Shown: piece by piece, positions 1-64,000 of the stretch
Numbering within the stretch: position 1 is the stretch's first letter
Layout of the letters: every line of letters begins with the position of its first letter
Source of the DNA: Devosia sp. A16
Lineage (GTDB): Bacteria; Pseudomonadota; Alphaproteobacteria; Rhizobiales; Devosiaceae
DNA: 64,000 bases
NCBI RefSeq assembly: GCF_001402915.1
Contig: NZ_CP012945.1
Coordinates: 4,193,501-4,257,500 of the forward strand
Direction of reading: 5' to 3'
Translations under genes and position numbers: made by a program
Notes under the pieces: generated by a model
Told to the model about the DNA's origin: nothing
What the model saw: only the letters and a program-made list of their open reading frames with translations
The model's database searches: none

Positions 1-50
1 AAGCCCGCCAGCGCCGCGCCAACGGCGATCAATACCATGGCCTGGTCCAT
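1..50 (-). CDS. Truncated gene start at window edge
   Basis: An ATG at 48-50 on the minus strand opens a frame that runs off the left edge of the window. It encodes about 16 hydrophobic residues beginning MDQAMVLIAVGAALAG, which look like a membrane segment or signal anchor. It starts 3 bases after the stop of the TraB-like gene, so the two are probably co-transcribed. Too little is visible to name a family. Confidence 0.4.
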   Translation of the reverse strand, partial: MDQAMVLIAVGAALAG

Positions 51-53
51 CGC

Positions 54-986
54 CTAGCGGCGCCGGTTCGGCCGGCCGGGGGTAGGGGCAGGCGCCATCG
101 AGCGATCCATCCGCTCGACCTTGAACCCGGCCGCGCCGAGCAGCGTCGGCACCCCGACCGGACCGGCGAGGTGCCCGGCGCCGACGATGATCATCGCGTC
201 TTCGTTGTCGGCCAGCATCTGGCCGATCTGTGCCGCCCAGCGCCGGTTCCGATCGCTCAGCAACCGCTTGTACATCGGCGAGTCGACCGACCCGAGCGCC
301 TGGTTCATCGTCCGCGCCAGGGCCTCGACGTCACCGGCATGCCAGAGTTCGGCCAGCGTACCGAGCGACTGCTCCGGGCTGCCGCCGATCTCGATCGTGC
401 GCATCAGCGATTCGACCTGAACCGCGTCGGGTGGGCCGGCGAACATCCGGAACTGCGCCTCCGCCGTTTCCAGTTCGCGCCGGCGGTCCTCGTCGATTTC
501 ATCGAGCAGCACCAGTTCGACGCCGGCCTGCTGCGTCAGGGCCGCTTCGCCGCCGGCGGCAAGGGTTACGCTCATCAGCGTCAGATCCGCCATCCAGGGG
601 CGCATCGGCTCGATCAGTTCGCGCGATAATCCGTGCGCATCGAGAAAGGCCTGCAGCCGCGCCTGCTGCTCGGCCGTCAGGTAGTCGCTGAGCTGGCGTC
701 CGTCGCGGTTGTTGCCATAGAGCATCGAGAGCCGGGTCAGCGTGGCATAGGCATCCACATCCAGCACGATCTCGAAATATACATGGTCAGCTGCCGCGAG
801 CGCCGCATCGAAGCGCGGCGTCCGCCAGTCCCGGTCCTTATCGAGAACGTGGATCGAGCCGAACAGCCACACCGAGCTGTCGGCGTCGCTGATGCGCCAC
901 AGCGCCGGGGCCGCCTGCGTCGAGGCCGGCAGCAGACCGACCAGCAACGACAGCAGCGGCAGGGTGCGGCGGAGGAAGTTCCTCAT
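54..986 (-). CDS. TraB/GumN family protein
   Basis: This 310-residue protein has an N-terminal signal peptide (about residues 1-25, ending in STQAA). The hallmark TraB/GumN motifs follow: GSIHVLD near residue 43 and, at the C-terminus, VGAGHLAGPVGV followed by a segment ending FKVERM. These conserved Gly-His pairs define a family distantly related to Tiki metalloproteases, but no biochemical role is established for the bacterial members. The protein is probably exported. The neighbouring complex I subunit gene is 12 bases upstream on the same strand, so a shared transcript is possible. The family call is firm; the function is not. Confidence 0.85.
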   Translation of the reverse strand: MRNFLRRTLPLLSLLVGLLPASTQAAPALWRISDADSSVWLFGSIHVLDKDRDWRTPRFDAALAAADHVYFEIVLDVDAYATLTRLSMLYGNNRDGRQLSDYLTAEQQARLQAFLDAHGLSRELIEPMRPWMADLTLMSVTLAAGGEAALTQQAGVELVLLDEIDEDRRRELETAEAQFRMFAGPPDAVQVESLMRTIEIGGSPEQSLGTLAELWHAGDVEALARTMNQALGSVDSPMYKRLLSDRNRRWAAQIGQMLADNEDAMIIVGAGHLAGPVGVPTLLGAAGFKVERMDRSMAPAPTPGRPNRRR

Positions 987-998
987 CGCCGCACGCTC

Positions 999-1304
999 TC
1001 AGTGCGTCCAGGGCGTTTTGCGGTCGGAGCGAAAATTGTCCGAGTAGGTGGTGCGCTTCACCGTCGGCTTATGCTCGGGCAGCACCTGGTAGGCGATGCC
1101 GTTCTTGTGCGCATAGGCTTCTGCTTCCTCGAGCGTATCGAAGGTGAGGCGAATCTGCGCGCGTGTGTCGGTAGTCGAGGTGTAACCCATCAGCGGTTCG
1201 ATCGTGCGGGCGGCAGCCGGTTCGTAGGTGAGAATCCATTCCTTGGATTTGCCCCGGCCGGACTGCATGGCGTTGGGCGCAGGCCGGTAGATTCGTGCCG
1301 TCAT
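999..1304 (-). CDS. Complex I accessory subunit, NDUFS4-like (ETC complex I conserved region)
   Basis: The 101-residue protein starts MTARIYRPAP. It contains the alphaproteobacterial and mitochondrial NDUFS4 signature: a stretch around KEWILTYEP, the YTSTTDTRAQIRLTF region, the helix FDTLEEAEAYAHKNGI and a C-terminus rich in K/R ending TPWTH. The family is an accessory subunit of respiratory NADH:ubiquinone oxidoreductase, on the matrix or cytoplasmic arm. The same frame is open further upstream through the tRNA gene. The ATG at 1302-1304 is chosen because homology begins there and the extension would be tRNA sequence. Strong family match. Confidence 0.9.
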   Translation of the reverse strand: MTARIYRPAPNAMQSGRGKSKEWILTYEPAAARTIEPLMGYTSTTDTRAQIRLTFDTLEEAEAYAHKNGIAYQVLPEHKPTVKRTTYSDNFRSDRKTPWTH

Positions 1305-1377
1305 CGCTTCCTCGTCGGACCCATCTTCGTTGGGCTTGGAGCAGGAACGTCTCCCGACTTTCCGCCAAGCGCTCCAG

Positions 1378-1454
1378 TGGTCGGGGCAGAGTGATTCGAA
1401 CACTCGACCCCCGGTTCCCAAAACCGGTGCTCTACCAGACTGAGCTATACCCCG
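1378..1454 (-). tRNA. tRNA-Pro (anticodon TGG)
   Basis: On the minus strand the 74-nt cloverleaf starts CGGGGTATAGCTCAG. It has an anticodon stem CCGGT/ACCGG around the loop TTTGGGA (anticodon TGG), a T-arm with GTTCGAATC and an acceptor stem closing with GCCCCG plus discriminator A. CCA is encoded at 1378-1380. All four stems can be paired by eye, with one G-T wobble in the acceptor stem. Confidence 0.96.
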
Positions 1455-1555
1455 AACTGTCGCTCTTCCGTTATCGGGAGTTGCTGCAAAGAGCAAGCTG
1501 GGCAAGCCAATTGACACCCGTTGACGGCGTGCCCCTCTGCGCCGACAAGAGCGGC

Positions 1556-2290
1556 ATGATCGATCTGGGCAAATCCTGGCCGTTTGGCCTCAGTCGTCGC
1601 AACGGGCTGTGGTTCGTGCTGGGGTTCATCGTGCTGATCGCGGCGCTCTACTGGCTCGATCGGCCGATCTCGGCCTGGGGGCAGGGGCTGCCGGACAGTG
1701 TCCGCGAGGTGTTCTTCCGCATCACCCAGTGGGGCAAGTCGGATTGGATCCTGGTCCCCAGCTTCGCCGCCTGGCTGGTCGCCTGGCTGCTGTCACTGCT
1801 GACCCGGGACACAATTCGTCTCGCGCTGCGCGAACTGGCAGCGCTCGCCGGGTTCGTCTTCGTCGGGGTCGGCCTGACCGGCCTCGTCGCAACCTTGCTG
1901 AAGCGCGGTATCGGCCGCGGCCGCCCCGAGACTTGGGCCGTCGACGCGCCGCTCAGCTTCCAGTCGCTGAACTGGAGCGCCTACAATTACCAGAGCTTTC
2001 CCTCCGGCCATGCCACCACGGCGTTCTCGCTCGCCACGGTCGTCGCCTTCATCTGGCCCAAGGCGTTCTGGCCCGCCATGCTGCTGGCGGCGCTGGTCGC
2101 CATGTCACGGGTGATCGTCGGTGAACACTATCCCACCGACATCACCGCGGGAGCGATCCTGGGCGTGCTCGGGGTCTATGCCATCCGCCAGCTGTTCGCG
2201 AGCCGAGGCTGGCTGTTCGTCGCGACCCCGGAGGGCCGCACCGAACGTAAACCGTTCCCGCCCCTCCACGCTCTGGTCTTCAGGCGATAG
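1556..2290 (+). CDS. PAP2 family membrane phosphatase
   Basis: This 244-residue integral membrane protein carries the three-part acid phosphatase signature of the PAP2/undecaprenyl-diphosphatase superfamily: KRGIGRGRP, PSGHATT and SRVIVGEHYPTD, in order, with the catalytic histidines in the second and third motifs. About five to six hydrophobic helices surround them. The likely reaction is dephosphorylation of a lipid phosphate such as undecaprenyl diphosphate or phosphatidylglycerol phosphate at the outer face of the inner membrane; the substrate cannot be read from sequence. The ATG at 1556 is preferred over longer in-frame starts that would run through the tRNA-Pro gene. It converges with metC, overlapping it by 11 bases. 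Confidence 0.85.
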   Translation: MIDLGKSWPFGLSRRNGLWFVLGFIVLIAALYWLDRPISAWGQGLPDSVREVFFRITQWGKSDWILVPSFAAWLVAWLLSLLTRDTIRLALRELAALAGFVFVGVGLTGLVATLLKRGIGRGRPETWAVDAPLSFQSLNWSAYNYQSFPSGHATTAFSLATVVAFIWPKAFWPAMLLAALVAMSRVIVGEHYPTDITAGAILGVLGVYAIRQLFASRGWLFVATPEGRTERKPFPPLHALVFRR

Positions 2291-3467
2291 CCCGATAGCG
2301 CTGCAGCGCCGCGCTCATGTCTGCCTTGAGGTCGTCGAGACTCTCGAGGCCGACATGTACCCGGAACAGCTGCCCCGGCGCCGTCCATGGCACGGCGGTC
2401 CGGATGTTGGTCGGGTTGAACGGGATGCAGAGGCTTTCATAGCCGCCCCACGAATAGCCCATGCCGAACAGCTGGAAGCCGTTGACCATCGCCGCCAGGG
2501 CGTCGCGCGAGCGCTGCTTCAGGCGGAAGGTGAAGAGGCTCCCGGCGCCGGTGAAATCGCGCTTGAAGATCGCGTGATCGGGATGGTCGGGCAGGGCAGG
2601 GTGGTACACCTCCTCGACCTCCGGCTGGCCTTGCAGCCAAGCGGCGAACGCCGCCGATTGCCCGCTGTGGTGCTTCATCCGCACGGCCAGCGTCCTGAGG
2701 CCGCGCAGCGTCAGGTAGGAGTCGTCGGGCGAGATCGCGACGCCAAGGATGCGATGCGTCCGCTTCAGCCGACCCCAGAGCTTCTCGTTCGCCGAGACCG
2801 TGCCCACCATGGCGTCGGAATGCCCGACGAACATCTTGGTCGCTGCATGCATCACCATGTCGGCGCCCAGTTGCAGCGGCCGGTGGTAGAGCGGTGTCGC
2901 CCACGAGTTGTCGACGATCACGGTGATGCCGCGCGCCTCTGCTGCGCCGGCGATCGCCGGCAGATCCTGCATCTCGAAGGTCAGCGAGCCCGGGGTCTCG
3001 ACGAATACCGCCTTGGTCCTCTCGGTGAACAGGGCGGCGATCCCGGCCCCGATCCGCGGATCGTAATAGCGAGTCGTCACCCCGAAGCGGGCCAGCCCTT
3101 CGCTTGCGAAGGTGCGCGTGGGCTCGTAGGCGGAGTCGGTCATCAACAGCTCGTCGCCTGCCGACACCGCCGCCAGCAGGGCCGTCGAAACCGCCGAGAG
3201 ACCGGACGGGGCAACCACCGTGCCGGCGGCGCCTTCGAGCTCGCTCACCAGGTCGCAGAGCGCCCGGGTCGTGGGGTTGTCGTTCCGCCCGTAGCGGTAG
3301 GGCGCCTTGTAATCCTCCAGCTCGTCCAGGGTCTTGAACAGAATGGTGGAGCCGCGGAACACCGGCATGTTCACAAAGCCGAGGTGGTCGTCCGACGCAC
3401 GCCCTCCATGCGTCAGGATGGTTTCCATCGACGCGGTTTTGTCGCGTTCGCCGTCATTTTTGGTCAT
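2280..3467 (-). CDS. metC: Cystathionine beta-lyase (PLP enzyme)
   Basis: The 395-residue protein belongs to the Cys/Met metabolism PLP-dependent family. Visible features are the YRYGRNDNPTTRAL cofactor-phosphate region (residues 58-70), the stretch from SAYEPTR around residue 115, the VDNSWATPLYHRP segment (185-197) and the Schiff-base lysine K211 in HAATKMFVGHSD. Its N-terminus, with METILTHGGR and NMPVFRGST, resembles cystathionine beta-lyases, which cleave cystathionine to homocysteine, pyruvate and ammonia in methionine synthesis. Cystathionine gamma-synthase or lyase specificity cannot be fully excluded. The gene is divergent from aapJ across a 216-base spacer. Confidence 0.85.
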   Translation of the reverse strand: MTKNDGERDKTASMETILTHGGRASDDHLGFVNMPVFRGSTILFKTLDELEDYKAPYRYGRNDNPTTRALCDLVSELEGAAGTVVAPSGLSAVSTALLAAVSAGDELLMTDSAYEPTRTFASEGLARFGVTTRYYDPRIGAGIAALFTERTKAVFVETPGSLTFEMQDLPAIAGAAEARGITVIVDNSWATPLYHRPLQLGADMVMHAATKMFVGHSDAMVGTVSANEKLWGRLKRTHRILGVAISPDDSYLTLRGLRTLAVRMKHHSGQSAAFAAWLQGQPEVEEVYHPALPDHPDHAIFKRDFTGAGSLFTFRLKQRSRDALAAMVNGFQLFGMGYSWGGYESLCIPFNPTNIRTAVPWTAPGQLFRVHVGLESLDDLKADMSAALQRYRAIA

Positions 3468-3639
3468 TGCACACTCTGCTCAAAACGCAGTCATCGGAGA
3501 AATATGGGCAAAAAACAGTCAGGTTTGCTGCCCCAATTCGGCCATGGAGCTTGACGCATCGGTTAATTGCCGCTTCGATGCTTAACAGCATCACATCCGC
3601 CCTCCAAGGCGGAGGTGCCGCCGGACAAACGGGCTGGGG

Positions 3640-3662
3640 CCCTGTTGTCCGGACGAACAGGG
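3640..3662 (+). promoter_or_regulatory. Palindrome in the aapJ leader
   Basis: A hairpin with arms CCCTGTT and AACAGGG encloses the self-complementary core GTCCGGAC, ending 21 bases before the aapJ ATG. It could be an operator or an mRNA 5' structure. No regulator can be assigned. Confidence 0.3.
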
Positions 3663-3683
3663 TCAGGAAACAAGGTAATAACA

Positions 3684-4712
3684 ATGATCAAATCGCTTCT
3701 TTCCGTCGCGCTGGCGGCAGGCCTGGGGCTTGCCGTTTCCGGCGCGTACGCACAGACGACGTCGGCGACGCTCGATGCGGTGAAGGCCAAGGGGTACGTC
3801 CAATGCGGCGTGACCGGCGGCGTGCCGGGCTTCTCCGCGCCGGATGCGAACAACAACTGGTCGGGCCTCGAAGTCGATTATTGCCGCGCGCTGGCTGCCG
3901 CGATCTTCAACAATGCGGATGCCGTCCGCTACACCCCGCTCACCTCGCAGGAGCGCTTCACTGCGCTCAGCGCCGGCGAAATCGACGTGCTGTCGCGCAC
4001 CACCACCTGGACGATGAGCCGCGATACCCAGCTGGGCATCAAGTTCGTCGGCACCATGTTCTATGATGGCCAGGGCTTCATGGTCCGCAAAGCCGACAAC
4101 ATCACCTCGGCGCTCGACCTGGGCGGCGCCGCCGTCTGTATCGAGTCCGGCACCACCACCGAGCTGAACGCAGCCGACTACTTCGCCGCCAACAACCTCG
4201 AATTCAACACCGTGGTGTTCGTCGACCAGGACGAAGTGGTGAAGGCCTACGAAGACGGTCGCTGCGACGTCTACACCACCGACTCTTCGGCTCTTGCCGC
4301 CGAGCGCTCGAAGTTCGCCAACCCGGCCGATCACATCATCCTGCCGGAAATCATCTCCAAGGAGCCGCTCGGCCCCGTGGTGCGTCAGGGCGACGACGGC
4401 TGGTTCAACATTGCCCGCTGGACCTACTACGCGCTGCTCGAAGCCGAAGAGCTCGGCGTCAGCTCGGCCAACGTCGACGAAATGCTTGCCTCCGACAATC
4501 CGGCCATCAAGCGCCTGCTCGGCGTCGAAGGGGACTTCGGCACCCCGATCGGGCTGACCAAGGATTGGGCCTACCAGATCATCAAGCTGGTGGGTAACTA
4601 CGGCGAGGTCTACGACAAGCATGTCGGTCCGAACACGCCGATCGGGCTGGCACGCGGCCTGAACGCGCTGTGGAAAGACGGCGGCATCCAGTACTCGCCG
4701 CCGATCCGCTAA
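3684..4712 (+). CDS. aapJ: General L-amino acid ABC transporter, periplasmic binding protein
   Basis: This 342-residue protein has a signal peptide (MIKSLLSVALAAGLGLAVSGAYA, cleavage about residue 23). The AapJ/BztA features follow: VKAKGYVQCGVTGGVPGF, WSGLEVDYCRALAAA, the LSRTTTWTMSRD segment, ISKEPLGPVVR and VGNYGEVYDKHVG. It captures polar and other L-amino acids in the periplasm for the downstream AapQMP importer. The ATG at 3684 follows an AAGG-containing leader; longer in-frame extensions lack homology. It heads the aapJQMP operon, and a 9-bp stem hairpin directly after its stop probably keeps binding-protein mRNA in excess over permease mRNA. Confidence 0.93.
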   Translation: MIKSLLSVALAAGLGLAVSGAYAQTTSATLDAVKAKGYVQCGVTGGVPGFSAPDANNNWSGLEVDYCRALAAAIFNNADAVRYTPLTSQERFTALSAGEIDVLSRTTTWTMSRDTQLGIKFVGTMFYDGQGFMVRKADNITSALDLGGAAVCIESGTTTELNAADYFAANNLEFNTVVFVDQDEVVKAYEDGRCDVYTTDSSALAAERSKFANPADHIILPEIISKEPLGPVVRQGDDGWFNIARWTYYALLEAEELGVSSANVDEMLASDNPAIKRLLGVEGDFGTPIGLTKDWAYQIIKLVGNYGEVYDKHVGPNTPIGLARGLNALWKDGGIQYSPPIR

Positions 4713-4720
4713 GTCTTCTG

Positions 4721-4751
4721 CAGCCCGGCTCTGGATCCCAGCGCCGGGCTG
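4721..4751 (+). terminator. Intercistronic hairpin between aapJ and aapQ
   Basis: Perfect 9-bp stem CAGCCCGGC/GCCGGGCTG with a 13-base loop, 8 bases after the aapJ stop codon. There is no T-run, so it is more likely a partial terminator or 3' mRNA stabiliser than a full stop. This is common after binding-protein genes. Confidence 0.55.
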
Positions 4752-4827
4752 ACCGTTTCTGGTGCGCGGCTGGCGGGCCGTCGGCACCAGTACATTTTCT
4801 TCTCCTGGGCAGGGAGATGCATGGCTC

Positions 4828-6015
4828 ATGGCATCCATCGACACGGCGCAACCACCGCCGCGGAGCTTTTCGTTCAACGATCCCGTCGTACGGGGCGTCA
4901 TCTACCAGGTCGTCGTCGCGGTGCTGGTGGTGCTGTTCCTCGTCTGGATCGTCAACAACACGGCGATCAACCTCAAGGCGCAGAACAAGACCTCCGGCTT
5001 CGACTTCCTGTGGAAGACGGCCGGGTTCAACATCAGCTTCACGCTGTTTCCGTTCGATCGCACCTCGCTCTACTGGCAGGCCTTTCTCGTTGGGCTCACC
5101 AACACTATTCTCGTCGCGGTGATCGGCATCTTCTTTGCCACCATCCTCGGCTTCACCATCGGCATCGCGCGCCTGAGCTCGAACTACCTGGTGTCGCGGC
5201 TCGCCACCGTCTACGTCGAAACCATCCGCAACATCCCGCTGCTGCTGCAGCTGTTCTTCTGGTATTTCGCGGTGCTCAAGACCATGCCCGCGGTCAGGGA
5301 CTCGCTGGCGCTGCCGCTCGATACCTTCATCAACCAGCGCGGCCTGTTCGTGCCCAAGCCGATCCCCGACGAGCAGTTCGTCTGGGTCTGGGTCGGACTG
5401 GCGATCGCCCTGGTGCTGTGGCTGATGCTGCGGCAATGGGCCAAGGCGCGGCTCGAAAGGACCGGAAAGCGCTTCCCGGTGTTTCTGGGCGGCCTCGCCA
5501 TGACCGTCGTGGTCGTTGCCATCGTCTGGGTGGTCAGCGGCGCCTCCGTCACCTTCGATCCGCCGGTGCTCAACCGCTTCAACTTCAAGGGCGGGCTGGA
5601 ACTGCCGCCGGAGCTTGTCGCGCTGGTGTTCGGCCTCTCGATCTATACGGCCGCCTTCATCGCCGAACTGGTACGAGGCGGCATCCAGTCGGTGAGCCAC
5701 GGCCAGACCGAAGCCGCCCAGGCGCTCGGCCTCAAGGATGGCGACCGGCTGCGGCTGGTTATCGTGCCGCAGGCCATGCGGGTGATCATTCCACCGCTGA
5801 CCAGCCAGTATCTCAACCTGACCAAGAACTCCTCGCTCGGCGCCGCTATCGGCTATCCCGAACTGGTCAACGTCTTCACCGGCACCACTCTCAACCAGAC
5901 CGGCCGCGCCATCGAAGTGATCGCGCTGACCATGCTCGTCTATCTCATCCTGTCGCTGGGCACTTCGGCGATCATGAACTGGTACAACGCCCGTGTGGCG
6001 CTGGTCGAACGCTAG
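4828..6015 (+). CDS. aapQ: General L-amino acid ABC transporter, permease (AapQ)
   Basis: This 395-residue membrane protein of the polar amino acid permease family has an early transmembrane helix (GVIYQVVVAVLVVLFLVWIV) and an inserted soluble loop typical of AapQ/BztB. The C-terminal permease core carries the EAA motif EAAQALGLKDGDRLRLVIVPQ, which contacts the ATPase. The ATG at 4828 is chosen because an AGGGAG Shine-Dalgarno lies 11 bases upstream and the protein then begins MASIDTAQ. It pairs with AapM as a heterodimeric channel for amino acids. Confidence 0.93.
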   Translation: MASIDTAQPPPRSFSFNDPVVRGVIYQVVVAVLVVLFLVWIVNNTAINLKAQNKTSGFDFLWKTAGFNISFTLFPFDRTSLYWQAFLVGLTNTILVAVIGIFFATILGFTIGIARLSSNYLVSRLATVYVETIRNIPLLLQLFFWYFAVLKTMPAVRDSLALPLDTFINQRGLFVPKPIPDEQFVWVWVGLAIALVLWLMLRQWAKARLERTGKRFPVFLGGLAMTVVVVAIVWVVSGASVTFDPPVLNRFNFKGGLELPPELVALVFGLSIYTAAFIAELVRGGIQSVSHGQTEAAQALGLKDGDRLRLVIVPQAMRVIIPPLTSQYLNLTKNSSLGAAIGYPELVNVFTGTTLNQTGRAIEVIALTMLVYLILSLGTSAIMNWYNARVALVER

Positions 6016-6024
6016 GAGCGGCAG

Positions 6025-7149
6025 ATGACCGATATCGCCTTCGTCCGCTCCGAGATCGAGAAAGCCCAACCGGCGCCGCGTAGCCAGAGCGGCTTCGCGG
6101 CCTGGTTGCACAAGAACCTGTTCTCGAGCATTTCCGACACCATCCTCACTATCATCGCGGTGGTATTCCTGTTGTGGCTCGTCCCGCAGCTCTACGGCTT
6201 CCTCATCGGGCGGGCCGTCCCGCCGGGCGGCACCGTCGAGCAGTGCCGGGTGGAGAATGTCGGCGCCTGCTGGGCCTATATCTCCAGCGAGATCGAGTTC
6301 TTCATCTACGGGTTCTATCCGATGAGCGAGTACTGGCGGCCGAACATCGTGTTCGCCATGCTGGCGCTGCTCGGCTTGCCGCTGCTTTGGCCATCGGCGC
6401 CGTTCAAGGTCGTCAACGCCGTCCTGTTCTTCGTCGTTTTCCCCGTCGCCTCGGTGATCCTGCTGTCGGGCGGCCTGTTCGGTCTGCGCTATGTGCCGAC
6501 CGAGCAGTGGGGCGGCCTGCTGGTCACGCTGATCATCTCGGTGGTCGGCATCAGCCTGTCGCTGCCGCTCGGCATCCTCCTGGCGCTCGGCCGGCAATCC
6601 AAACTGCCGATCATCAAGACGCTCTGCATCTGCTTCATCGAACTGATCCGTGCCGTGCCGCTGATCACTATCCTGTTCATGGCCTCGATCATGCTGCCGC
6701 TGTTCATGCCGCAGGGGACCACCGTGGACAAACTGGTGCGCGCCCTGGTCGGCGTGACGCTGTTCGCCTCGGCCTACATGGCCGAAGTGGTCCGCGGCGG
6801 CATGCAGGCGATCGGTCGCGGCCAGTACGAAGCGGCGGCCGCGCTCGGCCTTGGTTACTGGCAGCGCATGGGCTTCATCATCCTGCCCCAGGCCCTCAAG
6901 CACGTGATCCCCGGGATCGTGGGCAACTTCATCTCGCTGCTCAAGGACACCTCGCTGGTCTATATCGTGGGCATGAAGGATCTGCTGGAAGCGGTGAAGA
7001 CCAAGAACGACGCCATCGAATGGGCAGCGCCAACCCAGGCAGTCACCGGCTACATCTTTGCCGCGGCCGTATTCTGGGTGCTCTGCTTTTCCATCTCCCG
7101 ATACTCCCGATACTGGGAGCGCCGGCTCAATACCGGCCACAAGAGGTAA
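6025..7149 (+). CDS. aapM: General L-amino acid ABC transporter, permease (AapM)
   Basis: This 374-residue partner permease starts 9 bases after aapQ with an AGGAG ribosome site. It shows several transmembrane helices, the periplasmic loop with two cysteines (EQCRVENVGACWAY) and the EAA motif EAAAALGLGYWQRMGFIILPQ near residues 272-292. Together with AapQ it forms the translocation pore; AapP docks at the EAA loop. The length matches AapM/BztC. Confidence 0.93.
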   Translation: MTDIAFVRSEIEKAQPAPRSQSGFAAWLHKNLFSSISDTILTIIAVVFLLWLVPQLYGFLIGRAVPPGGTVEQCRVENVGACWAYISSEIEFFIYGFYPMSEYWRPNIVFAMLALLGLPLLWPSAPFKVVNAVLFFVVFPVASVILLSGGLFGLRYVPTEQWGGLLVTLIISVVGISLSLPLGILLALGRQSKLPIIKTLCICFIELIRAVPLITILFMASIMLPLFMPQGTTVDKLVRALVGVTLFASAYMAEVVRGGMQAIGRGQYEAAAALGLGYWQRMGFIILPQALKHVIPGIVGNFISLLKDTSLVYIVGMKDLLEAVKTKNDAIEWAAPTQAVTGYIFAAAVFWVLCFSISRYSRYWERRLNTGHKR

Positions 7150-7152
7150 CTG

Positions 7153-7953
7153 ATGTCAGACGTATCTCCAGTCGTCGTCGATCGCGATATCGATCGGCAG
7201 AACATGCAGGTCTCCAAGACCGAAGTGGCGGTCGAGATCATCGGCATGAACAAGTGGTTCGGTGATTTCCACGTGCTGCGCGACATCAACCTGAAGGTGA
7301 TGAAGGGCGAGCGCATCGTCATCGCGGGGCCGTCGGGCTCGGGCAAGTCGACGCTGATCCGCTGCATCAACCGGCTCGAGGAGCACCAGAAGGGGCAGGT
7401 CATCGTCAACGGGGTCGAACTCACCTCCGATCTCAAACGGGTCGACGAAGTGCGCCGCGAAGTCGGCATGGTGTTCCAGCACTTCAACCTGTTCCCGCAC
7501 CTGACGATCCTGCAGAACCTCACGCTGGCCCCGATCTGGGTGCGTGGCGTGCCCAAGGCGCAGGCTGAAGAGACGGCGATGATGTATCTGGAGCGGGTGC
7601 GCATTCCCGAGCAGGCGGCCAAGTATCCCGGCCAGTTGTCCGGCGGCCAGCAGCAGCGCGTCGCCATTGCCCGCTCGCTCTGCATGAACCCCAAGATCAT
7701 GCTGTTCGACGAGCCGACCTCGGCGCTCGATCCCGAAATGGTCAAGGAAGTGCTCGAGGTGATGATCAGCCTCGCCGAAGAAGGCATGACCATGCTCTGC
7801 GTCACCCATGAAATGGGCTTCGCCCGGCAGGTCGCCAACCGGGTGATCTTCATGGACCAGGGCCAGATCATCGAGCAGAACGAGCCCGAAGCATTCTTCT
7901 CCAACCCGCAGCACGAGCGCACCAAGCTGTTCCTCAGCCAGATCCTGCACTGA
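7153..7953 (+). CDS. aapP: General L-amino acid ABC transporter, ATPase (AapP)
   Basis: This 266-residue ATPase contains Walker [10 protein letters not shown] (residues 59-67), the Q-loop [12 protein letters not shown], the ABC signature LSGGQQQR, Walker [13 protein letters not shown] and the switch histidine in CVTHEMGFA. These are the exact features of the polar amino acid (GlnQ/AapP) subfamily. The gene starts 3 bases after aapM with an AAGAGG ribosome site and ends the core operon. Confidence 0.95.
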
Positions 7954-7980
7954 GGCGGTTGCACCGAGGCGTTGCTTCCG

Positions 7981-8090
7981 CTTCCCTCCCCTCGAGGGGA
8001 GGGATTGAGCGAGGGGGTGGTCCGGTAATCACCGATGGACCCCCACCCCCACCCCCGGCCCATCCCTCAACGGGGTGGGGAGCGCACACC
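7981..8090. repeat. REP-like palindromic intergenic repeat 1
   Basis: The segment between aapP and the second binding-protein gene begins with the perfect 20-base palindrome at 7984-8003. It continues with GGGGGTGGTCC at about 8013-8023, answered by GGACCCCCACC from 8037, and further C-rich and G-rich arms. This purine/pyrimidine palindrome style is typical of REP-type elements in Hyphomicrobiales and shares its C-rich/G-rich style with the repeat at 9251-9352. Confidence 0.6.
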
Positions 8091-8179
8091 CTCCGCCGGG
8101 CGCCACCATGCCGCCTTGACCCGGTCACCCTCCATCTGGATATTGCGCGCCGAGGGCGAGTTGGAGCAGCGTTTAGACC

Positions 8180-9235
8180 ATGACGGTTTCGGCCGTTTGG
8201 CGTGGCCTCGTCCGCGTCATCCTATGCATCGCAGTGTTCGCTCCATCATTGGCCTGGGCGCAGCAGCCGACGCTGGCCCCAGCCGGCCCGACCTTGCAGG
8301 CGATCCGTGACCGCGGCCACCTGATCTGCGCCACCGCCGATCCGCTGCCCGGCTTCGCCCAGCCCGGCACCGACGGCCGCTGGACCGGTTTCGACGTGGA
8401 TCTCTGCCGCGCCGTTGCCGTCGCAGTGTTCAACGATGCCAGCAAGATGGAGTTCGTGCCGCTGTCGGGCGACAGCCGCTTCGCCCAACTGCAGACCGGC
8501 AGCATCGACCTCATCACCCGCAATGCGCCCTGGACCATGCGCCGCGACACCGGTTACGGCGCGAGCTACGTCGCGACCTCGTTCTACGACGGGCAGGCGA
8601 TCATGGTGCCGCAGTCGCTGGGCTTCGTCTCCGCCTACGAACTGGATAACGTCAAGATCTGCGTCGTCGATGCGCCGGAGGAGTTGGCCAACCTCCGGGA
8701 GTTCTTTTTCGGCACGCAGGCGACCTATACCGAAGTCCTCTACGAGGATCGCGAAGACCTGACCGTCGCCTACCGGCAGGGCCTCTGCAACGCGGTCTCG
8801 GCCTCGGCCAGTTTCCTCAACGCCATGCGCCGCAGCCTGCCCGAGCCGGCGACCCACCGTATCCTGCCAGAGCGCATCTCCAAGGGGGCCTTCGGCCCGG
8901 TGGTCCGTTCCGGCGACGACCAATGGTTCGATATCGTCGAGTGGACGCTTTACGCCTTGATCGATGCCGAGGAGGCCGGGGTCACCTCCCTCAACATCGA
9001 CTCGCTCGCCGCCGCCAAGACCCATCGCATCCGCCGCCTGCTCGGGCTCGAGGGGACGTTCGGGCCCAGCATCGGCCTGAGCCCGATGTTCATCGCCAAT
9101 GTCATCAAGGCTGTCGGCAATTACGGCGAGATCTTCGAGCGAAACTTCGGCCCCGCCACCGGCGCCGCCGTGGTCCGCGGCCAGAACGCCCTGTGGATCA
9201 ATGGCGGCCTGATCTGGGCCCCGCCGATCGAGTAG
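8180..9235 (+). CDS. AapJ-like amino acid binding protein, paralogue 2
   Basis: This 351-residue secreted binding protein (signal about residues 1-30, ending SLAWAQ) is paralogous to AapJ. Shared blocks include IRDRGHLICATADPLPGF, WTGFDVDLCRAVAVA, LITRNAPWTMRRD, SKGAFGPVVRSGDD, VGNYGEIFERNFG and a C-terminus ending WAPPIE. It has no permease or ATPase of its own nearby, so it probably delivers a different amino acid to AapQMP, encoded just upstream, or is a sensor. It is flanked on both sides by REP-like repeats, so it is likely transcribed separately from aapJQMP. Confidence 0.85.
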   Translation: MTVSAVWRGLVRVILCIAVFAPSLAWAQQPTLAPAGPTLQAIRDRGHLICATADPLPGFAQPGTDGRWTGFDVDLCRAVAVAVFNDASKMEFVPLSGDSRFAQLQTGSIDLITRNAPWTMRRDTGYGASYVATSFYDGQAIMVPQSLGFVSAYELDNVKICVVDAPEELANLREFFFGTQATYTEVLYEDREDLTVAYRQGLCNAVSASASFLNAMRRSLPEPATHRILPERISKGAFGPVVRSGDDQWFDIVEWTLYALIDAEEAGVTSLNIDSLAAAKTHRIRRLLGLEGTFGPSIGLSPMFIANVIKAVGNYGEIFERNFGPATGAAVVRGQNALWINGGLIWAPPIE

Positions 9236-9250
9236 CAGTGCACCTGCCGT

Positions 9251-9352
9251 CCCTCACCCCGGTCACTCCCCAGAGGGGAGAGGGGGCGATGTGCCACCGC
9301 CGATGCAAAGCGCGTCCCCTCTCCCCGCTGGGGAGAGGGTCAGGGTGAGGGG
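9251..9352. repeat. REP-like palindromic intergenic repeat 2
   Basis: A long inverted repeat. The left arm runs CCCTCACCCC...CTCCCCAGAGGGGAGAGGGG. The right arm, CCCCTCTCCCCGCTGGGGAGAGGG followed by TCAGGGTGAGGGG, is its near-complete reverse complement. It lies between convergent genes (the second binding protein and alaX) and may serve as a bidirectional terminator. Confidence 0.7.
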
Positions 9353-9367
9353 CGCCAAGCGAACCAG

Positions 9368-10078
9368 CTACCCGAACAGCACCGTGACCCGGCGATTGAT
9401 CGCACCTTTCTTCTCGATCTTACCCAGGCGCAGCGGCCCGATCTCGCTGGTGTTCTTCACATGCGTGCCGCCGCAGGGCTGCAGGTCGACATCGCCGATA
9501 CGCACCAGCCGCACCCGTCCCTGACCCATCGGCGGCTTGACGTTCATCGACTTGATGAGCCCGGGATTGGCCTCGAGCTCGGCATCGGTGATCCACTCGG
9601 CCGTCACCGGCAAAGCGGCCTCGACCAGCTCGTTGAGCTTCCGTTCGACCTCTGCCGCGTCGGGGACGTCGGGCAGGTTGAAGTCCACCCGTCCCTTGTC
9701 CTCGCCCACGGCGGCGCCGGTGATCGGGTAGGGCAGCACCACGGTGACCAGATGCAGCGCGGTATGCATCCGCATCAGCTTGTGCCGCCGCTCCCAATCG
9801 AGATGCGCGATCACTTCCTCGCCCACCGCCAAGGCCGGCTGGCCCTCCGCCGGCAGGTGCACGACCGCCGTCTTGTCGCCGTCGGGATGGATGGTGCCCA
9901 TGAGGCTGACCGAGCTGCCATCGGCCCGCTCCAGCCGTCCGGTATCGCCGGGCTGGCCACCCGAGGTGGCATAAAAGATCGTCCGGTCCAGCACGATCCC
10001 GCCCTCGGGCGTGATCGCCGTCACCAGCGTCGGCAGCGAGCGGACATAGCTGTCCTCTCGAAAGATGAATTCAGTCAC
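9368..10078 (-). CDS. alaX: Alanyl-tRNA editing protein (AlaX)
   Basis: This 236-residue free-standing homologue of the AlaRS editing domain hydrolyses mischarged Ser-tRNA(Ala) or Gly-tRNA(Ala). It has the FYATSGGQPGDTG block (residues 35-47) and both halves of the zinc site, HTALH (105-109) and CGGTH (202-206). Its length and N-terminal beta-barrel block fit the AlaX-M/L type. The start is GTG at 10076-10078, overlapping the cysK stop in a GTGA arrangement, which implies translational coupling to cysK. Confidence 0.9.
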   Translation of the reverse strand: MTEFIFREDSYVRSLPTLVTAITPEGGIVLDRTIFYATSGGQPGDTGRLERADGSSVSLMGTIHPDGDKTAVVHLPAEGQPALAVGEEVIAHLDWERRHKLMRMHTALHLVTVVLPYPITGAAVGEDKGRVDFNLPDVPDAAEVERKLNELVEAALPVTAEWITDAELEANPGLIKSMNVKPPMGQGRVRLVRIGDVDLQPCGGTHVKNTSEIGPLRLGKIEKKGAINRRVTVLFG

Positions 10079-11127
10079 GCAACAGGCTCCGCCTCAACGA
10101 CTGCTTGCCAGTCTATGGGCGTGCGAGCTTCGAGCCAATGCGGTACCGGCAGGTTCTTGGAGCGCAGGAACTCGGGGTTGAACAGCTTGCTCTGATAGCG
10201 GTTGCCGTAGTCGGCGAGGATGGTGACGATGGTCTTGCCTGGCCCCAGATCGCGCGCCAGCCGCACCGCACCCGCGATATTGATGCCAGACGACCCGCCG
10301 AGGCAGAGCCCTTCGTGCTCGAGCAGGTCGAACACATAGGGCAGGGCCTCGCTGTCGGGGATCTGGTAGGCGCGATCCACCACGATATCCTTGAGGTTGG
10401 CGGTGATGCGCCCCTGGCCGATGCCCTCGGTGATCGAGTTGCCTGAGCTTTTGAGCTCGCCCGTGGTGTAGTAGCTGTAGAGCGCCGCGCCCTCGGGGTC
10501 GGCAAGCCCGATCTGGATGTCGGGGTTCTTCGCTTTCAGCGCCATTGAGATGCCGCCCAGCGTGCCGCCTGAGCCGACGGCCGAAACAAACCCGTCGACC
10601 TTGCCCTGGGTCTGCTCCCAGATTTCAGGACCGGTGGTCTCGATATGCGCTTGCCGGTTGGCGGTGTTGTCGAACTGGTTGGCCCAGATCGCGCCGCCGG
10701 GCAGTTCGCGCGCCAGCTTCTCGGCCAGCCGGCCGCTCAGCTTCACGTAGTTGTTGGGGTTCTTGTAAGGCTTGGCCGGTACCTGGATCAGCTCGGCGCC
10801 GAGCAGGGTCAGCGCGTCCTTCTTTTCCTGGCTCTGCGTTTCGGGGATGACGATCACCGATTTATAGCCGAGCGCATTGGCAACCATGGAAAGCCCGATG
10901 CCGGTATTGCCGGCCGTGCCCTCGACGATCGTTCCACCCGGCCGCAACAGCCCGCGCCTCTCGGCGTCGCGGATGATGAACAGCGCCGCCCTGTCTTTCA
11001 CCGATTGACCCGGGTTCAGGAACTCCGCCTTGCCCCAGATCTCGCAACCGGTCGCATCGGAGACGCGGTTGAGTCGGATCAGAGGCGTATTGCCGATGGC
11101 GGAGATGACGTCGGGGTGGTTGGTCAT
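10075..11127 (-). CDS. cysK: Cysteine synthase / PLP beta-family enzyme
   Basis: This 350-residue fold-type II PLP enzyme begins MTNHPDVISAIGNTPLIRLN. It has the Schiff-base lysine K44 in SVKDRAALF, the substrate loop EGTAGNTGIG (69-78) and the glycine-rich phosphate loop GSGGTLGG. It should condense O-acetylserine with sulfide to cysteine in the cytoplasm. The EGTAGNTG form and the extended C-terminus (about 350 residues against about 310 for classic CysK) are typical of the longer alphaproteobacterial cysteine synthase A-like group. The ATG at 11127 is favoured over an upstream TTG because homology begins there. Confidence 0.88.
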   Translation of the reverse strand: MTNHPDVISAIGNTPLIRLNRVSDATGCEIWGKAEFLNPGQSVKDRAALFIIRDAERRGLLRPGGTIVEGTAGNTGIGLSMVANALGYKSVIVIPETQSQEKKDALTLLGAELIQVPAKPYKNPNNYVKLSGRLAEKLARELPGGAIWANQFDNTANRQAHIETTGPEIWEQTQGKVDGFVSAVGSGGTLGGISMALKAKNPDIQIGLADPEGAALYSYYTTGELKSSGNSITEGIGQGRITANLKDIVVDRAYQIPDSEALPYVFDLLEHEGLCLGGSSGINIAGAVRLARDLGPGKTIVTILADYGNRYQSKLFNPEFLRSKNLPVPHWLEARTPIDWQAVVEAEPVA

Positions 11128-11282
11128 GGAGCGCAGGGGGCTGTGGGAGGGTGCGCTGAACCTAGGCGGCAGCCTGATCACTGCCAAGGCTTAAGCTGCG
11201 GATTGGTATGCGATTTTCCCGCCCGACAGAGAAAGGGCAGGATTTCGCGCCCGCGCTCGGATTGACGGAATATCGGACCTTG

Positions 11283-12662
11283 CTACAGCGCATTGAACGC
11301 TTCGAGTGCGCGCTCGCGAGAGACCTTCAGGTCGACGATCGGCTCGGGGTAGGCGAGTGCCGCGGCATTGGGCGCTTCCCATGGCCGGTGCACCAGCTTG
11401 TCTGGCAGGCCCGCAACCTCCGGCACCCAGCGGCGCACATAGTCTCCAGCCGGATCGAACCGTTCGCCCTGCGTCACCGGGTTGAAGATGCGGAAGTAGG
11501 GCGAGGCATCGAGTCCGCTGCCTGCCACCCACTGCCAGTTGCCGGGATTGTTCGCCGGGTCGGCATCGACCAGCGTGTCCCAGAACCACTGCTCGCCCTT
11601 CCGCCAGTCGATGAGCAGGTTCTTGGCGAGGAGCGACGCGGTGAGCATGCGGACGCGATTGTGCATGACCCCGGTCTCCCACAGCTCGCGCATCCCGGCA
11701 TCGACGATCGGGATGCCGGTCTGCCCGCGTTGCCAGGCTTCGAGCGCGGCATCGGCGTGCCGCCACTGCAGATGCGCGTATTTTTCCACCATCGGTACGC
11801 GGGCAATATCCTCGCGATGGTAGAGCTGGTTGTAGTTGAAATCCCGCCAACCCAGCTCGGACAGGAATTTCTCGATCGCCGAGGCCGTGGACGGTGCGTG
11901 CTGGGCCATCGCCTGTGCCGTGTGCCAGACCTGCCGCGGGCTGATCTCGCCGAATGCCAGGTGCGGCGACAGTCCCGACGTGGCCGCCTTGGCCGGAATG
12001 TCGCGGCCCTCCGGATAATCCATCACCAGTTGCTCGAGGAACTGCTCCAGCCGTTGGTGCGCCGCGGCTTCGCCGATCCGCCAGTGCCGCCCGATCTTTC
12101 TGCCCCAATCCGGCTCGCGATAGTCGGCATCGACCCGCGTCGGCCGGATCGCTTTGCCGGCTCGTGGCCTCGGTAAGGGGCGTTCGATGTCACGCTTCCT
12201 CAAGCTGTTCCAGAACGGCGCATAGACCGAGTAGGGCTTGCCGCCGCCGGTCGCCATCTCGAACGGCTCGACCAGCACGTTGGCGGCAAAGCTCTCGGTC
12301 TCGATGCCCTCGCGTTTGAGGCGCGCCTTGATCCCGGCATCGATATCCCGCTCCGACGAGCCGTAGCGACGGTTCCAGTATACGGCATCGACGCCGTGCC
12401 GCCTTATCGTTTTGAACAGTTCGGCTTCTGCCACGCCCTCGCCGGTCTCCAAGGTCACGCCAAGCCCGGCCAGCGCTTCCGAGAGCCGATTGAGGCTGTG
12501 GTGCAGCCACCAGCGACTTGCACCACCGCGCTGCCGCAGCCGGCTGTCGGTCTCCTCGATGTAGATTGCTCGCGCCTTGCCGTGCTTGAGGGCAGCCGAC
12601 AATGCCGGGTTGTCGGTGATCCGCAGGTCGTTTCTGAGCCAGACGAGCGCCGTTGCGGTCAT
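11283..12662 (-). CDS. phrB: Deoxyribodipyrimidine photolyase
   Basis: This 459-residue cryptochrome/photolyase family protein starts TALVWLRNDLRITDNPAL and has the antenna-binding Rossmann domain in its N-terminal half. The FAD-binding helical domain shows RDFNYNQLYH, the IVDAGMRELWETGVMHNRVRM region, the WFWDTLVDADPANNPGNWQW segment and GLDASPYFRIFNP. These are hallmarks of class I CPD photolyases, which repair UV dimers with blue light. The ATG at 12660-12662 is used; upstream in-frame codons lack homology. It is divergent from cysD. Confidence 0.93.
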   Translation of the reverse strand: MTATALVWLRNDLRITDNPALSAALKHGKARAIYIEETDSRLRQRGGASRWWLHHSLNRLSEALAGLGVTLETGEGVAEAELFKTIRRHGVDAVYWNRRYGSSERDIDAGIKARLKREGIETESFAANVLVEPFEMATGGGKPYSVYAPFWNSLRKRDIERPLPRPRAGKAIRPTRVDADYREPDWGRKIGRHWRIGEAAAHQRLEQFLEQLVMDYPEGRDIPAKAATSGLSPHLAFGEISPRQVWHTAQAMAQHAPSTASAIEKFLSELGWRDFNYNQLYHREDIARVPMVEKYAHLQWRHADAALEAWQRGQTGIPIVDAGMRELWETGVMHNRVRMLTASLLAKNLLIDWRKGEQWFWDTLVDADPANNPGNWQWVAGSGLDASPYFRIFNPVTQGERFDPAGDYVRRWVPEVAGLPDKLVHRPWEAPNAAALAYPEPIVDLKVSRERALEAFNAL

Positions 12663-12859
12663 GGAATAGATTTTCCTTTGCTCGGGATCCCGGGTGCCGC
12701 CGTTCTTGTCGTGACGATCATGCGACAAGCTCCACCTTTACAACGTCGGATAGACGCAAACGGGCAGAATAGTTGAGTTTCTTAGTAGTCTAGTAGCGCT
12801 TGCCGCCCCTTTGTCGACCGCGTATTTCACTGGCGTTGAAACATGGTTCCCCAGCGCCA

Positions 12860-13777
12860 ATGAGTTCCGTCGGCCCGCGTGGTCTCAGCCACCTCAAATC
12901 CCTCGAGTCCGAAAGCATCGAAATCTTCCGCGAAGTCGCGGCGAGCTTCGAGCGCCCGGTGATGATGTACTCCATCGGCAAGGATTCGTCCGTGCTGCTG
13001 CACCTGGCGCGCAAGGCGTTCTTCCCCAGCCGCATTCCGTTTCCGATCCTCCATATCGATACGAAGTGGAAGTTTCGCGAGATGATCGAATTCCGCGACC
13101 GCATGGCGCGGCAATACGATCTCGACCTGATCGTGCACACCAATCCGGACGGCCTGGCTCAGGGCATCAACCCGTTCGATCACGGCTCTGCCGTGCACAC
13201 CGACATCATGAAGACGCAGGCGCTGCGCCAGGCTCTCAACGCCGGCAAGTACGATGCGGCCATCGGTGGCGCCCGCCGCGACGAGGAGAAGTCCCGTGCC
13301 AAGGAGCGCATCTTCTCGCATCGCAACGCCCAGCATGCCTGGGATCCGAAGAACCAGCGCCCGGAGTTGTGGCGCATCTTCAACACGCGGCTGGCGCCCG
13401 GTGAGAGCATGCGTGTGTTCCCGATCTCGAACTGGACCGAGCTCGATGTATGGACCTACATCTACGCCGAGGGCATCGAGATCCCCGAGCTCTATTTCGC
13501 CCGCCGCCGCCCGGTGGTGGAGCGCTCCGGCACCCTCATCATGGTCGATGACGATCGCTTCCGCTTCAATCCCGGCGAGACGGCGCGCGAGGAGATGATC
13601 CGCTTCCGCACGCTCGGCTGCTATCCGTTGAGCGGCGGCATCCGCTCCGACGCTGCCGACCTGCCGTCGATCATCATGGAAATGCAGGCCTCCCGTACCT
13701 CGGAGCGCGAAGGACGCCTCATCGACTCCGACAGTATCGGCTCGATGGAAAAGAAGAAGCAGGAAGGGTACTTCTGA
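12860..13777 (+). CDS. cysD: Sulfate adenylyltransferase small subunit
   Basis: This 305-residue ATP pyrophosphatase has the PP-loop [15 protein letters not shown] (about residues 38-52), the [11 protein letters not shown] segment, [15 protein letters not shown] and the QQEGYF-like C-terminus (KKKQEGYF). It adenylates sulfate to APS in complex with the CysN GTPase. The ATG at 12860 gives the usual N-terminus before the [19 protein letters not shown] helix. Its stop overlaps the cysNC start by one base (TGATG). Confidence 0.94.
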
Positions 13778-15693
13778 TGGCCAGTGTACCCATGACCGCC
13801 CCCTCAGCCGAAACCGCGCTCGAGCTCTGGCTCGCCGAGCAGACCGACAAGAGCCTGCTGCGCTTCCTCACCTGCGGGTCGGTGGATGACGGCAAGTCGA
13901 CGCTGATCGGTCGGCTGCTCTACGACAGCCAGTTGATCCTCGACGATCAGCTCGCGTCGCTCCGCAAGGAAAGCCGCAACCGCACCACCGGCGACGAAGG
14001 CATCGACTTCTCGCTTCTCGTCGATGGCCTTACCGCCGAGCGCGAGCAGGGCATCACCATCGACGTCGCCTATCGGTTTTTCTCGACCGACAAGCGCAAG
14101 TTCATCGTCGCCGACACCCCGGGCCACGAGCAGTACACCCGCAACATGGCGACCGGCGCCTCGAATGCCGATCTCGGCATTGTTTTGATCGACGCCCGCA
14201 AGGGCGTCCTTACCCAGACCCGTCGCCACAGCTTCATCCTCAGCCTGATCGGCGTGAAGCACGTGGTGCTGGCGGTCAACAAGATCGATCTGGTCGGCTA
14301 CGACGCAGACGTGTTCAACGCCATCGAAGCGGAATACCGCGCCTTCGCGAGGGATCTCGGCTTCGAAACCCTCGCCGCCATCCCGCTCTCGGCCCTCAAA
14401 GGCGACAACATCCTCGCCCCCAGCCCGCAGACCCCCTGGTACGACGGCCCGCAACTGGTGCCCTATCTCGAGAGCATCGAGGTGGCGACCGATCGTGCCA
14501 GCAAACCGCTGCGGTTTCCGGTGCAGTGGGTGAACCGTCCCAACCTCGATTTTCGCGGTTTTTCGGGAACCCTCGCGTCCGGCGAGGTGAAGGTCGGCGA
14601 CGACATCCTTGTCGCTGCGTCCCGCAAGCCGGCGAGGATCAGCCGCATCGTCACCATGGACGGGGACCAGCCCCGCGCCATTGCCGGGGAAGCCGTGACG
14701 CTGGTGCTCGACCGCGAAGTCGACATCTCGCGCGGCGATGTGCTGGTGCACCCCGGTGCGACGCCCGACTATTCCAACCAGTTCCAGGCGCGCCTGGTCT
14801 GGATGAGCGACGAGCAGGCCATTCCGGGCCGCTCCTACCTGCTCAAGCTCGGCGCCCAGCAGGTGCCGGCCTCGATTACCGCGCTGAAGTTCAGAACCAA
14901 CGTCAACACGCTCGAGCAATCGGCTGCAAAGACTCTGGAATTGAACGAGGTCGGCACCGTTACCATCGCCACCGACAAGCCGATCGCCTTCGACAGCTAC
15001 GCCGACAATCCGCTCTCGGGCAGCTTCATCCTGATCGATCGTATCAGCAACGCTACCCTTGGCGCCGGGGTGATCGAGTACGGCCTGCAGCGCGCCAGGA
15101 ACCTCAGCTACCAGTCGTTCGACGTGAACCGTAAGGTGCGCGCCGAGATGAAGGGCCAGACGCCGCAGATCGTCTGGTTCACCGGCCTGTCCGGTTCCGG
15201 CAAGTCGACCGTCGCCAACCTGATCGAGAAGCGCCTGACCTCGGAAGGCCGTCACGCCTACATCCTCGATGGCGATAACGTTCGCCATGGGCTGAACAAG
15301 GATCTCGGCTTCACCGACGAGGCGCGGGTCGAGAACATCCGGCGCGTCGCCGAGGTGGCGCGGCTGATGGCCGATGCGGGGCTGATCGTCATCGTCTCGT
15401 TCATCTCGCCGTTCCGCAACGAGCGCCGGCTGGCGCGCGAGGTGGCGGGCGACGTCAAGTTCACCGAGGTGTTCGTCAATACCCCGCTCGAAGTGTGCGA
15501 GGCCCGCGATCCAAAGGGGCTCTACGCCAAGGCGCGGCGCGGCGAGATCAGCAATTTCACCGGCATTTCCAGCCCCTACGAAGCGCCTGAGAACCCTGAC
15601 GTGGTGCTGCATGGAGCACTGCACGATCCAGTGCAGATGGCCGAAGACCTCTACGCCCGCATCTTCGAATGGGACACTGGCTACTCGATCTAG
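13777..15693 (+). CDS. cysNC: Bifunctional sulfate adenylyltransferase GTPase / APS kinase
   Basis: This 638-residue fusion has two parts. The N-terminal two thirds is an EF-Tu-like GTPase with GSVDDGKST (residues 34-42), DTPGHEQYTRNM and NKID, which drives sulfate adenylation by CysD. From about residue 465 an APS kinase domain follows, with Walker A GLSGSGKST (470-478), LDGDNVRHGLN, SFISPFRNERRLAR and KGLYAKARRGEI, making PAPS. This NodQ-like architecture is common in Hyphomicrobiales. Translational coupling to cysD is expected from the one-base overlap. Confidence 0.95.
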   Translation: MASVPMTAPSAETALELWLAEQTDKSLLRFLTCGSVDDGKSTLIGRLLYDSQLILDDQLASLRKESRNRTTGDEGIDFSLLVDGLTAEREQGITIDVAYRFFSTDKRKFIVADTPGHEQYTRNMATGASNADLGIVLIDARKGVLTQTRRHSFILSLIGVKHVVLAVNKIDLVGYDADVFNAIEAEYRAFARDLGFETLAAIPLSALKGDNILAPSPQTPWYDGPQLVPYLESIEVATDRASKPLRFPVQWVNRPNLDFRGFSGTLASGEVKVGDDILVAASRKPARISRIVTMDGDQPRAIAGEAVTLVLDREVDISRGDVLVHPGATPDYSNQFQARLVWMSDEQAIPGRSYLLKLGAQQVPASITALKFRTNVNTLEQSAAKTLELNEVGTVTIATDKPIAFDSYADNPLSGSFILIDRISNATLGAGVIEYGLQRARNLSYQSFDVNRKVRAEMKGQTPQIVWFTGLSGSGKSTVANLIEKRLTSEGRHAYILDGDNVRHGLNKDLGFTDEARVENIRRVAEVARLMADAGLIVIVSFISPFRNERRLAREVAGDVKFTEVFVNTPLEVCEARDPKGLYAKARRGEISNFTGISSPYEAPENPDVVLHGALHDPVQMAEDLYARIFEWDTGYSI

Positions 15694-15707
15694 GGTGTTT
15701 CGCGGTT

Positions 15708-15778
15708 GAGCCGCACCGGTACGGCTCGGCCTTGGACCACCCGCCGGCTCTCATCCCTGCGAACTTTCGCAAGGGATG
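15708..15778 (+). terminator. Two hairpins downstream of cysNC
   Basis: The first hairpin, at 15708-15727, has arms GAGCCG/CGGCTC. The second, at 15752-15778, pairs CATCCCTGCGAA with a matching downstream arm ending GGGATG. Neither has a strong T-run. They likely end or attenuate the cysD-cysNC transcript. Confidence 0.45.
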
Positions 15779-15977
15779 ACACCGAGTACGGTTCGGTTCA
15801 TTGGTGAAACGCTTTAGCCTGCCTGCAAGTATGTGACTTGGCAGTCACGCTCGCGAAAGCGCGGGCCTTCGATTCTCGCACTTTCCGCAAACCACTTCCT
15901 GTGGACCGTTTTCCATTTGCTGGCGCCGTCCCGCGATCGATGCGACAATGCCGGTCGGGTTGGTTGGCTAGTATCTC

Positions 15978-17507
15978 ATGCGCAACGCGTTTCGGCTCCT
16001 GCTATGGCTGCTGCTCCTTTGGATGCCGGCCCTCGCTGCACATGCCTCCTTCGATGATTCGAAGCTCTGGTTCGAGCGGCTGAGCGACGATGAGCGCTCC
16101 GCGACCCAGACCGACCTGATCCTGCTCGGCCACTATCAGTACCTGGTTGACGGCCAGTTCGGGCGCGGCACCTTCGACGCGATTGCCGCCTTCCAGAAGA
16201 GCCAGGGTCGCGCCCCGACCGGGGTGCTGACCGATTTCGAGCGACGCTCGCTGCGCGACCTCGCGAGGCAAGTCGACAGCAAGCTCGGCATCGAGCTGGT
16301 CAGCGACACGCCGGCGCATGTCGCCATGATGATTCCGCTGCGCCTGCTCTCCATCCAAAACCCGACCGATGCCGGCACCTCCTACGTCAGTGAGGATGGC
16401 GAGTTTTCGCTCGAGACCATGCACGTCTCCCTGGCCGACCAGTCGTTCGAAACGCTGTTCGACGCGATGACCAGCCCCGATCCGGAGCGCACCGTCACCT
16501 ATCGCAGCTTTGGAGCAGGGCGCTTCGTGGTTTCCGGGCAGATCGGCGACTACTCGTTTTATACGATGTTCGTCAGCGCGGCGGGCGAGGCGGTGGGCTA
16601 TTCGCTCGCCTGGGGCGACACCTACAAGAACGAGGGAGCGATCGCCTCGGTCTACATCGCCTCTCACTTCACTCCGCTCAGCAGCCTGCCGCCGCCGGAC
16701 GAACTGAAGAAGGCCGAGGGGACCGGCGGGGCGCCGCCGCGCGGCGCCTTCGTGCTGCCCGAGGAGCAACCGGAGGTGATCCTCCTCAACGCCGACATCA
16801 CCGATCAGACCTCCGCGGAGTTCGACCGCGCGCTGGCTGCCCGGCCTGACGTGCGGGTGGTCGCTCTCAACAGTCCCGGCGGTTCAGTCGAATCCGCACT
16901 GAAGATCGCCGGCGCCATTCACCAGCGCGGGCTCACCACTTTCGTGCCTAAGGACATGGGGTGTTATTCGGCCTGCGCCTACATCTTCTTCGCCGGCATC
17001 GACCGACAGGCCGTAGGGGAGCTCGGCGTGCACCAGATCTCGGCGGAAGTCGCCGATCTGGTGCTGGCGCAGACCACGCTGGGCGATGTGCTCGACGCGA
17101 TGCAGTCGTTCGGCGTCAACCAGCAGGTGATCTCGCACATGCTACGCACGCCGCCCGACGACATGTATGTGTTCAGCGCGGCGGAACTCAGCGACCTCGG
17201 CATCACCAGCGGCGAGCCTTTGACCATCGACGTGGCCGTCGCTGCCTCGCCGGAGCCACCGGGCGGCGGCGGCACCGCCATCGTGCACCTGTCGAGTCAA
17301 TCGGACCCTGCCGAGGCGGAACGGTCACGGGCGTATGTCGAGGGACGCTGGAGCACGCTGTTCGGCGAAGTCAAACCAGAGGTCGAAAGCTCAGGCAATA
17401 TCTACCGCGTGCAACTGCCGACGCCATCGCTCGAGCGCGCCAACGCCATCTGCGCGGCCATCAAGGCGGACGGCGGCGGCTGTTATGTTACCGCCGCCGG
17501 CAGCTGA
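15978..17507 (+). CDS. Secreted protein: PG-binding + ClpP-fold + SPOR-like domains
   Basis: This 509-residue protein has a signal peptide (MRNAFRLLLWLLLLWMPALAAHA). A peptidoglycan-binding-1-like segment (about 35-80, DGQFGRGTFDAIAAFQKSQGR) follows, then a ClpP-like domain (about 255-420). In that domain LNSPGGSVESALKIAG, CYSACAYIFFAGIDR and LGVHQ supply glycine loops, a serine in the Ser-Ala-Cys context and a histidine expected of a COG3904-type periplasmic serine hydrolase. A C-terminal SPOR-like region (about 440-505, YRVQLPTPSLERANAICAAIK) would bind denuded septal glycan. The combination suggests a cell-wall-associated protease, but the activity is inferred. Confidence 0.75.
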   Translation: MRNAFRLLLWLLLLWMPALAAHASFDDSKLWFERLSDDERSATQTDLILLGHYQYLVDGQFGRGTFDAIAAFQKSQGRAPTGVLTDFERRSLRDLARQVDSKLGIELVSDTPAHVAMMIPLRLLSIQNPTDAGTSYVSEDGEFSLETMHVSLADQSFETLFDAMTSPDPERTVTYRSFGAGRFVVSGQIGDYSFYTMFVSAAGEAVGYSLAWGDTYKNEGAIASVYIASHFTPLSSLPPPDELKKAEGTGGAPPRGAFVLPEEQPEVILLNADITDQTSAEFDRALAARPDVRVVALNSPGGSVESALKIAGAIHQRGLTTFVPKDMGCYSACAYIFFAGIDRQAVGELGVHQISAEVADLVLAQTTLGDVLDAMQSFGVNQQVISHMLRTPPDDMYVFSAAELSDLGITSGEPLTIDVAVAASPEPPGGGGTAIVHLSSQSDPAEAERSRAYVEGRWSTLFGEVKPEVESSGNIYRVQLPTPSLERANAICAAIKADGGGCYVTAAGS

Positions 17508-17834
17508 TCAATTGATCTGACATTCGTCGACGGCGGCAAGCAGTGACTCCCGCGGGCCTTCGTCGCAGACGATCGGCGGGGTGATACGCGCGCCATTGCC
17601 GCTGCCCGATGGGCCGATCGAGTGGGTTTCGACCAGCTTGCCACCGCAGTCGGGGTCGGCGCGGAAGGCTGCCAGATCCGTCAGCAGCAGAATGTTGCAG
17701 TGAATATTGCGCTCGATATGGGCCGTTTGCTTTTCCGACAGCCCGAACGCTGAAGCGCTGGAAGAATAGGCGATAGTGGCGAGCAAACCAAAGGCGCAAG
17801 TGCTGGCAAAGCGCAGCGGAACGCGAATACGCAT
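17508..17834 (-). CDS. Small exported hypothetical protein
   Basis: This 108-residue protein has a clear signal peptide (MRIRVPLRFASTCAFGLLATIAYSSSASA) and four cysteines in the mature part: NIHCNIL, DPDCGG, IVCDEG and DECQIN, probably two disulfides. The start at 17834 is chosen because GGAG lies 6 bases upstream; two ATGs further upstream are also in frame. Its stop directly abuts the stop of the convergent ClpP-fold gene. No family recognised. Confidence 0.65.
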   Translation of the reverse strand: MRIRVPLRFASTCAFGLLATIAYSSSASAFGLSEKQTAHIERNIHCNILLLTDLAAFRADPDCGGKLVETHSIGPSGSGNGARITPPIVCDEGPRESLLAAVDECQIN

Positions 17835-17978
17835 GACCATCTCCATGGGTTAGCACCGACGCAAAGGCGTTCGTTGCTGTCGATCCGATGCAGATCGAAT
17901 GCGTTAATCAGGCGCTAATAGAGATGAATGATGCTTGAATACGCGGTTCAGCTGCCGACAGTTGCCACAGGTGCGTAT

Positions 17979-18287
17979 TCAGCGGTCGTCGCCCGCCGTC
18001 ACGGGCTTGCCGGTGAGCGTGACCATGGCCGTCTCGACGTCGTTGTCGAGCCCCCAGTCCAGGGTCTCGAGCTTCAGCGTCTCGAACAGCGTCTCAGCGC
18101 TGACCTTACGCCCATCGAGTTTGGCAAGAACGGATGAGAAGCGTGCACCCAGATCGGCGGGGGCATCAACACCAGCTGCAGGAACCACGGCCACACTTTC
18201 CGCAAGAGAACGGCGAAGTCGGACCAGCCCCCGACTTTTCGGGCGCGGGCCTACTGCAGAATCCTTTAAGGAACGCTTCTTGGACAA
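17979..18287 (-). CDS. Hypothetical protein (TTG start)
   Basis: The frame codes for 102 residues with a basic N-terminus (SKKRSLKDS) and a C-terminal part that reads like real protein (the ARFSSVLAKLDGRKVSAETLF segment, then DWGLDNDVETAMVTL). No ATG start is present; TTG at 18285-18287 is the best start and lacks a convincing ribosome site. No family is recognised. It could be a genuine orphan or a decayed remnant. Confidence 0.4.
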   Translation of the reverse strand: MSKKRSLKDSAVGPRPKSRGLVRLRRSLAESVAVVPAAGVDAPADLGARFSSVLAKLDGRKVSAETLFETLKLETLDWGLDNDVETAMVTLTGKPVTAGDDR

Positions 18288-18391
18288 AGTACAATTTCGC
18301 TTTCATTCGGAAAGCGCGCTGTGGGCCAAGCAACAGAGCTTAAGCGCAGTTTTCTACCGCGCTATAAGGGTACCTAGGTGAACCCAGGATG

Positions 18392-18426
18392 AAAAGCGCC
18401 GCCCGCCTCTTATTGGCAGGCGGCGC
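18392..18426 (-). terminator. Intrinsic terminator of the alginate-like operon
   Basis: On the minus strand a 12-bp stem (GCGCCGCCTGCC against GGCGGGCGGCGC, with one G-T wobble) and a 7-base loop are followed by TTTTC. It lies 20-54 bases past the algL stop and marks the 3' end of the 16-kb operon. Confidence 0.85.
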
Positions 18427-18445
18427 CGTCATTCGGGCCGAAGGG

Positions 18446-19495
18446 TTAACTAGTTGATGCCGGCAAACGGGCAACCCAATCGCCCAGCCGCGTCAGGTTC
18501 CCGCCGAGCTTGGCATGCGCCAGTGGACGCAACGGTTGGACGAACGCGTTGGTGGCGGGGTCGGGAGCGTGCCGCAACAGCGGCTCGACCCAGGCCAGCA
18601 TGAACGGCTCGAGCGCCTGCTTGCCGGTCTGGAACGTCTGTTCCTTGCCGTTGATCTGCTGGACGATGGATGGGTCCTGGATGGCCCTGAGGCTGAACGC
18701 GGCAATCGTGCCGAGCTTGCCATCGCAGGCGGCGTAGCCGTCGTAGCCGGTGGCCTTGAGCAGATCGGCGGTGACGATCAGCGGGGCGGTGGCATGGAGC
18801 TGGTAGTTCAGCGCCTTGTCGGCCCGGTTCATTTCGAGCGGCAGGCTGCCGTCGGGCGAGGCCTGGCAGGTGACGAGCTCGAAGCTGCCCCTGGCCCAAT
18901 CCAGCATCGCGGCATCGCCATTGAGGCGACCGATGGCGGCGGCAGCCAGCCCGGCCCAGGCGCGCAGGTTTGCCCGCTTGGCGTTCCTGGGCGCTTCGGT
19001 CTCGAAGAACTGCTCCATCGCGTTGGCCGCGCCGGTGAGCCAGGCAATGACGCGTTCGCGCTTGGCCGGATCGAGCGAGCCGGCTGTCTCGGCCTGCAGC
19101 AATGCGATGGCCAGCCCGGCGTAGCGCGCCGGGATCGCCAGCTTGACGTTCAGCGTCTCGAGTTCAGTGAGCGCCCCGGCTGCAGCCCACTGATCGAGCC
19201 AGTCGAGAACGCATTCGCCACGCGCGGCGTCGCCGTCCATCAGCGCGGTGTTGGCCATCTTCATCAGTTCGCCGATGAACGCCTCCACCGGACGCAGAGC
19301 GCGATCGACCTCGGCATTGGACACCTCGTCGATGTCCGAACGCGTCTTGCTGTCGTCGGTGTAGCGGCTGCCGAAATTGAGCGCGACAACCGGGGCAGGC
19401 GAGGGTGGGCAGGCAAACGGCTTATCCTCCGCGCGCGGCATCGCCGTGCCGAGCAGCAGCGTCATCGTTGTGATCAGGCCGAGTGCCATTCGCAT
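18446..19495 (-). CDS. algL: AlgL-like alginate lyase family protein, catalytic residues substituted
   Basis: This 349-residue periplasmic protein (signal about 1-22) is co-linear with Pseudomonas AlgL. It shares CVLDWLDQWAAAGAL (with NWMSAWARAGAL in AlgL), a MLDWARGSFE-type helix, DGSLPLEMNRADKALNY and a C-terminal HAKLGG segment. AlgL degrades misplaced polymer in the periplasm and supports the export complex. Aligned from memory, the lyase motif NNHSYW falls on residues 172-177 (AKRANL), and the catalytic Arg and Tyr of RALAYHNYA fall on K227 and H234. The protein is therefore probably not a normal lyase and may be structural. GGAG lies 7 bases before the ATG, and the start sits one base after the preceding stop. 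Last gene of the operon. Confidence 0.75.
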   Translation of the reverse strand: MRMALGLITTMTLLLGTAMPRAEDKPFACPPSPAPVVALNFGSRYTDDSKTRSDIDEVSNAEVDRALRPVEAFIGELMKMANTALMDGDAARGECVLDWLDQWAAAGALTELETLNVKLAIPARYAGLAIALLQAETAGSLDPAKRERVIAWLTGAANAMEQFFETEAPRNAKRANLRAWAGLAAAAIGRLNGDAAMLDWARGSFELVTCQASPDGSLPLEMNRADKALNYQLHATAPLIVTADLLKATGYDGYAACDGKLGTIAAFSLRAIQDPSIVQQINGKEQTFQTGKQALEPFMLAWVEPLLRHAPDPATNAFVQPLRPLAHAKLGGNLTRLGDWVARLPASTS

Positions 19496-19496
19496 C

Positions 19497-22226
19497 TCAG
19501 TTCTCCACTGCCATCGACGCCAGCAGGCGCTGCGCTTCGGGATTGCCGAGGCCGGCTGCATCCTTCAGCAGCATCGTCGCCTGCTGGATCGACGGTTCGA
19601 TGCCGATGCCCATGGCATAGGCCTTGGCGAGTTCGACCATGGCAACGGCGTCGCCACCCTCCGCGGCCCGCTTCAGCCATGAGCTGGCGTCGCGTGCCTC
19701 TGCGGCCGTGGTGCCGGTCGAACGCAGGTAGAGCGCCAGCTCGCGCATCGCCACGGCGTCGCCCGACGCCGCCGCCGCGGCGTAGCGCGCCGACCAGTCG
19801 ACCTGCTCCAGTACCGCCGTCATGATCGCCGGCGGGGCCTTCAGCACCTTGTCGCGGATCTTGCCGAGGTCAGCGACCGGCGCGTCGTCGATCATTCGCT
19901 TGAACATCGCGACCGCCTTGGTCGGAGCGTAATCTTCGCTGTTGGGATCGGCGTAGATCTTCACCAGCCGGCTGACCGCGGTGTCGTCCCCGAGCGCCAC
20001 GGCCTGGTCGAACAGCTCGATCGCCGTCTTGGTCCGTTCCTTGCCGCCCATGGCCATGTAGCGGTCGGCGATCGCCGTATGGCGCCAGCCATCATCGCCG
20101 GCGAGCCGCAGGCTGACCTCCAGCCAGTGCTCGGTTTCCGCGTCGTCGGCCGTAGCGACGAAGGCGCCGGCCAACTTGATGGTATTCTCGAAAGTGCAGT
20201 CGACGACGCTCGCGGCGCGATAGAGGTAGTCGTGCCGCAACTCCTCGTCCCGGGTTTTCGAGGCGGCGAAGATCAGCGCATCGGCGTCGCCGCGTTGCTC
20301 GATCGTCTGGTGATATTGCGCCAGCAGGTCGGTGTCGGAGATCCCCTGGGCCTGGAGGATCGGCAAGAGGCGCAGGATGGCCTCACCCGAGCCCTGCTGT
20401 GCGGCCTCGGTGAGGTAGCCGATCGCTTCCGACCGCTTCTCGGCGTCGCTGGGGAAATAGTCGAGCAGCACCGAACCCAAGTCGACCGCGGCGCGCGGCA
20501 GGCCATCTTCGCGCGCCCGTTTCAGCGCCGCGATGGTCTCCTCGATCACCTCGGGCGTCGGGGTCACGGTGAGCCGATGCCGCGCCAGCGCATCGACCGT
20601 CGCCGGCACCGGATCGATGCGCGACTGCCAGAACGCCAGCATTTCCGGGCTGGCGCCGTTGCGGCCCAGATAGTCGACATAGTAGGCGACGGAGTTGGGA
20701 CGGCCATAGAGTGCGTGGGTCTGCAGCTTGGCCAGCGCGATCGGATCGGCGTTGGGGTCGAGCGCGCTGATATCGTCGGTATCCATGAACTCGGTGGAGT
20801 TGCCGGCCGCGTCCTCGGTGCGCTGCCAGAACGCGGCAAGCCGCATGTCGGCGCCCTTGGGAGCTCGGCAGAGATAGGCCTGCCTCAGGTCGGTCATCGG
20901 GTCGATCTTGCCGGCATTGGTCACGGCGAAACTGAGCAGCTCGGTGGCGCGTTCGAACACGCCCGGCTCATCACGATGGCGCAAGAGGATGAAGGCCAGC
21001 TCCTGGGCCGAATCCGCATCCTCCAGCGCCACGCCCTTTTCGAGCAGCGCCTTGGCCTCGGCCTCGCCGGACCAGCGCCCTTTGTCGCTCAACACCAGCT
21101 TGGCCAGCTTCGAGAAGGCCCAGCCTGGCGGTTGCGGCATGTTGACCAGTTCGGTCAGGCGCGCCGCATAGGCGGCCTTCTTGTCGGGAACCGCCTGTTC
21201 CTTCTCGAGCAGCGTGACGAGCCGGAACAAGGCATTACGGCTGCCCAGCTCCGAGGCTTCGGCGTAGAGCGCCTCGGCTCGATCCCCATCCTCGGGCACC
21301 AGCGCGCCGGCTTCGTAGAGCTTGCCCAGCTCGACCTGCGCCGCCGCTACCCCACGGTCGGAGGCGAGGTTCAGGTATTTCAGCAAGCTGTCGTTGTTCT
21401 TGACGATCAGCTCGCTTTCGAGGTGCAGCTGCGCCACTTTCCATGCCGCCCCGGCATCGCCGAGATCGGCGGCCAGCCGCAGCCATTGCTCGGCGATGTC
21501 GTGGTCCTGCTGCACCACCAGGCCCTTGGAGTATTCGCGCGCGATGCGGCCGATGCGGTCGCAGATATCGGGATCGAGTTTGCCGACCAGCGCACCGAAC
21601 GCCATCGTCACGGCAAGCTTGGGGTCGAGCTCCCAACCGGGCACCTGTTCGCCGCCGATGTTCATGGAGGCGAGGCGGAGCAACGCGTCGGCATTGCCGC
21701 CCATGGCGGCGCGGGTCAGGTACCCGAGGCCCTTCTGCTTGTCCTTTTTCACCACCAGCCCGTCGAGATAGAGCGTCGACAGCAGGTTGAGCGCCTTGGG
21801 CGCAAGGGCGCCGGAATTCGCCTCCAACTGGTCGATGATGCCGGTCTCGCGCAGTTGCGGCAACCGGCCGGCCTTGAGGTAGAGATTGATCCGATCGATC
21901 GAAATGTCCGGCACCTTGGGCGCCGGCATCTTGCCGACAACCGCCAGCATCTTGTCGACCAGCTTGAAATTGCCGGTCGGGTTGAGGTCGCGCAGACGTC
22001 GCGCGTCGCGCAGCACCAGCTCGGGGTCCCCCTCGGGCACCGACACTTCGTCCCACGCCTGCCAGCGCGCCACCACGTCGGGGTCGGCCTTCTTGGCGAC
22101 GCAGACCTCCTGGGCCGGAATCTCCGGCGGCAGGAAAGTGACCTCGACCGGCGCGGCAACGGCGGCGGATACGAGGCCCGAACCGAGCAGCAGCAGGGTG
22201 GCGAGGCGGGGGACGAATGACGGCAT
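19497..22226 (-). CDS. Large secreted Sel1-repeat protein of the alginate-like operon
   Basis: This 909-residue protein has a signal peptide (cleavage near SAAVAA, about residue 24). Many Sel1/TPR-like helical pairs follow, such as GLGYLTRAAMGGNADALLRLA, EQWLRLAADLGDAGAAWKVAQL, AIGYLTEAAQQGSGEAILRL and SWLKRAAEGGDAVAMVELAKAYA. It occupies the operon role of AlgK, the TPR/Sel1 scaffold linking Alg44, AlgX and the porin in Pseudomonas, but is about twice its length. It shows no lipobox cysteine, whereas AlgK is a lipoprotein. A strong GGAGG site precedes the ATG. Function as an export scaffold is inferred from repeats and position. Confidence 0.75.
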   Translation of the reverse strand: MPSFVPRLATLLLLGSGLVSAAVAAPVEVTFLPPEIPAQEVCVAKKADPDVVARWQAWDEVSVPEGDPELVLRDARRLRDLNPTGNFKLVDKMLAVVGKMPAPKVPDISIDRINLYLKAGRLPQLRETGIIDQLEANSGALAPKALNLLSTLYLDGLVVKKDKQKGLGYLTRAAMGGNADALLRLASMNIGGEQVPGWELDPKLAVTMAFGALVGKLDPDICDRIGRIAREYSKGLVVQQDHDIAEQWLRLAADLGDAGAAWKVAQLHLESELIVKNNDSLLKYLNLASDRGVAAAQVELGKLYEAGALVPEDGDRAEALYAEASELGSRNALFRLVTLLEKEQAVPDKKAAYAARLTELVNMPQPPGWAFSKLAKLVLSDKGRWSGEAEAKALLEKGVALEDADSAQELAFILLRHRDEPGVFERATELLSFAVTNAGKIDPMTDLRQAYLCRAPKGADMRLAAFWQRTEDAAGNSTEFMDTDDISALDPNADPIALAKLQTHALYGRPNSVAYYVDYLGRNGASPEMLAFWQSRIDPVPATVDALARHRLTVTPTPEVIEETIAALKRAREDGLPRAAVDLGSVLLDYFPSDAEKRSEAIGYLTEAAQQGSGEAILRLLPILQAQGISDTDLLAQYHQTIEQRGDADALIFAASKTRDEELRHDYLYRAASVVDCTFENTIKLAGAFVATADDAETEHWLEVSLRLAGDDGWRHTAIADRYMAMGGKERTKTAIELFDQAVALGDDTAVSRLVKIYADPNSEDYAPTKAVAMFKRMIDDAPVADLGKIRDKVLKAPPAIMTAVLEQVDWSARYAAAAASGDAVAMRELALYLRSTGTTAAEARDASSWLKRAAEGGDAVAMVELAKAYAMGIGIEPSIQQATMLLKDAAGLGNPEAQRLLASMAVEN

Positions 22227-22268
22227 CGGGAGCCTCCGATTGAGACAGTTGCGGCGCGCGCGAGAACG

Positions 22269-22910
22269 CTATTGCGCGCGGAAGAACGCGTTTTCGACGG
22301 CAGTGGCGGTATAGGTACCGTTCGAGCCGGTGAAGACGATCGACACGCCACCGCGACGCTTGAGGTCCAGCGCGGCAACGGTGGCGACCGGCTTGCCCTC
22401 CGCCTGCACCTCGAAATCGAGGGTCAGCGGCGCCTTCAGCGCCACCGATTTGCCGGTGTCGCCGGCAATCGCTTCGATGGCCTTGGCCTTGGCGGCGGGG
22501 ACGAACAGGTCGACGCTCGCGAGGTCGGAGAGGTTGTAGAAATAGACCGTTGCCTTGCTGGGGTCCGAGGCCGGGTCGTCCTGCAGCACCAGCGGTTCGC
22601 CTTCGACGCTCCAGGCATAGGTGTAATAGGCGCCGGGCGAGGTCGTCACCGACCCGGAGACGTCCCCCGCCGAAACAGCGATGTCGCCCGGCTGCACGTT
22701 GACATAGGCAGAGAGGCCATCGGTGATGTTGTCGACGGTCGTTCCGTTGACCACCGCCACCGCGGCGCCGGGCACCAGCACCCGCACGAAGGCGGAGTTC
22801 GGATCGACCGGCGCGTCGTAGAGGCCATCATCCTGGGCCAGTGCGGCCGGGGCGGCGCTGAGCAGCATCAGGCTGGCGAGGGCGACGAGTTTGGGGGTTG
22901 AGCGCAGCAT
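22269..22910 (-). CDS. algF: AlgF-like periplasmic O-acetylation protein
   Basis: This 213-residue protein has a signal peptide (about 1-28, ending AALAQ). It then reads DDGLYDAPVDPNSAFVRVLV and continues as two beta-rich domains, matching AlgF in length, position after algX and the conserved LYDAP/NSAFVRV start. AlgF helps pass acetyl groups to the nascent polymer in the periplasm together with AlgI, AlgJ and AlgX. The ATG at 22910 has GGAGA upstream; an earlier in-frame ATG lies only 21 bases away but lacks a site. Confidence 0.8.
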   Translation of the reverse strand: MLRSTPKLVALASLMLLSAAPAALAQDDGLYDAPVDPNSAFVRVLVPGAAVAVVNGTTVDNITDGLSAYVNVQPGDIAVSAGDVSGSVTTSPGAYYTYAWSVEGEPLVLQDDPASDPSKATVYFYNLSDLASVDLFVPAAKAKAIEAIAGDTGKSVALKAPLTLDFEVQAEGKPVATVAALDLKRRGGVSIVFTGSNGTYTATAVENAFFRAQ

Positions 22911-22930
22911 GTCGGCTCTCCTTGTTGGCA

Positions 22931-24256
22931 TCAGGTGTTGCAGAGGGAAATCGCCGCCTTCTCCGCGGAAAGGCGATCGAACTGGATCGAAACCTTCGAG
23001 AGCTCCAAGCTGTCGAGGGACTCGAGCGGGATGAAGAAGCGCCCGGTGCCGCGGAAACGGTCGCCGCGGTGCACCTCGCGCGTGAAGGTGCGCCCGTCGG
23101 TGCTCTCGAAGTTGAGCACCACGTCGCGGCTGCCATTGTCGCCGGCATCCGCCAGCAGCACCTGGTTCGCCGCGATCGGCGTACCGGTGAGGTCAGCCTG
23201 GTAGAGGCCCTTGGCCTTGTCGATCACCGGGGCGTTGCCGACCGGCTGGCAGTCGTTGCGGGCAGCAGCGATCAGCTCGGTGAGCGAACCGGTGCCGAAC
23301 TGCGCCAGGTTGTTGTAGATCGGGTTTTCCCACACGAGGAATTTCGGGCGGTCGGCTTGGAACTCGCGTGAGGTGAGATAGGACGTGATGGCGCCGAACT
23401 GGTTGCCGCCGGTGATCGCCATATTGGCCACCGGCAGGCTGGCATACTGGGCGAGAAAGCCCGAGAAGTTCGGCACCGATGCGTCCGAGAAGCTGGTGCC
23501 CACCAACGCGATCTCGTCGCTGGTGGCGCCTTCCGCCTCACCGCCGCTATTGCCGAAGATGTCGAGGCTGGCGTCGGCGCTGGCGACCTCGACTGTCTCG
23601 TAGGAGGTGCTGATCACCGGCGGCAGGCTAAGCACGCAATAGGCCTGCAGCGTGCGGCGCATGCCCGACACGGCGAGCTCGCTACCTGTCGGCTTGGTCT
23701 CGTAGTTGACCGGCGTAACGTCGGCATAGGCGGGGAGCTGCTTGATCATGCCGCCGATGGTCCGCGCCGCAGTTTCCGCGCCGCGCGATGTCCAGTGGAA
23801 GTCGGAGCGGAAGAACGGGGGGTCGTCGCCATTGGTGGTGCGCAGCGCCGACAACAGGTCGACGGCGATCACTCCTTGGGCGTTGAGGCGCTTGACCTGG
23901 TCCTCGTAGACCGCGACCGCCACGTTCTCGTCGAAACCGAACAGCTTGGCCTCGTCGGGCAGAAACGTCGGCAGCGTCACGCTCTTGGTGGGGATCGGCA
24001 CATAGAGCATCGTGGTGCCGTGCGCCTTCAGGGCCTCGGCCAGCTTGCCCATCTGGGCCACCGTATCCTCGGTGAACGGGTGCTGCATACGCAGGTCCGC
24101 GAAGATCCGATAGAAGAAGCCGTCACGGCCCTCGACCGAGGGAAGCGTCGGATTATCCTCGAGGTGCTTGCAGCCGAAGGCCGAGTTGGCAGCCAGCGCC
24201 GGGCTGGCGGAGAGCACGGCGGCAAGGGCCGCGCCAAGCAGCAGGGTCTTGTTCAT
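22931..24256 (-). CDS. algX: AlgX-like polymer O-acetyltransferase (SGNH-like plus C-terminal CBM)
   Basis: This 441-residue periplasmic protein has a signal peptide (cleavage about residue 23). Its SGNH-like domain keeps the catalytic Asp-His pair (D152, H154 in SDFHWTSRGAE) and the Ser block GTSFS (253-257). The NMAITGGNQFGAI segment follows. The C-terminal beta-rich part (about 340-440, RFRGTGRFFIPLESLDSLEL) corresponds to the carbohydrate-binding module of AlgX. It transfers acetyl groups to the polymer and bridges the trans-envelope complex. The start overlaps the preceding sel1 gene (ATGA). Confidence 0.88.
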   Translation of the reverse strand: MNKTLLLGAALAAVLSASPALAANSAFGCKHLEDNPTLPSVEGRDGFFYRIFADLRMQHPFTEDTVAQMGKLAEALKAHGTTMLYVPIPTKSVTLPTFLPDEAKLFGFDENVAVAVYEDQVKRLNAQGVIAVDLLSALRTTNGDDPPFFRSDFHWTSRGAETAARTIGGMIKQLPAYADVTPVNYETKPTGSELAVSGMRRTLQAYCVLSLPPVISTSYETVEVASADASLDIFGNSGGEAEGATSDEIALVGTSFSDASVPNFSGFLAQYASLPVANMAITGGNQFGAITSYLTSREFQADRPKFLVWENPIYNNLAQFGTGSLTELIAAARNDCQPVGNAPVIDKAKGLYQADLTGTPIAANQVLLADAGDNGSRDVVLNFESTDGRTFTREVHRGDRFRGTGRFFIPLESLDSLELSKVSIQFDRLSAEKAAISLCNT

Positions 24257-25062
24257 TCTGTCGTCTCCGTGGAGGCGGTGAGTTGTGGCGAGAGCGTGCG
24301 GAGCAGGTTCTCCGCCATGGTCCGGACGTTGAGCGTGTCGGACGCTGCCGCGAGCTTGAGGTAGCCCTTGGCCTCCTCGATCTGAGCCGGCTCCGGCGTG
24401 CCCGAGAGGAGCGCGAAGGCGAGGTCGAGCGCCGCCTTGGCGTCGCCCCCCTTGGCGGCGGCGACCAGCAGCTCGTCGGCGCGGGTCGGATCGAGCCCGA
24501 ACGGTTTGCCGGTCCGGTACATGGCAATCAGTCCGTCCCGGGCCACCGCGTCGCCGTCGCCCGCGAGCTTTTCAAGCAGGTCGCGCGACGCCGCGAGATT
24601 CTTCGGCTGATCGAGGAACACATCGGCGTTGAGCAGCCGGATCAACGGGCGGATCGCGGAGGTCCGGCCATTCTCGGCGGCGCGCCGATAGTAGCGGGCG
24701 GCCGCGTCGATGGTCTCAGGGTCGTGGTCGGCCTCGATGCGCTTGGCGAGGTTGAGTTGCGCCAGGTCGTCACCGGAGTCGGCCAGCGCCTGCAGCTCCC
24801 GATAGCTGACCTTCTTGCCGGCGATCATCCGGTTGCGGATCAGCTTCATCGGATCGACCGGCTTGGCCGCGCGATGCTTGACCTTGGCCTCTTTAGGCTT
24901 GCACTTGCCGGGCACCATCGGGCGGGCGCGCTCGGAGTCGCTCGACAGCGACTCCGGCACGCGCACCATGCACGTGGCGGCGTTGGCGGGGTTCACCACC
25001 GCCAGTCCGGTCGCCAGCGCCAAACTGGCGGCGGCAAGGGCGAGGATCAGCGGCCGGATCAT
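24253..25062 (-). CDS. Small secreted Sel1-repeat protein of the alginate-like operon
   Basis: This 269-residue protein has a signal peptide (about 1-33, MIRPLILALAAASLALATG...). A basic, lysine-rich linker follows (residues 55-75), then about four to five Sel1-like repeats such as AARYYRRAAENGRTSAIRPL, LLVAAAKGGDAKAALDLAFA and AKGYLKLAAAS. No lipobox is visible: the first mature cysteine lies in AATCMV, which does not fit. It overlaps both neighbours by ATGA (algJ upstream, algX downstream), so it is part of the acetylation/export block. It may share the AlgK scaffold role with the 909-residue protein. Confidence 0.75.
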   Translation of the reverse strand: MIRPLILALAAASLALATGLAVVNPANAATCMVRVPESLSSDSERARPMVPGKCKPKEAKVKHRAAKPVDPMKLIRNRMIAGKKVSYRELQALADSGDDLAQLNLAKRIEADHDPETIDAAARYYRRAAENGRTSAIRPLIRLLNADVFLDQPKNLAASRDLLEKLAGDGDAVARDGLIAMYRTGKPFGLDPTRADELLVAAAKGGDAKAALDLAFALLSGTPEPAQIEEAKGYLKLAAASDTLNVRTMAENLLRTLSPQLTASTETTE

Positions 25063-26162
25063 TGGCTCTCCTCCTTCGCCAACCCGGCCTTCCACAACTG
25101 GGTCTGGCCGAGGTAGCGCACCGGGAACTCCCAGATCACCACCTCCGGCGGGGTGTCGCGTAGCGTGGGGCTATCGAGGAAGGCGCGCATCGGCGCCACC
25201 GGCCCCTTGCCCTCTTCGGCGAGGTTGAGCACGTCCGAGCCCAGCGCCACCTTGAGGCTCTCGCCAAAACTCCACTGCGGGTTGGCGCTGTAGCTGGTGC
25301 CGGTGAGGACGAACGGAATGGAGGAGGGCCCGAAGATGTCGGCGCTCGAGGCCGCAGGGGGCGCAGACGCCTCGCGCGGCACGACAGTCTCCGGACCCAG
25401 ACCGACGAGCGGTGCCAGCCCGCCGGTGACGATGAATTTCGAGAGGTCGCCTTCGCGCTCGACCGGAGCGGCGTCGGCGATGGTATAGGGGGTGTCGCGC
25501 TTGCCCAGCGCCGAGCCCACCGCGTCCGCTACCACTTCGGCGCCGAGCGGCGTCCAGTGCGTATCGGTAGTGAGGAACAGCTGGCCCTTGTCCTTGGCTT
25601 CAAGCAGCGGCGCGCGCGTCTCGATGGACTTGATCCCGGCATTGTCGAGGACAGTGCGGAAATCCTCATAGAGGCGCTCGAGATCTGTCGGGATCGCGGC
25701 ATAGCTGACGTGCTCGCGGTAGATGTCGGCCTTGGCCGGCAACGGCACGACGACGAGCTCGATGCCCTTGGCGGCCAGCAGGTCGCGCACTTCCACGACG
25801 CCGGCCGCGGCCTCCGCCAGGTCCGGCGTCCGCTTCAGCGTTGCCTCGAACTCCTCCTTGGAAAACAGCCAGCCGTCATCGCCGACCACCACACCGGGTC
25901 GCCCTTCGCGGAACGCCAGGTAGCGGGCCGCCCCCATCGCATCGATCGAGGGGAGCCGGTGCGGCATGATCTTCTTGTAGTAGGTGTCGATCTGGATCGC
26001 GGCCTCGCCGTTCAGATACTCGGCCGCCGATTTCGGCATCTCGGCGATGTCGCGACCGAGGCCGGTGACGAACTCGTAATTGGCGACGACCGCATAGCCG
26101 AGGAACAGAACGGGCAGGGCGAAGGCCGGAGCGGCAGCGATGGTCAGGGGTTTCGCGGGCAT
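25059..26162 (-). CDS. algJ: AlgJ-like acetyltransferase
   Basis: This 367-residue protein has an N-terminal signal-anchor helix (about 8-30). Its SGNH-like AlgJ/AlgX domain shows DDGWLF near residue 95, the Asp-His pair D200/H202 in TTDTHWTPLGAE and the Ser block GTSYS (288-292). AlgJ hydrolyses or relays acetyl from AlgI at the periplasmic face for alginate O-acetylation. All three catalytic elements are present, so this branch looks active. It starts 9 bases after algI. Confidence 0.9.
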   Translation of the reverse strand: MPAKPLTIAAAPAFALPVLFLGYAVVANYEFVTGLGRDIAEMPKSAAEYLNGEAAIQIDTYYKKIMPHRLPSIDAMGAARYLAFREGRPGVVVGDDGWLFSKEEFEATLKRTPDLAEAAAGVVEVRDLLAAKGIELVVVPLPAKADIYREHVSYAAIPTDLERLYEDFRTVLDNAGIKSIETRAPLLEAKDKGQLFLTTDTHWTPLGAEVVADAVGSALGKRDTPYTIADAAPVEREGDLSKFIVTGGLAPLVGLGPETVVPREASAPPAASSADIFGPSSIPFVLTGTSYSANPQWSFGESLKVALGSDVLNLAEEGKGPVAPMRAFLDSPTLRDTPPEVVIWEFPVRYLGQTQLWKAGLAKEESQ

Positions 26163-26171
26163 GTTTCGGCC

Positions 26172-27602
26172 TCAGAACTGGAAGTAGAGGAAGGGCGAGT
26201 AGGTCTGCTCGGCGAGCCGCATCAGGCAGAAGATGGCGAGCGCGCTGAGGGCTCCGGCCTTGACCAGGCTGGTGGCGGCCGCCGTGGCCGTGCCGTCGGC
26301 ATTGACGGTGATCTGCGGTTCCCACAGGTGGCGCATCTTCGGCTCGGCGATGGTGATCGCAATCGCGATGGCAAGCATGGTCATCGCCTCGCGGCTGACC
26401 ATCCAGGCCACTTCCGGCCGAATGCCGATGCCGTTGAAGCCGAACATGCCGGCATACATCTGGAACGCCTGGCCGACATCGGGGGCGCGGAACATCACCC
26501 ACCCCAGCACCACGGCGACGAAGCAGAGCGGCAGGCTCCACCAGTAGTTCTGCGCCGTCTTGTCGTAGCCTGTCAGCCGTTCGACGACGAGAATGCCGCC
26601 GTGCCAGACACCCCACAGGATGAAGGTGAAGGCCGCGCCGTGCCACAGCCCGCCCAGCAGCATCACCAGGAACAGGTTGATATAGGTGCGGACCGTGCCC
26701 TTACGATTGCCGCCCAGCGAGATGTAGAGATAGGTGCGCAGCCACGTGCTGAGCGAAATATGCCAGCGCCGCCAGAACTCGGTGATCGAGCGGCTGACAT
26801 AGGGCATGTTGAAGTTCTCGGCGAAGCGGAAGCCGATCATCAGCGCCAGCCCGATCGCCATCGCCGAATAGCCGGCAAAATCGAAATAGAGCTGCATCGA
26901 ATAGGCGAGCGCGCCCAGCCAGGACTCCACCACGGTCGGGTTCGGCGCCGAGAACATGGCGTCGGCGAGGGGCGCCACCGGGTCGGCGATCAGCACCTTC
27001 ATCGACAGGCCGATCAGAAAGCGCTGCCAGCCGGCGTTGAACAGCTCCCAGCTGTGTTCGCGGTGCTCGAACTGCGGCGCCAGATCCTTGTAGCGCAGGA
27101 TCGGGCCGGCCACGAGTTGCGGGAACAGCGCGAGGAAGGCGGCGAAGTCGATGATGTTGCGCGAGACCTTGGCATCGCCGCGATAGACGTCGACCAGGTA
27201 GCTGATCGAGTGGAAGACGTAGAACGAGATACCGATCGGCAGGAGCAACTGCCAGTGGATGCCCAAGGCGTCCGGCGTGGTGCCCCACAGCATGGCGAAG
27301 CTGTCGATGAAGAAGTTGAGATACTTGAACACTCCGAGCACCAGCAGGTGTCCGGTGACGCCGATGGCGACGAAGAGCTTCGCGCGGGGGGTGCCCTGAT
27401 ACTTCTCGACCAGGATGGAAAAGACATAGGCCCAGAGCGTGTTGGCGCACAGCAGCATCAGGAAGTCGAAGCGCCACCAGCCGTAGAACAGGTAGGATTC
27501 GAGCAGCAGCGTCAGGTTCCGCCACTTCGGCGGCGTGAGGTAGTACGCGGCGAGAAAGATCGGCAGGAACAGAAACAGGAACGTCTCGGACGAAAAGACC
27601 AT
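26172..27602 (-). CDS. algI: AlgI-like membrane-bound O-acetyltransferase (MBOAT)
   Basis: This 476-residue polytopic membrane protein begins MVFSSETFLFLFLPIFLAAYYLTP, the usual AlgI start. It has PIGISFYVFHSISYLVDVYRG, the FWRRWHISLSTWLRTYLYISLGG block and the catalytic-histidine region GGLWHGAAFTFILWGVWHG near residues 315-333. It moves acetyl groups from a cytoplasmic donor across the inner membrane for polymer acetylation. Its ATG overlaps the algG stop by one base (TGATG). Confidence 0.94.
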   Translation of the reverse strand: MVFSSETFLFLFLPIFLAAYYLTPPKWRNLTLLLESYLFYGWWRFDFLMLLCANTLWAYVFSILVEKYQGTPRAKLFVAIGVTGHLLVLGVFKYLNFFIDSFAMLWGTTPDALGIHWQLLLPIGISFYVFHSISYLVDVYRGDAKVSRNIIDFAAFLALFPQLVAGPILRYKDLAPQFEHREHSWELFNAGWQRFLIGLSMKVLIADPVAPLADAMFSAPNPTVVESWLGALAYSMQLYFDFAGYSAMAIGLALMIGFRFAENFNMPYVSRSITEFWRRWHISLSTWLRTYLYISLGGNRKGTVRTYINLFLVMLLGGLWHGAAFTFILWGVWHGGILVVERLTGYDKTAQNYWWSLPLCFVAVVLGWVMFRAPDVGQAFQMYAGMFGFNGIGIRPEVAWMVSREAMTMLAIAIAITIAEPKMRHLWEPQITVNADGTATAAATSLVKAGALSALAIFCLMRLAEQTYSPFLYFQF

Positions 27603-29122
27603 CAGGCATCCCCTTCGAAGGTACAGCTGGTGGGGCGCAGGGCGCCGCTGGGTGTGAGCTTGGCGCCGGCCTTGAGCTGCAGGCCGTCGATGATCGTCGG
27701 CGTTGCGTCGGTGGCGCTGAGGTTGAAGAAGCGGTCGGTGAACTGCACCAGCTCGCCGTCGAGCAGCCGCGGCGCCTGGCCGGTGAAATCGTTCATGGCG
27801 AACTGCAGCCGCGCCGTGGTCGACCCCTTGATGCCCACGCGGTTGCCGTCGAGCTGGTTCGAGGCGATCTCGATCATCCCGTAGTCGGGCTGGTGCGTCA
27901 CGCTGATGCCGGCATTGCCGTTGTCGATCAGCCGATTGGCGCTGACCTTGAGGCCGGCGCTGTCGCGTACCGCAAGGCCCGACTGGGCGTTCTGCAGCAG
28001 CAGGTTGTCGGTCACCTCGATACAGTCCGCAGAGGCGACCGAGACACCCGAGCGCTTGCTGCCGGCAATGAGGTTGCCGTCGATCTCGAGTTGCGCGGCG
28101 CCGGCATCGGCGAAGATGCCGTTGAGTCCGGCGTTGAGGACGATGTTGCCACTAAGTTCGACCGAAGTGGCTCCCCCGGTGACCTTGATGCCATGGGCGG
28201 TTTGCCCGGCCAGCACGACATTGCCGCGCGCCGCAATGGCTTTGCCGCCGTTGAGCAGCAGCGCCGGGCCGCTCGAGGCTGCAAACACGTTGCCCTCCAC
28301 AGTGGCCGCATCGGCATCGACCAGCGCCAGCGAGCCGACACGCTCGAAGCGGCTGCCGCGCACCACCGAGGGGGCAGGCTTGGCGTAGAAGCCGCCTTCG
28401 AGGATGGTGACGCCGGTCAGCGGCGCGAACAGGCCATAGCCGAGATCGGCGAAGCGCATCCGCTCGAGCCGCGCGTTGCCGGAGAGGGCGACGACGACGA
28501 ACGGGTTGAAATCCTTGAGTCGGGGATTGGCCTCCCCGCTGCCGGCAATGGTCGCCCCGTCGCCGACCAGGTTACCTGAGGCGAGCAGGAAGGCGCCGCT
28601 GGAGCGGTCGAGCAGCAGCGTCTCACCCGGCTGCAACGCCAGCGTGGCGCCGCTCCACACCGCGATCGGGAGGTGCGCGACATAGCCGGCGTCGGTCTTG
28701 TCGATGATGCCGGTCAGCTTGGCGGCGGTCACCGCCTGGTAGAGCTGGGCGAGGCTCGCGACTCCGGCTTCGACCAGCAGCACTTCCGGCCTTGCCTGCG
28801 CCTGGCGCAGCGCCACGTGATAATTGGCGCCGGCTTGCAGCGCCAGCTGGCTCAGCACCAGGTCGATCGATACCAGGCTGACCTGAACCCCGCCCAGTTC
28901 GAGCGCCGCGGCCGGCTTTGGTTTGGCTGGCGCGTAGCTGAAACCGAGAGGAATTGCCGCCGCCTGGAGATCGGTAGTCGAGCGGCCGGCCTCGACCATC
29001 GCCGCGAGCGCGGCGACGGTCTTTTCGTAGGCGAGGGTCCGCGCGTAGTCGGCTCCCGTGGCGGCCCAAGGGAGAGAGCATGCCGCGGCGGCGAGACCTG
29101 CACGGACCCACGCCCTACGCAT
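27602..29122 (-). CDS. algG: AlgG-like right-handed beta-helix protein (epimerase motif missing)
   Basis: This 506-residue exported protein (signal about 1-23) is built from parallel beta-helix rungs over about 170-440. Examples are SGVSVASADCIEVTDNLLLQ, SGLAVRDSAGLKVSANRLID and AGISVTHQPDYGMIEIASNQ, which align with the rungs of Pseudomonas AlgG mannuronan C5-epimerase. The N-terminal domain reads like AlgG too. The catalytic motif DPHDRS, which sits in the rung starting YGI in AlgG, is replaced by KVTGGA (313-318 in HGIKVTGGA), so normal epimerisation is unlikely. It may still protect and guide polymer in the periplasm. It overlaps algA by 8 bases. Confidence 0.8.
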   Translation of the reverse strand: MRRAWVRAGLAAAACSLPWAATGADYARTLAYEKTVAALAAMVEAGRSTTDLQAAAIPLGFSYAPAKPKPAAALELGGVQVSLVSIDLVLSQLALQAGANYHVALRQAQARPEVLLVEAGVASLAQLYQAVTAAKLTGIIDKTDAGYVAHLPIAVWSGATLALQPGETLLLDRSSGAFLLASGNLVGDGATIAGSGEANPRLKDFNPFVVVALSGNARLERMRFADLGYGLFAPLTGVTILEGGFYAKPAPSVVRGSRFERVGSLALVDADAATVEGNVFAASSGPALLLNGGKAIAARGNVVLAGQTAHGIKVTGGATSVELSGNIVLNAGLNGIFADAGAAQLEIDGNLIAGSKRSGVSVASADCIEVTDNLLLQNAQSGLAVRDSAGLKVSANRLIDNGNAGISVTHQPDYGMIEIASNQLDGNRVGIKGSTTARLQFAMNDFTGQAPRLLDGELVQFTDRFFNLSATDATPTIIDGLQLKAGAKLTPSGALRPTSCTFEGDA

Positions 29123-30551
29123 GTTCGCGGCTCCCGTCGGCCACCGCTGCCAGTTCCAGCAACGGGGTGAGATGCGTCAGGGGGCCGTCCACATGGCAGG
29201 CGACCTCGATGACCTGCATCGGGCCTGTACCGTCATTGATGACCTCCGCCGTCTGCTCCGGACCGATCTCGAAGGTCGCACCGGCGCGGATCTCACGGCG
29301 GCGGCTCCCCATCTGCAGCGTGCCGCCGCCCGAGGCAACGACCATCAGCCGGCGGAATTCCGAACCGCTTTCCACCGGCAGCGTGGCGCCCGGATTGACG
29401 GTGAGATGGCGCAACGTATAGCCGGCGCCCGAGGCGAGCTTGCCCTGCTTGCCCCAGTCGGTGGCGCCGAACGAATGGTCATCGGCTTCGCGGCGGTTCT
29501 GCGCCTTGAGCTGTTCGACCACCTTCTTGACGTCCTGCGACTGCTCGCGGGTCGTCACCAGCAGGGCGTCATGCGTATCCACCACCACCAGGTTGTTGAC
29601 GCCGACCACTGCGACCAGGCGGTCGGAGCCGCGCACGTAGCTGCCGGTCGAGTTCACCATCATCACATCGCCGGTGACGACATTGTCGCCGTCCGACTTC
29701 TTGCCGATGGTGTGGAATGCCGCCCAGGCGCCCACATCGTCCCAGTCGACATCCGCCGGCGCCAGCGCCACTGTCTTGGATTTTTCGAACACCGCGCGCT
29801 CGGTGGGGAGGCTCTCGGCCGAGCCGAAGCTCGCCTCGTCGAGCACCAGGGCACCGTCCTCGTTGCCGGCGTCGGCAAGCGAAGCGCTCACCGCGCCGAA
29901 GGTCACCGGGTCGAAGCGACGATATTCCTCGATCACCGTATCGGCGCGCATCAGCGAGATGCCCGACGCCCAGTAGGCGAGGCCGGTCTCGATCAGCGAC
30001 TGCGCAGTCTGCGCATTGGGCTTTTCGATGAACTTCTCGGCCCGGTGCACGCCGCGATAGTTGGAGAACTCGCCGCCATCGATGATGTAGCCGTAGCCGG
30101 TTTCGTTGTAGCGCGGCTTGATGCCGAAGGTGACGATCAGCCCGTCGGCCGCCGCCTTGTGCGACTCCCGGATGCGGGCATTGAGATCGCCCTCGATGAC
30201 GTGGTCGGACGGGCAGATCAGCATCACCGCATCGGGGTCGGTGCGCGAGATCAGCAATGCCGCCGACAGCACCGCCGGCCCGGTATTGCGCGCCACCGGC
30301 TCGGCGATGATGCGCGCATTGCGCTGTACATCGCGAAGCTGGCGGCGAACCGTGCCCAGATGCCCACCGGCGACCGACACCACGGGGTCATGGAACAGCT
30401 CGCCTCGATGCCGCTGCACCGTGGTCTGGAAGAAGGTGATCGAGCCCTCGTGGTCAATGGGCTGGAACTGTTTGGGCTGCTGGCTGCGGGATAACGGCCA
30501 AAGCCGTGTGCCCACGCCGCCGCACAGTACGACTGGATGGATGGCGTTCAT
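29115..30551 (-). CDS. algA: Mannose-1-phosphate guanylyltransferase (AlgA/ManC type, degenerate isomerase domain)
   Basis: This 478-residue protein has the nucleotidyltransferase motifs CGGVGTRLWPLSR (10-22), CPSDHVI, the ETGYGYI segment, FIEKPN (174-179) and VDWDDVGAW (268-276). GDP-mannose synthesis should therefore be intact. The C-terminal cupin (about 375-460) normally carries the phosphomannose isomerase metal site in HHHRAEHW and IGQIHRLEN. Here these positions read SGSEFRRLM (395-403) and GPEQTAEVIN, with no histidines. Mannose-6-phosphate must then come from another isomerase. It starts one base after the alg44 stop. Confidence 0.9.
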   Translation of the reverse strand: MNAIHPVVLCGGVGTRLWPLSRSQQPKQFQPIDHEGSITFFQTTVQRHRGELFHDPVVSVAGGHLGTVRRQLRDVQRNARIIAEPVARNTGPAVLSAALLISRTDPDAVMLICPSDHVIEGDLNARIRESHKAAADGLIVTFGIKPRYNETGYGYIIDGGEFSNYRGVHRAEKFIEKPNAQTAQSLIETGLAYWASGISLMRADTVIEEYRRFDPVTFGAVSASLADAGNEDGALVLDEASFGSAESLPTERAVFEKSKTVALAPADVDWDDVGAWAAFHTIGKKSDGDNVVTGDVMMVNSTGSYVRGSDRLVAVVGVNNLVVVDTHDALLVTTREQSQDVKKVVEQLKAQNRREADDHSFGATDWGKQGKLASGAGYTLRHLTVNPGATLPVESGSEFRRLMVVASGGGTLQMGSRRREIRAGATFEIGPEQTAEVINDGTGPMQVIEVACHVDGPLTHLTPLLELAAVADGSREHA

Positions 30552-30552
30552 A

Positions 30553-31674
30553 TCAGTGGCCCTCGTTCGCCGGTCCGTTGAAGGAGAAGAACCGTCCCAC
30601 CGCCGCCAGCGGGTCGGATTTGATCAGCACGTCGACCGGCGAACCCACGGTGCTCTGGTCGAGCGCGATGGCCGGCACCAGGGTGACGGGGATCGCGGCG
30701 CCGTCGGTGGCGCTTCTGAGCAGCCCCGGCAGTTCCTTGGCGTCGAGAGATGCAGTGGTGACCGTGCCGCTCGGCATGTGCACCTCGGCATGAGCGCCCG
30801 AGGCGAGTGCCCTGAGCCCGCTGCCGTCGACCTTGGAGGAGATCACGACGGGAGCATCCTTGGGCGCCACGGTCATCACCGTATCGCCGGCCAGCACCGT
30901 GGCGCCGCTTTGCGCGGCGCCCGGCGCGACCACGCAGTCGCATGGCATCGACACGGCCAGCACCTCGCCCGAGGTGGTGCGGATGGCGAAGGCGATCTCT
31001 CCCTTGCTCGCTGCCGGGTTGACGAAATCGAGCTGGCCGGGGCTGATCGCCCTCAGATCCATGCCATCGAGCGTGATGGTGGAAAGGCCGGTGACCGGCA
31101 GCACGAACAGCCGCTCGTAGAGCTTCACGCCGACGAAGCCGACCAGCAGCAGTCCGAGCCCCGCAAAGGCGCCCCAGCGGATGCCGGTCATGAGGCCGCG
31201 CGATACTGAGCGCCCGGGCGCAGGCAGTTCGGAGCGAACCTTTTCGGGCTTGTCCGCCGTGCGGATCAGTCCGTCGACGCCGATCAGGTCCCCGCCGACA
31301 AAGGCATTGAGGATGTAGCGCAACTGCGGCAGGTGCGGGCCGGTCGGCTCGAGGAAGCGGAGCGTCACCGTGCCCGACTCCGGCGCCCCGGCGCCGATCG
31401 CTGCGTCCAGCGGCAGGCTGATGGCGTAGCCGGGGAAGTTGAACACCAGGGTGGCCAGTTGGACGCGACCATGCAGTTGCGGGTCGATCAGCCCGGTGGC
31501 TTCCGCCCCCACGATGCTGAGCGCATGCCCCTGCAACGAGCGGCCGTTGATGACCACGTTGAACGGCAGCCGGATCACCGGATGCTCGCCGTGTACGGTG
31601 GGCTCCGCTGCCAGCGGGGCCGAGGCGCTTCTGGCGGCTATGGGTTTGTCGAGTTCTGCATGCGCTTCGGTCAT
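30553..31674 (-). CDS. alg44: Alg44-like co-polymerase (PilZ domain, TM helix, HlyD-like domain)
   Basis: This 373-residue protein has an N-terminal PilZ-like domain (about 25-135, with LPQLRYILNAFVGGDLIGVDG resembling the Alg44 LRYLITSYLAGEVIGV stretch). A single transmembrane helix (about 168-188) and a periplasmic barrel-sandwich domain with the diagnostic CDCVVAPG follow. In Pseudomonas c-di-GMP binding by Alg44 switches on Alg8. Here the PilZ RxxxR is reduced to one arginine (HPVIR, 31-35) and the DxSxxG motif reads SIVGAE. The ATG at 31674 is preferred because GAGGG lies upstream; an ATG at 31698, overlapping alg8, is the alternative. Confidence 0.82.
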   Translation of the reverse strand: MTEAHAELDKPIAARSASAPLAAEPTVHGEHPVIRLPFNVVINGRSLQGHALSIVGAEATGLIDPQLHGRVQLATLVFNFPGYAISLPLDAAIGAGAPESGTVTLRFLEPTGPHLPQLRYILNAFVGGDLIGVDGLIRTADKPEKVRSELPAPGRSVSRGLMTGIRWGAFAGLGLLLVGFVGVKLYERLFVLPVTGLSTITLDGMDLRAISPGQLDFVNPAASKGEIAFAIRTTSGEVLAVSMPCDCVVAPGAAQSGATVLAGDTVMTVAPKDAPVVISSKVDGSGLRALASGAHAEVHMPSGTVTTASLDAKELPGLLRSATDGAAIPVTLVPAIALDQSTVGSPVDVLIKSDPLAAVGRFFSFNGPANEGH

Positions 31675-31687
31675 TGCTGGTGAGCCC

Positions 31688-33175
31688 TCAGTTGGCATGG
31701 ATGGGGAAGGGGCTGAGGAGCCCCGTCACGAAGATCACTCCGGCCACCAGCAGTCCCAGGGCGAGCGCGTGCATGTAGCTGGAGCTGATGGAGCGGACCC
31801 GTCCGCCGGCGCCGCCGCTGTTGCTGACGCTGGTCGCCGACTGGCGGGTCCAGCGCTGGCGGTCGAGGCGAAACATGACCGAGGTCTTGATCGCGGCACC
31901 GAACAGCTGGCCGAAATAGAGCAGGAACGGGTAGGTGATGGGGAACGGACCGCCGAAGCTGGCGAGCAGCCAGCAATAGGCATAGCGGGTCGCCATCACC
32001 CAGGCGATGTAGGCGACCGCGATCAGCGGATCGACGAACACCGAGAACAGCACGATGCCGACCGGCGCGGTGAGCGTCGTCCACATCGAGATTCGCTGGT
32101 CGAGGATCGACCACCAGGCGAACGGCCCGATCCGCGTCGGCGACAGCGCCAGGGCGCGGCCATTGGTGCGCAGCATATTGCCGAACCAGCGGCGCATCAG
32201 CGTGATGGCGCTCTCGACGAAGCCGGGCTTGGGCTGGGTCTCCATCGAGACGCAGGCAACGTCGGGCAGGTAGGCCATCTCGTAGCCGTGCTTGAGCAGC
32301 CAGAACCAGGTCGACTTGTCGTCGCCGGTGAGGAACTTCACCCGTCCCAGCCGCCAGTGGTCGATATAGTCCTCTTCCACCGAGGCGATGAATTCGGGAT
32401 TGGTGGCGAGGTCGGCGCGAAACACCGACATGCGGCCGGTAAGGGTCAGCACGCGCCCGCCCAGCGCCACCGCCGACATCATCATCTGGCGCTGCGTGAA
32501 GCGCAGCTTGAACCAGTCGCGGAACAGTGGGGCGTCGTCGATCTCGGCGCGCTCATGCGTGGTCAGCGCCCCGACCTTGCCGTTGGCGAAGAACGGAGCG
32601 GCGCGTTCGACGATGTCCTCGGGGATCTGCGTGTCGCCGTCGATCAGTAGCACGACATCGTCGGCGCTGGGGTAGCGCCGGGCAATGGAGCGCAGCGAGG
32701 TGGCGAGCGCATCGCGTTTGCCGGTGCCGTCGATGCGGTCGATCACCACTTCGACCGTGTTGGTTCCGGCCAGCACCTGCGCTGCGACGGCGCGGATCAG
32801 CCGCTCATCGGCGAGATCGACCACCGACGCGACGACGGTCGAGCCGCCAGGGGCGCGGCGGGCAGCCTGGAAGATCGAGCGATAGACCCGCGCAGTGATC
32901 GCCGCTTCGATCTTGTAGCTGGTGGCGAGAAAGAATGCGTGCGCCGGGCGACGCGTGGCGTAGAGCGCCTCGGCGGCGGCCCGCCGCCGAGGGTAGGCTA
33001 TGCGGATATAGACATGGGCGCGCACGAAGTTGACCAGCGCCCAGCTGTAGCGCCAGAGCCCGATCACCCCCAGCGTGAGGAACACCCCGGCTCCGCCGGA
33101 GAAGGCCGAGGCGGGCACGGTGCTGGCGATGGCCGCGGCAGACAGGATGTAGAGGGCGTGCGCGAAGGGGTTCAT
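31688..33175 (-). CDS. alg8: Alg8-like GT2 polymer synthase
   Basis: This 495-residue processive family-2 glycosyltransferase has two N-terminal transmembrane helices. Its cytoplasmic GT domain contains VLLIDGDTQIPED (DGD 179-181), LTGDDKSTWFW (catalytic TGDD 283-286) and the product-binding MRRWFGNMLRTNGRALAL (QxxRW equivalent, 327 on). Two or more C-terminal helices follow. This matches Alg8, the inner-membrane polymannuronate synthase that uses GDP-mannuronate. All catalytic motifs are intact. It begins 3 bases after algD. Confidence 0.93.
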   Translation of the reverse strand: MNPFAHALYILSAAAIASTVPASAFSGGAGVFLTLGVIGLWRYSWALVNFVRAHVYIRIAYPRRRAAAEALYATRRPAHAFFLATSYKIEAAITARVYRSIFQAARRAPGGSTVVASVVDLADERLIRAVAAQVLAGTNTVEVVIDRIDGTGKRDALATSLRSIARRYPSADDVVLLIDGDTQIPEDIVERAAPFFANGKVGALTTHERAEIDDAPLFRDWFKLRFTQRQMMMSAVALGGRVLTLTGRMSVFRADLATNPEFIASVEEDYIDHWRLGRVKFLTGDDKSTWFWLLKHGYEMAYLPDVACVSMETQPKPGFVESAITLMRRWFGNMLRTNGRALALSPTRIGPFAWWSILDQRISMWTTLTAPVGIVLFSVFVDPLIAVAYIAWVMATRYAYCWLLASFGGPFPITYPFLLYFGQLFGAAIKTSVMFRLDRQRWTRQSATSVSNSGGAGGRVRSISSSYMHALALGLLVAGVIFVTGLLSPFPIHAN

Positions 33176-33178
33176 GGC

Positions 33179-34498
33179 TTACCAGCAAATGCCTTCGTAG
33201 GTGCCGTTGGAGCGGAGCGAGGCATTGATGCGGGTCAGGTCGACCAGCGAGCGGTATTCGCTCACCGAGTTGAGCGGCGCGATGGTTTCCTCGTAGCGAT
33301 TGCCCACGAGGATCACGTCGGACGCGGCGATCAGGTCCTCGATCTTGCCGACGAGCCGCGAGGGCAGGTCGGGTACCACGTCGTTGCCGCGGCCCATGGC
33401 GCTCACGCCACCGGCGACCGCCTGCGAGACGTAGGGGTCGTAGACCCGCAGCTCGAGGCCCTTGGAGATCAGCCGGCTCGCGAGCTCGGCCAGCGGGCTC
33501 TCGCGCAGGTCGTCGGTGCCGGGCTTGAAGGCAATGCCGACCAGCCCGACGGTTTTGGCGCCGGAATTGGCCACCATCTTTTCGGCCCGGTCGATCTGCG
33601 CGGCATTGGCGACGAGCACCGAGTCGAGCAGGGGAGACGGAACACCCTTCTGGGCAGCGAGGTGCTGCAGGGCTCGGACGTCCTTGGGCAGGCAGGAACC
33701 GCCGAAGGCGAAGCCCGGCTTCATGAAATAGGGCGAGATGTTCACCTTGGTGTCGGCGCAGATGAGCTTCATCACCTGCTGGCCGTCGACGCCCGCCGCT
33801 TTGGCGATGTTGCCGATCTCGTTGGCAAAGGTCACCTTCACGGCGCGCCAGGAGTTCGAGGCATATTTGACCGCCTCGGCAGTCGTCAGCGTCACCACGT
33901 GTGAGGGCACCGGCATCTGGGCGTTGATGTCCTTGAGGATCGCCTCGGTACGCGGCTCCAGCGCGCCGAAGACGATGAGGCCCGGATCGTAATAGTCGGC
34001 GATCGCCGTGCTCTCGCGCAGGAACTCCGGATAGTAGCCGACGCCGAAATCCTGGCCGGCGACCATCCCGCTGGCCTCTTCCAGCACCGGGATGCAGGTC
34101 TCGTCCATGGTGCCCGGCACGATGGTCGAGCGGATGATCACCGAGTGGAAGCTCTGCTTGTGCCTGATCGCCTGGCCGATATCGGCGCAGACCCCCTTCA
34201 CGTATTTGAGCCCGACGGCGCCGGTGTCGTCGCTCGGGGTGCCGACGCAGACGAAGCTGGCATCGGTATCGAGCACCGCCTGCTGCCCGTCGGTGGTGGC
34301 GCGCAGCCGGCCCGAGGCCACGGCGCGGGCAATGATCTCGTCGAGCCCGTTCTCGACGATCGGCGACAAGCCGGAATTGACCGCGCTTACCTTGCCGGGG
34401 TCGAGATCGACCGCCACCACCTCGTGGCCGTCATCCGCCAGACACGCTGCGGAAACCACCCCGACATATCCGATCCCAAAGACGCTGATTTTCGCCAC
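33179..34498 (-). CDS. algD: GDP-mannose 6-dehydrogenase
   Basis: This 439-residue enzyme oxidises GDP-mannose to GDP-mannuronate. It has the NAD-binding ISVFGIGYVGVVSAACLADDGHEVVAVDLD start, the YYPEFLRE active-site segment and the catalytic cysteine C269 in GFAFGGSCLPKD. The length and Cys position match Pseudomonas AlgD (C268) rather than UDP-glucose dehydrogenases. The start is GTG at 34496-34498, with AGAGGG 6 bases upstream. As the first gene of the operon it sets the precursor and argues for a mannuronate-based polymer. Confidence 0.93.
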   Translation of the reverse strand: MAKISVFGIGYVGVVSAACLADDGHEVVAVDLDPGKVSAVNSGLSPIVENGLDEIIARAVASGRLRATTDGQQAVLDTDASFVCVGTPSDDTGAVGLKYVKGVCADIGQAIRHKQSFHSVIIRSTIVPGTMDETCIPVLEEASGMVAGQDFGVGYYPEFLRESTAIADYYDPGLIVFGALEPRTEAILKDINAQMPVPSHVVTLTTAEAVKYASNSWRAVKVTFANEIGNIAKAAGVDGQQVMKLICADTKVNISPYFMKPGFAFGGSCLPKDVRALQHLAAQKGVPSPLLDSVLVANAAQIDRAEKMVANSGAKTVGLVGIAFKPGTDDLRESPLAELASRLISKGLELRVYDPYVSQAVAGGVSAMGRGNDVVPDLPSRLVGKIEDLIAASDVILVGNRYEETIAPLNSVSEYRSLVDLTRINASLRSNGTYEGICW

Positions 34499-35303
34499 GG
34501 CGGCCCTCTTTCACAAGTGTGAGCAATGTTGTTCTCGCCCGAAGGCAAGTTGTTGAGTTGCGACTAAGTACAGAACGACGAGCTAGACGCTCGTTGGCCC
34601 CGTTACGCTAAGTGACATCACACGTACTCTCCACCGCTGGAGTGATCGTTGTTGACGCTTAGTATTGGCATCCTTGCCAGTTGGACGGCCGTTGTTCGCC
34701 ATCCGATGCCTGAAAGCCTGTTCGCTGGCCCCCAAGCTGAGAAGCAACCCGGACTCATACGAGCCATGCGGTCGATGCATGACGCGTGATCGTCATCATC
34801 CCGAAGCATTCCGCCAGCCAACTTGCCAAAGCCTACGCGACCTGCGGCATTGCGTCCGCTCATTCCGTTTTTCATCCGTGCTCGAAGCATGGTCGCATTA
34901 CGGCGAAACCTTGCACGGCCTCGACGCTCACGGCCGCGTGATTACTTTTTGGGCAGTTTTTGCCGTTCCGGTTCGGATGACGACGGGATGACAGACCGCG
35001 GGTTTTGTCCCTCGGCGACGTCCGGCTCGACCGGGACGTCGGCAAAAACCCCAAGCAACATCGGCTAGTGCGGGCTTTTGTTCGGAGCTTTATCTAATCC
35101 TCGCGTCATTTCGGCGAGGATTCGTTAGCAGTTTATGCGCTGCTCGGGTCTCGAACGGGAGGGCGAAACGTGGTCGCGCTTTTGCCGTCGTTGCGCGAAA
35201 GGATTTCGCATGGGCCGAGTCGAATGGGGATCCTCCCCTCCGACTCGAACGCTTGGGCGTCGATACGCCGGGCGAATGGGTGAGAAAATGCGGGTCTTCA
35301 TAA
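34499..35303. other. Long intergenic region upstream of the alginate-like operon
   Basis: About 800 bases between algD (minus) and the response regulator (plus), less GC-rich than the flanking genes near the algD side. Short open frames exist on both strands but none has credible codon use, start and family similarity together. It should hold the promoters for both divergent units. No consensus sigma-70 promoter or clear operator could be recognised by eye. Confidence 0.5.
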
Positions 35304-35723
35304 TTGATATCAACCGGAAGCAGCCGGCCACTGGTCCTTATCGTCGAGGACGAACCCATGATCATGCTGGGGGCAGTGCAATTGTTCGAGGCGGCGGGAT
35401 TCGAAGCCCTCGTCGCCTTCAGCTCCGATGAGGCGGTGGCGCATCTCGAGAGCCGTTCGGGCATCGTCGTGACCTTCATCGAGTACGATGTGCCCGGCAC
35501 GCTCGATGGTGCACAACTGGCGGAGGTGGTGCGCAGTCGCTGGCCCACCGTCGAGATCATCGTGGTGTCGCGGCCACGACCCGGCGAGACGCCGGATCTG
35601 CCGCTGGGCGCACGCTATTTCGAGAAGCCCTATACGCATGCCGAGATCGAGCGCGCCCTCGACCAGCTCGGGCTTGGCAACACGGTGCCGCGCGCCCGTA
35701 CCAACCTGCCGCCGCGCGGCTGA
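35304..35723 (+). CDS. Single-domain response regulator receiver with Glu at the phospho-site
   Basis: This 139-residue CheY-like protein has RPLVLIVEDEPMIMLGAVQLFE (acidic pair E15-D16), the fourth-strand region IIVVSR and the conserved lysine in YFEKPYTHAEIERAL. It most resembles the short receivers common in Hyphomicrobiales (typical site TDIDMPGSMDG). Here that stretch reads FIEYDVPGTLDG, placing Glu60 where the phosphorylated Asp normally sits. Glu can mimic permanent phosphorylation. There is no output domain. The start is a TTG with a weak ribosome site. It is divergent from algD, so a link to that operon is possible but unproven. Confidence 0.75.
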   Translation: MISTGSSRPLVLIVEDEPMIMLGAVQLFEAAGFEALVAFSSDEAVAHLESRSGIVVTFIEYDVPGTLDGAQLAEVVRSRWPTVEIIVVSRPRPGETPDLPLGARYFEKPYTHAEIERALDQLGLGNTVPRARTNLPPRG

Positions 35724-35728
35724 TCGGG

Positions 35729-37168
35729 CTATCGCTGCGCCAGGCAGGCGCCGTCGACGAGGTAGGCCACAAGTCCCTTGTCCTTGTAGATGCCTTCGCC
35801 TCGCCCTACCGGAGTGGGCGGGGCGAGGTCCGCACAGGAGGCGGGCGCGCTGCGAACGACCAGCAGCGGACCGGTCAGGCCGGCCGGCAGCGGATGGTTC
35901 TGCTGATAGTAATCCATCGGCCGGCCATTCGGGCGCGGTGCATAGAACGTGAGCCCGCTGTCGCGTCCGACATAGAACAGGTCGGCGGCGATATCGCGAC
36001 TCTCGACATAAATCGGCACGTTGCCCTGCTGGTGAGCGAGCGCGATCAGTTCCTGGCTGAGCGCGGCACGTCCGACATAGCGCTCGAGCGGCGGAGCGGC
36101 CTGCCAGAGTGTGATCTGCGGCCACAGCGCCAGAACGTGAACCACGATGGCGATGGCGATATTGATGCCAAGGCCGACGCCCCGCAGGCGCGGATATCTG
36201 GCCAGCACCGCGATCGCCAGCGGTGTGCCGGCGAAATAGGCCGCCACTGCCCAGTTGGCATAGGCGGTGTCGAGCAGCGACTGCACTGATACGGCCGCCA
36301 GCGGCACCAGTGCAAAGGCCGCCAGGGGCCCCGAGCGGCGGAACTTCGAGAGCGCGATGAGCAAGGCGCCGAACAGCACCGGACCCATCACCGCCAACTG
36401 GCTGGCAAGAAAGATCACGAGGCCGACGAGCCCCGGGGCGCTGTCGGCTTTGATCCCGTTCTCCACCCAACCGATATTGTCGGCCGTGTGCCGCAGCGTG
36501 ACCAACCCGTTCTCTAGGTTCCACAAAAGGTTGGGCGCGACCACGACTACCATCGCCAGCAGCATCAGCCCGGCATTTCGCCAACCGATCCGCGCTGCGG
36601 GAAAGAGCAGGGCCGCGATCCCGGCGCCGATGACGAAGTAGATCGCCGCATACTTTGCCAGCAGGGCAACGCCGACGAGCGCGCCGACCAGCAGAGCGTC
36701 GCGAGCACGACGGGTTTCCGAGAGCCGGTGATGCACCAGCAGCGCCGCGGCGAAAAAGGGCGCCATCACCGTGTCGGTCGAAATGAGGATCGAGCCCAGC
36801 GCCACGGCAGGCAGGCTCAGCCACGCCGCCGCCACCCAGATCGCCGAGCGCGGCCCAACGGCGCGCGCCGACAGTGCGGCGAGCAGTACCGCCGTCGCTC
36901 CGTTCAGCAGCGGCGCCGGCATCCGGATCCAGAACGGCGCGTCGCTGCCGGCGAGAGTGGTCACCGCGCCGATGAGCCAGGCGATCAGCGGTGGTTTTGA
37001 GTAATAGCCCCAGGCGAAATCCTGCCCCCAGAGCCAGTACTGTGTCTCGTCGACGAACAGGTCGATGCCGCTGCAGCCCAGCAGTACCCAGCGCACGACC
37101 ACGACAGCTGCGGCAAGGGCGAGAACCGGCCAGAGCCAGCCGCGCCCGCCGGCCTCACGCTGCGTCAC
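35729..37168 (-). CDS. GT39/ArnT-like membrane glycosyltransferase
   Basis: This 479-residue polytopic protein has about ten hydrophobic helices. Its periplasmic first loop carries the catalytic Asp-Glu motif (GIDLFVDETQYWLWGQ, about residues 33-48) followed by YYSKPPLIAWLI, as in PMT_2/ArnT-type transferases that move a sugar from a polyprenyl phosphate carrier. It overlaps the LAB_N gene by 14 bases and is third in a GT2-LAB_N-GT39 unit. That unit suggests glycosylation of lipid A or another envelope acceptor. The substrate is unknown. Confidence 0.82.
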   Translation of the reverse strand: MTQREAGGRGWLWPVLALAAAVVVVRWVLLGCSGIDLFVDETQYWLWGQDFAWGYYSKPPLIAWLIGAVTTLAGSDAPFWIRMPAPLLNGATAVLLAALSARAVGPRSAIWVAAAWLSLPAVALGSILISTDTVMAPFFAAALLVHHRLSETRRARDALLVGALVGVALLAKYAAIYFVIGAGIAALLFPAARIGWRNAGLMLLAMVVVVAPNLLWNLENGLVTLRHTADNIGWVENGIKADSAPGLVGLVIFLASQLAVMGPVLFGALLIALSKFRRSGPLAAFALVPLAAVSVQSLLDTAYANWAVAAYFAGTPLAIAVLARYPRLRGVGLGINIAIAIVVHVLALWPQITLWQAAPPLERYVGRAALSQELIALAHQQGNVPIYVESRDIAADLFYVGRDSGLTFYAPRPNGRPMDYYQQNHPLPAGLTGPLLVVRSAPASCADLAPPTPVGRGEGIYKDKGLVAYLVDGACLAQR

Positions 37169-37466
37169 GGCGCCGTTCCTGGAAGATCAACCACAGGTTG
37201 CGCGCATAGATCACCACACCGAACAACTGGCCGAGGATGAACACCGGATCCTGCCTATAGACCGCGTACATCAGCAGCATGACGCCGCCGAGCAGTGAGA
37301 AGTACCAGAAGGCGCGCGGCATTACCGAGCGGCGTTCCCGCTCCGAGGCGATCCACTGCACGAGGAAGCGTGCCGTGAACATCGCCTGGGCGCAAAAGCC
37401 GAATATGACCCACCAGAGCTCGATCTGGTTCTCGACGTGAAAGACCTGCATCAACCACTCGGCCAT
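37155..37466 (-). CDS. Lipid A biosynthesis N-terminal domain (LAB_N) protein
   Basis: This 103-residue membrane protein has three predicted helices and the LAB_N pattern: WVIFGFCAQAMFTARFLVQWIASERE, then PRAFWYFSLLGGVMLLMYAVYRQDPVFILGQ. Stand-alone LAB_N proteins accompany polyprenyl-sugar glycosyltransferases and may help flip or present the lipid carrier; this role is inferred. The ATG at 37466 sits 4 bases after the GT2 stop and is preferred over an upstream in-frame start overlapping that gene. Confidence 0.82.
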   Translation of the reverse strand: MAEWLMQVFHVENQIELWWVIFGFCAQAMFTARFLVQWIASERERRSVMPRAFWYFSLLGGVMLLMYAVYRQDPVFILGQLFGVVIYARNLWLIFQERRRDAA

Positions 37467-37470
37467 CGTC

Positions 37471-38217
37471 TCAGGAGTCCTCTTGATCGCTGGCAACCGG
37501 CTGCGCCTTCTTGCTGCGGCGGATCAGCCACATGACGCCGAAAAGGTCAATCGCGCCGACCAGCGCGCGCTGCAGGTTGGAATAGTTCGAGCGGCCCGCC
37601 TGTCGCGGCCGGTGGCTCACGTCGACCAGTTCGACCCGCCAGCCGTCGCGCTTGAACAGCGCCGGCAGGTACCGGTGCATGTGGTCGAAATAGGGGAGGG
37701 CGAGAAAGGCGTCGCGGCGGAAAGCCTTGAGGCCGCATCCGGTATCGCGCGTGCCGTCATGCAGCAGTGTGCTGCGCAGCCCGTTGGCGAGGCGCGAGGC
37801 GAGCTTCTTGGACCAGGTGTCCTGCCGTCCGACGCGTTGGCCCGCCACCAGTCCCAACCGCCCGCTGGGGTCTCCAGACAGCGGCGCCACCAGCTTGGGG
37901 AGCTCCGACGGCGGATTCTGCCCGTCGCCGTCGAGCATGCAGACAAGCTCGGCTCGCGCCTGGCGTACCCCGGAATGGATCGCAGCGGATTGTCCGCCCG
38001 AGCGGTCATGTCGGACGAGCCGCAGGTGCGGGCGCTCGCGGCCGAGGGTGCCCAGCACCGAGATCGACTCGTCGGTCGATCCGTCATCGACCACGATGAT
38101 CTCGAACGGCGCTAGCGCCGACAGCGCGGTCTCGATCTCGGCAATCAGGCGGGGCAGGTTCTCAGCCTCGTTCCGAGCTGGAATGATGACGGAGAGCTGG
38201 GGGATCGGTGCGGCCAC
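37471..38217 (-). CDS. GT2 glycosyltransferase, polyprenyl-phosphate sugar transferase type
   Basis: This 248-residue family-2 glycosyltransferase has LSVIIPARNEAENLPRL, the nucleotide-sugar aspartates in IIVVDDGSTDES, the MLDGDGQNPP metal site and a GCGLKAFRRDAF acceptor loop, as in DPM1/ArnC-like enzymes that load a sugar onto undecaprenyl phosphate. The C-terminus is soluble apart from one hydrophobic stretch (ALVGAIDLFGVMWLI). The GTG at 38217, preceded by AGAGAG, is preferred; a TTG at 38253 would add 12 residues. First gene of the GT2-LAB_N-GT39 unit. Confidence 0.85.
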   Translation of the reverse strand: MAAPIPQLSVIIPARNEAENLPRLIAEIETALSALAPFEIIVVDDGSTDESISVLGTLGRERPHLRLVRHDRSGGQSAAIHSGVRQARAELVCMLDGDGQNPPSELPKLVAPLSGDPSGRLGLVAGQRVGRQDTWSKKLASRLANGLRSTLLHDGTRDTGCGLKAFRRDAFLALPYFDHMHRYLPALFKRDGWRVELVDVSHRPRQAGRSNYSNLQRALVGAIDLFGVMWLIRRSKKAQPVASDQEDS

Positions 38218-38352
38218 GCGGCTCTCTATAGCCGGGCCCCCGAGGGCTGGCAATCAGAGCGGCTGGCGCGGAGGCGGCGGAATGGGCGGCGTGTCGAGGC
38301 AACGCTGGCGTAACGGCGAGGTCGGAACGGGGCTTGTGCTGGCGTGACGATG

Positions 38353-38369
38353 CAGCCAAGACTTGGCTG
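38353..38369 (+). promoter_or_regulatory. 17-base palindrome upstream of the third binding-protein gene
   Basis: CAGCCAAG-A-CTTGGCTG is a perfect inverted repeat ending 28 bases before the ATG at 38398, followed by ATTTTGC. It may be an operator or a short terminator-like structure. Confidence 0.35.
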
Positions 38370-38397
38370 ATTTTGCAGCTCGCCATGAGGGTGGCCA

Positions 38398-39393
38398 ATG
38401 CACCGACGACAGCTGGCGGCAGCAGCGCTCCTGTTCCTTGCTTCGACCTCGGTCGGCTACGGCGGCACGCTCGACGACGTCCGCACCCGCGGTGAGCTGG
38501 TGTGTGGCGTCAGCGAAGGGCTCGGTGGCTTCTCGGAGCAGGATGGGGCAGGGACCTGGCGCGGCTTCGATGTCGACTTCTGCCGCGCCGTCGCCGCCGC
38601 CGCTCTCGGCGATGTAGCCAAGGTCCAGTATGTGCCGCTTTCGGCCGAAGCGCGCTTCGCCGCCCTCAGCGGCCGCAAGATCGACCTGTTGTCGCGCAAC
38701 AGCACCTGGACCATGACTCGCGACCTGTCGCTTGGTCTCGACTTTCCCGGCACCAGCTATTTCGACGGGCAGGGCTTCATGGTCCCCGCGCTGTTCGGCG
38801 CGATCAGCCCGCTCGAACTGGACGGGGCGAGCATCTGCGTGGTCCGTGGCACCACGACCGAGGCCAATGCGGCAGCCTATTTCAAGAAGGCCGGGCTGAC
38901 CGTTACCTTCATGAGCTTCGAGGAGCGCGACGAAGCGCGTGCCGCCTACGCCGATGCCAAATGCGACGCCTACACGGCGGACCGATCGGCGCTGGCCGCC
39001 GAGCGGGCCGAACTCCCCAAGCCCGAGGAACACGTTATCCTCAAGGACGTAATTTCCAAGGAGCCGCTCGGTCCGGTGGTTCGAGACGACGACCCGCAAT
39101 GGACCGCGCTGGTGCGCTGGACCCTGTTCGGGCTGATCGACGCCGAGGAGCAGAAGCTGGATGCGGCCTCGATGGTCGGCGCCGGAGCCGATGAAGCGAG
39201 GGCCATGGGCGCCCCGGCGGTTGCTGCGCTGGGGCTTTCCGACGATTGGCTGGTGAAGGTGCTGGCCGGCGTCGGCAATTACGGCGAGCTGTTCGAGCGC
39301 AACCTCGGTCAGGAAACCCCGATGCAACTGAGCCGTGGCGTCAACGCCCTATGGACCCAGGGTGGGATCCTCTATGCACCGCCGATGCCCTGA
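38398..39393 (+). CDS. AapJ-like amino acid binding protein, paralogue 3
   Basis: This 331-residue secreted protein (signal about 1-22, ending SVGYGG) has the AapJ blocks VRTRGELVCGVSEGLGGF, WRGFDVDFCRAVAAA, LLSRNSTWTMTRDLSLGLDFPG, the VISKEPLGPVVR segment and VGNYGELFERNLG. There is no transporter core beside it. Its last 20 bases overlap the start of an L,D-transpeptidase gene in another frame, so the two are co-translated. Binding of a wall-derived or D-amino acid is a reasonable guess but not shown. Confidence 0.85.
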   Translation: MHRRQLAAAALLFLASTSVGYGGTLDDVRTRGELVCGVSEGLGGFSEQDGAGTWRGFDVDFCRAVAAAALGDVAKVQYVPLSAEARFAALSGRKIDLLSRNSTWTMTRDLSLGLDFPGTSYFDGQGFMVPALFGAISPLELDGASICVVRGTTTEANAAAYFKKAGLTVTFMSFEERDEARAAYADAKCDAYTADRSALAAERAELPKPEEHVILKDVISKEPLGPVVRDDDPQWTALVRWTLFGLIDAEEQKLDAASMVGAGADEARAMGAPAVAALGLSDDWLVKVLAGVGNYGELFERNLGQETPMQLSRGVNALWTQGGILYAPPMP

Positions 39394-41023
39394 TCCGATC
39401 CGCGGCATCCTTGCTGCGCTGCTCCTGGCGCTTGCCCTGGTCGTGCCCTCATTGGCAGAGGATCGCGTCGATCTCTCCCCGCGCGACGTGGCGGTGGTTC
39501 GCATCAACATCATTGACCTGCTGGCCAACGAGCCGCGGCTGCCCCTGCCAATCAAGCAGCGTCGCGACGTGCTACGCACCTACTACGAAGAGCAGAGCGG
39601 CGAGCTGCTCTGGCTCAACAGCGCCCGCGCCGGGGTCATGGTCTCCCGCCTGGTCAACGCCACGGATGATGGCCTGAACCCCGACGATTACCCCGGCCAG
39701 CAACTGGCCAGCCTTTTGGCCGCCGCCGGCGACACCGACAAGCGCAGCCTCGCCATCATCGAACTCTACTTCTCGGCGGCCTTCCTCGAATATGCCTCGG
39801 ACCTGAAGGTCGGCCGGTTTCTCCCCAACAAGATCGACCCGAATTTCTTCCTCGCCCCGCGCAGCATCGACGAGGCTGCCGCGCTTGCGGGGGTGTCGAA
39901 GGCAGCCGACGTGGAGACCGTGCTGCACGCGTGGGAGCCGCAGAACGCCGAGTATCAGGCGCTGCGTAAGGCGCTGGACGACTATCACGCGCTGGCGGTG
40001 CTCGGCGGCTGGGGCAAGGTGCCGCTCGGGGATACCCTCAAGCCGGGGATGACTGATCCCCGTATTCCGGCGCTGCGCGCTCGCCTGGCTGTAACGGACG
40101 GCGCCGCGGCCGCCGCGCCGGGGGAACCAGAACTCTACGACGAGGCGCTGGCCGAGGCGGTGAAGCGCTTCCAGGCCCGGCACGGCCTCGACGTCGATGG
40201 CGTGGTCGGGCCGGCGTCACTGGTCGCCATGAACGTGCCGATCGAGGATCGGATCGAGTCGATCGATTTCGCCATGGAGCGCTGGCGCTGGATGCCGGAC
40301 GACCTGGGGCGGCAATACATCATCGTCAACATCGCCGGCTTCGAGCTGCGCCGCGTCGCCGATGGCGAGATCAAGGAGAAAATGGCGGTAGTGGTGGGCA
40401 AGCCCTACAGCCGCACCCCGGTGTTCAGCGACGCCATCCGCTACCTCGAGTTCAACCCGTATTGGAACGTGCCGGCGGGCCTCGCCGCCAACGAGGAGCT
40501 GCCCAAGCTTCAGAGCAATCCGGCTGCCGTCGCCGCCGCGGGCTTCGAGGCGGTACGGGGCAAGGAGGTCTACGATGTCCGGCAGGTCGATTGGGCCCAG
40601 GTGACCGCGAGTCGTTTCCCGTTCCAGCTGCGGCAGAAGCCGGGGCCCAATAACGCGCTGGGCCGGGTCAAGTTCATGTTCCCCAACAGCCATGACGTCT
40701 ATCTGCACGATACCCCGTCACGCAGTCTGTTCGGCCGCGCCGAGCGCGCCTTCAGCCACGGCTGCATCCGCCTGTCGCGTCCGCTGGAACTGGCGGACCA
40801 GGTGCTCATTGCCGGCGGAGTGGCCGACTGGTCGGACGCCCGGATCGATTCGGTGGTCGCCTCAGAGAAAAACACCGTGGTGAATCTCAAGACGCCGCTG
40901 CCGATTCACATCACCTACCTGACCGCCTGGGTCGAGGCCGACGGCGTGCACTTCAGCTCGGACATCTACGGCCACGACGAAAAGCTCCTCGCGGCGCTGG
41001 ACGGCAAGTCGCTGGCCTGGTGA
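39374..41023 (+). CDS. L,D-transpeptidase (YcbB-like, YkuD domain)
   Basis: This 549-residue exported enzyme has a signal peptide (about 1-30, ending VPSLA). An N-terminal scaffold domain follows, then a peptidoglycan-binding-1 segment (about 255-290, AVKRFQARHGLDVDGVVGPASL) and a YkuD catalytic domain with SHGCIRLSRPLELAD, giving H462 and C464. It should form 3-3 cross-links in periplasmic peptidoglycan. The size and order match YcbB/LdtD. The ATG at 39374 lies inside the preceding binding-protein gene; an earlier in-frame ATG would deepen the overlap. Confidence 0.9.
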   Translation: MHRRCPDPIRGILAALLLALALVVPSLAEDRVDLSPRDVAVVRINIIDLLANEPRLPLPIKQRRDVLRTYYEEQSGELLWLNSARAGVMVSRLVNATDDGLNPDDYPGQQLASLLAAAGDTDKRSLAIIELYFSAAFLEYASDLKVGRFLPNKIDPNFFLAPRSIDEAAALAGVSKAADVETVLHAWEPQNAEYQALRKALDDYHALAVLGGWGKVPLGDTLKPGMTDPRIPALRARLAVTDGAAAAAPGEPELYDEALAEAVKRFQARHGLDVDGVVGPASLVAMNVPIEDRIESIDFAMERWRWMPDDLGRQYIIVNIAGFELRRVADGEIKEKMAVVVGKPYSRTPVFSDAIRYLEFNPYWNVPAGLAANEELPKLQSNPAAVAAAGFEAVRGKEVYDVRQVDWAQVTASRFPFQLRQKPGPNNALGRVKFMFPNSHDVYLHDTPSRSLFGRAERAFSHGCIRLSRPLELADQVLIAGGVADWSDARIDSVVASEKNTVVNLKTPLPIHITYLTAWVEADGVHFSSDIYGHDEKLLAALDGKSLAW

Positions 41024-41080
41024 CGGGCGCTGCAGCGCGCAAACGCTGGCGCCGTTGGTCGCAAAACTGAGGGAGAGAGT

Positions 41081-41156
41081 TGGCTCCGCGGCTTGGACTC
41101 GAACCAAGGACCATTCGATTAACAGTCGAATGCTCTACCAACTGAGCTACCGCGGA
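41081..41156 (-). tRNA. tRNA-Asn (anticodon GTT)
   Basis: On the minus strand TCCGCGGTAGCTCAGTTGG opens the cloverleaf. The anticodon stem ATTCGA/TCGAAT encloses CTGTTAA (anticodon GTT), the T-arm has GGTTCGAGTCC, and the acceptor closes CCGCGGA followed by discriminator G and an encoded CCA (41081-41083). Confidence 0.97.
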
Positions 41157-41235
41157 ACACGTGCCTCGTGTGAAGCAGCGCCCGTGTAGCGGTTTTGATT
41201 TCCTTTGCCAAGCCCGAATTTCCGTTCTGGAAAAC

Positions 41236-41877
41236 TCAGCTCTGGATAGCCCCGGCGTGGGTAGCTTGCCGCTCCGCAGCAGCCAGATCTTCCGGCGTGT
41301 TGACGTTGGCGAAGGGATCGCCTGCGGGGCTCGCCGGCCATTCGATGGTGTGCCCCCCAGCCGCAGCGCATAGCGATTTCAGGCTGCGCGGCGCCGTGCC
41401 GGCCCGCACCCGTTCCGGTAAATCGCGGAATCGCGCCACACGCCAGATCGCGTTGGTAGGGTAGGGCTGTCCGCTATAGGCGGCGATCGCCGCGGGAGCG
41501 TCTCCCAGGCCATCGAGCAGCCGGGCAACGAAATCGGCGGGCAGGAACGGCGTATCCACCGCGACGCTGACCAGCAGTTGTGGCGGTGTGCCGAGGGTGT
41601 TGATCCAGGCGATGGCGCCCGCAAGCCCGGCCAGCGGGCCGGCATAGTCGCCAGCAAGGTCGGCCACGGCGACCATGTCGGGCTGGAGGTGCAGCGCCGC
41701 GGGGTCGATTCGCCCGTGCGCCACCAGCAATGGCGAACAGCCTGCGAGCCGTTCCGCGACGCGCTCGAGCAGGCGTACGCCGCCAACCGGCAATTCGGAC
41801 TTGATCACCCCGCCCAGCCTCTCGCCCCGGCCCCCGGCAAGAATGAGGCCAGCAAACGAGTGTTGATTCTGTGCCAT
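41236..41877 (-). CDS. mobA: Molybdenum cofactor guanylyltransferase
   Basis: This 213-residue NTP-transferase has FAGLILAGGRGERLGGVIKSELPVGG as nucleotide-binding loop, a VAVDTPFLPADFVARLL block with the metal Asp, and the C-terminal FANVNTPEDLAAAE signature typical of MobA. It attaches GMP to molybdopterin to form the MGD cofactor in the cytoplasm. The ATG at 41877 gives a family-normal N-terminus. Single gene, adjacent to tRNA-Asn. Confidence 0.88.
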   Translation of the reverse strand: MAQNQHSFAGLILAGGRGERLGGVIKSELPVGGVRLLERVAERLAGCSPLLVAHGRIDPAALHLQPDMVAVADLAGDYAGPLAGLAGAIAWINTLGTPPQLLVSVAVDTPFLPADFVARLLDGLGDAPAAIAAYSGQPYPTNAIWRVARFRDLPERVRAGTAPRSLKSLCAAAGGHTIEWPASPAGDPFANVNTPEDLAAAERQATHAGAIQS

Positions 41878-41969
41878 AGCAGACTGCTCTACTGCCTTGC
41901 TGATCTTGACAAATCCCGCGTCGCCATAGAGGAGCGGCGGTGGGGGGCTTCGGTTTATCTGGAGTCTAT

Positions 41970-42596
41970 ATGACTACGCGTATCTTCGCTGCCCTGGCAT
42001 TCGCCGGGCTGCTCACCGGCACCGCCACGGCTGCCGATCTCTACGTTCCCACTCCCGACCAGGCCATCGTCAGCGCCAGCCGTGATTGGACCGGCTTCTA
42101 TATCGGCGCCAACGTGGGTTATGCCGATTTCGATGCCGCGCATGGCGGCGACGACACCGACCTCGCTACCCTCAACGGTTGGCAGGGTGGCGTGCAGGCC
42201 GGCTACAACGTGCAGTTCGATTCCATCGTGCTTGGCGTCGAAGCCGATCTGTCGGCGGCTGGCATCATTGAGGGCAGTGACACGGACCACTGGAACGAGG
42301 ATGCCGGCATCAACGGCCTCGCGACCTTGCGTGGCCGCCTCGGCTTCGCCGTCGGCGATCTGCTGCTCTATGGCACCGCCGGTCTCGCCGCGGCCAATCT
42401 CGAAGTCTACGATGAAGCGCAGACCATTGGCGGCTGGGTCGCGGGTGTGGGCGCTGAGTACATGGTCACCGACACCCTGTCGCTGAAGGCGGAGTATCTC
42501 TACACCAATTTCGGTACTGTCGACGTCAAGGGCTACGGCGACGAGTTCGACATCGACGGCTCGGCCGTCCGTGTCGGCGTCAACTTCCACTTCTGA
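41970..42596 (+). CDS. Omp25-like outer-membrane beta-barrel protein A
   Basis: This 208-residue porin-family protein has a signal peptide (about 1-22, ending TATAA). DWTGFYIGANVGYADF and alternating beta strands of an eight-stranded barrel follow: GGVQAGYNVQFDSIVLGVEADL, LRGRLGFAVGDLLLYGTAGLA and LSLKAEYLYTNFG. The terminal NFHF phenylalanine is recognised by the BAM complex. GGAG lies 5 bases before the ATG. It is a paralogue of the protein at 55149-55775. Likely structural or adhesive; no specific substrate. Confidence 0.88.
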   Translation: MTTRIFAALAFAGLLTGTATAADLYVPTPDQAIVSASRDWTGFYIGANVGYADFDAAHGGDDTDLATLNGWQGGVQAGYNVQFDSIVLGVEADLSAAGIIEGSDTDHWNEDAGINGLATLRGRLGFAVGDLLLYGTAGLAAANLEVYDEAQTIGGWVAGVGAEYMVTDTLSLKAEYLYTNFGTVDVKGYGDEFDIDGSAVRVGVNFHF

Positions 42597-42610
42597 TCGC
42601 GCTTGGCGAT

Positions 42611-42650
42611 CGGCCGGGCCACCGCACGCGGGGCCCGGCACCCGATCGGG
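42611..42650. terminator. Inverted repeat between convergent genes
   Basis: GCCGGGCC (42613-42620) pairs with GGCCCGGC (42632-42639), extended outward by GATCGG/CCGATC with a small bulge. It lies between the convergent porin and DUF917 genes and lacks a T-run; it may terminate both transcripts. Confidence 0.5.
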
Positions 42651-42653
42651 CTC

Positions 42654-43736
42654 TCAGCGCCCGAAATACTCGCGATAGTCGGTGTCGTAACCAAAATAGC
42701 GCGGACCGACGAGGTCGATCCCGGCGGGGGTCAGCCATTGCGGGTTCGATGGCATGGCCAGCGCCTTGAGCCTCAGGCCATAGCGCAGGGCGTCGGCAGT
42801 GACCGGCAGTCCCGACTCGGCATCGAGCACGGTGATCAGGTCAGGCGTCGTGACGAGGATCTCGCCGTCGCGCTCGGCCATCAGGAACTCGTTCTGGAAA
42901 TCCAGCCGGAAGCTGTGGCCCTTCCACTCGTCCACCCCCTCGAAGCGGGCGGTGCCACGAGCGAAGCCGCCGACGGTGCGGCGTTCGATGTCCTTGATGC
43001 GACCGTGGAAGATCACGTCGGCCGCGAGCTTGTCGACGATGGCGTTGACCGGGTCGACGTGGCCGGCCTTGGCCTCGCGCAGGGTGCGACCGAGCTCCGA
43101 GCAGAGCGTCAGCGTGCCGCGCACGATCGCCTTCTTCGCCACCGCGCCGGACATCGAATAAAAGGCGAGCAGCGCTGAGCCGCCCATCTCCACCGTTGCG
43201 GCGCGGGCGAGCCGCTCGGTCCAGGCATTGCTGACCGTCTCCAGCACCAGCGAATTGCCCTTGTCGTCGCACAGCACCATCGGCGTCGCCGAAACGCCAT
43301 GCATGGTGAAGGTCACCATCTGCAGCTCGGGATAGGCGCGGCCCATGCCGTCGCCATCGACGAGCGGCAGGCCGGCCATCGCCGCCACGACGAACGGTGT
43401 GGTAGAGTTAACCCCACCCGCCTCGCCGCAGAGCACGGCATCGATCTTCCGCCCAAGCAACTGCTCCAGTGCGCGAAAAGCGTTGATCAGCTCCTCGCCC
43501 TGCGGGAGCTTTTCGGTCATCACAGTGGGCGCGCCCATCATGCAGACGGGCACGACCAGCGCGTCATCGGGCAACTCGTCGATATCGACCAGGTTGACCG
43601 GGCCGTACTGCCTGATCGCCTGCTGGGCCATCAGCTTGCCGACATAGGGGTCGCCGCCGCCGCCGGTCCCGAGGATGGCGCCGCCGGTGGCGATGTCTTC
43701 CATGTCCTCGGCGTGGATGGTGCGAAGAAACTTCAT
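42654..43736 (-). CDS. DUF917 family protein, copy 2 of tandem pair
   Basis: This 360-residue protein has the family blocks GGAILGTGGGGDPYVGKLMA (residues 19-38), GEAGGVNSTTPFVVAAMAGLP, VDGDGMGRAYPELQM and VGGFARGTARFEG. DUF917 proteins are linked to hydantoin or thiohydantoin metabolism (annotated elsewhere as S-methyl-thiohydantoin desulfurase-like), usually next to HyuA-type genes as here. It is the last gene of the operon, 17 bases after its paralogue, with AAAGGA as ribosome site. The reaction on the actual substrate is unknown. Confidence 0.82.
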   Translation of the reverse strand: MKFLRTIHAEDMEDIATGGAILGTGGGGDPYVGKLMAQQAIRQYGPVNLVDIDELPDDALVVPVCMMGAPTVMTEKLPQGEELINAFRALEQLLGRKIDAVLCGEAGGVNSTTPFVVAAMAGLPLVDGDGMGRAYPELQMVTFTMHGVSATPMVLCDDKGNSLVLETVSNAWTERLARAATVEMGGSALLAFYSMSGAVAKKAIVRGTLTLCSELGRTLREAKAGHVDPVNAIVDKLAADVIFHGRIKDIERRTVGGFARGTARFEGVDEWKGHSFRLDFQNEFLMAERDGEILVTTPDLITVLDAESGLPVTADALRYGLRLKALAMPSNPQWLTPAGIDLVGPRYFGYDTDYREYFGR

Positions 43737-43753
43737 GATCTGGTTCCTTTGCC

Positions 43754-44857
43754 TCAGGCCACGACGGGCTTGGGCTGCAGCGGGTTGAAGGTGAGTTCGG
43801 GATAGCCGAAGGCCTTGGGGCCGACGATTTCCAGCGCCTTGGGGGTCTTCATCAGGTCATGCACCGGCAGCCCGATCACCGCGATGCGCTGCCCATAGCG
43901 CAGCACTTCGGTGGTGATCGGCTCGCCCGTATCGAGCTCGAGGTTGATGATCAGGTCGGGAACCATGATCACCGGCACGTCATCGACCCAGAGCACCAGG
44001 TTCTCGTTCTGGATGGCGATGCGCGCTTCCGAGCCGGCCCAATCGCCGACCCCGGTGAGATGCGCATGGCCGCGTGCGAAGCCACCCACCAGTTCGCGCC
44101 GCACGTCGGTGACCTTGCCGGTGAAGAACAGCTTGCCGCCGGTCGAGGCAACGACGCGTTCGACCACGTTCTGCCGCTTCTGGCGGGCGTCGAGCACGGT
44201 ATGGCCGATCCGCAGCGCCTGGGTCACCGTGCCGGGGACCGCGGCGCGGCGGACGAATTCCATCGACATCGGGGCAATGGCTAGGCCGGCCGCGGCGCCC
44301 ATGTTGACCGAGACGCCGCGGGCGAAAGTCTCGAGCCAGAACATGTCGATCACCTCCTTGAAGACGACGACATTGCCCTTCTCGTCGGCAATGGCCGCCG
44401 GAGCGGCCTTGGCGCCGTAGATGAAGAAGGTGGTCATCTGCACTTCGGGGAAGGCTCGGCCCATGCCGTCGCCGTCGATCACCGGCAGGCCCGCATAGGC
44501 TGCGGCGATCATCGGTTCGAGGGCGTTGGAACCGCCGATCTCGGCCGAGATGGTGGCTGCAATCCTGACGCCGGCCGTCTCTTCGACCGCGCGCATGGCG
44601 CGATAGCACTCGCCGCCTTCCTCGATCTTTTCGACCCCAACCACCGGCGCGCCGATGCCGCCAACCTCGCCCACCCAGGCATCGTCGGGCAAGGCATCGA
44701 GCGGCAGTACGCGGACCTCGGCGCCCTTGCGGATCAGCTCGCGCGCCCTGAGCATCCCGACATAAGGGTTGCCGCCGCCACCGGTGCCGAGCAGCGCGGC
44801 GCCGATCGACAGGGGCAGCAGGTCGCTCTCCTTGAGCAGATAACCCTTATCCGACAT
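43754..44857 (-). CDS. DUF917 family protein, copy 1 of tandem pair
   Basis: This 367-residue paralogue of the next gene carries the same blocks: GAALLGTGGGGNPYVGMLRA, GGSNALEPMIAAAYAGLP, VIDGDGMGRAFPEVQM and VGGFARGHAHLTG. Two adjacent, diverged copies suggest a heteromeric enzyme or two successive steps. The ATG at 44857 overlaps the end of the hydantoinase gene by 11 bases. The frame is open further upstream, but that part is only a shadow of the hydantoinase gene. Confidence 0.82.
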   Translation of the reverse strand: MSDKGYLLKESDLLPLSIGAALLGTGGGGNPYVGMLRARELIRKGAEVRVLPLDALPDDAWVGEVGGIGAPVVGVEKIEEGGECYRAMRAVEETAGVRIAATISAEIGGSNALEPMIAAAYAGLPVIDGDGMGRAFPEVQMTTFFIYGAKAAPAAIADEKGNVVVFKEVIDMFWLETFARGVSVNMGAAAGLAIAPMSMEFVRRAAVPGTVTQALRIGHTVLDARQKRQNVVERVVASTGGKLFFTGKVTDVRRELVGGFARGHAHLTGVGDWAGSEARIAIQNENLVLWVDDVPVIMVPDLIINLELDTGEPITTEVLRYGQRIAVIGLPVHDLMKTPKALEIVGPKAFGYPELTFNPLQPKPVVA

Positions 44858-46394
44858 GCAGTTCACCGACCGCCTTGACGCGGACGCGGGTGGCGTTGCC
44901 GGGCAGATAAGCCAGCGGCACGTCCTCGACATCGACGATTTCGATCGACGAGCGCAGCGCGCCGGCGGAGACCGCCGCTTCAGTGGCGCGATCCTTGGCG
45001 TCGGCCAATGCCTGGTCGCGGCCGATCTCGGCCAGGGCGTAAACGCGGTCGACCTCGCCCGAGACCTGCGCGATGGCAGCGCCGACGGCGTTGGCCACGG
45101 CAAAATGGTTCGGCTTGATCACCTCGAGCCCACCGATCGGGCCGTCGACCAGGATCGAGCCGCCGCCCACCACGATCACCGGCAGCGGTTCGGGCGACAG
45201 GCGTGAGCGCTCGACGCAGTCCTCGAGCATCGACATGATCCTGGCCTGGGTGCGCTCGATGAACTCGGGCTTCAGGTGCGCAACCTTCGCCTTGTCGCCG
45301 AGTTCGGCACGGCCGGCAGCGACGACGACGTCGGAAGTGGTCAGCGTCGAACCGCCGAAGATCAGCGCCTCGCTGACGATGCGGTAGCCGACCGAGGTCG
45401 GGCCGACCTTGATGCCGTCGCCAGTCTCGACGACGTGCGAACCGCCTCCGAGGCCGATCGAGAACACGTCCGGCATCCGGAAGTTGGTTCGCACGCCGCC
45501 GACTTCCACGGCCACGGTGGCTTGGCGCGGGAAACCCTTGTGCAGCGAGCCGACATCGGAGGTGGTGCCGCCGATATCGACGACGATGGCGTCCGCAACC
45601 CCCGAGAGGAAAGCTGCGCCGCGCATCGAATTGGTCGGGCCCGAGGCGAAGGTCAGCACCGGGAATTTCTCTGCGAACGCGGCATCCATCAGCGTGCCGT
45701 CGTTTTGCGTCAGGTAGAAGCGGCCCTTGATCCCCGTCTCGGTGATCGCCTTGCGGAAGGCCTCGATAACGTGCCGGGAGAGGTCGCGCAGGCAGGCGTT
45801 CATGATCGCCGCATTCTCACGCTCGAGCAGGCCGATGCGGCCGATATCGCTGGAGAGCGTGATGTGGACGCCCGGCAAGGCCCTGGCGAAAATCTCCCCG
45901 GCCTGCTTCTCGAAGTCGCCCGTCACCGGCGAGAACACCGAGGTGATGGCGATGGTATTGATACCCTTGGCTTTGATGTCCTCGGCGATGCCGAGCAGTT
46001 CCTTTTCATCGAGCGGCGAGATCACTCGCCCGTCGAACTCGTTGCCGCCATGGGCGAGGTAACCGGTCCCGCCGATCGCCGCCTTCAGATCCTCGGGCCA
46101 ATCGACCATAGGGGGCAGGGAGGCGGTCGCAGGAAGGCCGAGGCGCACAGCCGCGGTCTTGGCGAGGTCGCGCCGCTGCACCACGGCGTTGGTGAAGTGG
46201 GTGGTGCCGATCATCACTACGTCGATGGCGGAGGCATCCAGCTTAGAAGCTTCAAGCACCGCCTTCAGCGCATTGACCACGCCGGTCATCACATCGCCGG
46301 TGGTGGCGGCCTTGACGCCGGCAATAACGGTCGCGCCGTCCATGACGACGGCGTCCGTGTTGGTGCCGCCCACGTCGATGCCAATTCTGATCAT
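44847..46394 (-). CDS. Hydantoinase/oxoprolinase family protein (HyuA-like)
   Basis: This 515-residue protein has the N-terminal hydantoinase/oxoprolinase ATPase-like motif MIRIGIDVGGTNTDAVVMDG, then IGTTHFTNAVVQRRDLAK, the FASGPTNSMRGAAFLS block, VDIGGTTSDVG and IGLGGGSHV. It is shorter than full HyuA/5-oxoprolinase and no HyuB partner is seen. It probably opens a hydantoin-like or lactam ring with ATP. It overlaps dppF by ATGA, tying it to the transporter, and the two DUF917 genes follow. Confidence 0.85.
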   Translation of the reverse strand: MIRIGIDVGGTNTDAVVMDGATVIAGVKAATTGDVMTGVVNALKAVLEASKLDASAIDVVMIGTTHFTNAVVQRRDLAKTAAVRLGLPATASLPPMVDWPEDLKAAIGGTGYLAHGGNEFDGRVISPLDEKELLGIAEDIKAKGINTIAITSVFSPVTGDFEKQAGEIFARALPGVHITLSSDIGRIGLLERENAAIMNACLRDLSRHVIEAFRKAITETGIKGRFYLTQNDGTLMDAAFAEKFPVLTFASGPTNSMRGAAFLSGVADAIVVDIGGTTSDVGSLHKGFPRQATVAVEVGGVRTNFRMPDVFSIGLGGGSHVVETGDGIKVGPTSVGYRIVSEALIFGGSTLTTSDVVVAAGRAELGDKAKVAHLKPEFIERTQARIMSMLEDCVERSRLSPEPLPVIVVGGGSILVDGPIGGLEVIKPNHFAVANAVGAAIAQVSGEVDRVYALAEIGRDQALADAKDRATEAAVSAGALRSSIEIVDVEDVPLAYLPGNATRVRVKAVGELHVG

Positions 46395-47275
46395 TTTTCT
46401 ATCCTTTGGGAGACTGCTGCGCGGAGCGCGATGAGTTGCTCGGCTGTCGGGATTTCTCCGTCGATCAGCGGAATCTTCGGCCGCATGGCCTCCTCCTCGG
46501 CCGAGATCACCGGCACCGAGGCGAGGAGAAGGCGGGTGTAGTCGTGCTGCGGCGCCTCGAACACCGATGCGGTGGCGCCGGTCTCGACAATCTTGCCGAG
46601 ATAGAGCACGCCCACCGTGTCGGCAAAGTTCCGCATCAGGCTGAGGTCGTGCGAGATGAAGAGGTAAGTGAGCCCGAGCTGCCGGCCGAGATCGACCAGC
46701 AGGTCCATGACCCGCGCCTGCACCGAGACGTCGAGCGCCGAGGTCGGCTCATCGAGGATCAGCAGCTGCGGCGCCACCGCCAGCGCGCGGGCGATGGCGA
46801 CACGCTGCTTCTGGCCGCCAGACAGTTCGTGCGGGTAGCGCAGCGCGAAATCGGCGGGCAGTTGCACCATCTCGAGCAACTCGGCGATGCGTCGCTTGTG
46901 CTCGCCTCCCGACGTGCCATGGGCGGCCAGCGGCACGGCGATCGACTGGCCGACGGTGCGGCGCGGATTGAGCGAGGAGCCCGGGTTCTGGAACACCATC
47001 TGCACCTTGCGGCCATAGGCTCGGGTGCCGGTCTCGCCGATGATGCTGTGGCCGTCGAGCCGGATGTCGCCGCTGGTCGGTTTGGCGAGGCCCATGATCA
47101 TCCGGGCAATGGTCGATTTGCCCGAGCCGCTCTCGCCGGCAAGGCCATAGACCTTGCCCTTCTCAATCGAGAACGACACGTCGTCGACGGCGCGCACGTC
47201 GCCGGTCTTCCGCCCGAAGCCGCTGCGGACCGGGAACAGCTTGGTCAGCCCGGCGATCTCCAGCAGGGTGTTCAT
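46391..47275 (-). CDS. Oligopeptide-type ABC transporter ATPase (DppF-like)
   Basis: This 294-residue ATPase has Walker A AGESGSGKST, Q-loop MVFQNPGSSLNP, signature LSGGQKQR, Walker [17 protein letters not shown] and switch FISHDLSLM. The Dpp/Opp C-terminal substrate-family extension (HDYTRLLLASVP) follows. The ATG at 47275 overlaps the dppD-like stop by ATGA; the frame stays open upstream but lacks homology. It works as a heterodimer with the preceding ATPase. Confidence 0.93.
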   Translation of the reverse strand: MNTLLEIAGLTKLFPVRSGFGRKTGDVRAVDDVSFSIEKGKVYGLAGESGSGKSTIARMIMGLAKPTSGDIRLDGHSIIGETGTRAYGRKVQMVFQNPGSSLNPRRTVGQSIAVPLAAHGTSGGEHKRRIAELLEMVQLPADFALRYPHELSGGQKQRVAIARALAVAPQLLILDEPTSALDVSVQARVMDLLVDLGRQLGLTYLFISHDLSLMRNFADTVGVLYLGKIVETGATASVFEAPQHDYTRLLLASVPVISAEEEAMRPKIPLIDGEIPTAEQLIALRAAVSQRIEK

Positions 47276-48117
47276 GCCGCCGCTCCCCGGTTGCCGAAGC
47301 TGGTTCCGCCGGTGAGCCGGGGTACGGCCGCGATCAGCGCCTTGGTGTAATCGTCGCGCGGCGCCTCGAAGAGTTCGGCGGTCGGCCGGTGCTCGACCAC
47401 CACGCCCTTGTTCATCACGTAGACGTAGTTCGAGGTTTCGCGGACCACGCCCAGGTTGTGGGTGATCATCAGCAGCGCGAGGCCACGCTCTTCCACCAGG
47501 TCTTTCAGCAGCTTCAGGATTTGCGCCTGGGTGGTGACGTCGAGCGCCGTGCCGGGCTCGTCGGCGATCAGCAGCTTGGGTTCGCTCAACAGCGCCATGG
47601 CGATCAAGACGCGCTGCCGCATGCCGCCCGACAGCATGATCGGGTAGGAGCGCGCCACCCGCTCCGGGTCGCGCATCCGCACCTGGCCCAGCACTTCGTG
47701 CACTCGTGCCATCCGCGCCTTGCGGTCGCGGCTGCGGCCAAGGCGACGGTCGGCATATTTGAGGATGGTGCCCATCTGGTCGGCGATGGTGAAGACCGGG
47801 TTGAGCGAGCTCATCGGGTCCTGGAAGACCATCGACATGGCGGTGCCGCGCAGCTTCAGCCGCTCGCGGTCCGGCATGGTGAGGAGGTCGCGGCCGTCGT
47901 AGAAAATCTCGCCGCCGGTGACCTTGGCCGGCGGGCTGCGCAACAGCCCCATGATGGCCCGCATGGTTACGGTTTTGCCCGAACCGCTCTCGCCCACCAG
48001 CGCGATCTGTGAACGGGCGGGCACGTCGAGCGACACGCCCTTCAGCACCGGATTGGTCTGGCCGTAGGTGGTGAATTGCACGCTGAGGTTCCGGACGGAC
48101 AGCAGGGCGTCGGCCAT
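47272..48117 (-). CDS. Oligopeptide-type ABC transporter ATPase (DppD-like)
   Basis: This 281-residue ATPase has Walker A VGESGSGKTVT, Q-loop MVFQDPMSSLNPV, signature LSGGMRQR and Walker B LLIADEPGTALDVTTQ. The usual DEPT threonine is glycine here, a mild variant. The switch is MITHNLGVV. The ATG at 48117 shares one base with the dppC-like stop. With the DppF-like partner it powers uptake of the operon's substrate. Confidence 0.93.
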   Translation of the reverse strand: MADALLSVRNLSVQFTTYGQTNPVLKGVSLDVPARSQIALVGESGSGKTVTMRAIMGLLRSPPAKVTGGEIFYDGRDLLTMPDRERLKLRGTAMSMVFQDPMSSLNPVFTIADQMGTILKYADRRLGRSRDRKARMARVHEVLGQVRMRDPERVARSYPIMLSGGMRQRVLIAMALLSEPKLLIADEPGTALDVTTQAQILKLLKDLVEERGLALLMITHNLGVVRETSNYVYVMNKGVVVEHRPTAELFEAPRDDYTKALIAAVPRLTGGTSFGNRGAAA

Positions 48118-49004
48118 CAGCGCACCTCCTGCACGTCGAACAGATCGCGGAGGCCATCCCCGAGCAGGTTGAAGCCAAGCGCCACGATGAGGATGGCGAA
48201 GCCCGGCAGCACCGATTCCCACCAGTAGTCCGGCAGGAATGCCGAACCCGAGGCCACCATGGTGCCGAGGTCGGGAGTCGGGGGCTGGATGCCGAGGCCG
48301 AGGAAACTCAGCGAAGCGCCGACGAGGATGACGAAGCCGGCATCGAGCGAGGTCTTGACCGCCAGCGCCGACACGCAGTTGGGCAGGATTTCGCGGAACA
48401 GGATGTGGAACTTGCTGGCGCCCAGCGTCTCGGCGGCCTCGACGAATTCCTGCGTGCGCAACTGCCGGGTGATCGAGTAGATCAGCCGCGTGTGCCACGT
48501 CCACCACAGCGCAGCGATCGCCAGCATCGAGTTGATCAGGTCCGGCGACAGCACGGCGGCAACCGCCAGCGCCATCACCAGCGGCGGGATGGCGAGCGCG
48601 ATATCGGTCAGGCGCATGATGACCACCTCGACCCAGCCACCGAAATAGCCGGCCAGGAGCCCCAGTGTCGTCCCCACCGGGATGGCGATGCCGAGCACCA
48701 CCAGCGCCAGCAGCAGCGAGATTCGGAGCCCGAAGATCACCCGGGTGAAGATATCGCGCCCGACATTGTCGGTGCCGAACCAGTATTCGGCCGAGGGCGG
48801 CAGGTGGCGGGCCCGGAAGTTGACCACCGCGCCGACATGCTCGGGATGCGGGGTGATCCAGGGTGCAAGCAGCGCCGCGAGGATGGCGAGAATGACGATC
48901 GCCGCGCCGATCACCGCCGTCGGGTTGCGCGAGAAGCGGTACCAGTTCTGGTAAGCGTTGGAGAGCCGGCGGGGCGGCGTGGTGGGAACGGTTTCGCTGC
49001 TCAT
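48117..49004 (-). CDS. Oligopeptide-type ABC transporter permease (DppC-like)
   Basis: This 295-residue permease has the DppC-specific start (NWYRFSRNPTAVIGAAIVILAILAALLAPWI), HLPPSAEYWFGTDNVGRDIFTRVIFG, several helices and the EAA loop EAAETLGASKFHILFREILPN. It begins at the ATG overlapping the dppB-like stop by one base. It forms the pore with the DppB-like protein. Confidence 0.93.
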   Translation of the reverse strand: MSSETVPTTPPRRLSNAYQNWYRFSRNPTAVIGAAIVILAILAALLAPWITPHPEHVGAVVNFRARHLPPSAEYWFGTDNVGRDIFTRVIFGLRISLLLALVVLGIAIPVGTTLGLLAGYFGGWVEVVIMRLTDIALAIPPLVMALAVAAVLSPDLINSMLAIAALWWTWHTRLIYSITRQLRTQEFVEAAETLGASKFHILFREILPNCVSALAVKTSLDAGFVILVGASLSFLGLGIQPPTPDLGTMVASGSAFLPDYWWESVLPGFAILIVALGFNLLGDGLRDLFDVQEVR

Positions 49005-50026
49005 CAGCGGCTCCCCCGAATGCGCACGCGCGGGTCGACGAAGCCGACCAGCACGTCGATGACGAGGTTGACCAGGACGAAGAACACGCCCGAGACCATC
49101 ACCACGCCCATCACCGCATTGAGGTCCTTCTGCAGGATCGTGCGGATGCCGTAGGCCGCCATGCCGGGCCAGGCGAACACCAGTTCGACGACGAAGGCGT
49201 TGCCGATCAGCGAGGCGAACTCGAGCCCGAGGATAGTCAGCGGCGGCACGAAGCTGGGGCGCAGCATATACTTGAACACCCGGATCGGCTCGGGCACGCC
49301 GAAGGCGCGGCTTGCCTCGATGTAATCCTGGCTGGAGACGTCGATCATCGACGAGCGGGTGATGCGGGCAATCTGCCCCATGGTGGCGAGCGCCAGGGCA
49401 GTGGCCGGCAGCAGCAGGTAGCGCAGCGCCTCGCCGAACACATCGAGGCGGCCGGCCAGCAGCGAGTCGACGGTCAAGAGCCCAGTGACGCCGGCGACGA
49501 ACTCCATGTTGTGCGGCAATCGCCCGGTGGTCGGCAGGATGTGCAGCACGTAGCCCGCGAGAATCTGCAGCAGCAGCGCTGCGAAGAAGCTCGGCGTGAC
49601 GGCGGAAAAGATCGCCAGCACGCGGACCAGCGTATCGGGCCACTTGTCCTTCCAGCGCGCCGCCGCGACGCCCAGCGGCACCCCCAGCACGAAGGCGATG
49701 GTGATCGTCGCCAGCACCAGCTCGAGGGTCGCCGAGAAGGTGTCGCGGATGTCGTCGTTCACCGGTCGCTCGGTCAGCAGCGAGCGGCCGAGGTCACCGC
49801 GACTGAGCCCGGCGATGAACATGCCATACTGTTCGACGATCGGCTTGTTGAGGCCGAGCTTTTCCTGCAGGTCCGCAACCTGCTGGGCCGTGGCGGTGGG
49901 GCCGAGCGCCATGCGCGCCGGATCACCCGGAACCACCCGGGCGATGGCGAAGATGACGATCGACAGGCCCACGAGGACCAGGATCGACCACAAGATGCGC
50001 CGGAGAAGGAAAAGCAGGAATTCCAA
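49004..50026 (-). CDS. Oligopeptide-type ABC transporter permease (DppB-like)
   Basis: This 340-residue permease begins MEFLLFLLRRILWSILVLVGLSIVIF. It has the DppB signature RVVPGDPARMALG, then QVADLQEKLGLNKP, six or so helices and the EAA-type loop EASRAFGVPEPIRVFKYMLRP. It is first of the membrane components, 85 bases after the binding-protein gene, with a GC-rich hairpin in that gap. Confidence 0.93.
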   Translation of the reverse strand: MEFLLFLLRRILWSILVLVGLSIVIFAIARVVPGDPARMALGPTATAQQVADLQEKLGLNKPIVEQYGMFIAGLSRGDLGRSLLTERPVNDDIRDTFSATLELVLATITIAFVLGVPLGVAAARWKDKWPDTLVRVLAIFSAVTPSFFAALLLQILAGYVLHILPTTGRLPHNMEFVAGVTGLLTVDSLLAGRLDVFGEALRYLLLPATALALATMGQIARITRSSMIDVSSQDYIEASRAFGVPEPIRVFKYMLRPSFVPPLTILGLEFASLIGNAFVVELVFAWPGMAAYGIRTILQKDLNAVMGVVMVSGVFFVLVNLVIDVLVGFVDPRVRIRGSR

Positions 50027-50072
50027 GAGCAGCCCGCCCTGGTGAGCCGAGAAGGGGTGGTGCGGGAGAGTG

Positions 50073-50104
50073 GCGTCCCCGGGCCCGTCTTGGGCCGGGG
50101 ACGC
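50073..50104 (-). terminator. Intercistronic hairpin after the Dpp-type binding-protein gene
   Basis: GCGTCCCCGGGCCC is answered by GGGCCGGGGACGC with a 4-5 base loop, a stem of about 13 bp with one bulge. It has no T-run and lies between the binding-protein stop and dppB. It probably stabilises the upstream message or attenuates read-through. Confidence 0.6.
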
Positions 50105-50111
50105 CGCGCGA

Positions 50112-51662
50112 TCAGCAGGTCCAGCTGTAGCGGGTGAAGTCGTAGTCGAACGACATCATCGGCACCGCCTTGAAGCCGGTGAGGCACTTGTCCATGGCGT
50201 GCTGCACAGTCTGGGTGTTGAGGAACACGTCGGACTGCAGGTCGACCAGCTTGTGCTGCAGGGTCTTGTAGATATCGGCCTGCTTGGCGGTGTCGCCGGT
50301 GCCGCGCGCTTCGTCGATCAGCGCGTCGATCTCCGGGTTCTGCACCCACTCCATCGAAGCCCAGGTGCCGGCCGCCTCCGAGTGGTACTGCGTGAAGAAC
50401 ATCGAATCCGGCGACGGATAGGTCGGGCCGAAGAAGATCTGGTTGACGTTCGGCGTGCTCTCGACCTTGCCGGCGATCTCGGTGATGCGGTTCCACGGGT
50501 CGGCCTGCTGTGTCACCACGAACCCGAGCTGCTCGAGGTTCGACTGCATCAACAGGCTGATTTCTTCCTCGAACTTGGTACCGGCCACATAGCCGAGCGT
50601 GATCGGGATCGGCGCGCCGGCATATTTCGACTGCGCCACTTCTGCCTTGGCCGCCTCGAGGTCGTAGACCGGCTCTGGGATATCGTCGGCGTGGAAGGCG
50701 GCGAACGCCTTGGGCAGCGGCGTCGACAGCACGCCGCCGGGCGAGATCACCTCGCGGATAGTGGCATAGTCTGTGGCGAGCGCGATGGCCTTGCGGATAT
50801 GCACGTCGTCCGTCGGCGCGGCCTTGCTGTTGAGCTTGAGGTAGAAGGCGGTCGACGTCTCCTCCTTGGCGATGGTGAAGCGGCCCATGCCCTCGAGCGC
50901 GGTATAGGTGTCGGGCGACTGGAACTGGCTCGACATGGTCAGCTCGCCCGAAGCGGCGAGCGAGCGCACGGTGGCCTCATCATTGGTGATGATCCAGCGC
51001 ACTTCGTCGATCGGGCCGGCACCGAACCCCTTGTAATAATCGGGGTTGCGGGTGATCGTCATCTGGCTGCCGCGATCCCAGCTCTTGAGGCTGTAGGCGC
51101 CGGCGCCCGCGACATTGGTCGCGAGCCAGGTCTGACCGTCATCCGAGCCCTCATTGGCCTTCACCAACTCCTCGTTGAGGATGAAGATGGCGGGCACCGT
51201 GGTGAGGAACGGCGCAAAAGTCTTGGAGAGGGTGAACTTCACCGTCTTGGCGTCGACGGCGGTGACCGAGCCGGGCGCCAGCACGCCGGCGAAGAGGTTG
51301 GCCGGGCCCTGGTTGATGCGCAGCAGGCGCTCGACGGTATAGACCACGTCGCTGGCTTCGACCGGCGAGCCGTCGGCGAACTTGGCATCGTCGCGCAGCT
51401 TGTAGGTGACTTCCTTGGCGTCGTCCGACACCGTCCAGCTCTCGGCCAGCTCCGGGATGATGTTGCCGGCGGAGTCGACGCTGACGAGCCCGTCATAGAG
51501 GTTCACCGCCGCCATATAGTCGGTGTAGTCCGAGATCTTGGCCGGATCGATGGTGCCGAAGATCTGTACGGTGTTCATCGTCACGGTGACCGCCATGGCG
51601 GGCGCTGCGCCCAGCATGAGGGTCGAAAGTGCAGTTGCTGCAAGAAGCCTGTGCTTGGTCAT
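50112..51662 (-). CDS. Oligopeptide-type ABC transporter substrate-binding protein
   Basis: This 516-residue periplasmic family-5 binding protein has a signal peptide (about 1-24, ending APAMA). The SBP_bac_5 landmarks follow: NLYDGLVSVDSAGNIIPELAESW, a YKLRDDAKFADGSPVEASDVVY block, AGAGAYSLKSWDRG and the DDVHIRKAIALATDY segment. It supplies the Dpp-type transporter encoded downstream; the companion hydantoinase and DUF917 genes suggest a cyclic amide such as a hydantoin rather than a peptide. A GACAGGA site precedes the ATG. Confidence 0.92.
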   Translation of the reverse strand: MTKHRLLAATALSTLMLGAAPAMAVTVTMNTVQIFGTIDPAKISDYTDYMAAVNLYDGLVSVDSAGNIIPELAESWTVSDDAKEVTYKLRDDAKFADGSPVEASDVVYTVERLLRINQGPANLFAGVLAPGSVTAVDAKTVKFTLSKTFAPFLTTVPAIFILNEELVKANEGSDDGQTWLATNVAGAGAYSLKSWDRGSQMTITRNPDYYKGFGAGPIDEVRWIITNDEATVRSLAASGELTMSSQFQSPDTYTALEGMGRFTIAKEETSTAFYLKLNSKAAPTDDVHIRKAIALATDYATIREVISPGGVLSTPLPKAFAAFHADDIPEPVYDLEAAKAEVAQSKYAGAPIPITLGYVAGTKFEEEISLLMQSNLEQLGFVVTQQADPWNRITEIAGKVESTPNVNQIFFGPTYPSPDSMFFTQYHSEAAGTWASMEWVQNPEIDALIDEARGTGDTAKQADIYKTLQHKLVDLQSDVFLNTQTVQHAMDKCLTGFKAVPMMSFDYDFTRYSWTC

Positions 51663-51843
51663 GGATGTTCCTGTCCCGTCGTTAGCCGCCCCGGCGCATT
51701 ACCCCCACGCCGCGACGGTCCGGCTGCGCCGGCACCCTCGATCGCTCGCTGTCACCATGCGGTCGCACGAGCCCGATAAGGCGAGCTTCGCAACAGGCGG
51801 GCATCGGCCTCAAGGCTAGGTTTTGGATGAAATCGTCTAGGTT

Positions 51844-54222
51844 CTAGCCGACAAGTCCGAGAGCGCGTACCGCGATGATCGCCTCGCGACGCCGCCGGCA
51901 CCCGAGTTTGCGATAGGCATTGGACAAGTGGAACTTGACCGTCGCTTCGCTGAGGCCCAGCGCATTGGCGATGAACTTGTTGGATGAGCCTTCCGAGATC
52001 ATCAGCAGCACCTTGGTCTCCCGCCGACTGAGACCGTTCTGCACGCCGAGCGCCGAGTTCGGCAGGCCGCCATCGCGCAGCCGGCGCAACACCTGGCGTA
52101 CCGGCACCGAGATTTCCAGGTACTCCCCGATGCGTTGCTGCTCGATCAGTTCGCTGAGGAACACCCGCTCTTCGGCGAGTGGCGCTATGGCGCCCAGCCG
52201 CGCCGCTTCCTCGAACACCTTCTGCAGCAGGCTCCGCGCGCGGGACAGGTTGCGCTGTCGCTTGTAGACGAAGGCCAGCCAGATCTCGGCGCAGAGCCGT
52301 TGGCGGCCGGTGAGGTTCAGGTTGCCGATAAGGAAGTTCAGCTGTCGCTCGAGGTGGGGGCGGGTAGGCTGCTCGAAGACGATGTGGCGCAGCCAGATCA
52401 TCGCTTGCACGATCTCGTCGCGATCCTTGAGCCGCTCCAGTTCCTCGCCGGCAGCCGCAACCCAGGCGCGGGTGACGCGGGTGGCGAGGGCCGCGGTCTT
52501 CTCGGCCGCCTCCTGCCAGCGGTTGGCGTTCTGCAGGATCGCTGCCTCGCGCAACTCGATCATCAGGCCGAACTGCCGGTTGGAAATCTGATAAACCCGC
52601 CACCGGTCGAGAAAATTCCGCGCCGCAATGGTGGAGAAATGCTCGCTCAGCGCCTGGCTGCCATAGTGCAGCGCGAACTCGATCAAACTGGGCCAGATCT
52701 CGCCATGCACGAAGTCGTCGAGCTCGGTGCTGAGAAAGCGCGCCAGCGGCTCCGGCTTGCCCCCTTCGTAGTCGACGCAGGCATTGAGCAGCGCCAGGAG
52801 GCGATCATCGCCCGGACTGTCGAACTCGACGGCCCGCAAGTAGCGGGCGGCCTGGTCCGCGTGTTGGCGAGCGTTGCTCGCATCGCCCATCAGCAGCCGC
52901 ATCAGGGCCTGGTGCAGGCTGATATAGAAGGCGAGCATCGGCACCTTGGCCTGCTCGTAATGGTAGAGCGCGCGCTGCGCCACATCCTCGGCAGCTGCGA
53001 GGCGTCGGCCGCGAATGTAGAACTCCAGCACGGAATTGTAGAAGCTGCCGCGCACGATGTGGTCGTCGAGCGGCAGATCGCCAAGGGTGTCGAACACCTG
53101 TTCGAACAGCTCGTCGGTCAGCTGGTAGTCCTCGTAGATCAGCATCACGACGCGGAAGGCGAGGAGATCGGTGCTGTAGCGGTCGCGGTGCGTGAACACG
53201 CTGTGGAAGTCGTTGATCCCCGAGCCGAAGCGGTCGGCGAGCAGTCGACGAGCCCGCGCCACCTCGCCGCGCTTCAGCGCCTGCATGGCGAGGCTCATCA
53301 CCAGCGTATCATTGCCCAGTGCGTAGTCGGTGGGAAAGCCGGCGAGCACCCGGTCGAAGGCGGTTGCTCCGTGCCGGTAGAGGTAGAACCGCCCGCCGCC
53401 CGATGCGTAGGCGGCGAATGCCTCGTCGTAGCGGCCGATCGCCTGCCGGGTGGTGATCGCCTCCGTTAGCAGGCCCTGTTCGGCATAGCCCGCCGCCAAT
53501 TCGGCTGCCCGATCAGTGTCCTGGCGCCGCGCCGTGATCTCGCTGGCGAGCGCCTGACGCAGCGCCGGGCGGACCGGATCGAGCAGCGTCCTGAGGTCCG
53601 GAGCAACCGCGGGGGTATCGACGCCCTCGATCCAGGCTTCCAGCGCTGCGAGCTCAGCCGCCTGCATCGGCTCCAGCAACTCGCTGCCGAGGAAACGCGC
53701 CAGCACGTCCTCGCCGGTCCCCGAGTTGCCGAGCAGGATCGGCCAGCCGCGCGATTGTTGATGGGCGCGTTCTGCGAGGCGGGCCGGCATCGTCTGCCTG
53801 AGTTCGTCCCGCCCGATCAGGAGATCGGCGATACCGAGGCGACGGACCCGGCCGTAGATGATGGCGCGGTCGAGCGATGGCAGGATCGTCTCGGGTCGTT
53901 TGGCGACGACGATGCGCCGCTCCCCGGAAACGAAGGCCTCCGGCAGCGGGCCTGGCAGGCTGCCTGGCGGAATATCCCACAGGGTGAGCGGGCGGTCGCC
54001 GTCGGGTGGCGCCGAGGCGGCGCGATGCACCTTCACTCCCAGTTGCACCGCCAGCTGCGCCAGCAGCACCGATTTGCCCATACCTGCCGGAGCTTCGAGC
54101 AGCACCACCGCTTCGGGCGCGGCGAGCAGTTCGCTTCGTTTTAGCACGCGGTCGATATGCGCAGTGGGCGGGGTGGCAGGCGTAGGAGTGGCGGGCACGG
54201 CGCGGATCCTGTTCCGGGCCAT
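51844..54222 (-). CDS. Large LuxR-family (MalT-like) transcriptional regulator
   Basis: This 792-residue regulator has three parts. The first is an N-terminal ATPase with Walker A LLEAPAGMGKSVLLAQLA. The second is a long central helical repeat region resembling the MalT-type TPR sensor. The third is a C-terminal LuxR helix-turn-helix, LSRRETKVLLMISEGSSNKF followed by GLSEATVKFHLSNAYRKLG. The usual Walker B DD pair looks degenerate (LTLWDIPPG). It lies immediately upstream of, and on the same strand as, the Dpp/hydantoinase operon, so it probably activates it in response to the substrate. The start is uncertain: ATG at 54222 has AGGAG very close; GTG at 54198 with AGGA is the alternative. Confidence 0.82.
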   Translation of the reverse strand: MARNRIRAVPATPTPATPPTAHIDRVLKRSELLAAPEAVVLLEAPAGMGKSVLLAQLAVQLGVKVHRAASAPPDGDRPLTLWDIPPGSLPGPLPEAFVSGERRIVVAKRPETILPSLDRAIIYGRVRRLGIADLLIGRDELRQTMPARLAERAHQQSRGWPILLGNSGTGEDVLARFLGSELLEPMQAAELAALEAWIEGVDTPAVAPDLRTLLDPVRPALRQALASEITARRQDTDRAAELAAGYAEQGLLTEAITTRQAIGRYDEAFAAYASGGGRFYLYRHGATAFDRVLAGFPTDYALGNDTLVMSLAMQALKRGEVARARRLLADRFGSGINDFHSVFTHRDRYSTDLLAFRVVMLIYEDYQLTDELFEQVFDTLGDLPLDDHIVRGSFYNSVLEFYIRGRRLAAAEDVAQRALYHYEQAKVPMLAFYISLHQALMRLLMGDASNARQHADQAARYLRAVEFDSPGDDRLLALLNACVDYEGGKPEPLARFLSTELDDFVHGEIWPSLIEFALHYGSQALSEHFSTIAARNFLDRWRVYQISNRQFGLMIELREAAILQNANRWQEAAEKTAALATRVTRAWVAAAGEELERLKDRDEIVQAMIWLRHIVFEQPTRPHLERQLNFLIGNLNLTGRQRLCAEIWLAFVYKRQRNLSRARSLLQKVFEEAARLGAIAPLAEERVFLSELIEQQRIGEYLEISVPVRQVLRRLRDGGLPNSALGVQNGLSRRETKVLLMISEGSSNKFIANALGLSEATVKFHLSNAYRKLGCRRRREAIIAVRALGLVG

Positions 54223-54355
54223 GCTCCTGCAGACAGGCTGCGATTGCAACGGCCGGCCCATTGATTGTCTGCAGGGCCTCGGGCTCGGCGAGCCTGCTTT
54301 AGGCGTGGATTTCGGGTGCGGATCCGCGGGCCTGCGCGCAGACAGGGAGAGTGAA

Positions 54356-54673
54356 ATGGACCGATCCCGGGCCGAGGGCGGTATTGGCATTGCCTGGTTG
54401 GAGCGCGCCGATTATCAGCGGCTGCTCGTGCTCTTTGAGGATAGAGACGAGCTTCCTTCAACCTACTACGAATGGCTGGGCCTGGCTGAGGCAACTGCGG
54501 GGAAGCTTGCGATCGCCGGCTTCCGCGTCGTCCCCATCAAGCTCGACCCCGACGAGTTCCCCGACTGGTGCAAGCGCCGTGGCTTGAAGATCAATGCACA
54601 GGCCCGCTCTCGCTACGCCTCCGAGCGGTTCCGCGAGACTGACCGCGCCCGCCTATCGCCGGGCCGAGTTTGA
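54356..54673 (+). CDS. Conserved small hypothetical protein
   Basis: This 105-residue soluble protein begins MDRSRAEGGIGIAWLERADY. It has a central YYEWLGLAEATAGKLAIAGFRV block and an acidic/aromatic C-terminal part (IKLDPDEFPDWCKRRGLKIN, ending ARSRYASERFRE). AGGGAG lies 7 bases before the ATG. The sequence looks like a widespread alphaproteobacterial protein of unknown function. It is divergent from the LuxR regulator. Confidence 0.75.
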   Translation: MDRSRAEGGIGIAWLERADYQRLLVLFEDRDELPSTYYEWLGLAEATAGKLAIAGFRVVPIKLDPDEFPDWCKRRGLKINAQARSRYASERFRETDRARLSPGRV

Positions 54674-54881
54674 TCGTTTCCATACGAAGCCATCGCCATT
54701 GCAGCCGCAGGCTTGGTCTGCCTGTTTCGGTTTGACCAGTTGCACGCCTGCCCAGGGCTGAGGGAGGAGCGCTTGGTCGAGCTTTTCGAGGATGTTCCGG
54801 AACTTGGCGGGTTTCCTTCGGAATGCGTTATTGAGGCACCTTGCGTAGAGCCGTGGCCTCGCTTATGAACCGCCCTCGTGA

Positions 54882-54955
54882 GGCCACATGGCGGAGTGGT
54901 TACGCAGCGGATTGCAAATCCGTGTATTCCGGTTCGATTCCGGATGTGGCCTCCA
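54882..54955 (+). tRNA. tRNA-Cys (anticodon GCA)
   Basis: GGCCACATGGCGGAGTGG begins the cloverleaf. The anticodon stem CGGAT/ATCCG encloses TGCAA (anticodon GCA), the T-arm has GGTTCGATTCC, and the acceptor closes TGTGGCC with discriminator T and encoded CCA. Confidence 0.97.
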
Positions 54956-55148
54956 ACTTCCCCAACCTAGATTATCCTCGTGTCGCGGCGTTCGCCGGAC
55001 GGAGCGGTCTGGCGTCCCTGAGACGAGCCGCCACACGTGTGGCGCTGGGGACACGTTCCGGCCTCAATCGAGTAAACTGTCGCCATAAGTTCTTTTGATC
55101 ACTGCTGAATCCCTGTAGGAGCGGGTCATTGAACTATGGAGATTTACT

Positions 55149-55775
55149 GTGCGCGCTCTTCTTCTGGGCTCTGTAGCGGCCCTCGTTTTCTCGGCGGGCT
55201 CGGCTTTTGCGGCCGATCTCTCGATTCCCGCCGATCCCTATGTTCCCGCGGACGCTGCTTCTAGCTGGAGCGGTTTCTACGCTGGCGCTAGCGTCGGTTA
55301 CGGCTTCTCGGGGTTCCTTCACGACGGGGACTCGGACGACACCTCGCAGCTGCAGGGTTGGCTCGGCGGGGTTCAGCTCGGTTACAACTGGGACCTCGGC
55401 GGCGTTGTGCTCGGCCTCGAGGCTGACGCGGCCTTTGCAGCCATCAACGAAGGCGACGACGAAGACCATTTTGATCCTGAGGATGGGATTCATGGTCTGG
55501 CCACGCTGCGTGGCCGTGCTGGTGTCGCGGTCGGCAGCGTGCTGCTTTACGGTACCGCTGGTGCGGCATGGGCTGCGCTCGATACCTACGACGTTGGCCA
55601 GTCGATCACCGGTTGGGTCGCCGGCGTTGGCGTGGAGAGCTTCGTGACCGACACTATCTCGGTCAAGGCTGAGTACCTTCACCATGATTTTGGCAGCGTC
55701 TACGTTGAAGGTTATCCCGACGATTTCGACATTACTGCCGAGACCTTCAAGGTGGGTGTGAACTTCCACTTCTAG
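55149..55775 (+). CDS. Omp25-like outer-membrane beta-barrel protein B
   Basis: This 208-residue protein is a paralogue of the porin at 41970-42596 with the same length and blocks: SWSGFYAGASVGYGFSGF, GGVQLGYNWDLGGVVLGLEADA, LRGRAGVAVGSVLLYGTAGAA and ISVKAEYLHHDFGSVYVEGYPD, ending NFHF. The signal peptide is about 1-21 (ending SAFAA). The start is GTG at 55149 with GGAG 7 bases upstream. A strong intrinsic terminator follows. Likely an abundant surface protein. Confidence 0.88.
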   Translation: MRALLLGSVAALVFSAGSAFAADLSIPADPYVPADAASSWSGFYAGASVGYGFSGFLHDGDSDDTSQLQGWLGGVQLGYNWDLGGVVLGLEADAAFAAINEGDDEDHFDPEDGIHGLATLRGRAGVAVGSVLLYGTAGAAWAALDTYDVGQSITGWVAGVGVESFVTDTISVKAEYLHHDFGSVYVEGYPDDFDITAETFKVGVNFHF

Positions 55776-55800
55776 TCCGGCACCTAGGCGGGATTTTTGG

Positions 55801-55827
55801 GCCTCCGACTGATCAGTCGGAGGCCTT
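55801..55827 (+). terminator. Intrinsic terminator after porin B
   Basis: Perfect 10-bp stem GCCTCCGACT/AGTCGGAGGC with loop GATC, followed by CTTTTTG, 25 bases after the stop codon. Confidence 0.92.
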
Positions 55828-55946
55828 TTTGTTGCTTTGCCGGTCGGCGTTCGGCGGCGCCTTGCGCGGGAACAATTTACAACTTTTGTCGTCGTCTTTC
55901 GTGGACCGCTAACGACGGATGAGTTACTACTTTCTCGGCTCAGTAG

Positions 55947-56489
55947 ATGGTCGAGATCATGCAAGCGGCACTGCGGTTTCTCAGAATTGGCGCTCTCCCT
56001 GGCGCGGTTTTGTTGTCGATGGCTGGGGCAGGGGCGGTCATCGGCCAGGATGCCGCCGCTCAGCCGGCCGCGCCGCCGGCGCCGGCTCCCTGGGGGGCGC
56101 GCTGTGCCAGCGACGGACGGAGCAGCACGCCCGATTGTGTGATCGAGCAGCGCGTCGTGCTGTCCAATAGCGGGCAGTTGCTGGCTGCCGTCACCGTTCG
56201 GCTGCCGGCCGACAGCCAGACGCCTGTCATGATGATCCAGACCCCGTCCGGCCTCAACCTGCCGGCCGGCCTGAAGCTTGCCGTCGACGAAAAACCCTTC
56301 GAGACCTTACCGCTGCAGACCTGCGACGGCGGCGGCTGCTATGCCGGCAACGTCGTGTCGCCCGAACTCCTCGCTGCGCTGAAGCAGGGAACGACGCTCT
56401 CGATCACCTTCCAGGACGTGGGCCAGCGTGACATCGCGGTGCCGGTTTCGCTCAACGGCTTCACTGCCGCCTACGACAAGATCCAGTAG
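55947..56489 (+). CDS. Invasion-associated locus B (IalB) family protein
   Basis: This 180-residue exported protein has a signal peptide (about 1-34), a proline/alanine-rich linker and the IalB domain. Landmarks are PWGARCASDGRSSTPDCVIEQ, a beta-rich middle, and CDGGGCYAGNVVSPELLAALK with a conserved cysteine pair, ending in SLNGFTAAYDKI. The family is named from Bartonella invasion but is common in free-living Hyphomicrobiales, where its role is unclear. An internal ATG at 55959 is an equally good start. Confidence 0.85.
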   Translation: MVEIMQAALRFLRIGALPGAVLLSMAGAGAVIGQDAAAQPAAPPAPAPWGARCASDGRSSTPDCVIEQRVVLSNSGQLLAAVTVRLPADSQTPVMMIQTPSGLNLPAGLKLAVDEKPFETLPLQTCDGGGCYAGNVVSPELLAALKQGTTLSITFQDVGQRDIAVPVSLNGFTAAYDKIQ

Positions 56490-56501
56490 TCCACGGTAGG
56501 C

Positions 56502-56520
56502 GGCGCCCCACAGGGGCGCC
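56502..56520 (+). terminator. Hairpin after the IalB-family gene
   Basis: 8-bp perfect stem GGCGCCCC/GGGGCGCC with loop ACA, 13 bases after the stop codon. No T-run follows. Confidence 0.5.
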
Positions 56521-56626
56521 CATCGGCCTCGACGTGTGCCGCGCCAAGCGCGGCGCGCGGCTCGGCCCATTTCCTCTGACGAGCTCCAAAGATCAGGGCA
56601 CTCCGCCCGCGCTCCCCCGATAGCAA

Positions 56627-56657
56627 GAGGGGTGCCGGCGATCCGCCCGCACCCCTC
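56627..56657 (-). terminator. Hairpin downstream of the autotransporter gene
   Basis: GAGGGGTGC pairs with GCACCCCTC across a 13-base loop, about 30 bases after the autotransporter stop on the minus strand, then TTGCTATC. Possible weak terminator. Confidence 0.45.
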
Positions 56658-56688
56658 CCGCTCTCTCCAGGCAGTTCGACCGGTTGGA

Positions 56689-59600
56689 TCAGAACGGCGC
56701 GGAAATCTTCATCGAGCCGCCATAACTCTTGACCGTATCGCCGACCTTGGCGTCACCGGTCAGGCGGAATGTGGCGCCGTTGTCGCTGATGACGTCGAAG
56801 CCGAGCGTCACGTCGTACAGGGCCTGGTCCAGATCGCCGGTGATGGTGAACGGGTCGACCCCGTCCGGCGCGCCGGCGAACCCGGCCGAGATCTGCGGGC
56901 TGGTGCCAAGCACCACATCGAGCGCCCCGACGCGGATGAAGGAGCGAAGGATCGCGTCGTCCCCAAGCTCCATCTCACCACCCAGTTCGACCGACGGAGC
57001 GACGGTGACATAGGTCTCGTCGTGCCCTTCGATCTCGAGCGCCACCGGTCCACCGGTCTCGGCGAAATCGTCGACGCTCACCTGGGTCACGCCGACATCG
57101 ACCATCGGCCGGACATACCAGTTGTCCTGCTCGATGCTGTGCGACAGCCGCACATGGGCCGAGGCGAAGCCGATATCCTGGGTGCCTTCGAGCACGTAGC
57201 TCGGCCCCAGCGGCATATCGACAAAGCGCGAGACGTTCTGCGACGACCAGCCCCCGGTAATCGCGCCGGCAAGGACGGTGTTGCCCCAGACACCCTTGAA
57301 CACTGCGCCGCCCTGGAACCGGTTGCCCGTGCTCGAGACCGTGTCGTTGCTCTCGGTGCCGATATCCTCCCACGAGCCGCCGATGCCGGCGACGAAGTTG
57401 TCGTTGAGGCGAGCCTGGACTCCGGCGCTGAGGCCGTAGCTGGTCTGGGCGAAACCGAGATTGGTATCGGTCTCGGAGCGCTCGGTCTTGCGCTGGTTGA
57501 CTGCCGCCCAGGCGCACTGGCCTTCGGCGTCGACGCTGTCCTGCATCTTGCAGCTCATCAGCGAGTTTTCGAACTGCAGCCCGGCCAGCATCGCCAGCGT
57601 CTCGTTGATCAGGTACGGCTCGGGGCTGAGCTTGTCGAGCGTCTCCTGATAGGTTTCGAGGTCAGGAATCTGGAACAGCGACGCCACCACCGGCTCGAGC
57701 GCATCCGACCCGCCGGCGAGCTGGAAGGCGTTGACATAGGCGCCGATGGCGCTCTGGTTCGGGTTCAGGCCGTCGACATCGAAGTCGATGCCGTAGTTGA
57801 GCAGCAGCTCCTTTTCGGTCTGCGACAGGGCATAGGTGGCGACGATCGACTTTGGAGCCGTGAGTTCCGGCGTTCCCGTCAGAGCCACCGCGGACCTGGC
57901 GATCACCACCTGATGCTCGCCCGGCAGGGCGTTGCCCATGTTGAGCAGGGTCAGGTCGACCTTGCCCGTCATCGCCAAGGTGCCGTCGATGTCGATCAGA
58001 TCGGCTTCGCCGAGCTGCGCCGGGTCCCCCGGCAGCGAACTCTTGGCGAGGTCAAGGTCGACCCCATAGATGCCCGACGCGGACTGCACCATGTTACCGT
58101 TGATGGCGGTGGTCATCACCTTGCTCTTGCCGCCGGTCGACATCCAGCCGTTATTGGTCAGCAGGTTCCCATCACCGAGGTTGACGTAACGACCCGAGTT
58201 GAACGTGCCCGCGATGGTGCCGTTGTTCTCGTTGACGAAGCTGTTGATGCCGATGCCCAGATCGATCGAGCCGGTCACGGTGCCGAAGTTGGAAATCGCC
58301 TCGTTCCCGCCCTTCTGCTGCTTGGCGGCCGTCAGGTTGTCCGGGTCGCTGCCGCCGGCCAGGATGGCCCAGCCCGCATCGACACCATCGGCCGTCGTGA
58401 TCAATCCCTTGTTGGTGAGCGTGTTGTCCTTGCCATCGACGATAAGCACGCCGATGCCCTTGTAATCGGCATATTTCAGGTTGTCCGGGTCGGAGGCATC
58501 AATCAGCACCTTGCCCGTGCGGCCGCCGCTGACCACACCGCTGGCGCTATTGAGATTGATGATCACATCGCCATTGCCGCCCCAGCCCGCGCTCTGGGCC
58601 ATGATACCCACCGAGCCATAGCCGCGGAGCGGATCGTTCTCGTGGCCGGCAAAGGTCGCTGCGGTCAGAACCGAGCCGGCCACAGTGACGGTGACATCGC
58701 TGGCGGTGCCGTCGCCACCGGTGCTCTGGGCAAAGATGCCTGTGGCGGCGTTGCCCGCGGTTGCGATCAGTCCGTTCACATCGACAGTGACCACGCCGGC
58801 ATTGCCCGCGTCGCCGTTGCTGCCCACATGCCAGGACAGCAGGTTGAGTACCGGCAGGTCGTTGCCGAGCCCACCCAGCACGCCGCCGCCACCGCCGACC
58901 GACTGGGCGAACACGCCCGTCGCGCCGTCGCCGTGGGTCAGCACCGAGCCGGTCACGTCGACGTCGATGATCCCGCCGTCGCCACCGGCGCCACCGCCCT
59001 GGCCGAATGCCAGACCAATGCCGAGATTGACCGGAAGATGACCCAAGGGCGTGTCGAGACCAGCCGCGAGAGCACGATCGACTGCGCCGGCCATGCCGCC
59101 GCCACCGCCGACCGACTGCGCATAAACACCCATCGAGGCAACGCCGAAGGTTTCGATGACGGCGCCGGTTGTGGTGGCCACCTTCACCTTGCCACCGTCA
59201 CCAGAGGCGCCGCCTTCACCACCGACACCGATCTTGCCGGTTGCGCCGATGACCGCCTTGCCGCCAACGCCGCCGCCGCCACCGACCGACTGGGCAAAGA
59301 TGCCGTTCGAGTAGTCGCCGAACGTGGTGATGTTCCTGGAGTTCGTCACATCGACGAGGGCGCCGTTGCCGCTGGCCCCGGCGTTGCCGCCCACCGCAAC
59401 GCTGATGTCCTTGTAGATCGCGGTTTGCCCGACCGGGATGAACAGCAGCTCGACCGGGACGGGGAGGAGTTCACCCGTGCCGAGGATGCCATTGCCGCCC
59501 GTGCCGCCACCGCCGCCGATCGACTGCGCGAAGATGCCATCGGCCGTATCGCCGATCGTGACGATCTCGCCAGTGTTGACCACTGTGACGATACCGCCAT

Positions 59601-62600
59601 GCCCACCAGTTCCGCCATTGCCGCCGACCGTTGCGGTCAGCGCCATGTTGTTTCCCTGGTTCTCCGCCGCGGTGCAGATCACCGGCAGGCTGCACTTCGG
59701 ACCCGCGACGACGTTGATCGCGTTGGCCCGCCCGCCGATACCACCGCCACCGCCGACCGACTGTGCGAAGATGCCGGTGCCGCCCAGGCCGCTGATGACC
59801 TTGCCGTCGAGCGTCATGCTGCCGGTGACGATCGAACCGCTATTGGTAACGGTCACCGCGCCGCCATAATTGCCGCTGCCGCCGACGCCGCCCACCGACA
59901 CCACTGCCTGGTAGGTCGCTGCATCCTCGTTGGTGACGTTGGTGACGCCAAGCATCGCGGCGATCGAGCCGCCACCGTCGCCACCGCCGCCGCCGATCGA
60001 TTGCGCGACGACGCCCATGGCATTGTCGGCAACGACGCGGACTGCGCCGCTGTTCTCGACGGTTACCGTATTGCCATAGCCGCCGGTGCCGCCGTTGCCG
60101 CCAACCGAGACGCCCGCGTTCAGCGTGGTACCGGCGCCGCTGAGGCTGATGCCGCCATAGACCGACATGCCGCCCTTGCCGCCGCCGCCGCCGATCGACT
60201 GGGCGAGGATACCGTGCGAGCCGAAGCCGTATGTGGTGATGCTGCCGCCGGCGAGGTTGTCGACATCCACTGCGCCGCCATAGCTGCCGCTGCCGCCACC
60301 GCCGCCGACCGATACGCCGATCTGCGCGGAGTCGGCCTGGCTGACGCCGAATTGCGCGACCACGGAAAGACCGCCGTTACCGCCGCCGCCGCCGATGGAC
60401 TGGGCCATGATGCCAAGCGATTCCGTGCCATAGGTGGTGATGGCGCCGCTGTTGTCGACCGTTACTTTCTGCGCGAAGTTGCCGGTGCCGCCACCACCGC
60501 CGACTGACACGCCGACACCGCCGGACGTCTGGCTGACCGTCACCGTGCCGGTCGCCGCAAAGCCGCCCGTGCCGCCGCCGCCTCCCACCGATTGCGCGAA
60601 GATGCCGTTCGACTTGGCGCCATCTGTAGTGATCGCGCCCGAGTTGTCGACCGTCACTGTGTTGCCGGTGCCGCCCGCGCCGCCTTTGCCGCCGATGGCG
60701 ACCCCGACGCTGATATTGGTCATTTCCCCGCCGCCGATGCTGGCAGCAAGTGCGAGGCCAAAGCCGCCATCGCCGCCACCACCGCCGACAGACTGGGCGT
60801 GGATGCCGTCAGCTCCGTCACCCCAGGTATGGATGGCGTCACCGGTGTTTGTGAGCTCGACGATACCGGCATTGCCGCCGCTGCCGCCGCGGCCCCCGAC
60901 TGCGACGGCGAAGCTGGCGCCGGAGCCGATCGACAGCGTTCCGGCGCCTGCAAAGCCGCCGGTACCGCCACCGCCACCCACCGATTGAGCGAAGAGTGCA
61001 TGGGCCCCGTTGCCGGTGCGGGTGATGGTGTTGTCCGTAAGGTCAGCTGGTGTGCCGTTATTGTCGACGGTCTTGGTGCCCGTGGTGATGCTGCCGTCAT
61101 TGTTCAGGATGACATGCCCGCCGATGCTGGCCGTGCCGCCCGCACCGCCGATGGCGACAGAGGCTCCGATCGCCGGAACGTTCTCGACCGAGATGACCAT
61201 CGTAGCGGCAACCGCGCCGCCGCCATTGCCGCCGCCGCCGCCGATCGACTGGGCCAGGACGCCGAAGCTGAGATCACCCTGCGTGGTGATGTTGCCGTAA
61301 TTGTCGACACCGACGTTACCGCCGTTGCCGCCTTGTCCGCCCTTGCCGCCGACCGCGACTGAGGCGGCCATTACGCCGGCTGCACCGCCGAATGAGAAGC
61401 CGCCATCGCCCCCGCCGCCGCCGACCGATTGCGCGAGAACACCGTAGGAGCCGGCGCCATCGGTCAGCAAGGTGTCGCGGTTCTCGACATTGACCTGTCC
61501 GCCAGTGCCGCCACCGGAGCCCGAACCTCCCAGACTGACGCTGATCGAGCCCCCGCCGATACCGGCGCCGACGGCGAACCCTCCGTTACCGCCACCACCA
61601 CCCACCGACTGCGCAAAGATCGCGTGCGAGCCGGGGCCGCGCGTGTGGATGGTCATGTCGGTCGCGTCGATACCCCTGACGTCTATATTGACCGTGCCAC
61701 CGTTGCCGCCACCGGCACCGGAGCCGCCCAGGCCGACCGAGCCGGTCAAGGCGCCAACGCCACCGGCCACGGAGTAGCCGCCATTGCCGCCACCGCCGCC
61801 GACCGACTGCGCAAGAATGCCGTGCGACAGCGCGCCGGTGGTGTCGATGCTGCCCATGGCGTTCACGGTGACCATGGCGCCATGTCCCGCCTCGTCGCCG
61901 GCGCCGCCCATCGCAAGGTTCAGGGTGTAACCGGACGACACGCCGGCCGCGACGGCGCCGCCGCCGCTGCCACCGCCGCCGCCCACCGATTGCGCGAAAA
62001 TGCCGTGAGCCTGGTTACCTGTAGTGGTGATCTGTCCCTTCTCGTTCACCACCACCGTGTCGGCAGACCCGCCTTTGGCGCCGTTGCCGCCCAAGGCGAA
62101 GTTCAGGCTGAAGCCCTGGCCGATGCTCGCCGCAACCGCGAACCCGCCATTGCCGCCGCCGCCGCCGATCGACTGCGCCTGGATACCGTGCGAGCGATCG
62201 CCGCCTGTGGTTATGGTGCCGATGCCCAGATCGGCAACGGTCTGACCTGCTCCCAGTTCGTTGACGATGACCTTGCCACCCGCACCACCCAGGCCACCAT
62301 TGCCGCCAACCGCCACGGAGACGCCGACGCTCCCGGAATAGGCATTGCCGCCATTACCGCCACCGCCGCCGACCGATTGCGCGAAGATACCGGCCGAACC
62401 GGTGGAGTGGGTCGTGATGGTGCCTGAGTTGAACACCCTGACCAGGTCGGAGCCGCCGCCCGAACCGCCGCGGCCACCAACCGCGAACAGGCCTCCGCTG
62501 CTGCCGCCGTCACCGCCACCGCCGCCGATGGACTGAGCGAGGATACCGAAGGAATCAGTGCCCCAGGTCTCGATCGCCCCGGTGTTGCTGACCGTCACCT

Positions 62601-63810
62601 TGTTGCCGCTGGATTCTCCGCCGCCATTACCGCCGATGGCGACGATACCGCCCGAGCTGCTGCCCGATCCGGCGCCAGCGCCCATGCTCTGCGCAAAGAT
62701 GCCGTAAGCCTTGGTTCCGTGGGTCGTGATGCTGCCATCGTTGGAGACGGTCACCTCGCCGGCATCGCCGCCGCTGCCGCCACCATCGCCAAGCGCCACC
62801 GCGCCCGAAGGTGAACCGCCGGCCCCGCCATTGCCGCCATTGCTGACGGCATAGACGCCATGGCCACCGTTGCCCCAGGTGGTGATGTTCGAGTTGACGC
62901 CGAGCACCACCGTGACATCACCGCCGTTGCCGCCGTTACCACCCGACCCGGCATCGGAGGCGAAAAGTCCGAACGACCCACCACCATTGCCGCCAGCGCC
63001 GCCGGTGCTGGTAGCCGAAACCCCGTAGCCGGTGCCGTTGACGACGATCGTGCCGTCATTGTTGACGGCCACCGACCCGGCGTTGCCGCCGCCATCGCCA
63101 TTATCGCACCAGGTGGCGAGCAGGATGGTCGTACAGCCGCCATTGCCGCCTTTGCCGCCAAGCGACTCGACATGGATGCCATCGGCATTCGTTGTGGTGA
63201 AGTTCGCGCCCTGACCGCCATTGCTGTTGGTGACGGTCAAGCTGCCGCTGACCGTTCCACCGGTAGCGACAGAGGCGTTCTGCAGATACTGCGCCAGCGC
63301 GTCGCTGCTCGCAAAGTTCTGAGCGCCAATGGAGAAGGTGTCGGTACCGGTCTTGCGGATGTAGTCGCCCGACGGCGGGGGAACGCGGATCGGGACATTG
63401 TTTCCGTCGGCCAGGACATCCCAGTTCGTCGTGACGGCCGGATCCGGATTGATGTCGATGGTAACGACGTTCTGGTAGTCGGTTCCGGTCGCGGAGTCGG
63501 AGGTATTGACCCCGCTCTTCTTGAGGTTGATGCCGATCACGCCGCTATTGACCGTAGTCGTCCCCGGCGTCCCGTTTCCCGTCTCGACTTCGACCACGGT
63601 GGGGTCGTTGGTGTAGTCGATGCCGTCGGCAGGGACGTCGGTACAGCTCGCCGTCCCGGCCGCAACCAGACAGCCTGTATTGGCAGCGGTCGCTACCGCG
63701 GTGGTGCCAACTGACAGCAGTGCCGCCAGCGAGAATAGCGCCAGCACGGTCAGTGCGGTCTTCCAAACCCGGTCGAGCAATATCCGTGCCGTCAACATCC
63801 GAGCGCCCAC
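56689..63810 (-). CDS. Giant glycine-rich autotransporter (type Va) adhesin-like protein
   Basis: This 2373-residue protein has a long N-terminal signal segment (hydrophobic about 18-42, ending ATAA). An N-terminal region with a disulfide-capable CLVAAGTASC follows. The passenger carries about two dozen repeats of roughly 60-110 residues, each holding a core like GIFAQSVGGGGGNGG next to a VTVDNSGAITT-like strand. After a linker (about 1750-2080), the last about 280 residues form an autotransporter beta-barrel with a terminal Phe (KISAPF). The barrel should insert in the outer membrane and display the passenger. The start is GTG at 63808-63810 or ATG four codons later. Confidence 0.9.
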   Translation of the reverse strand: MGARMLTARILLDRVWKTALTVLALFSLAALLSVGTTAVATAANTGCLVAAGTASCTDVPADGIDYTNDPTVVEVETGNGTPGTTTVNSGVIGINLKKSGVNTSDSATGTDYQNVVTIDINPDPAVTTNWDVLADGNNVPIRVPPPSGDYIRKTGTDTFSIGAQNFASSDALAQYLQNASVATGGTVSGSLTVTNSNGGQGANFTTTNADGIHVESLGGKGGNGGCTTILLATWCDNGDGGGNAGSVAVNNDGTIVVNGTGYGVSATSTGGAGGNGGGSFGLFASDAGSGGNGGNGGDVTVVLGVNSNITTWGNGGHGVYAVSNGGNGGAGGSPSGAVALGDGGGSGGDAGEVTVSNDGSITTHGTKAYGIFAQSMGAGAGSGSSSGGIVAIGGNGGGESSGNKVTVSNTGAIETWGTDSFGILAQSIGGGGGDGGSSGGLFAVGGRGGSGGGSDLVRVFNSGTITTHSTGSAGIFAQSVGGGGGNGGNAYSGSVGVSVAVGGNGGLGGAGGKVIVNELGAGQTVADLGIGTITTGGDRSHGIQAQSIGGGGGNGGFAVAASIGQGFSLNFALGGNGAKGGSADTVVVNEKGQITTTGNQAHGIFAQSVGGGGGSGGGAVAAGVSSGYTLNLAMGGAGDEAGHGAMVTVNAMGSIDTTGALSHGILAQSVGGGGGNGGYSVAGGVGALTGSVGLGGSGAGGGNGGTVNIDVRGIDATDMTIHTRGPGSHAIFAQSVGGGGGNGGFAVGAGIGGGSISVSLGGSGSGGGTGGQVNVENRDTLLTDGAGSYGVLAQSVGGGGGDGGFSFGGAAGVMAASVAVGGKGGQGGNGGNVGVDNYGNITTQGDLSFGVLAQSIGGGGGNGGGAVAATMVISVENVPAIGASVAIGGAGGTASIGGHVILNNDGSITTGTKTVDNNGTPADLTDNTITRTGNGAHALFAQSVGGGGGTGGFAGAGTLSIGSGASFAVAVGGRGGSGGNAGIVELTNTGDAIHTWGDGADGIHAQSVGGGGGDGGFGLALAASIGGGEMTNISVGVAIGGKGGAGGTGNTVTVDNSGAITTDGAKSNGIFAQSVGGGGGTGGFAATGTVTVSQTSGGVGVSVGGGGGTGNFAQKVTVDNSGAITTYGTESLGIMAQSIGGGGGNGGLSVVAQFGVSQADSAQIGVSVGGGGGSGSYGGAVDVDNLAGGSITTYGFGSHGILAQSIGGGGGKGGMSVYGGISLSGAGTTLNAGVSVGGNGGTGGYGNTVTVENSGAVRVVADNAMGVVAQSIGGGGGDGGGSIAAMLGVTNVTNEDAATYQAVVSVGGVGGSGNYGGAVTVTNSGSIVTGSMTLDGKVISGLGGTGIFAQSVGGGGGIGGRANAINVVAGPKCSLPVICTAAENQGNNMALTATVGGNGGTGGHGGIVTVVNTGEIVTIGDTADGIFAQSIGGGGGTGGNGILGTGELLPVPVELLFIPVGQTAIYKDISVAVGGNAGASGNGALVDVTNSRNITTFGDYSNGIFAQSVGGGGGVGGKAVIGATGKIGVGGEGGASGDGGKVKVATTTGAVIETFGVASMGVYAQSVGGGGGMAGAVDRALAAGLDTPLGHLPVNLGIGLAFGQGGGAGGDGGIIDVDVTGSVLTHGDGATGVFAQSVGGGGGVLGGLGNDLPVLNLLSWHVGSNGDAGNAGVVTVDVNGLIATAGNAATGIFAQSTGGDGTASDVTVTVAGSVLTAATFAGHENDPLRGYGSVGIMAQSAGWGGNGDVIINLNSASGVVSGGRTGKVLIDASDPDNLKYADYKGIGVLIVDGKDNTLTNKGLITTADGVDAGWAILAGGSDPDNLTAAKQQKGGNEAISNFGTVTGSIDLGIGINSFVNENNGTIAGTFNSGRYVNLGDGNLLTNNGWMSTGGKSKVMTTAINGNMVQSASGIYGVDLDLAKSSLPGDPAQLGEADLIDIDGTLAMTGKVDLTLLNMGNALPGEHQVVIARSAVALTGTPELTAPKSIVATYALSQTEKELLLNYGIDFDVDGLNPNQSAIGAYVNAFQLAGGSDALEPVVASLFQIPDLETYQETLDKLSPEPYLINETLAMLAGLQFENSLMSCKMQDSVDAEGQCAWAAVNQRKTERSETDTNLGFAQTSYGLSAGVQARLNDNFVAGIGGSWEDIGTESNDTVSSTGNRFQGGAVFKGVWGNTVLAGAITGGWSSQNVSRFVDMPLGPSYVLEGTQDIGFASAHVRLSHSIEQDNWYVRPMVDVGVTQVSVDDFAETGGPVALEIEGHDETYVTVAPSVELGGEMELGDDAILRSFIRVGALDVVLGTSPQISAGFAGAPDGVDPFTITGDLDQALYDVTLGFDVISDNGATFRLTGDAKVGDTVKSYGGSMKISAPF
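58700..63100 (-). repeat. Tandem diverged Gly-rich coding repeats in the autotransporter passenger
   Basis: The coding sequence repeats a unit whose protein core is AQS(V/I)GGGGG, seen about 24 times, at variable spacing. The glycine run is written on the plus strand as CCGCCGCCACCGCC-like tracts. Early copies (SATSTGGAGG, AVSNGGNGG) and late copies (AQSTGGDG, AQSAGWGG) are degenerate, which suggests expansion from the middle of the array. Such tracts are prone to recombination and assembly error. Confidence 0.8.
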
Positions 63811-64000
63811 CCATCATGCGTTACCGATAGGTTAAGGCGGCGTCTTGCCAGACGATATCCACAATTCAGCCGCAATGCAGAAATTGCCGCCTCAGTTGCT
63901 CGTCGGCAACAGTATTTGTCGAAGAAATACAGTCATTGCGGCCTAGATGCGCGTAAATGCTTATGTTTCAGAGGCCGGAGAGCAGTCGCGTTTCGGTATC

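Follow-up and report, generated by a model that had tools for sequence, protein, structure and literature searches.

The closest described systems are the alginate operons of Pseudomonas and Azotobacter, in which the genes run algD-8-44-K-E-G-X-L-I-J-F-A. According to the available text of a 2015 review, known alginate producers require AlgK, AlgX and AlgG for an intact polymer; mutants lacking AlgG make oligomers instead of alginate, and strains with a mutated AlgG yield mannuronan in the laboratory. The same text names the histidine of the DPHD motif as the probable proton acceptor in AlgG, and states that no mannuronan-producing organism had been identified in nature by then (PMC4444821). 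In the accessible parts of other reports, AlgK binds AlgX, and AlgG did not pull down AlgK in P. aeruginosa (PMC9734138); the residues RxxxR and DxSxxG matter in PilZ, and P. aeruginosa production stops when Alg44 loses c-di-GMP binding (PMC8461298). The P. aeruginosa AlgL mutant H202A has no activity in vitro yet shows wild-type behaviour in cells, while R249 and Y256 mutants fail (PMC8829089, available part). Atypical alginate operons that lack genes for outer-membrane transport, or part of the modification set, have also been described, in the portion available, by Bundalovic-Torma et al. 2020 (PMC7112194).

We analysed a 64,000-nucleotide stretch of the genome of Devosia sp. A16 (the window), in which a preliminary description had placed twelve co-directional alginate-type genes closed by a terminator. 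All twelve are present in the order it gave: algD, alg8, alg44, algA, algG, algI, algJ, an algK-like gene, algX, algF, a 909-residue Sel1 gene and algL. They run on the minus strand from 34498 to 18446 with intergenic gaps of -65 to +42 bases (Table 1), and none of the 12 carries an internal stop or frameshift. The families matched are a GDP-mannose-type dehydrogenase, a GT2 synthase, the GMP half and, weakly, the PMI half of AlgA, a beta-helix AlgG, an MBOAT AlgI, two AlgX/AlgJ-type SGNH proteins, Sel1, AlgF, Sel1 and a PL5 alginate lyase. With its listed start the algK-like gene shares 37 bases with algJ, and translation may therefore begin further downstream. Downstream of algL lies a strong terminator-like hairpin with a U4 tail (-38.7 kcal/mol, z -5.45; none of 200 shuffled sequences reached so low an energy), in keeping with the terminator described before; a consensus terminator scanner requiring five T in eight did not list it, the tail having four.

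Table 1. Features of the operon, in window coordinates.
Feature	Position	Strand	Basis
algD, GDP-mannose 6-dehydrogenase	33179..34498	-	445.6 bits to 1mfz
alg8, GT2 polymer synthase	31688..33175	-	GT2 Pfam and conserved segments
alg44, co-polymerase, predicted PilZ fold without RxxxR and DxSxxG	30553..31698	-	alignment and predicted fold
algA, mannose-1-phosphate guanylyltransferase, isomerase half degenerate	29115..30551	-	profile matches, alignment
algG, beta-helix protein without epimerase D-x-H-D	27602..29122	-	alignment and predicted fold
algI, MBOAT O-acyltransferase	26172..27602	-	profile match, site check
algJ, SGNH acetyltransferase, retains DTHW and GTS	25059..26162	-	profile match, translation
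algK-like Sel1 protein, GTG start as listed	24253..25095	-	weak NCBIfam AlgK, profile position
algX, SGNH acetyltransferase, retains DFHW and GTS	22931..24256	-	profile match, site check
algF, acetylation adaptor	22269..22931	-	PF11182 above its cut-off
Sel1-repeat protein, 909 residues, likely signal peptide (judged by eye)	19497..22226	-	profile match, translation
algL, PL5 lyase-like, Leu199 in place of catalytic His	18446..19561	-	profile match, alignment
terminator-like hairpin, four U	18392..18427	-	folding energy against shuffles

A scan with an Alg8 alignment found at least 573 relatives, and we retained the 80 best named loci. Among these 80, the closest Alg8 matches come from Devosia sp. 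66-14 (97%) and Devosia sp. Root413D1 (96%), consistent with a Devosia-like genome, and the aligned DNA at the locus is 87-89% identical to both except for a 2.6-kb upstream stretch. A PMT_2-type glycosyltransferase lies in this stretch (window 35720-38330), which is present in Devosia sp. 66-14 but has no counterpart at the loci of Root413D1 and D. insulae. In the metagenome assembly of Devosia sp. 66-14 (L015/L127) algI falls in two reading frames, a likely sequencing error.

The precursor, synthase and acetylation enzymes look intact, in agreement with the preliminary description. AlgD matches the P. aeruginosa GDP-mannose dehydrogenase 1mfz far ahead of the next best match, a UDP-glucose dehydrogenase (445.6 versus 246.4 bits). 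In Alg8 the segments DGD, GDDKS-W and RW-GNMLR, to which we assign catalytic roles by assumption, are invariant in five aligned rows, and the protein appears to be an intact synthase; a sequence search of the PDB with it gave no match. AlgI, AlgJ, AlgX and AlgF are all present, with conserved sites in the first three, those of AlgI being the ones that we take to be its active residues. AlgA matches in its pyrophosphorylase (GMP) half, and its alignment lacks the histidines that we presume to form the isomerase site. The same genome encodes, away from the operon, a second GMP-PMI whose isomerase motif is intact (G000:C1:3993549-3993881), and a search there for a type I phosphomannose isomerase found none (PF01238 and PF20511, 0/1 each). 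The pyrophosphorylase half of AlgA together with AlgD would fit a supply of GDP-mannuronate, and the isomerase step may be covered by the second GMP-PMI gene.

The remaining proteins have lost residues. Alignment shows that AlgG lacks the epimerase D-x-H-D; its predicted structure (pLDDT 90.5) has AlgG 4nk6 as best match (E 1.8e-15, TM 0.73 by target length), and on this model the AlgG fold is kept. Likewise, the aligned Alg44 lacks both RxxxR and DxSxxG. It had no Pfam match, and a sequence search of the PDB returned only doubtful ABC-transporter matches; its structural model (pLDDT 86.9) resembles the PilZ domain of P. aeruginosa Alg44 (4xrn/4rt0/4rt1, TM up to 0.81 by target length), so that the PilZ fold is retained as modelled. 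AlgL belongs to the PL5 family and has Leu199 in place of the catalytic His. Asn198, Trp202, Arg246 and Tyr253 stay, so the earlier statement that the lyase motif was lost holds for the histidine and is too strong for the site as a whole.

These changes are not peculiar to the strain. We distinguish three operon types by labels made in this analysis: type A, that of the window, with algI, J, X and F all present (30 clade loci among the best 80 of at least 573); type B, without algI, J and F, in Rhodobacterales and two Martelella loci; and type C, with an intact AlgG that often has a long front part. Types A and B share all four changes (AlgG, Alg44, AlgA, AlgL) across Hyphomicrobiales and Rhodobacterales, and the gene order is common to loci of the two orders. 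In an Alg8 tree of 105 rows, the 54 clade rows form exactly one side of a branch of length 0.79 with support 100 (SH-aLRT), both trees of this study being quick searches with SH-aLRT support only. L119, at first labelled as lost on PilZ alone, made the label require two changes on the tree and was set aside; L069 and L047, Devosia insulae contig pieces that are clade members, were left out of the trees, and L069 was removed from the outside loci. Thus the description of the accessory enzymes as rewired stands for the four sites and fails as a strain trait, and the proposed collection of similar Hyphomicrobiales clusters yielded joint losses in a single Alg8 branch that also spans Rhodobacterales. 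One ancestral change followed by retention would be the simplest reading. Alg8 was found in 9 of 19 genus-sample genomes, the strain's own included, and in 24 of 398 genomes of a phylum-wide sample. One of the nine (G008, L129) has an operon of the type with intact AlgG and not of the stripped type. Stripped and intact operons occur together in Rhizobiales AFS098815, R. tibeticum and Rhizobium sp. Root274, and types B and A in Rhodobacteraceae CCMM004 (all among L041/L074, L046/L053, G063 and G501).

Among the best 80 named loci of at least 573, the division at this branch is sharp for three of the four sites. D-x-H-D of AlgG is lost in 48/48 tested clade loci and retained in 26/26 testable loci outside, and the c-di-GMP residues of Alg44 are lost in 54/54 and kept in 25/25. 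The AlgA isomerase site is lost in 46/46 tested clade loci, while outside it is retained in 12 of 19 testable loci and missing in 7. The lyase histidine is lost in 47/47 clade AlgL sequences (17 found at clade loci, 30 through a genome search; some genomes enter twice, as does at least one gene, L046/L140) and kept in 21/21 testable outside loci under a loose rule, [NSTG][NGS]H, by which L077 (TGH) and L079 (SSH) score as kept. Five of the 30 genome-search matches are listed with an internal stop, and each has an open frame of 343-425 residues around the changed site. Six clade loci lie outside the AlgG count and eight outside the AlgA count; the outside set comprises 27 named loci, 26 of them scored on at least one site, with L087 giving none of the four. 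The canonical control L124 retains all four sites and L123 its three readable ones. An accident of alignment or assembly as the source of motif loss is ruled out by these intact controls and by the agreement of all 48 tested clade AlgG rows.

Within the clade, the altered sites differ in character. In all 46 aligned AlgL rows the catalytic His is replaced by Leu199, and Asn198, Arg200, Trp202, Arg246 and Tyr253 stand at 100%; because the replacement is itself invariant, it is not drift. In AlgG, the Tyr286, Asp289, His291 and Arg316 columns (lettered as in type C, numbered as in the window) do not vary in type C but scatter in the clade, and the conservation gap to the intact type C relatives is largest at residues 265-364 (0.28 versus 0.04-0.15 elsewhere). 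Single losses also occur elsewhere, and against uniqueness stand, besides the seven outside AlgA loci, L126, a gamma-type operon missing D-x-H-D with its other three sites kept, and L135 (same place as L119), a remote alphaproteobacterial locus without D-x-H-D and the PilZ motif and with NNH kept. The PilZ motif is retained in 20/20 gamma-type loci and missing in three remote alphaproteobacterial ones (L135, L101/L131 and L102/L132). The remote Alg8 clusters L130, L131 and L132 have algD and no algG that we found, and two of the three are without the PilZ motif. In type C loci including L068 (14110-17907), the D-x-H-D AlgG occupies the tail of a frame of 1,250 residues with a helical-repeat-like front; the one front tested gave a weak TPR match below cut-off and may be an AlgK-like part fused to AlgG.

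The type B loci bear on acetylation. AlgX keeps Asp-x-His in 31/31 and Ser in 30/30 readable type A loci (final counts without L126, once grouped with type A for AlgX), and both are kept in 0/16 type B loci. AlgX is without Asp-x-His and the Ser nucleophile in L038, L040 and the Rhodobacterales type B loci, wherever the operon lacks algI/J/F. On the Alg8 tree type B amounts to two changes, in 2 Martelella rows and 15 Rhodobacterales rows. AlgF and a strong AlgI match occur in two of the 16 type B genomes, and in one of these, G076, the AlgI match lies in a type A operon of that genome; in a third genome, G506, AlgI is matched weakly (28% identity). Since the catalytic residues of AlgX vanish with its partner enzymes while the protein stays, finding them intact in the window is good evidence for acetylation, and the polymer would be acetylated in the periplasm.

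Export differs from the described systems. The first Sel1 gene matched NCBIfam AlgK at E 1.4e-5, but with 23.9 bits against a cut-off of 700; its profile picks the gene at the AlgK position in the gamma-type operons L123, L124 and L126, although Sel1 repeats cross-match. It is probably AlgK-like, and so the export part is probably not wholly missing. AlgE, previously described as absent, indeed has no match in the strain's own genome (PF13372, 0/1), and the search revealed no export pore there; PF13372 scores 350 bits on the canonical AlgE, the gene between algK and algG of L123. Of 38 relatives of types A, B and C, 36 likewise have no AlgE match, and the remaining two have matches of 37-51 bits, above cut-off and away from the operon. 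The absence of AlgE is thus a trait of the alphaproteobacterial family and not of this clade. Export could proceed via the AlgK-like and large Sel1 proteins and an outer-membrane pore other than AlgE.

Several explanations must be weighed. Were the operon decaying, function would have been lost gene by gene and no polymer made. The number of vanished catalytic sites would fit, as would the AlgK-like gene, the fastest evolving (dN/dS 0.17-0.59 over three comparisons). However, dN/dS, estimated by a simple counting method, was 0.04-0.17 for 12/12 genes against L127, which is the Devosia sp. 66-14 locus. The range was 0.03-0.25 against L016 (11 genes) and 0.15-0.59 against L128 (12 genes), so that every comparison stayed below 0.6. 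These ratios indicate that the operon genes are under purifying selection. The uninterrupted frames of the 12 genes, the order shared by two taxonomic orders and an AlgL-type gene in 28/28 type A genomes argue likewise, and we reject decay on the dN/dS evidence as very improbable.

Two further explanations retain a working polymer pathway. Ordinary alginate would require that guluronate come from an unrecognised epimerase, of the AlgE type or an AlgG acting with other residues, and that AlgL work without its histidine. The wild-type-like cells of the P. aeruginosa H202A mutant speak for the latter (PMC8829089, available part), and a strong second, DPHD-bearing AlgG is found in 3 of 47 clade genomes; but an active-type AlgG profile recovered the operon gene alone from the strain's own genome, and the AlgG site has lost its Tyr, Asp, His and Arg columns jointly, so that we hold this explanation to be improbable. 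A different uronate polymer is unlikely too, though less so: Alg8 would use another sugar nucleotide or linkage, AlgG and AlgL would be reshaped to bind the product or slowly cut it, and the lost motifs would reflect a new substrate. Leu199, Arg200 and Trp202 of AlgL, invariant in all clade rows, look like a new constraint, and the branch of 0.79 leading to the clade is long. Nonetheless, AlgD and the GMP half of AlgA in the operon match GDP-mannose enzymes, and the catalytic face of AlgG has acquired no new conserved set in place of its scattered columns.

We therefore favour, with a probability of about 0.6, an alginate operon turned polymannuronate factory, which would make O-acetylated poly-beta-D-mannuronate without guluronate, with an Alg44 not switched by c-di-GMP and retired enzymes serving as scaffold. 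The mannuronate-based, O-acetylated, non-epimerised polymer of the preliminary description remains the best reading and is backed by the clade-wide sequence comparison, with three corrections, concerning the strain trait, the lyase and AlgK. In this factory, inactive AlgG may be kept as a polymer-guiding scaffold with the AlgK-like protein and AlgX; as AlgG and AlgK did not co-precipitate in P. aeruginosa, this role rests on the mutant phenotypes. Alg44 may be kept as a co-polymerase no longer needing c-di-GMP, and because P. aeruginosa needs c-di-GMP binding by Alg44, the clade would have to activate its synthase in another way. AlgL may persist either to bind the polymer or as a lyase of low activity, the latter being conceivable since H202A is inactive in vitro and wild-type in cells. 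At even odds, the whole alphaproteobacterial clade makes natural mannuronan, epimerisation, c-di-GMP gating of Alg44 and normal lysis having been lost on one branch with the enzymes kept as scaffold; two later lineages would have dropped acetylation, leaving AlgX non-catalytic, and export would proceed without AlgE. If so, named Devosia, Rhizobium and Rhodobacteraceae isolates are direct candidates for natural mannuronan producers. The clade would amount to a natural experiment that separates the components of a polysaccharide machine required for catalysis from those required only structurally: AlgG, AlgL and Alg44, and AlgX in two lineages, persist although the residues that normally serve catalysis or ligand binding are gone. 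Whether alginate-type synthases can run without c-di-GMP and without AlgE could be tested in it as well.

A full-text literature search, judged by titles and abstract beginnings among the matches listed and with most subscription papers out of scope, gave no account of the clade or of joint losses. The main text of Bundalovic-Torma et al. 2020 on atypical operons contains no mention of alphaproteobacteria or Rhizobiales (PMC7112194). By Alg8 the nearest relatives are the type C operons of Microvirga, Rhizobium mesoamericanum and Devosia psychrophila, which also lack algE in the genomes checked, bar one weak match. Unlike the window, however, they retain the AlgG D-x-H-D (26/26), the PilZ motif (25/25) and the lyase His (21/21) at testable named loci among the best 80 of at least 573, and their AlgG front is often long, and TPR-like in the one tested. 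With the Pseudomonas and Azotobacter operon the Devosia operon shares the gene set except algE, with a probable AlgK-like gene for algK, and likewise the folds, the precursor enzymes and the acetylation set. In contrast to it, the Devosia operon has another gene order, an extra 909-residue Sel1 gene and no algE, and is without intact AlgG, PilZ, AlgA-isomerase and AlgL-His sites.
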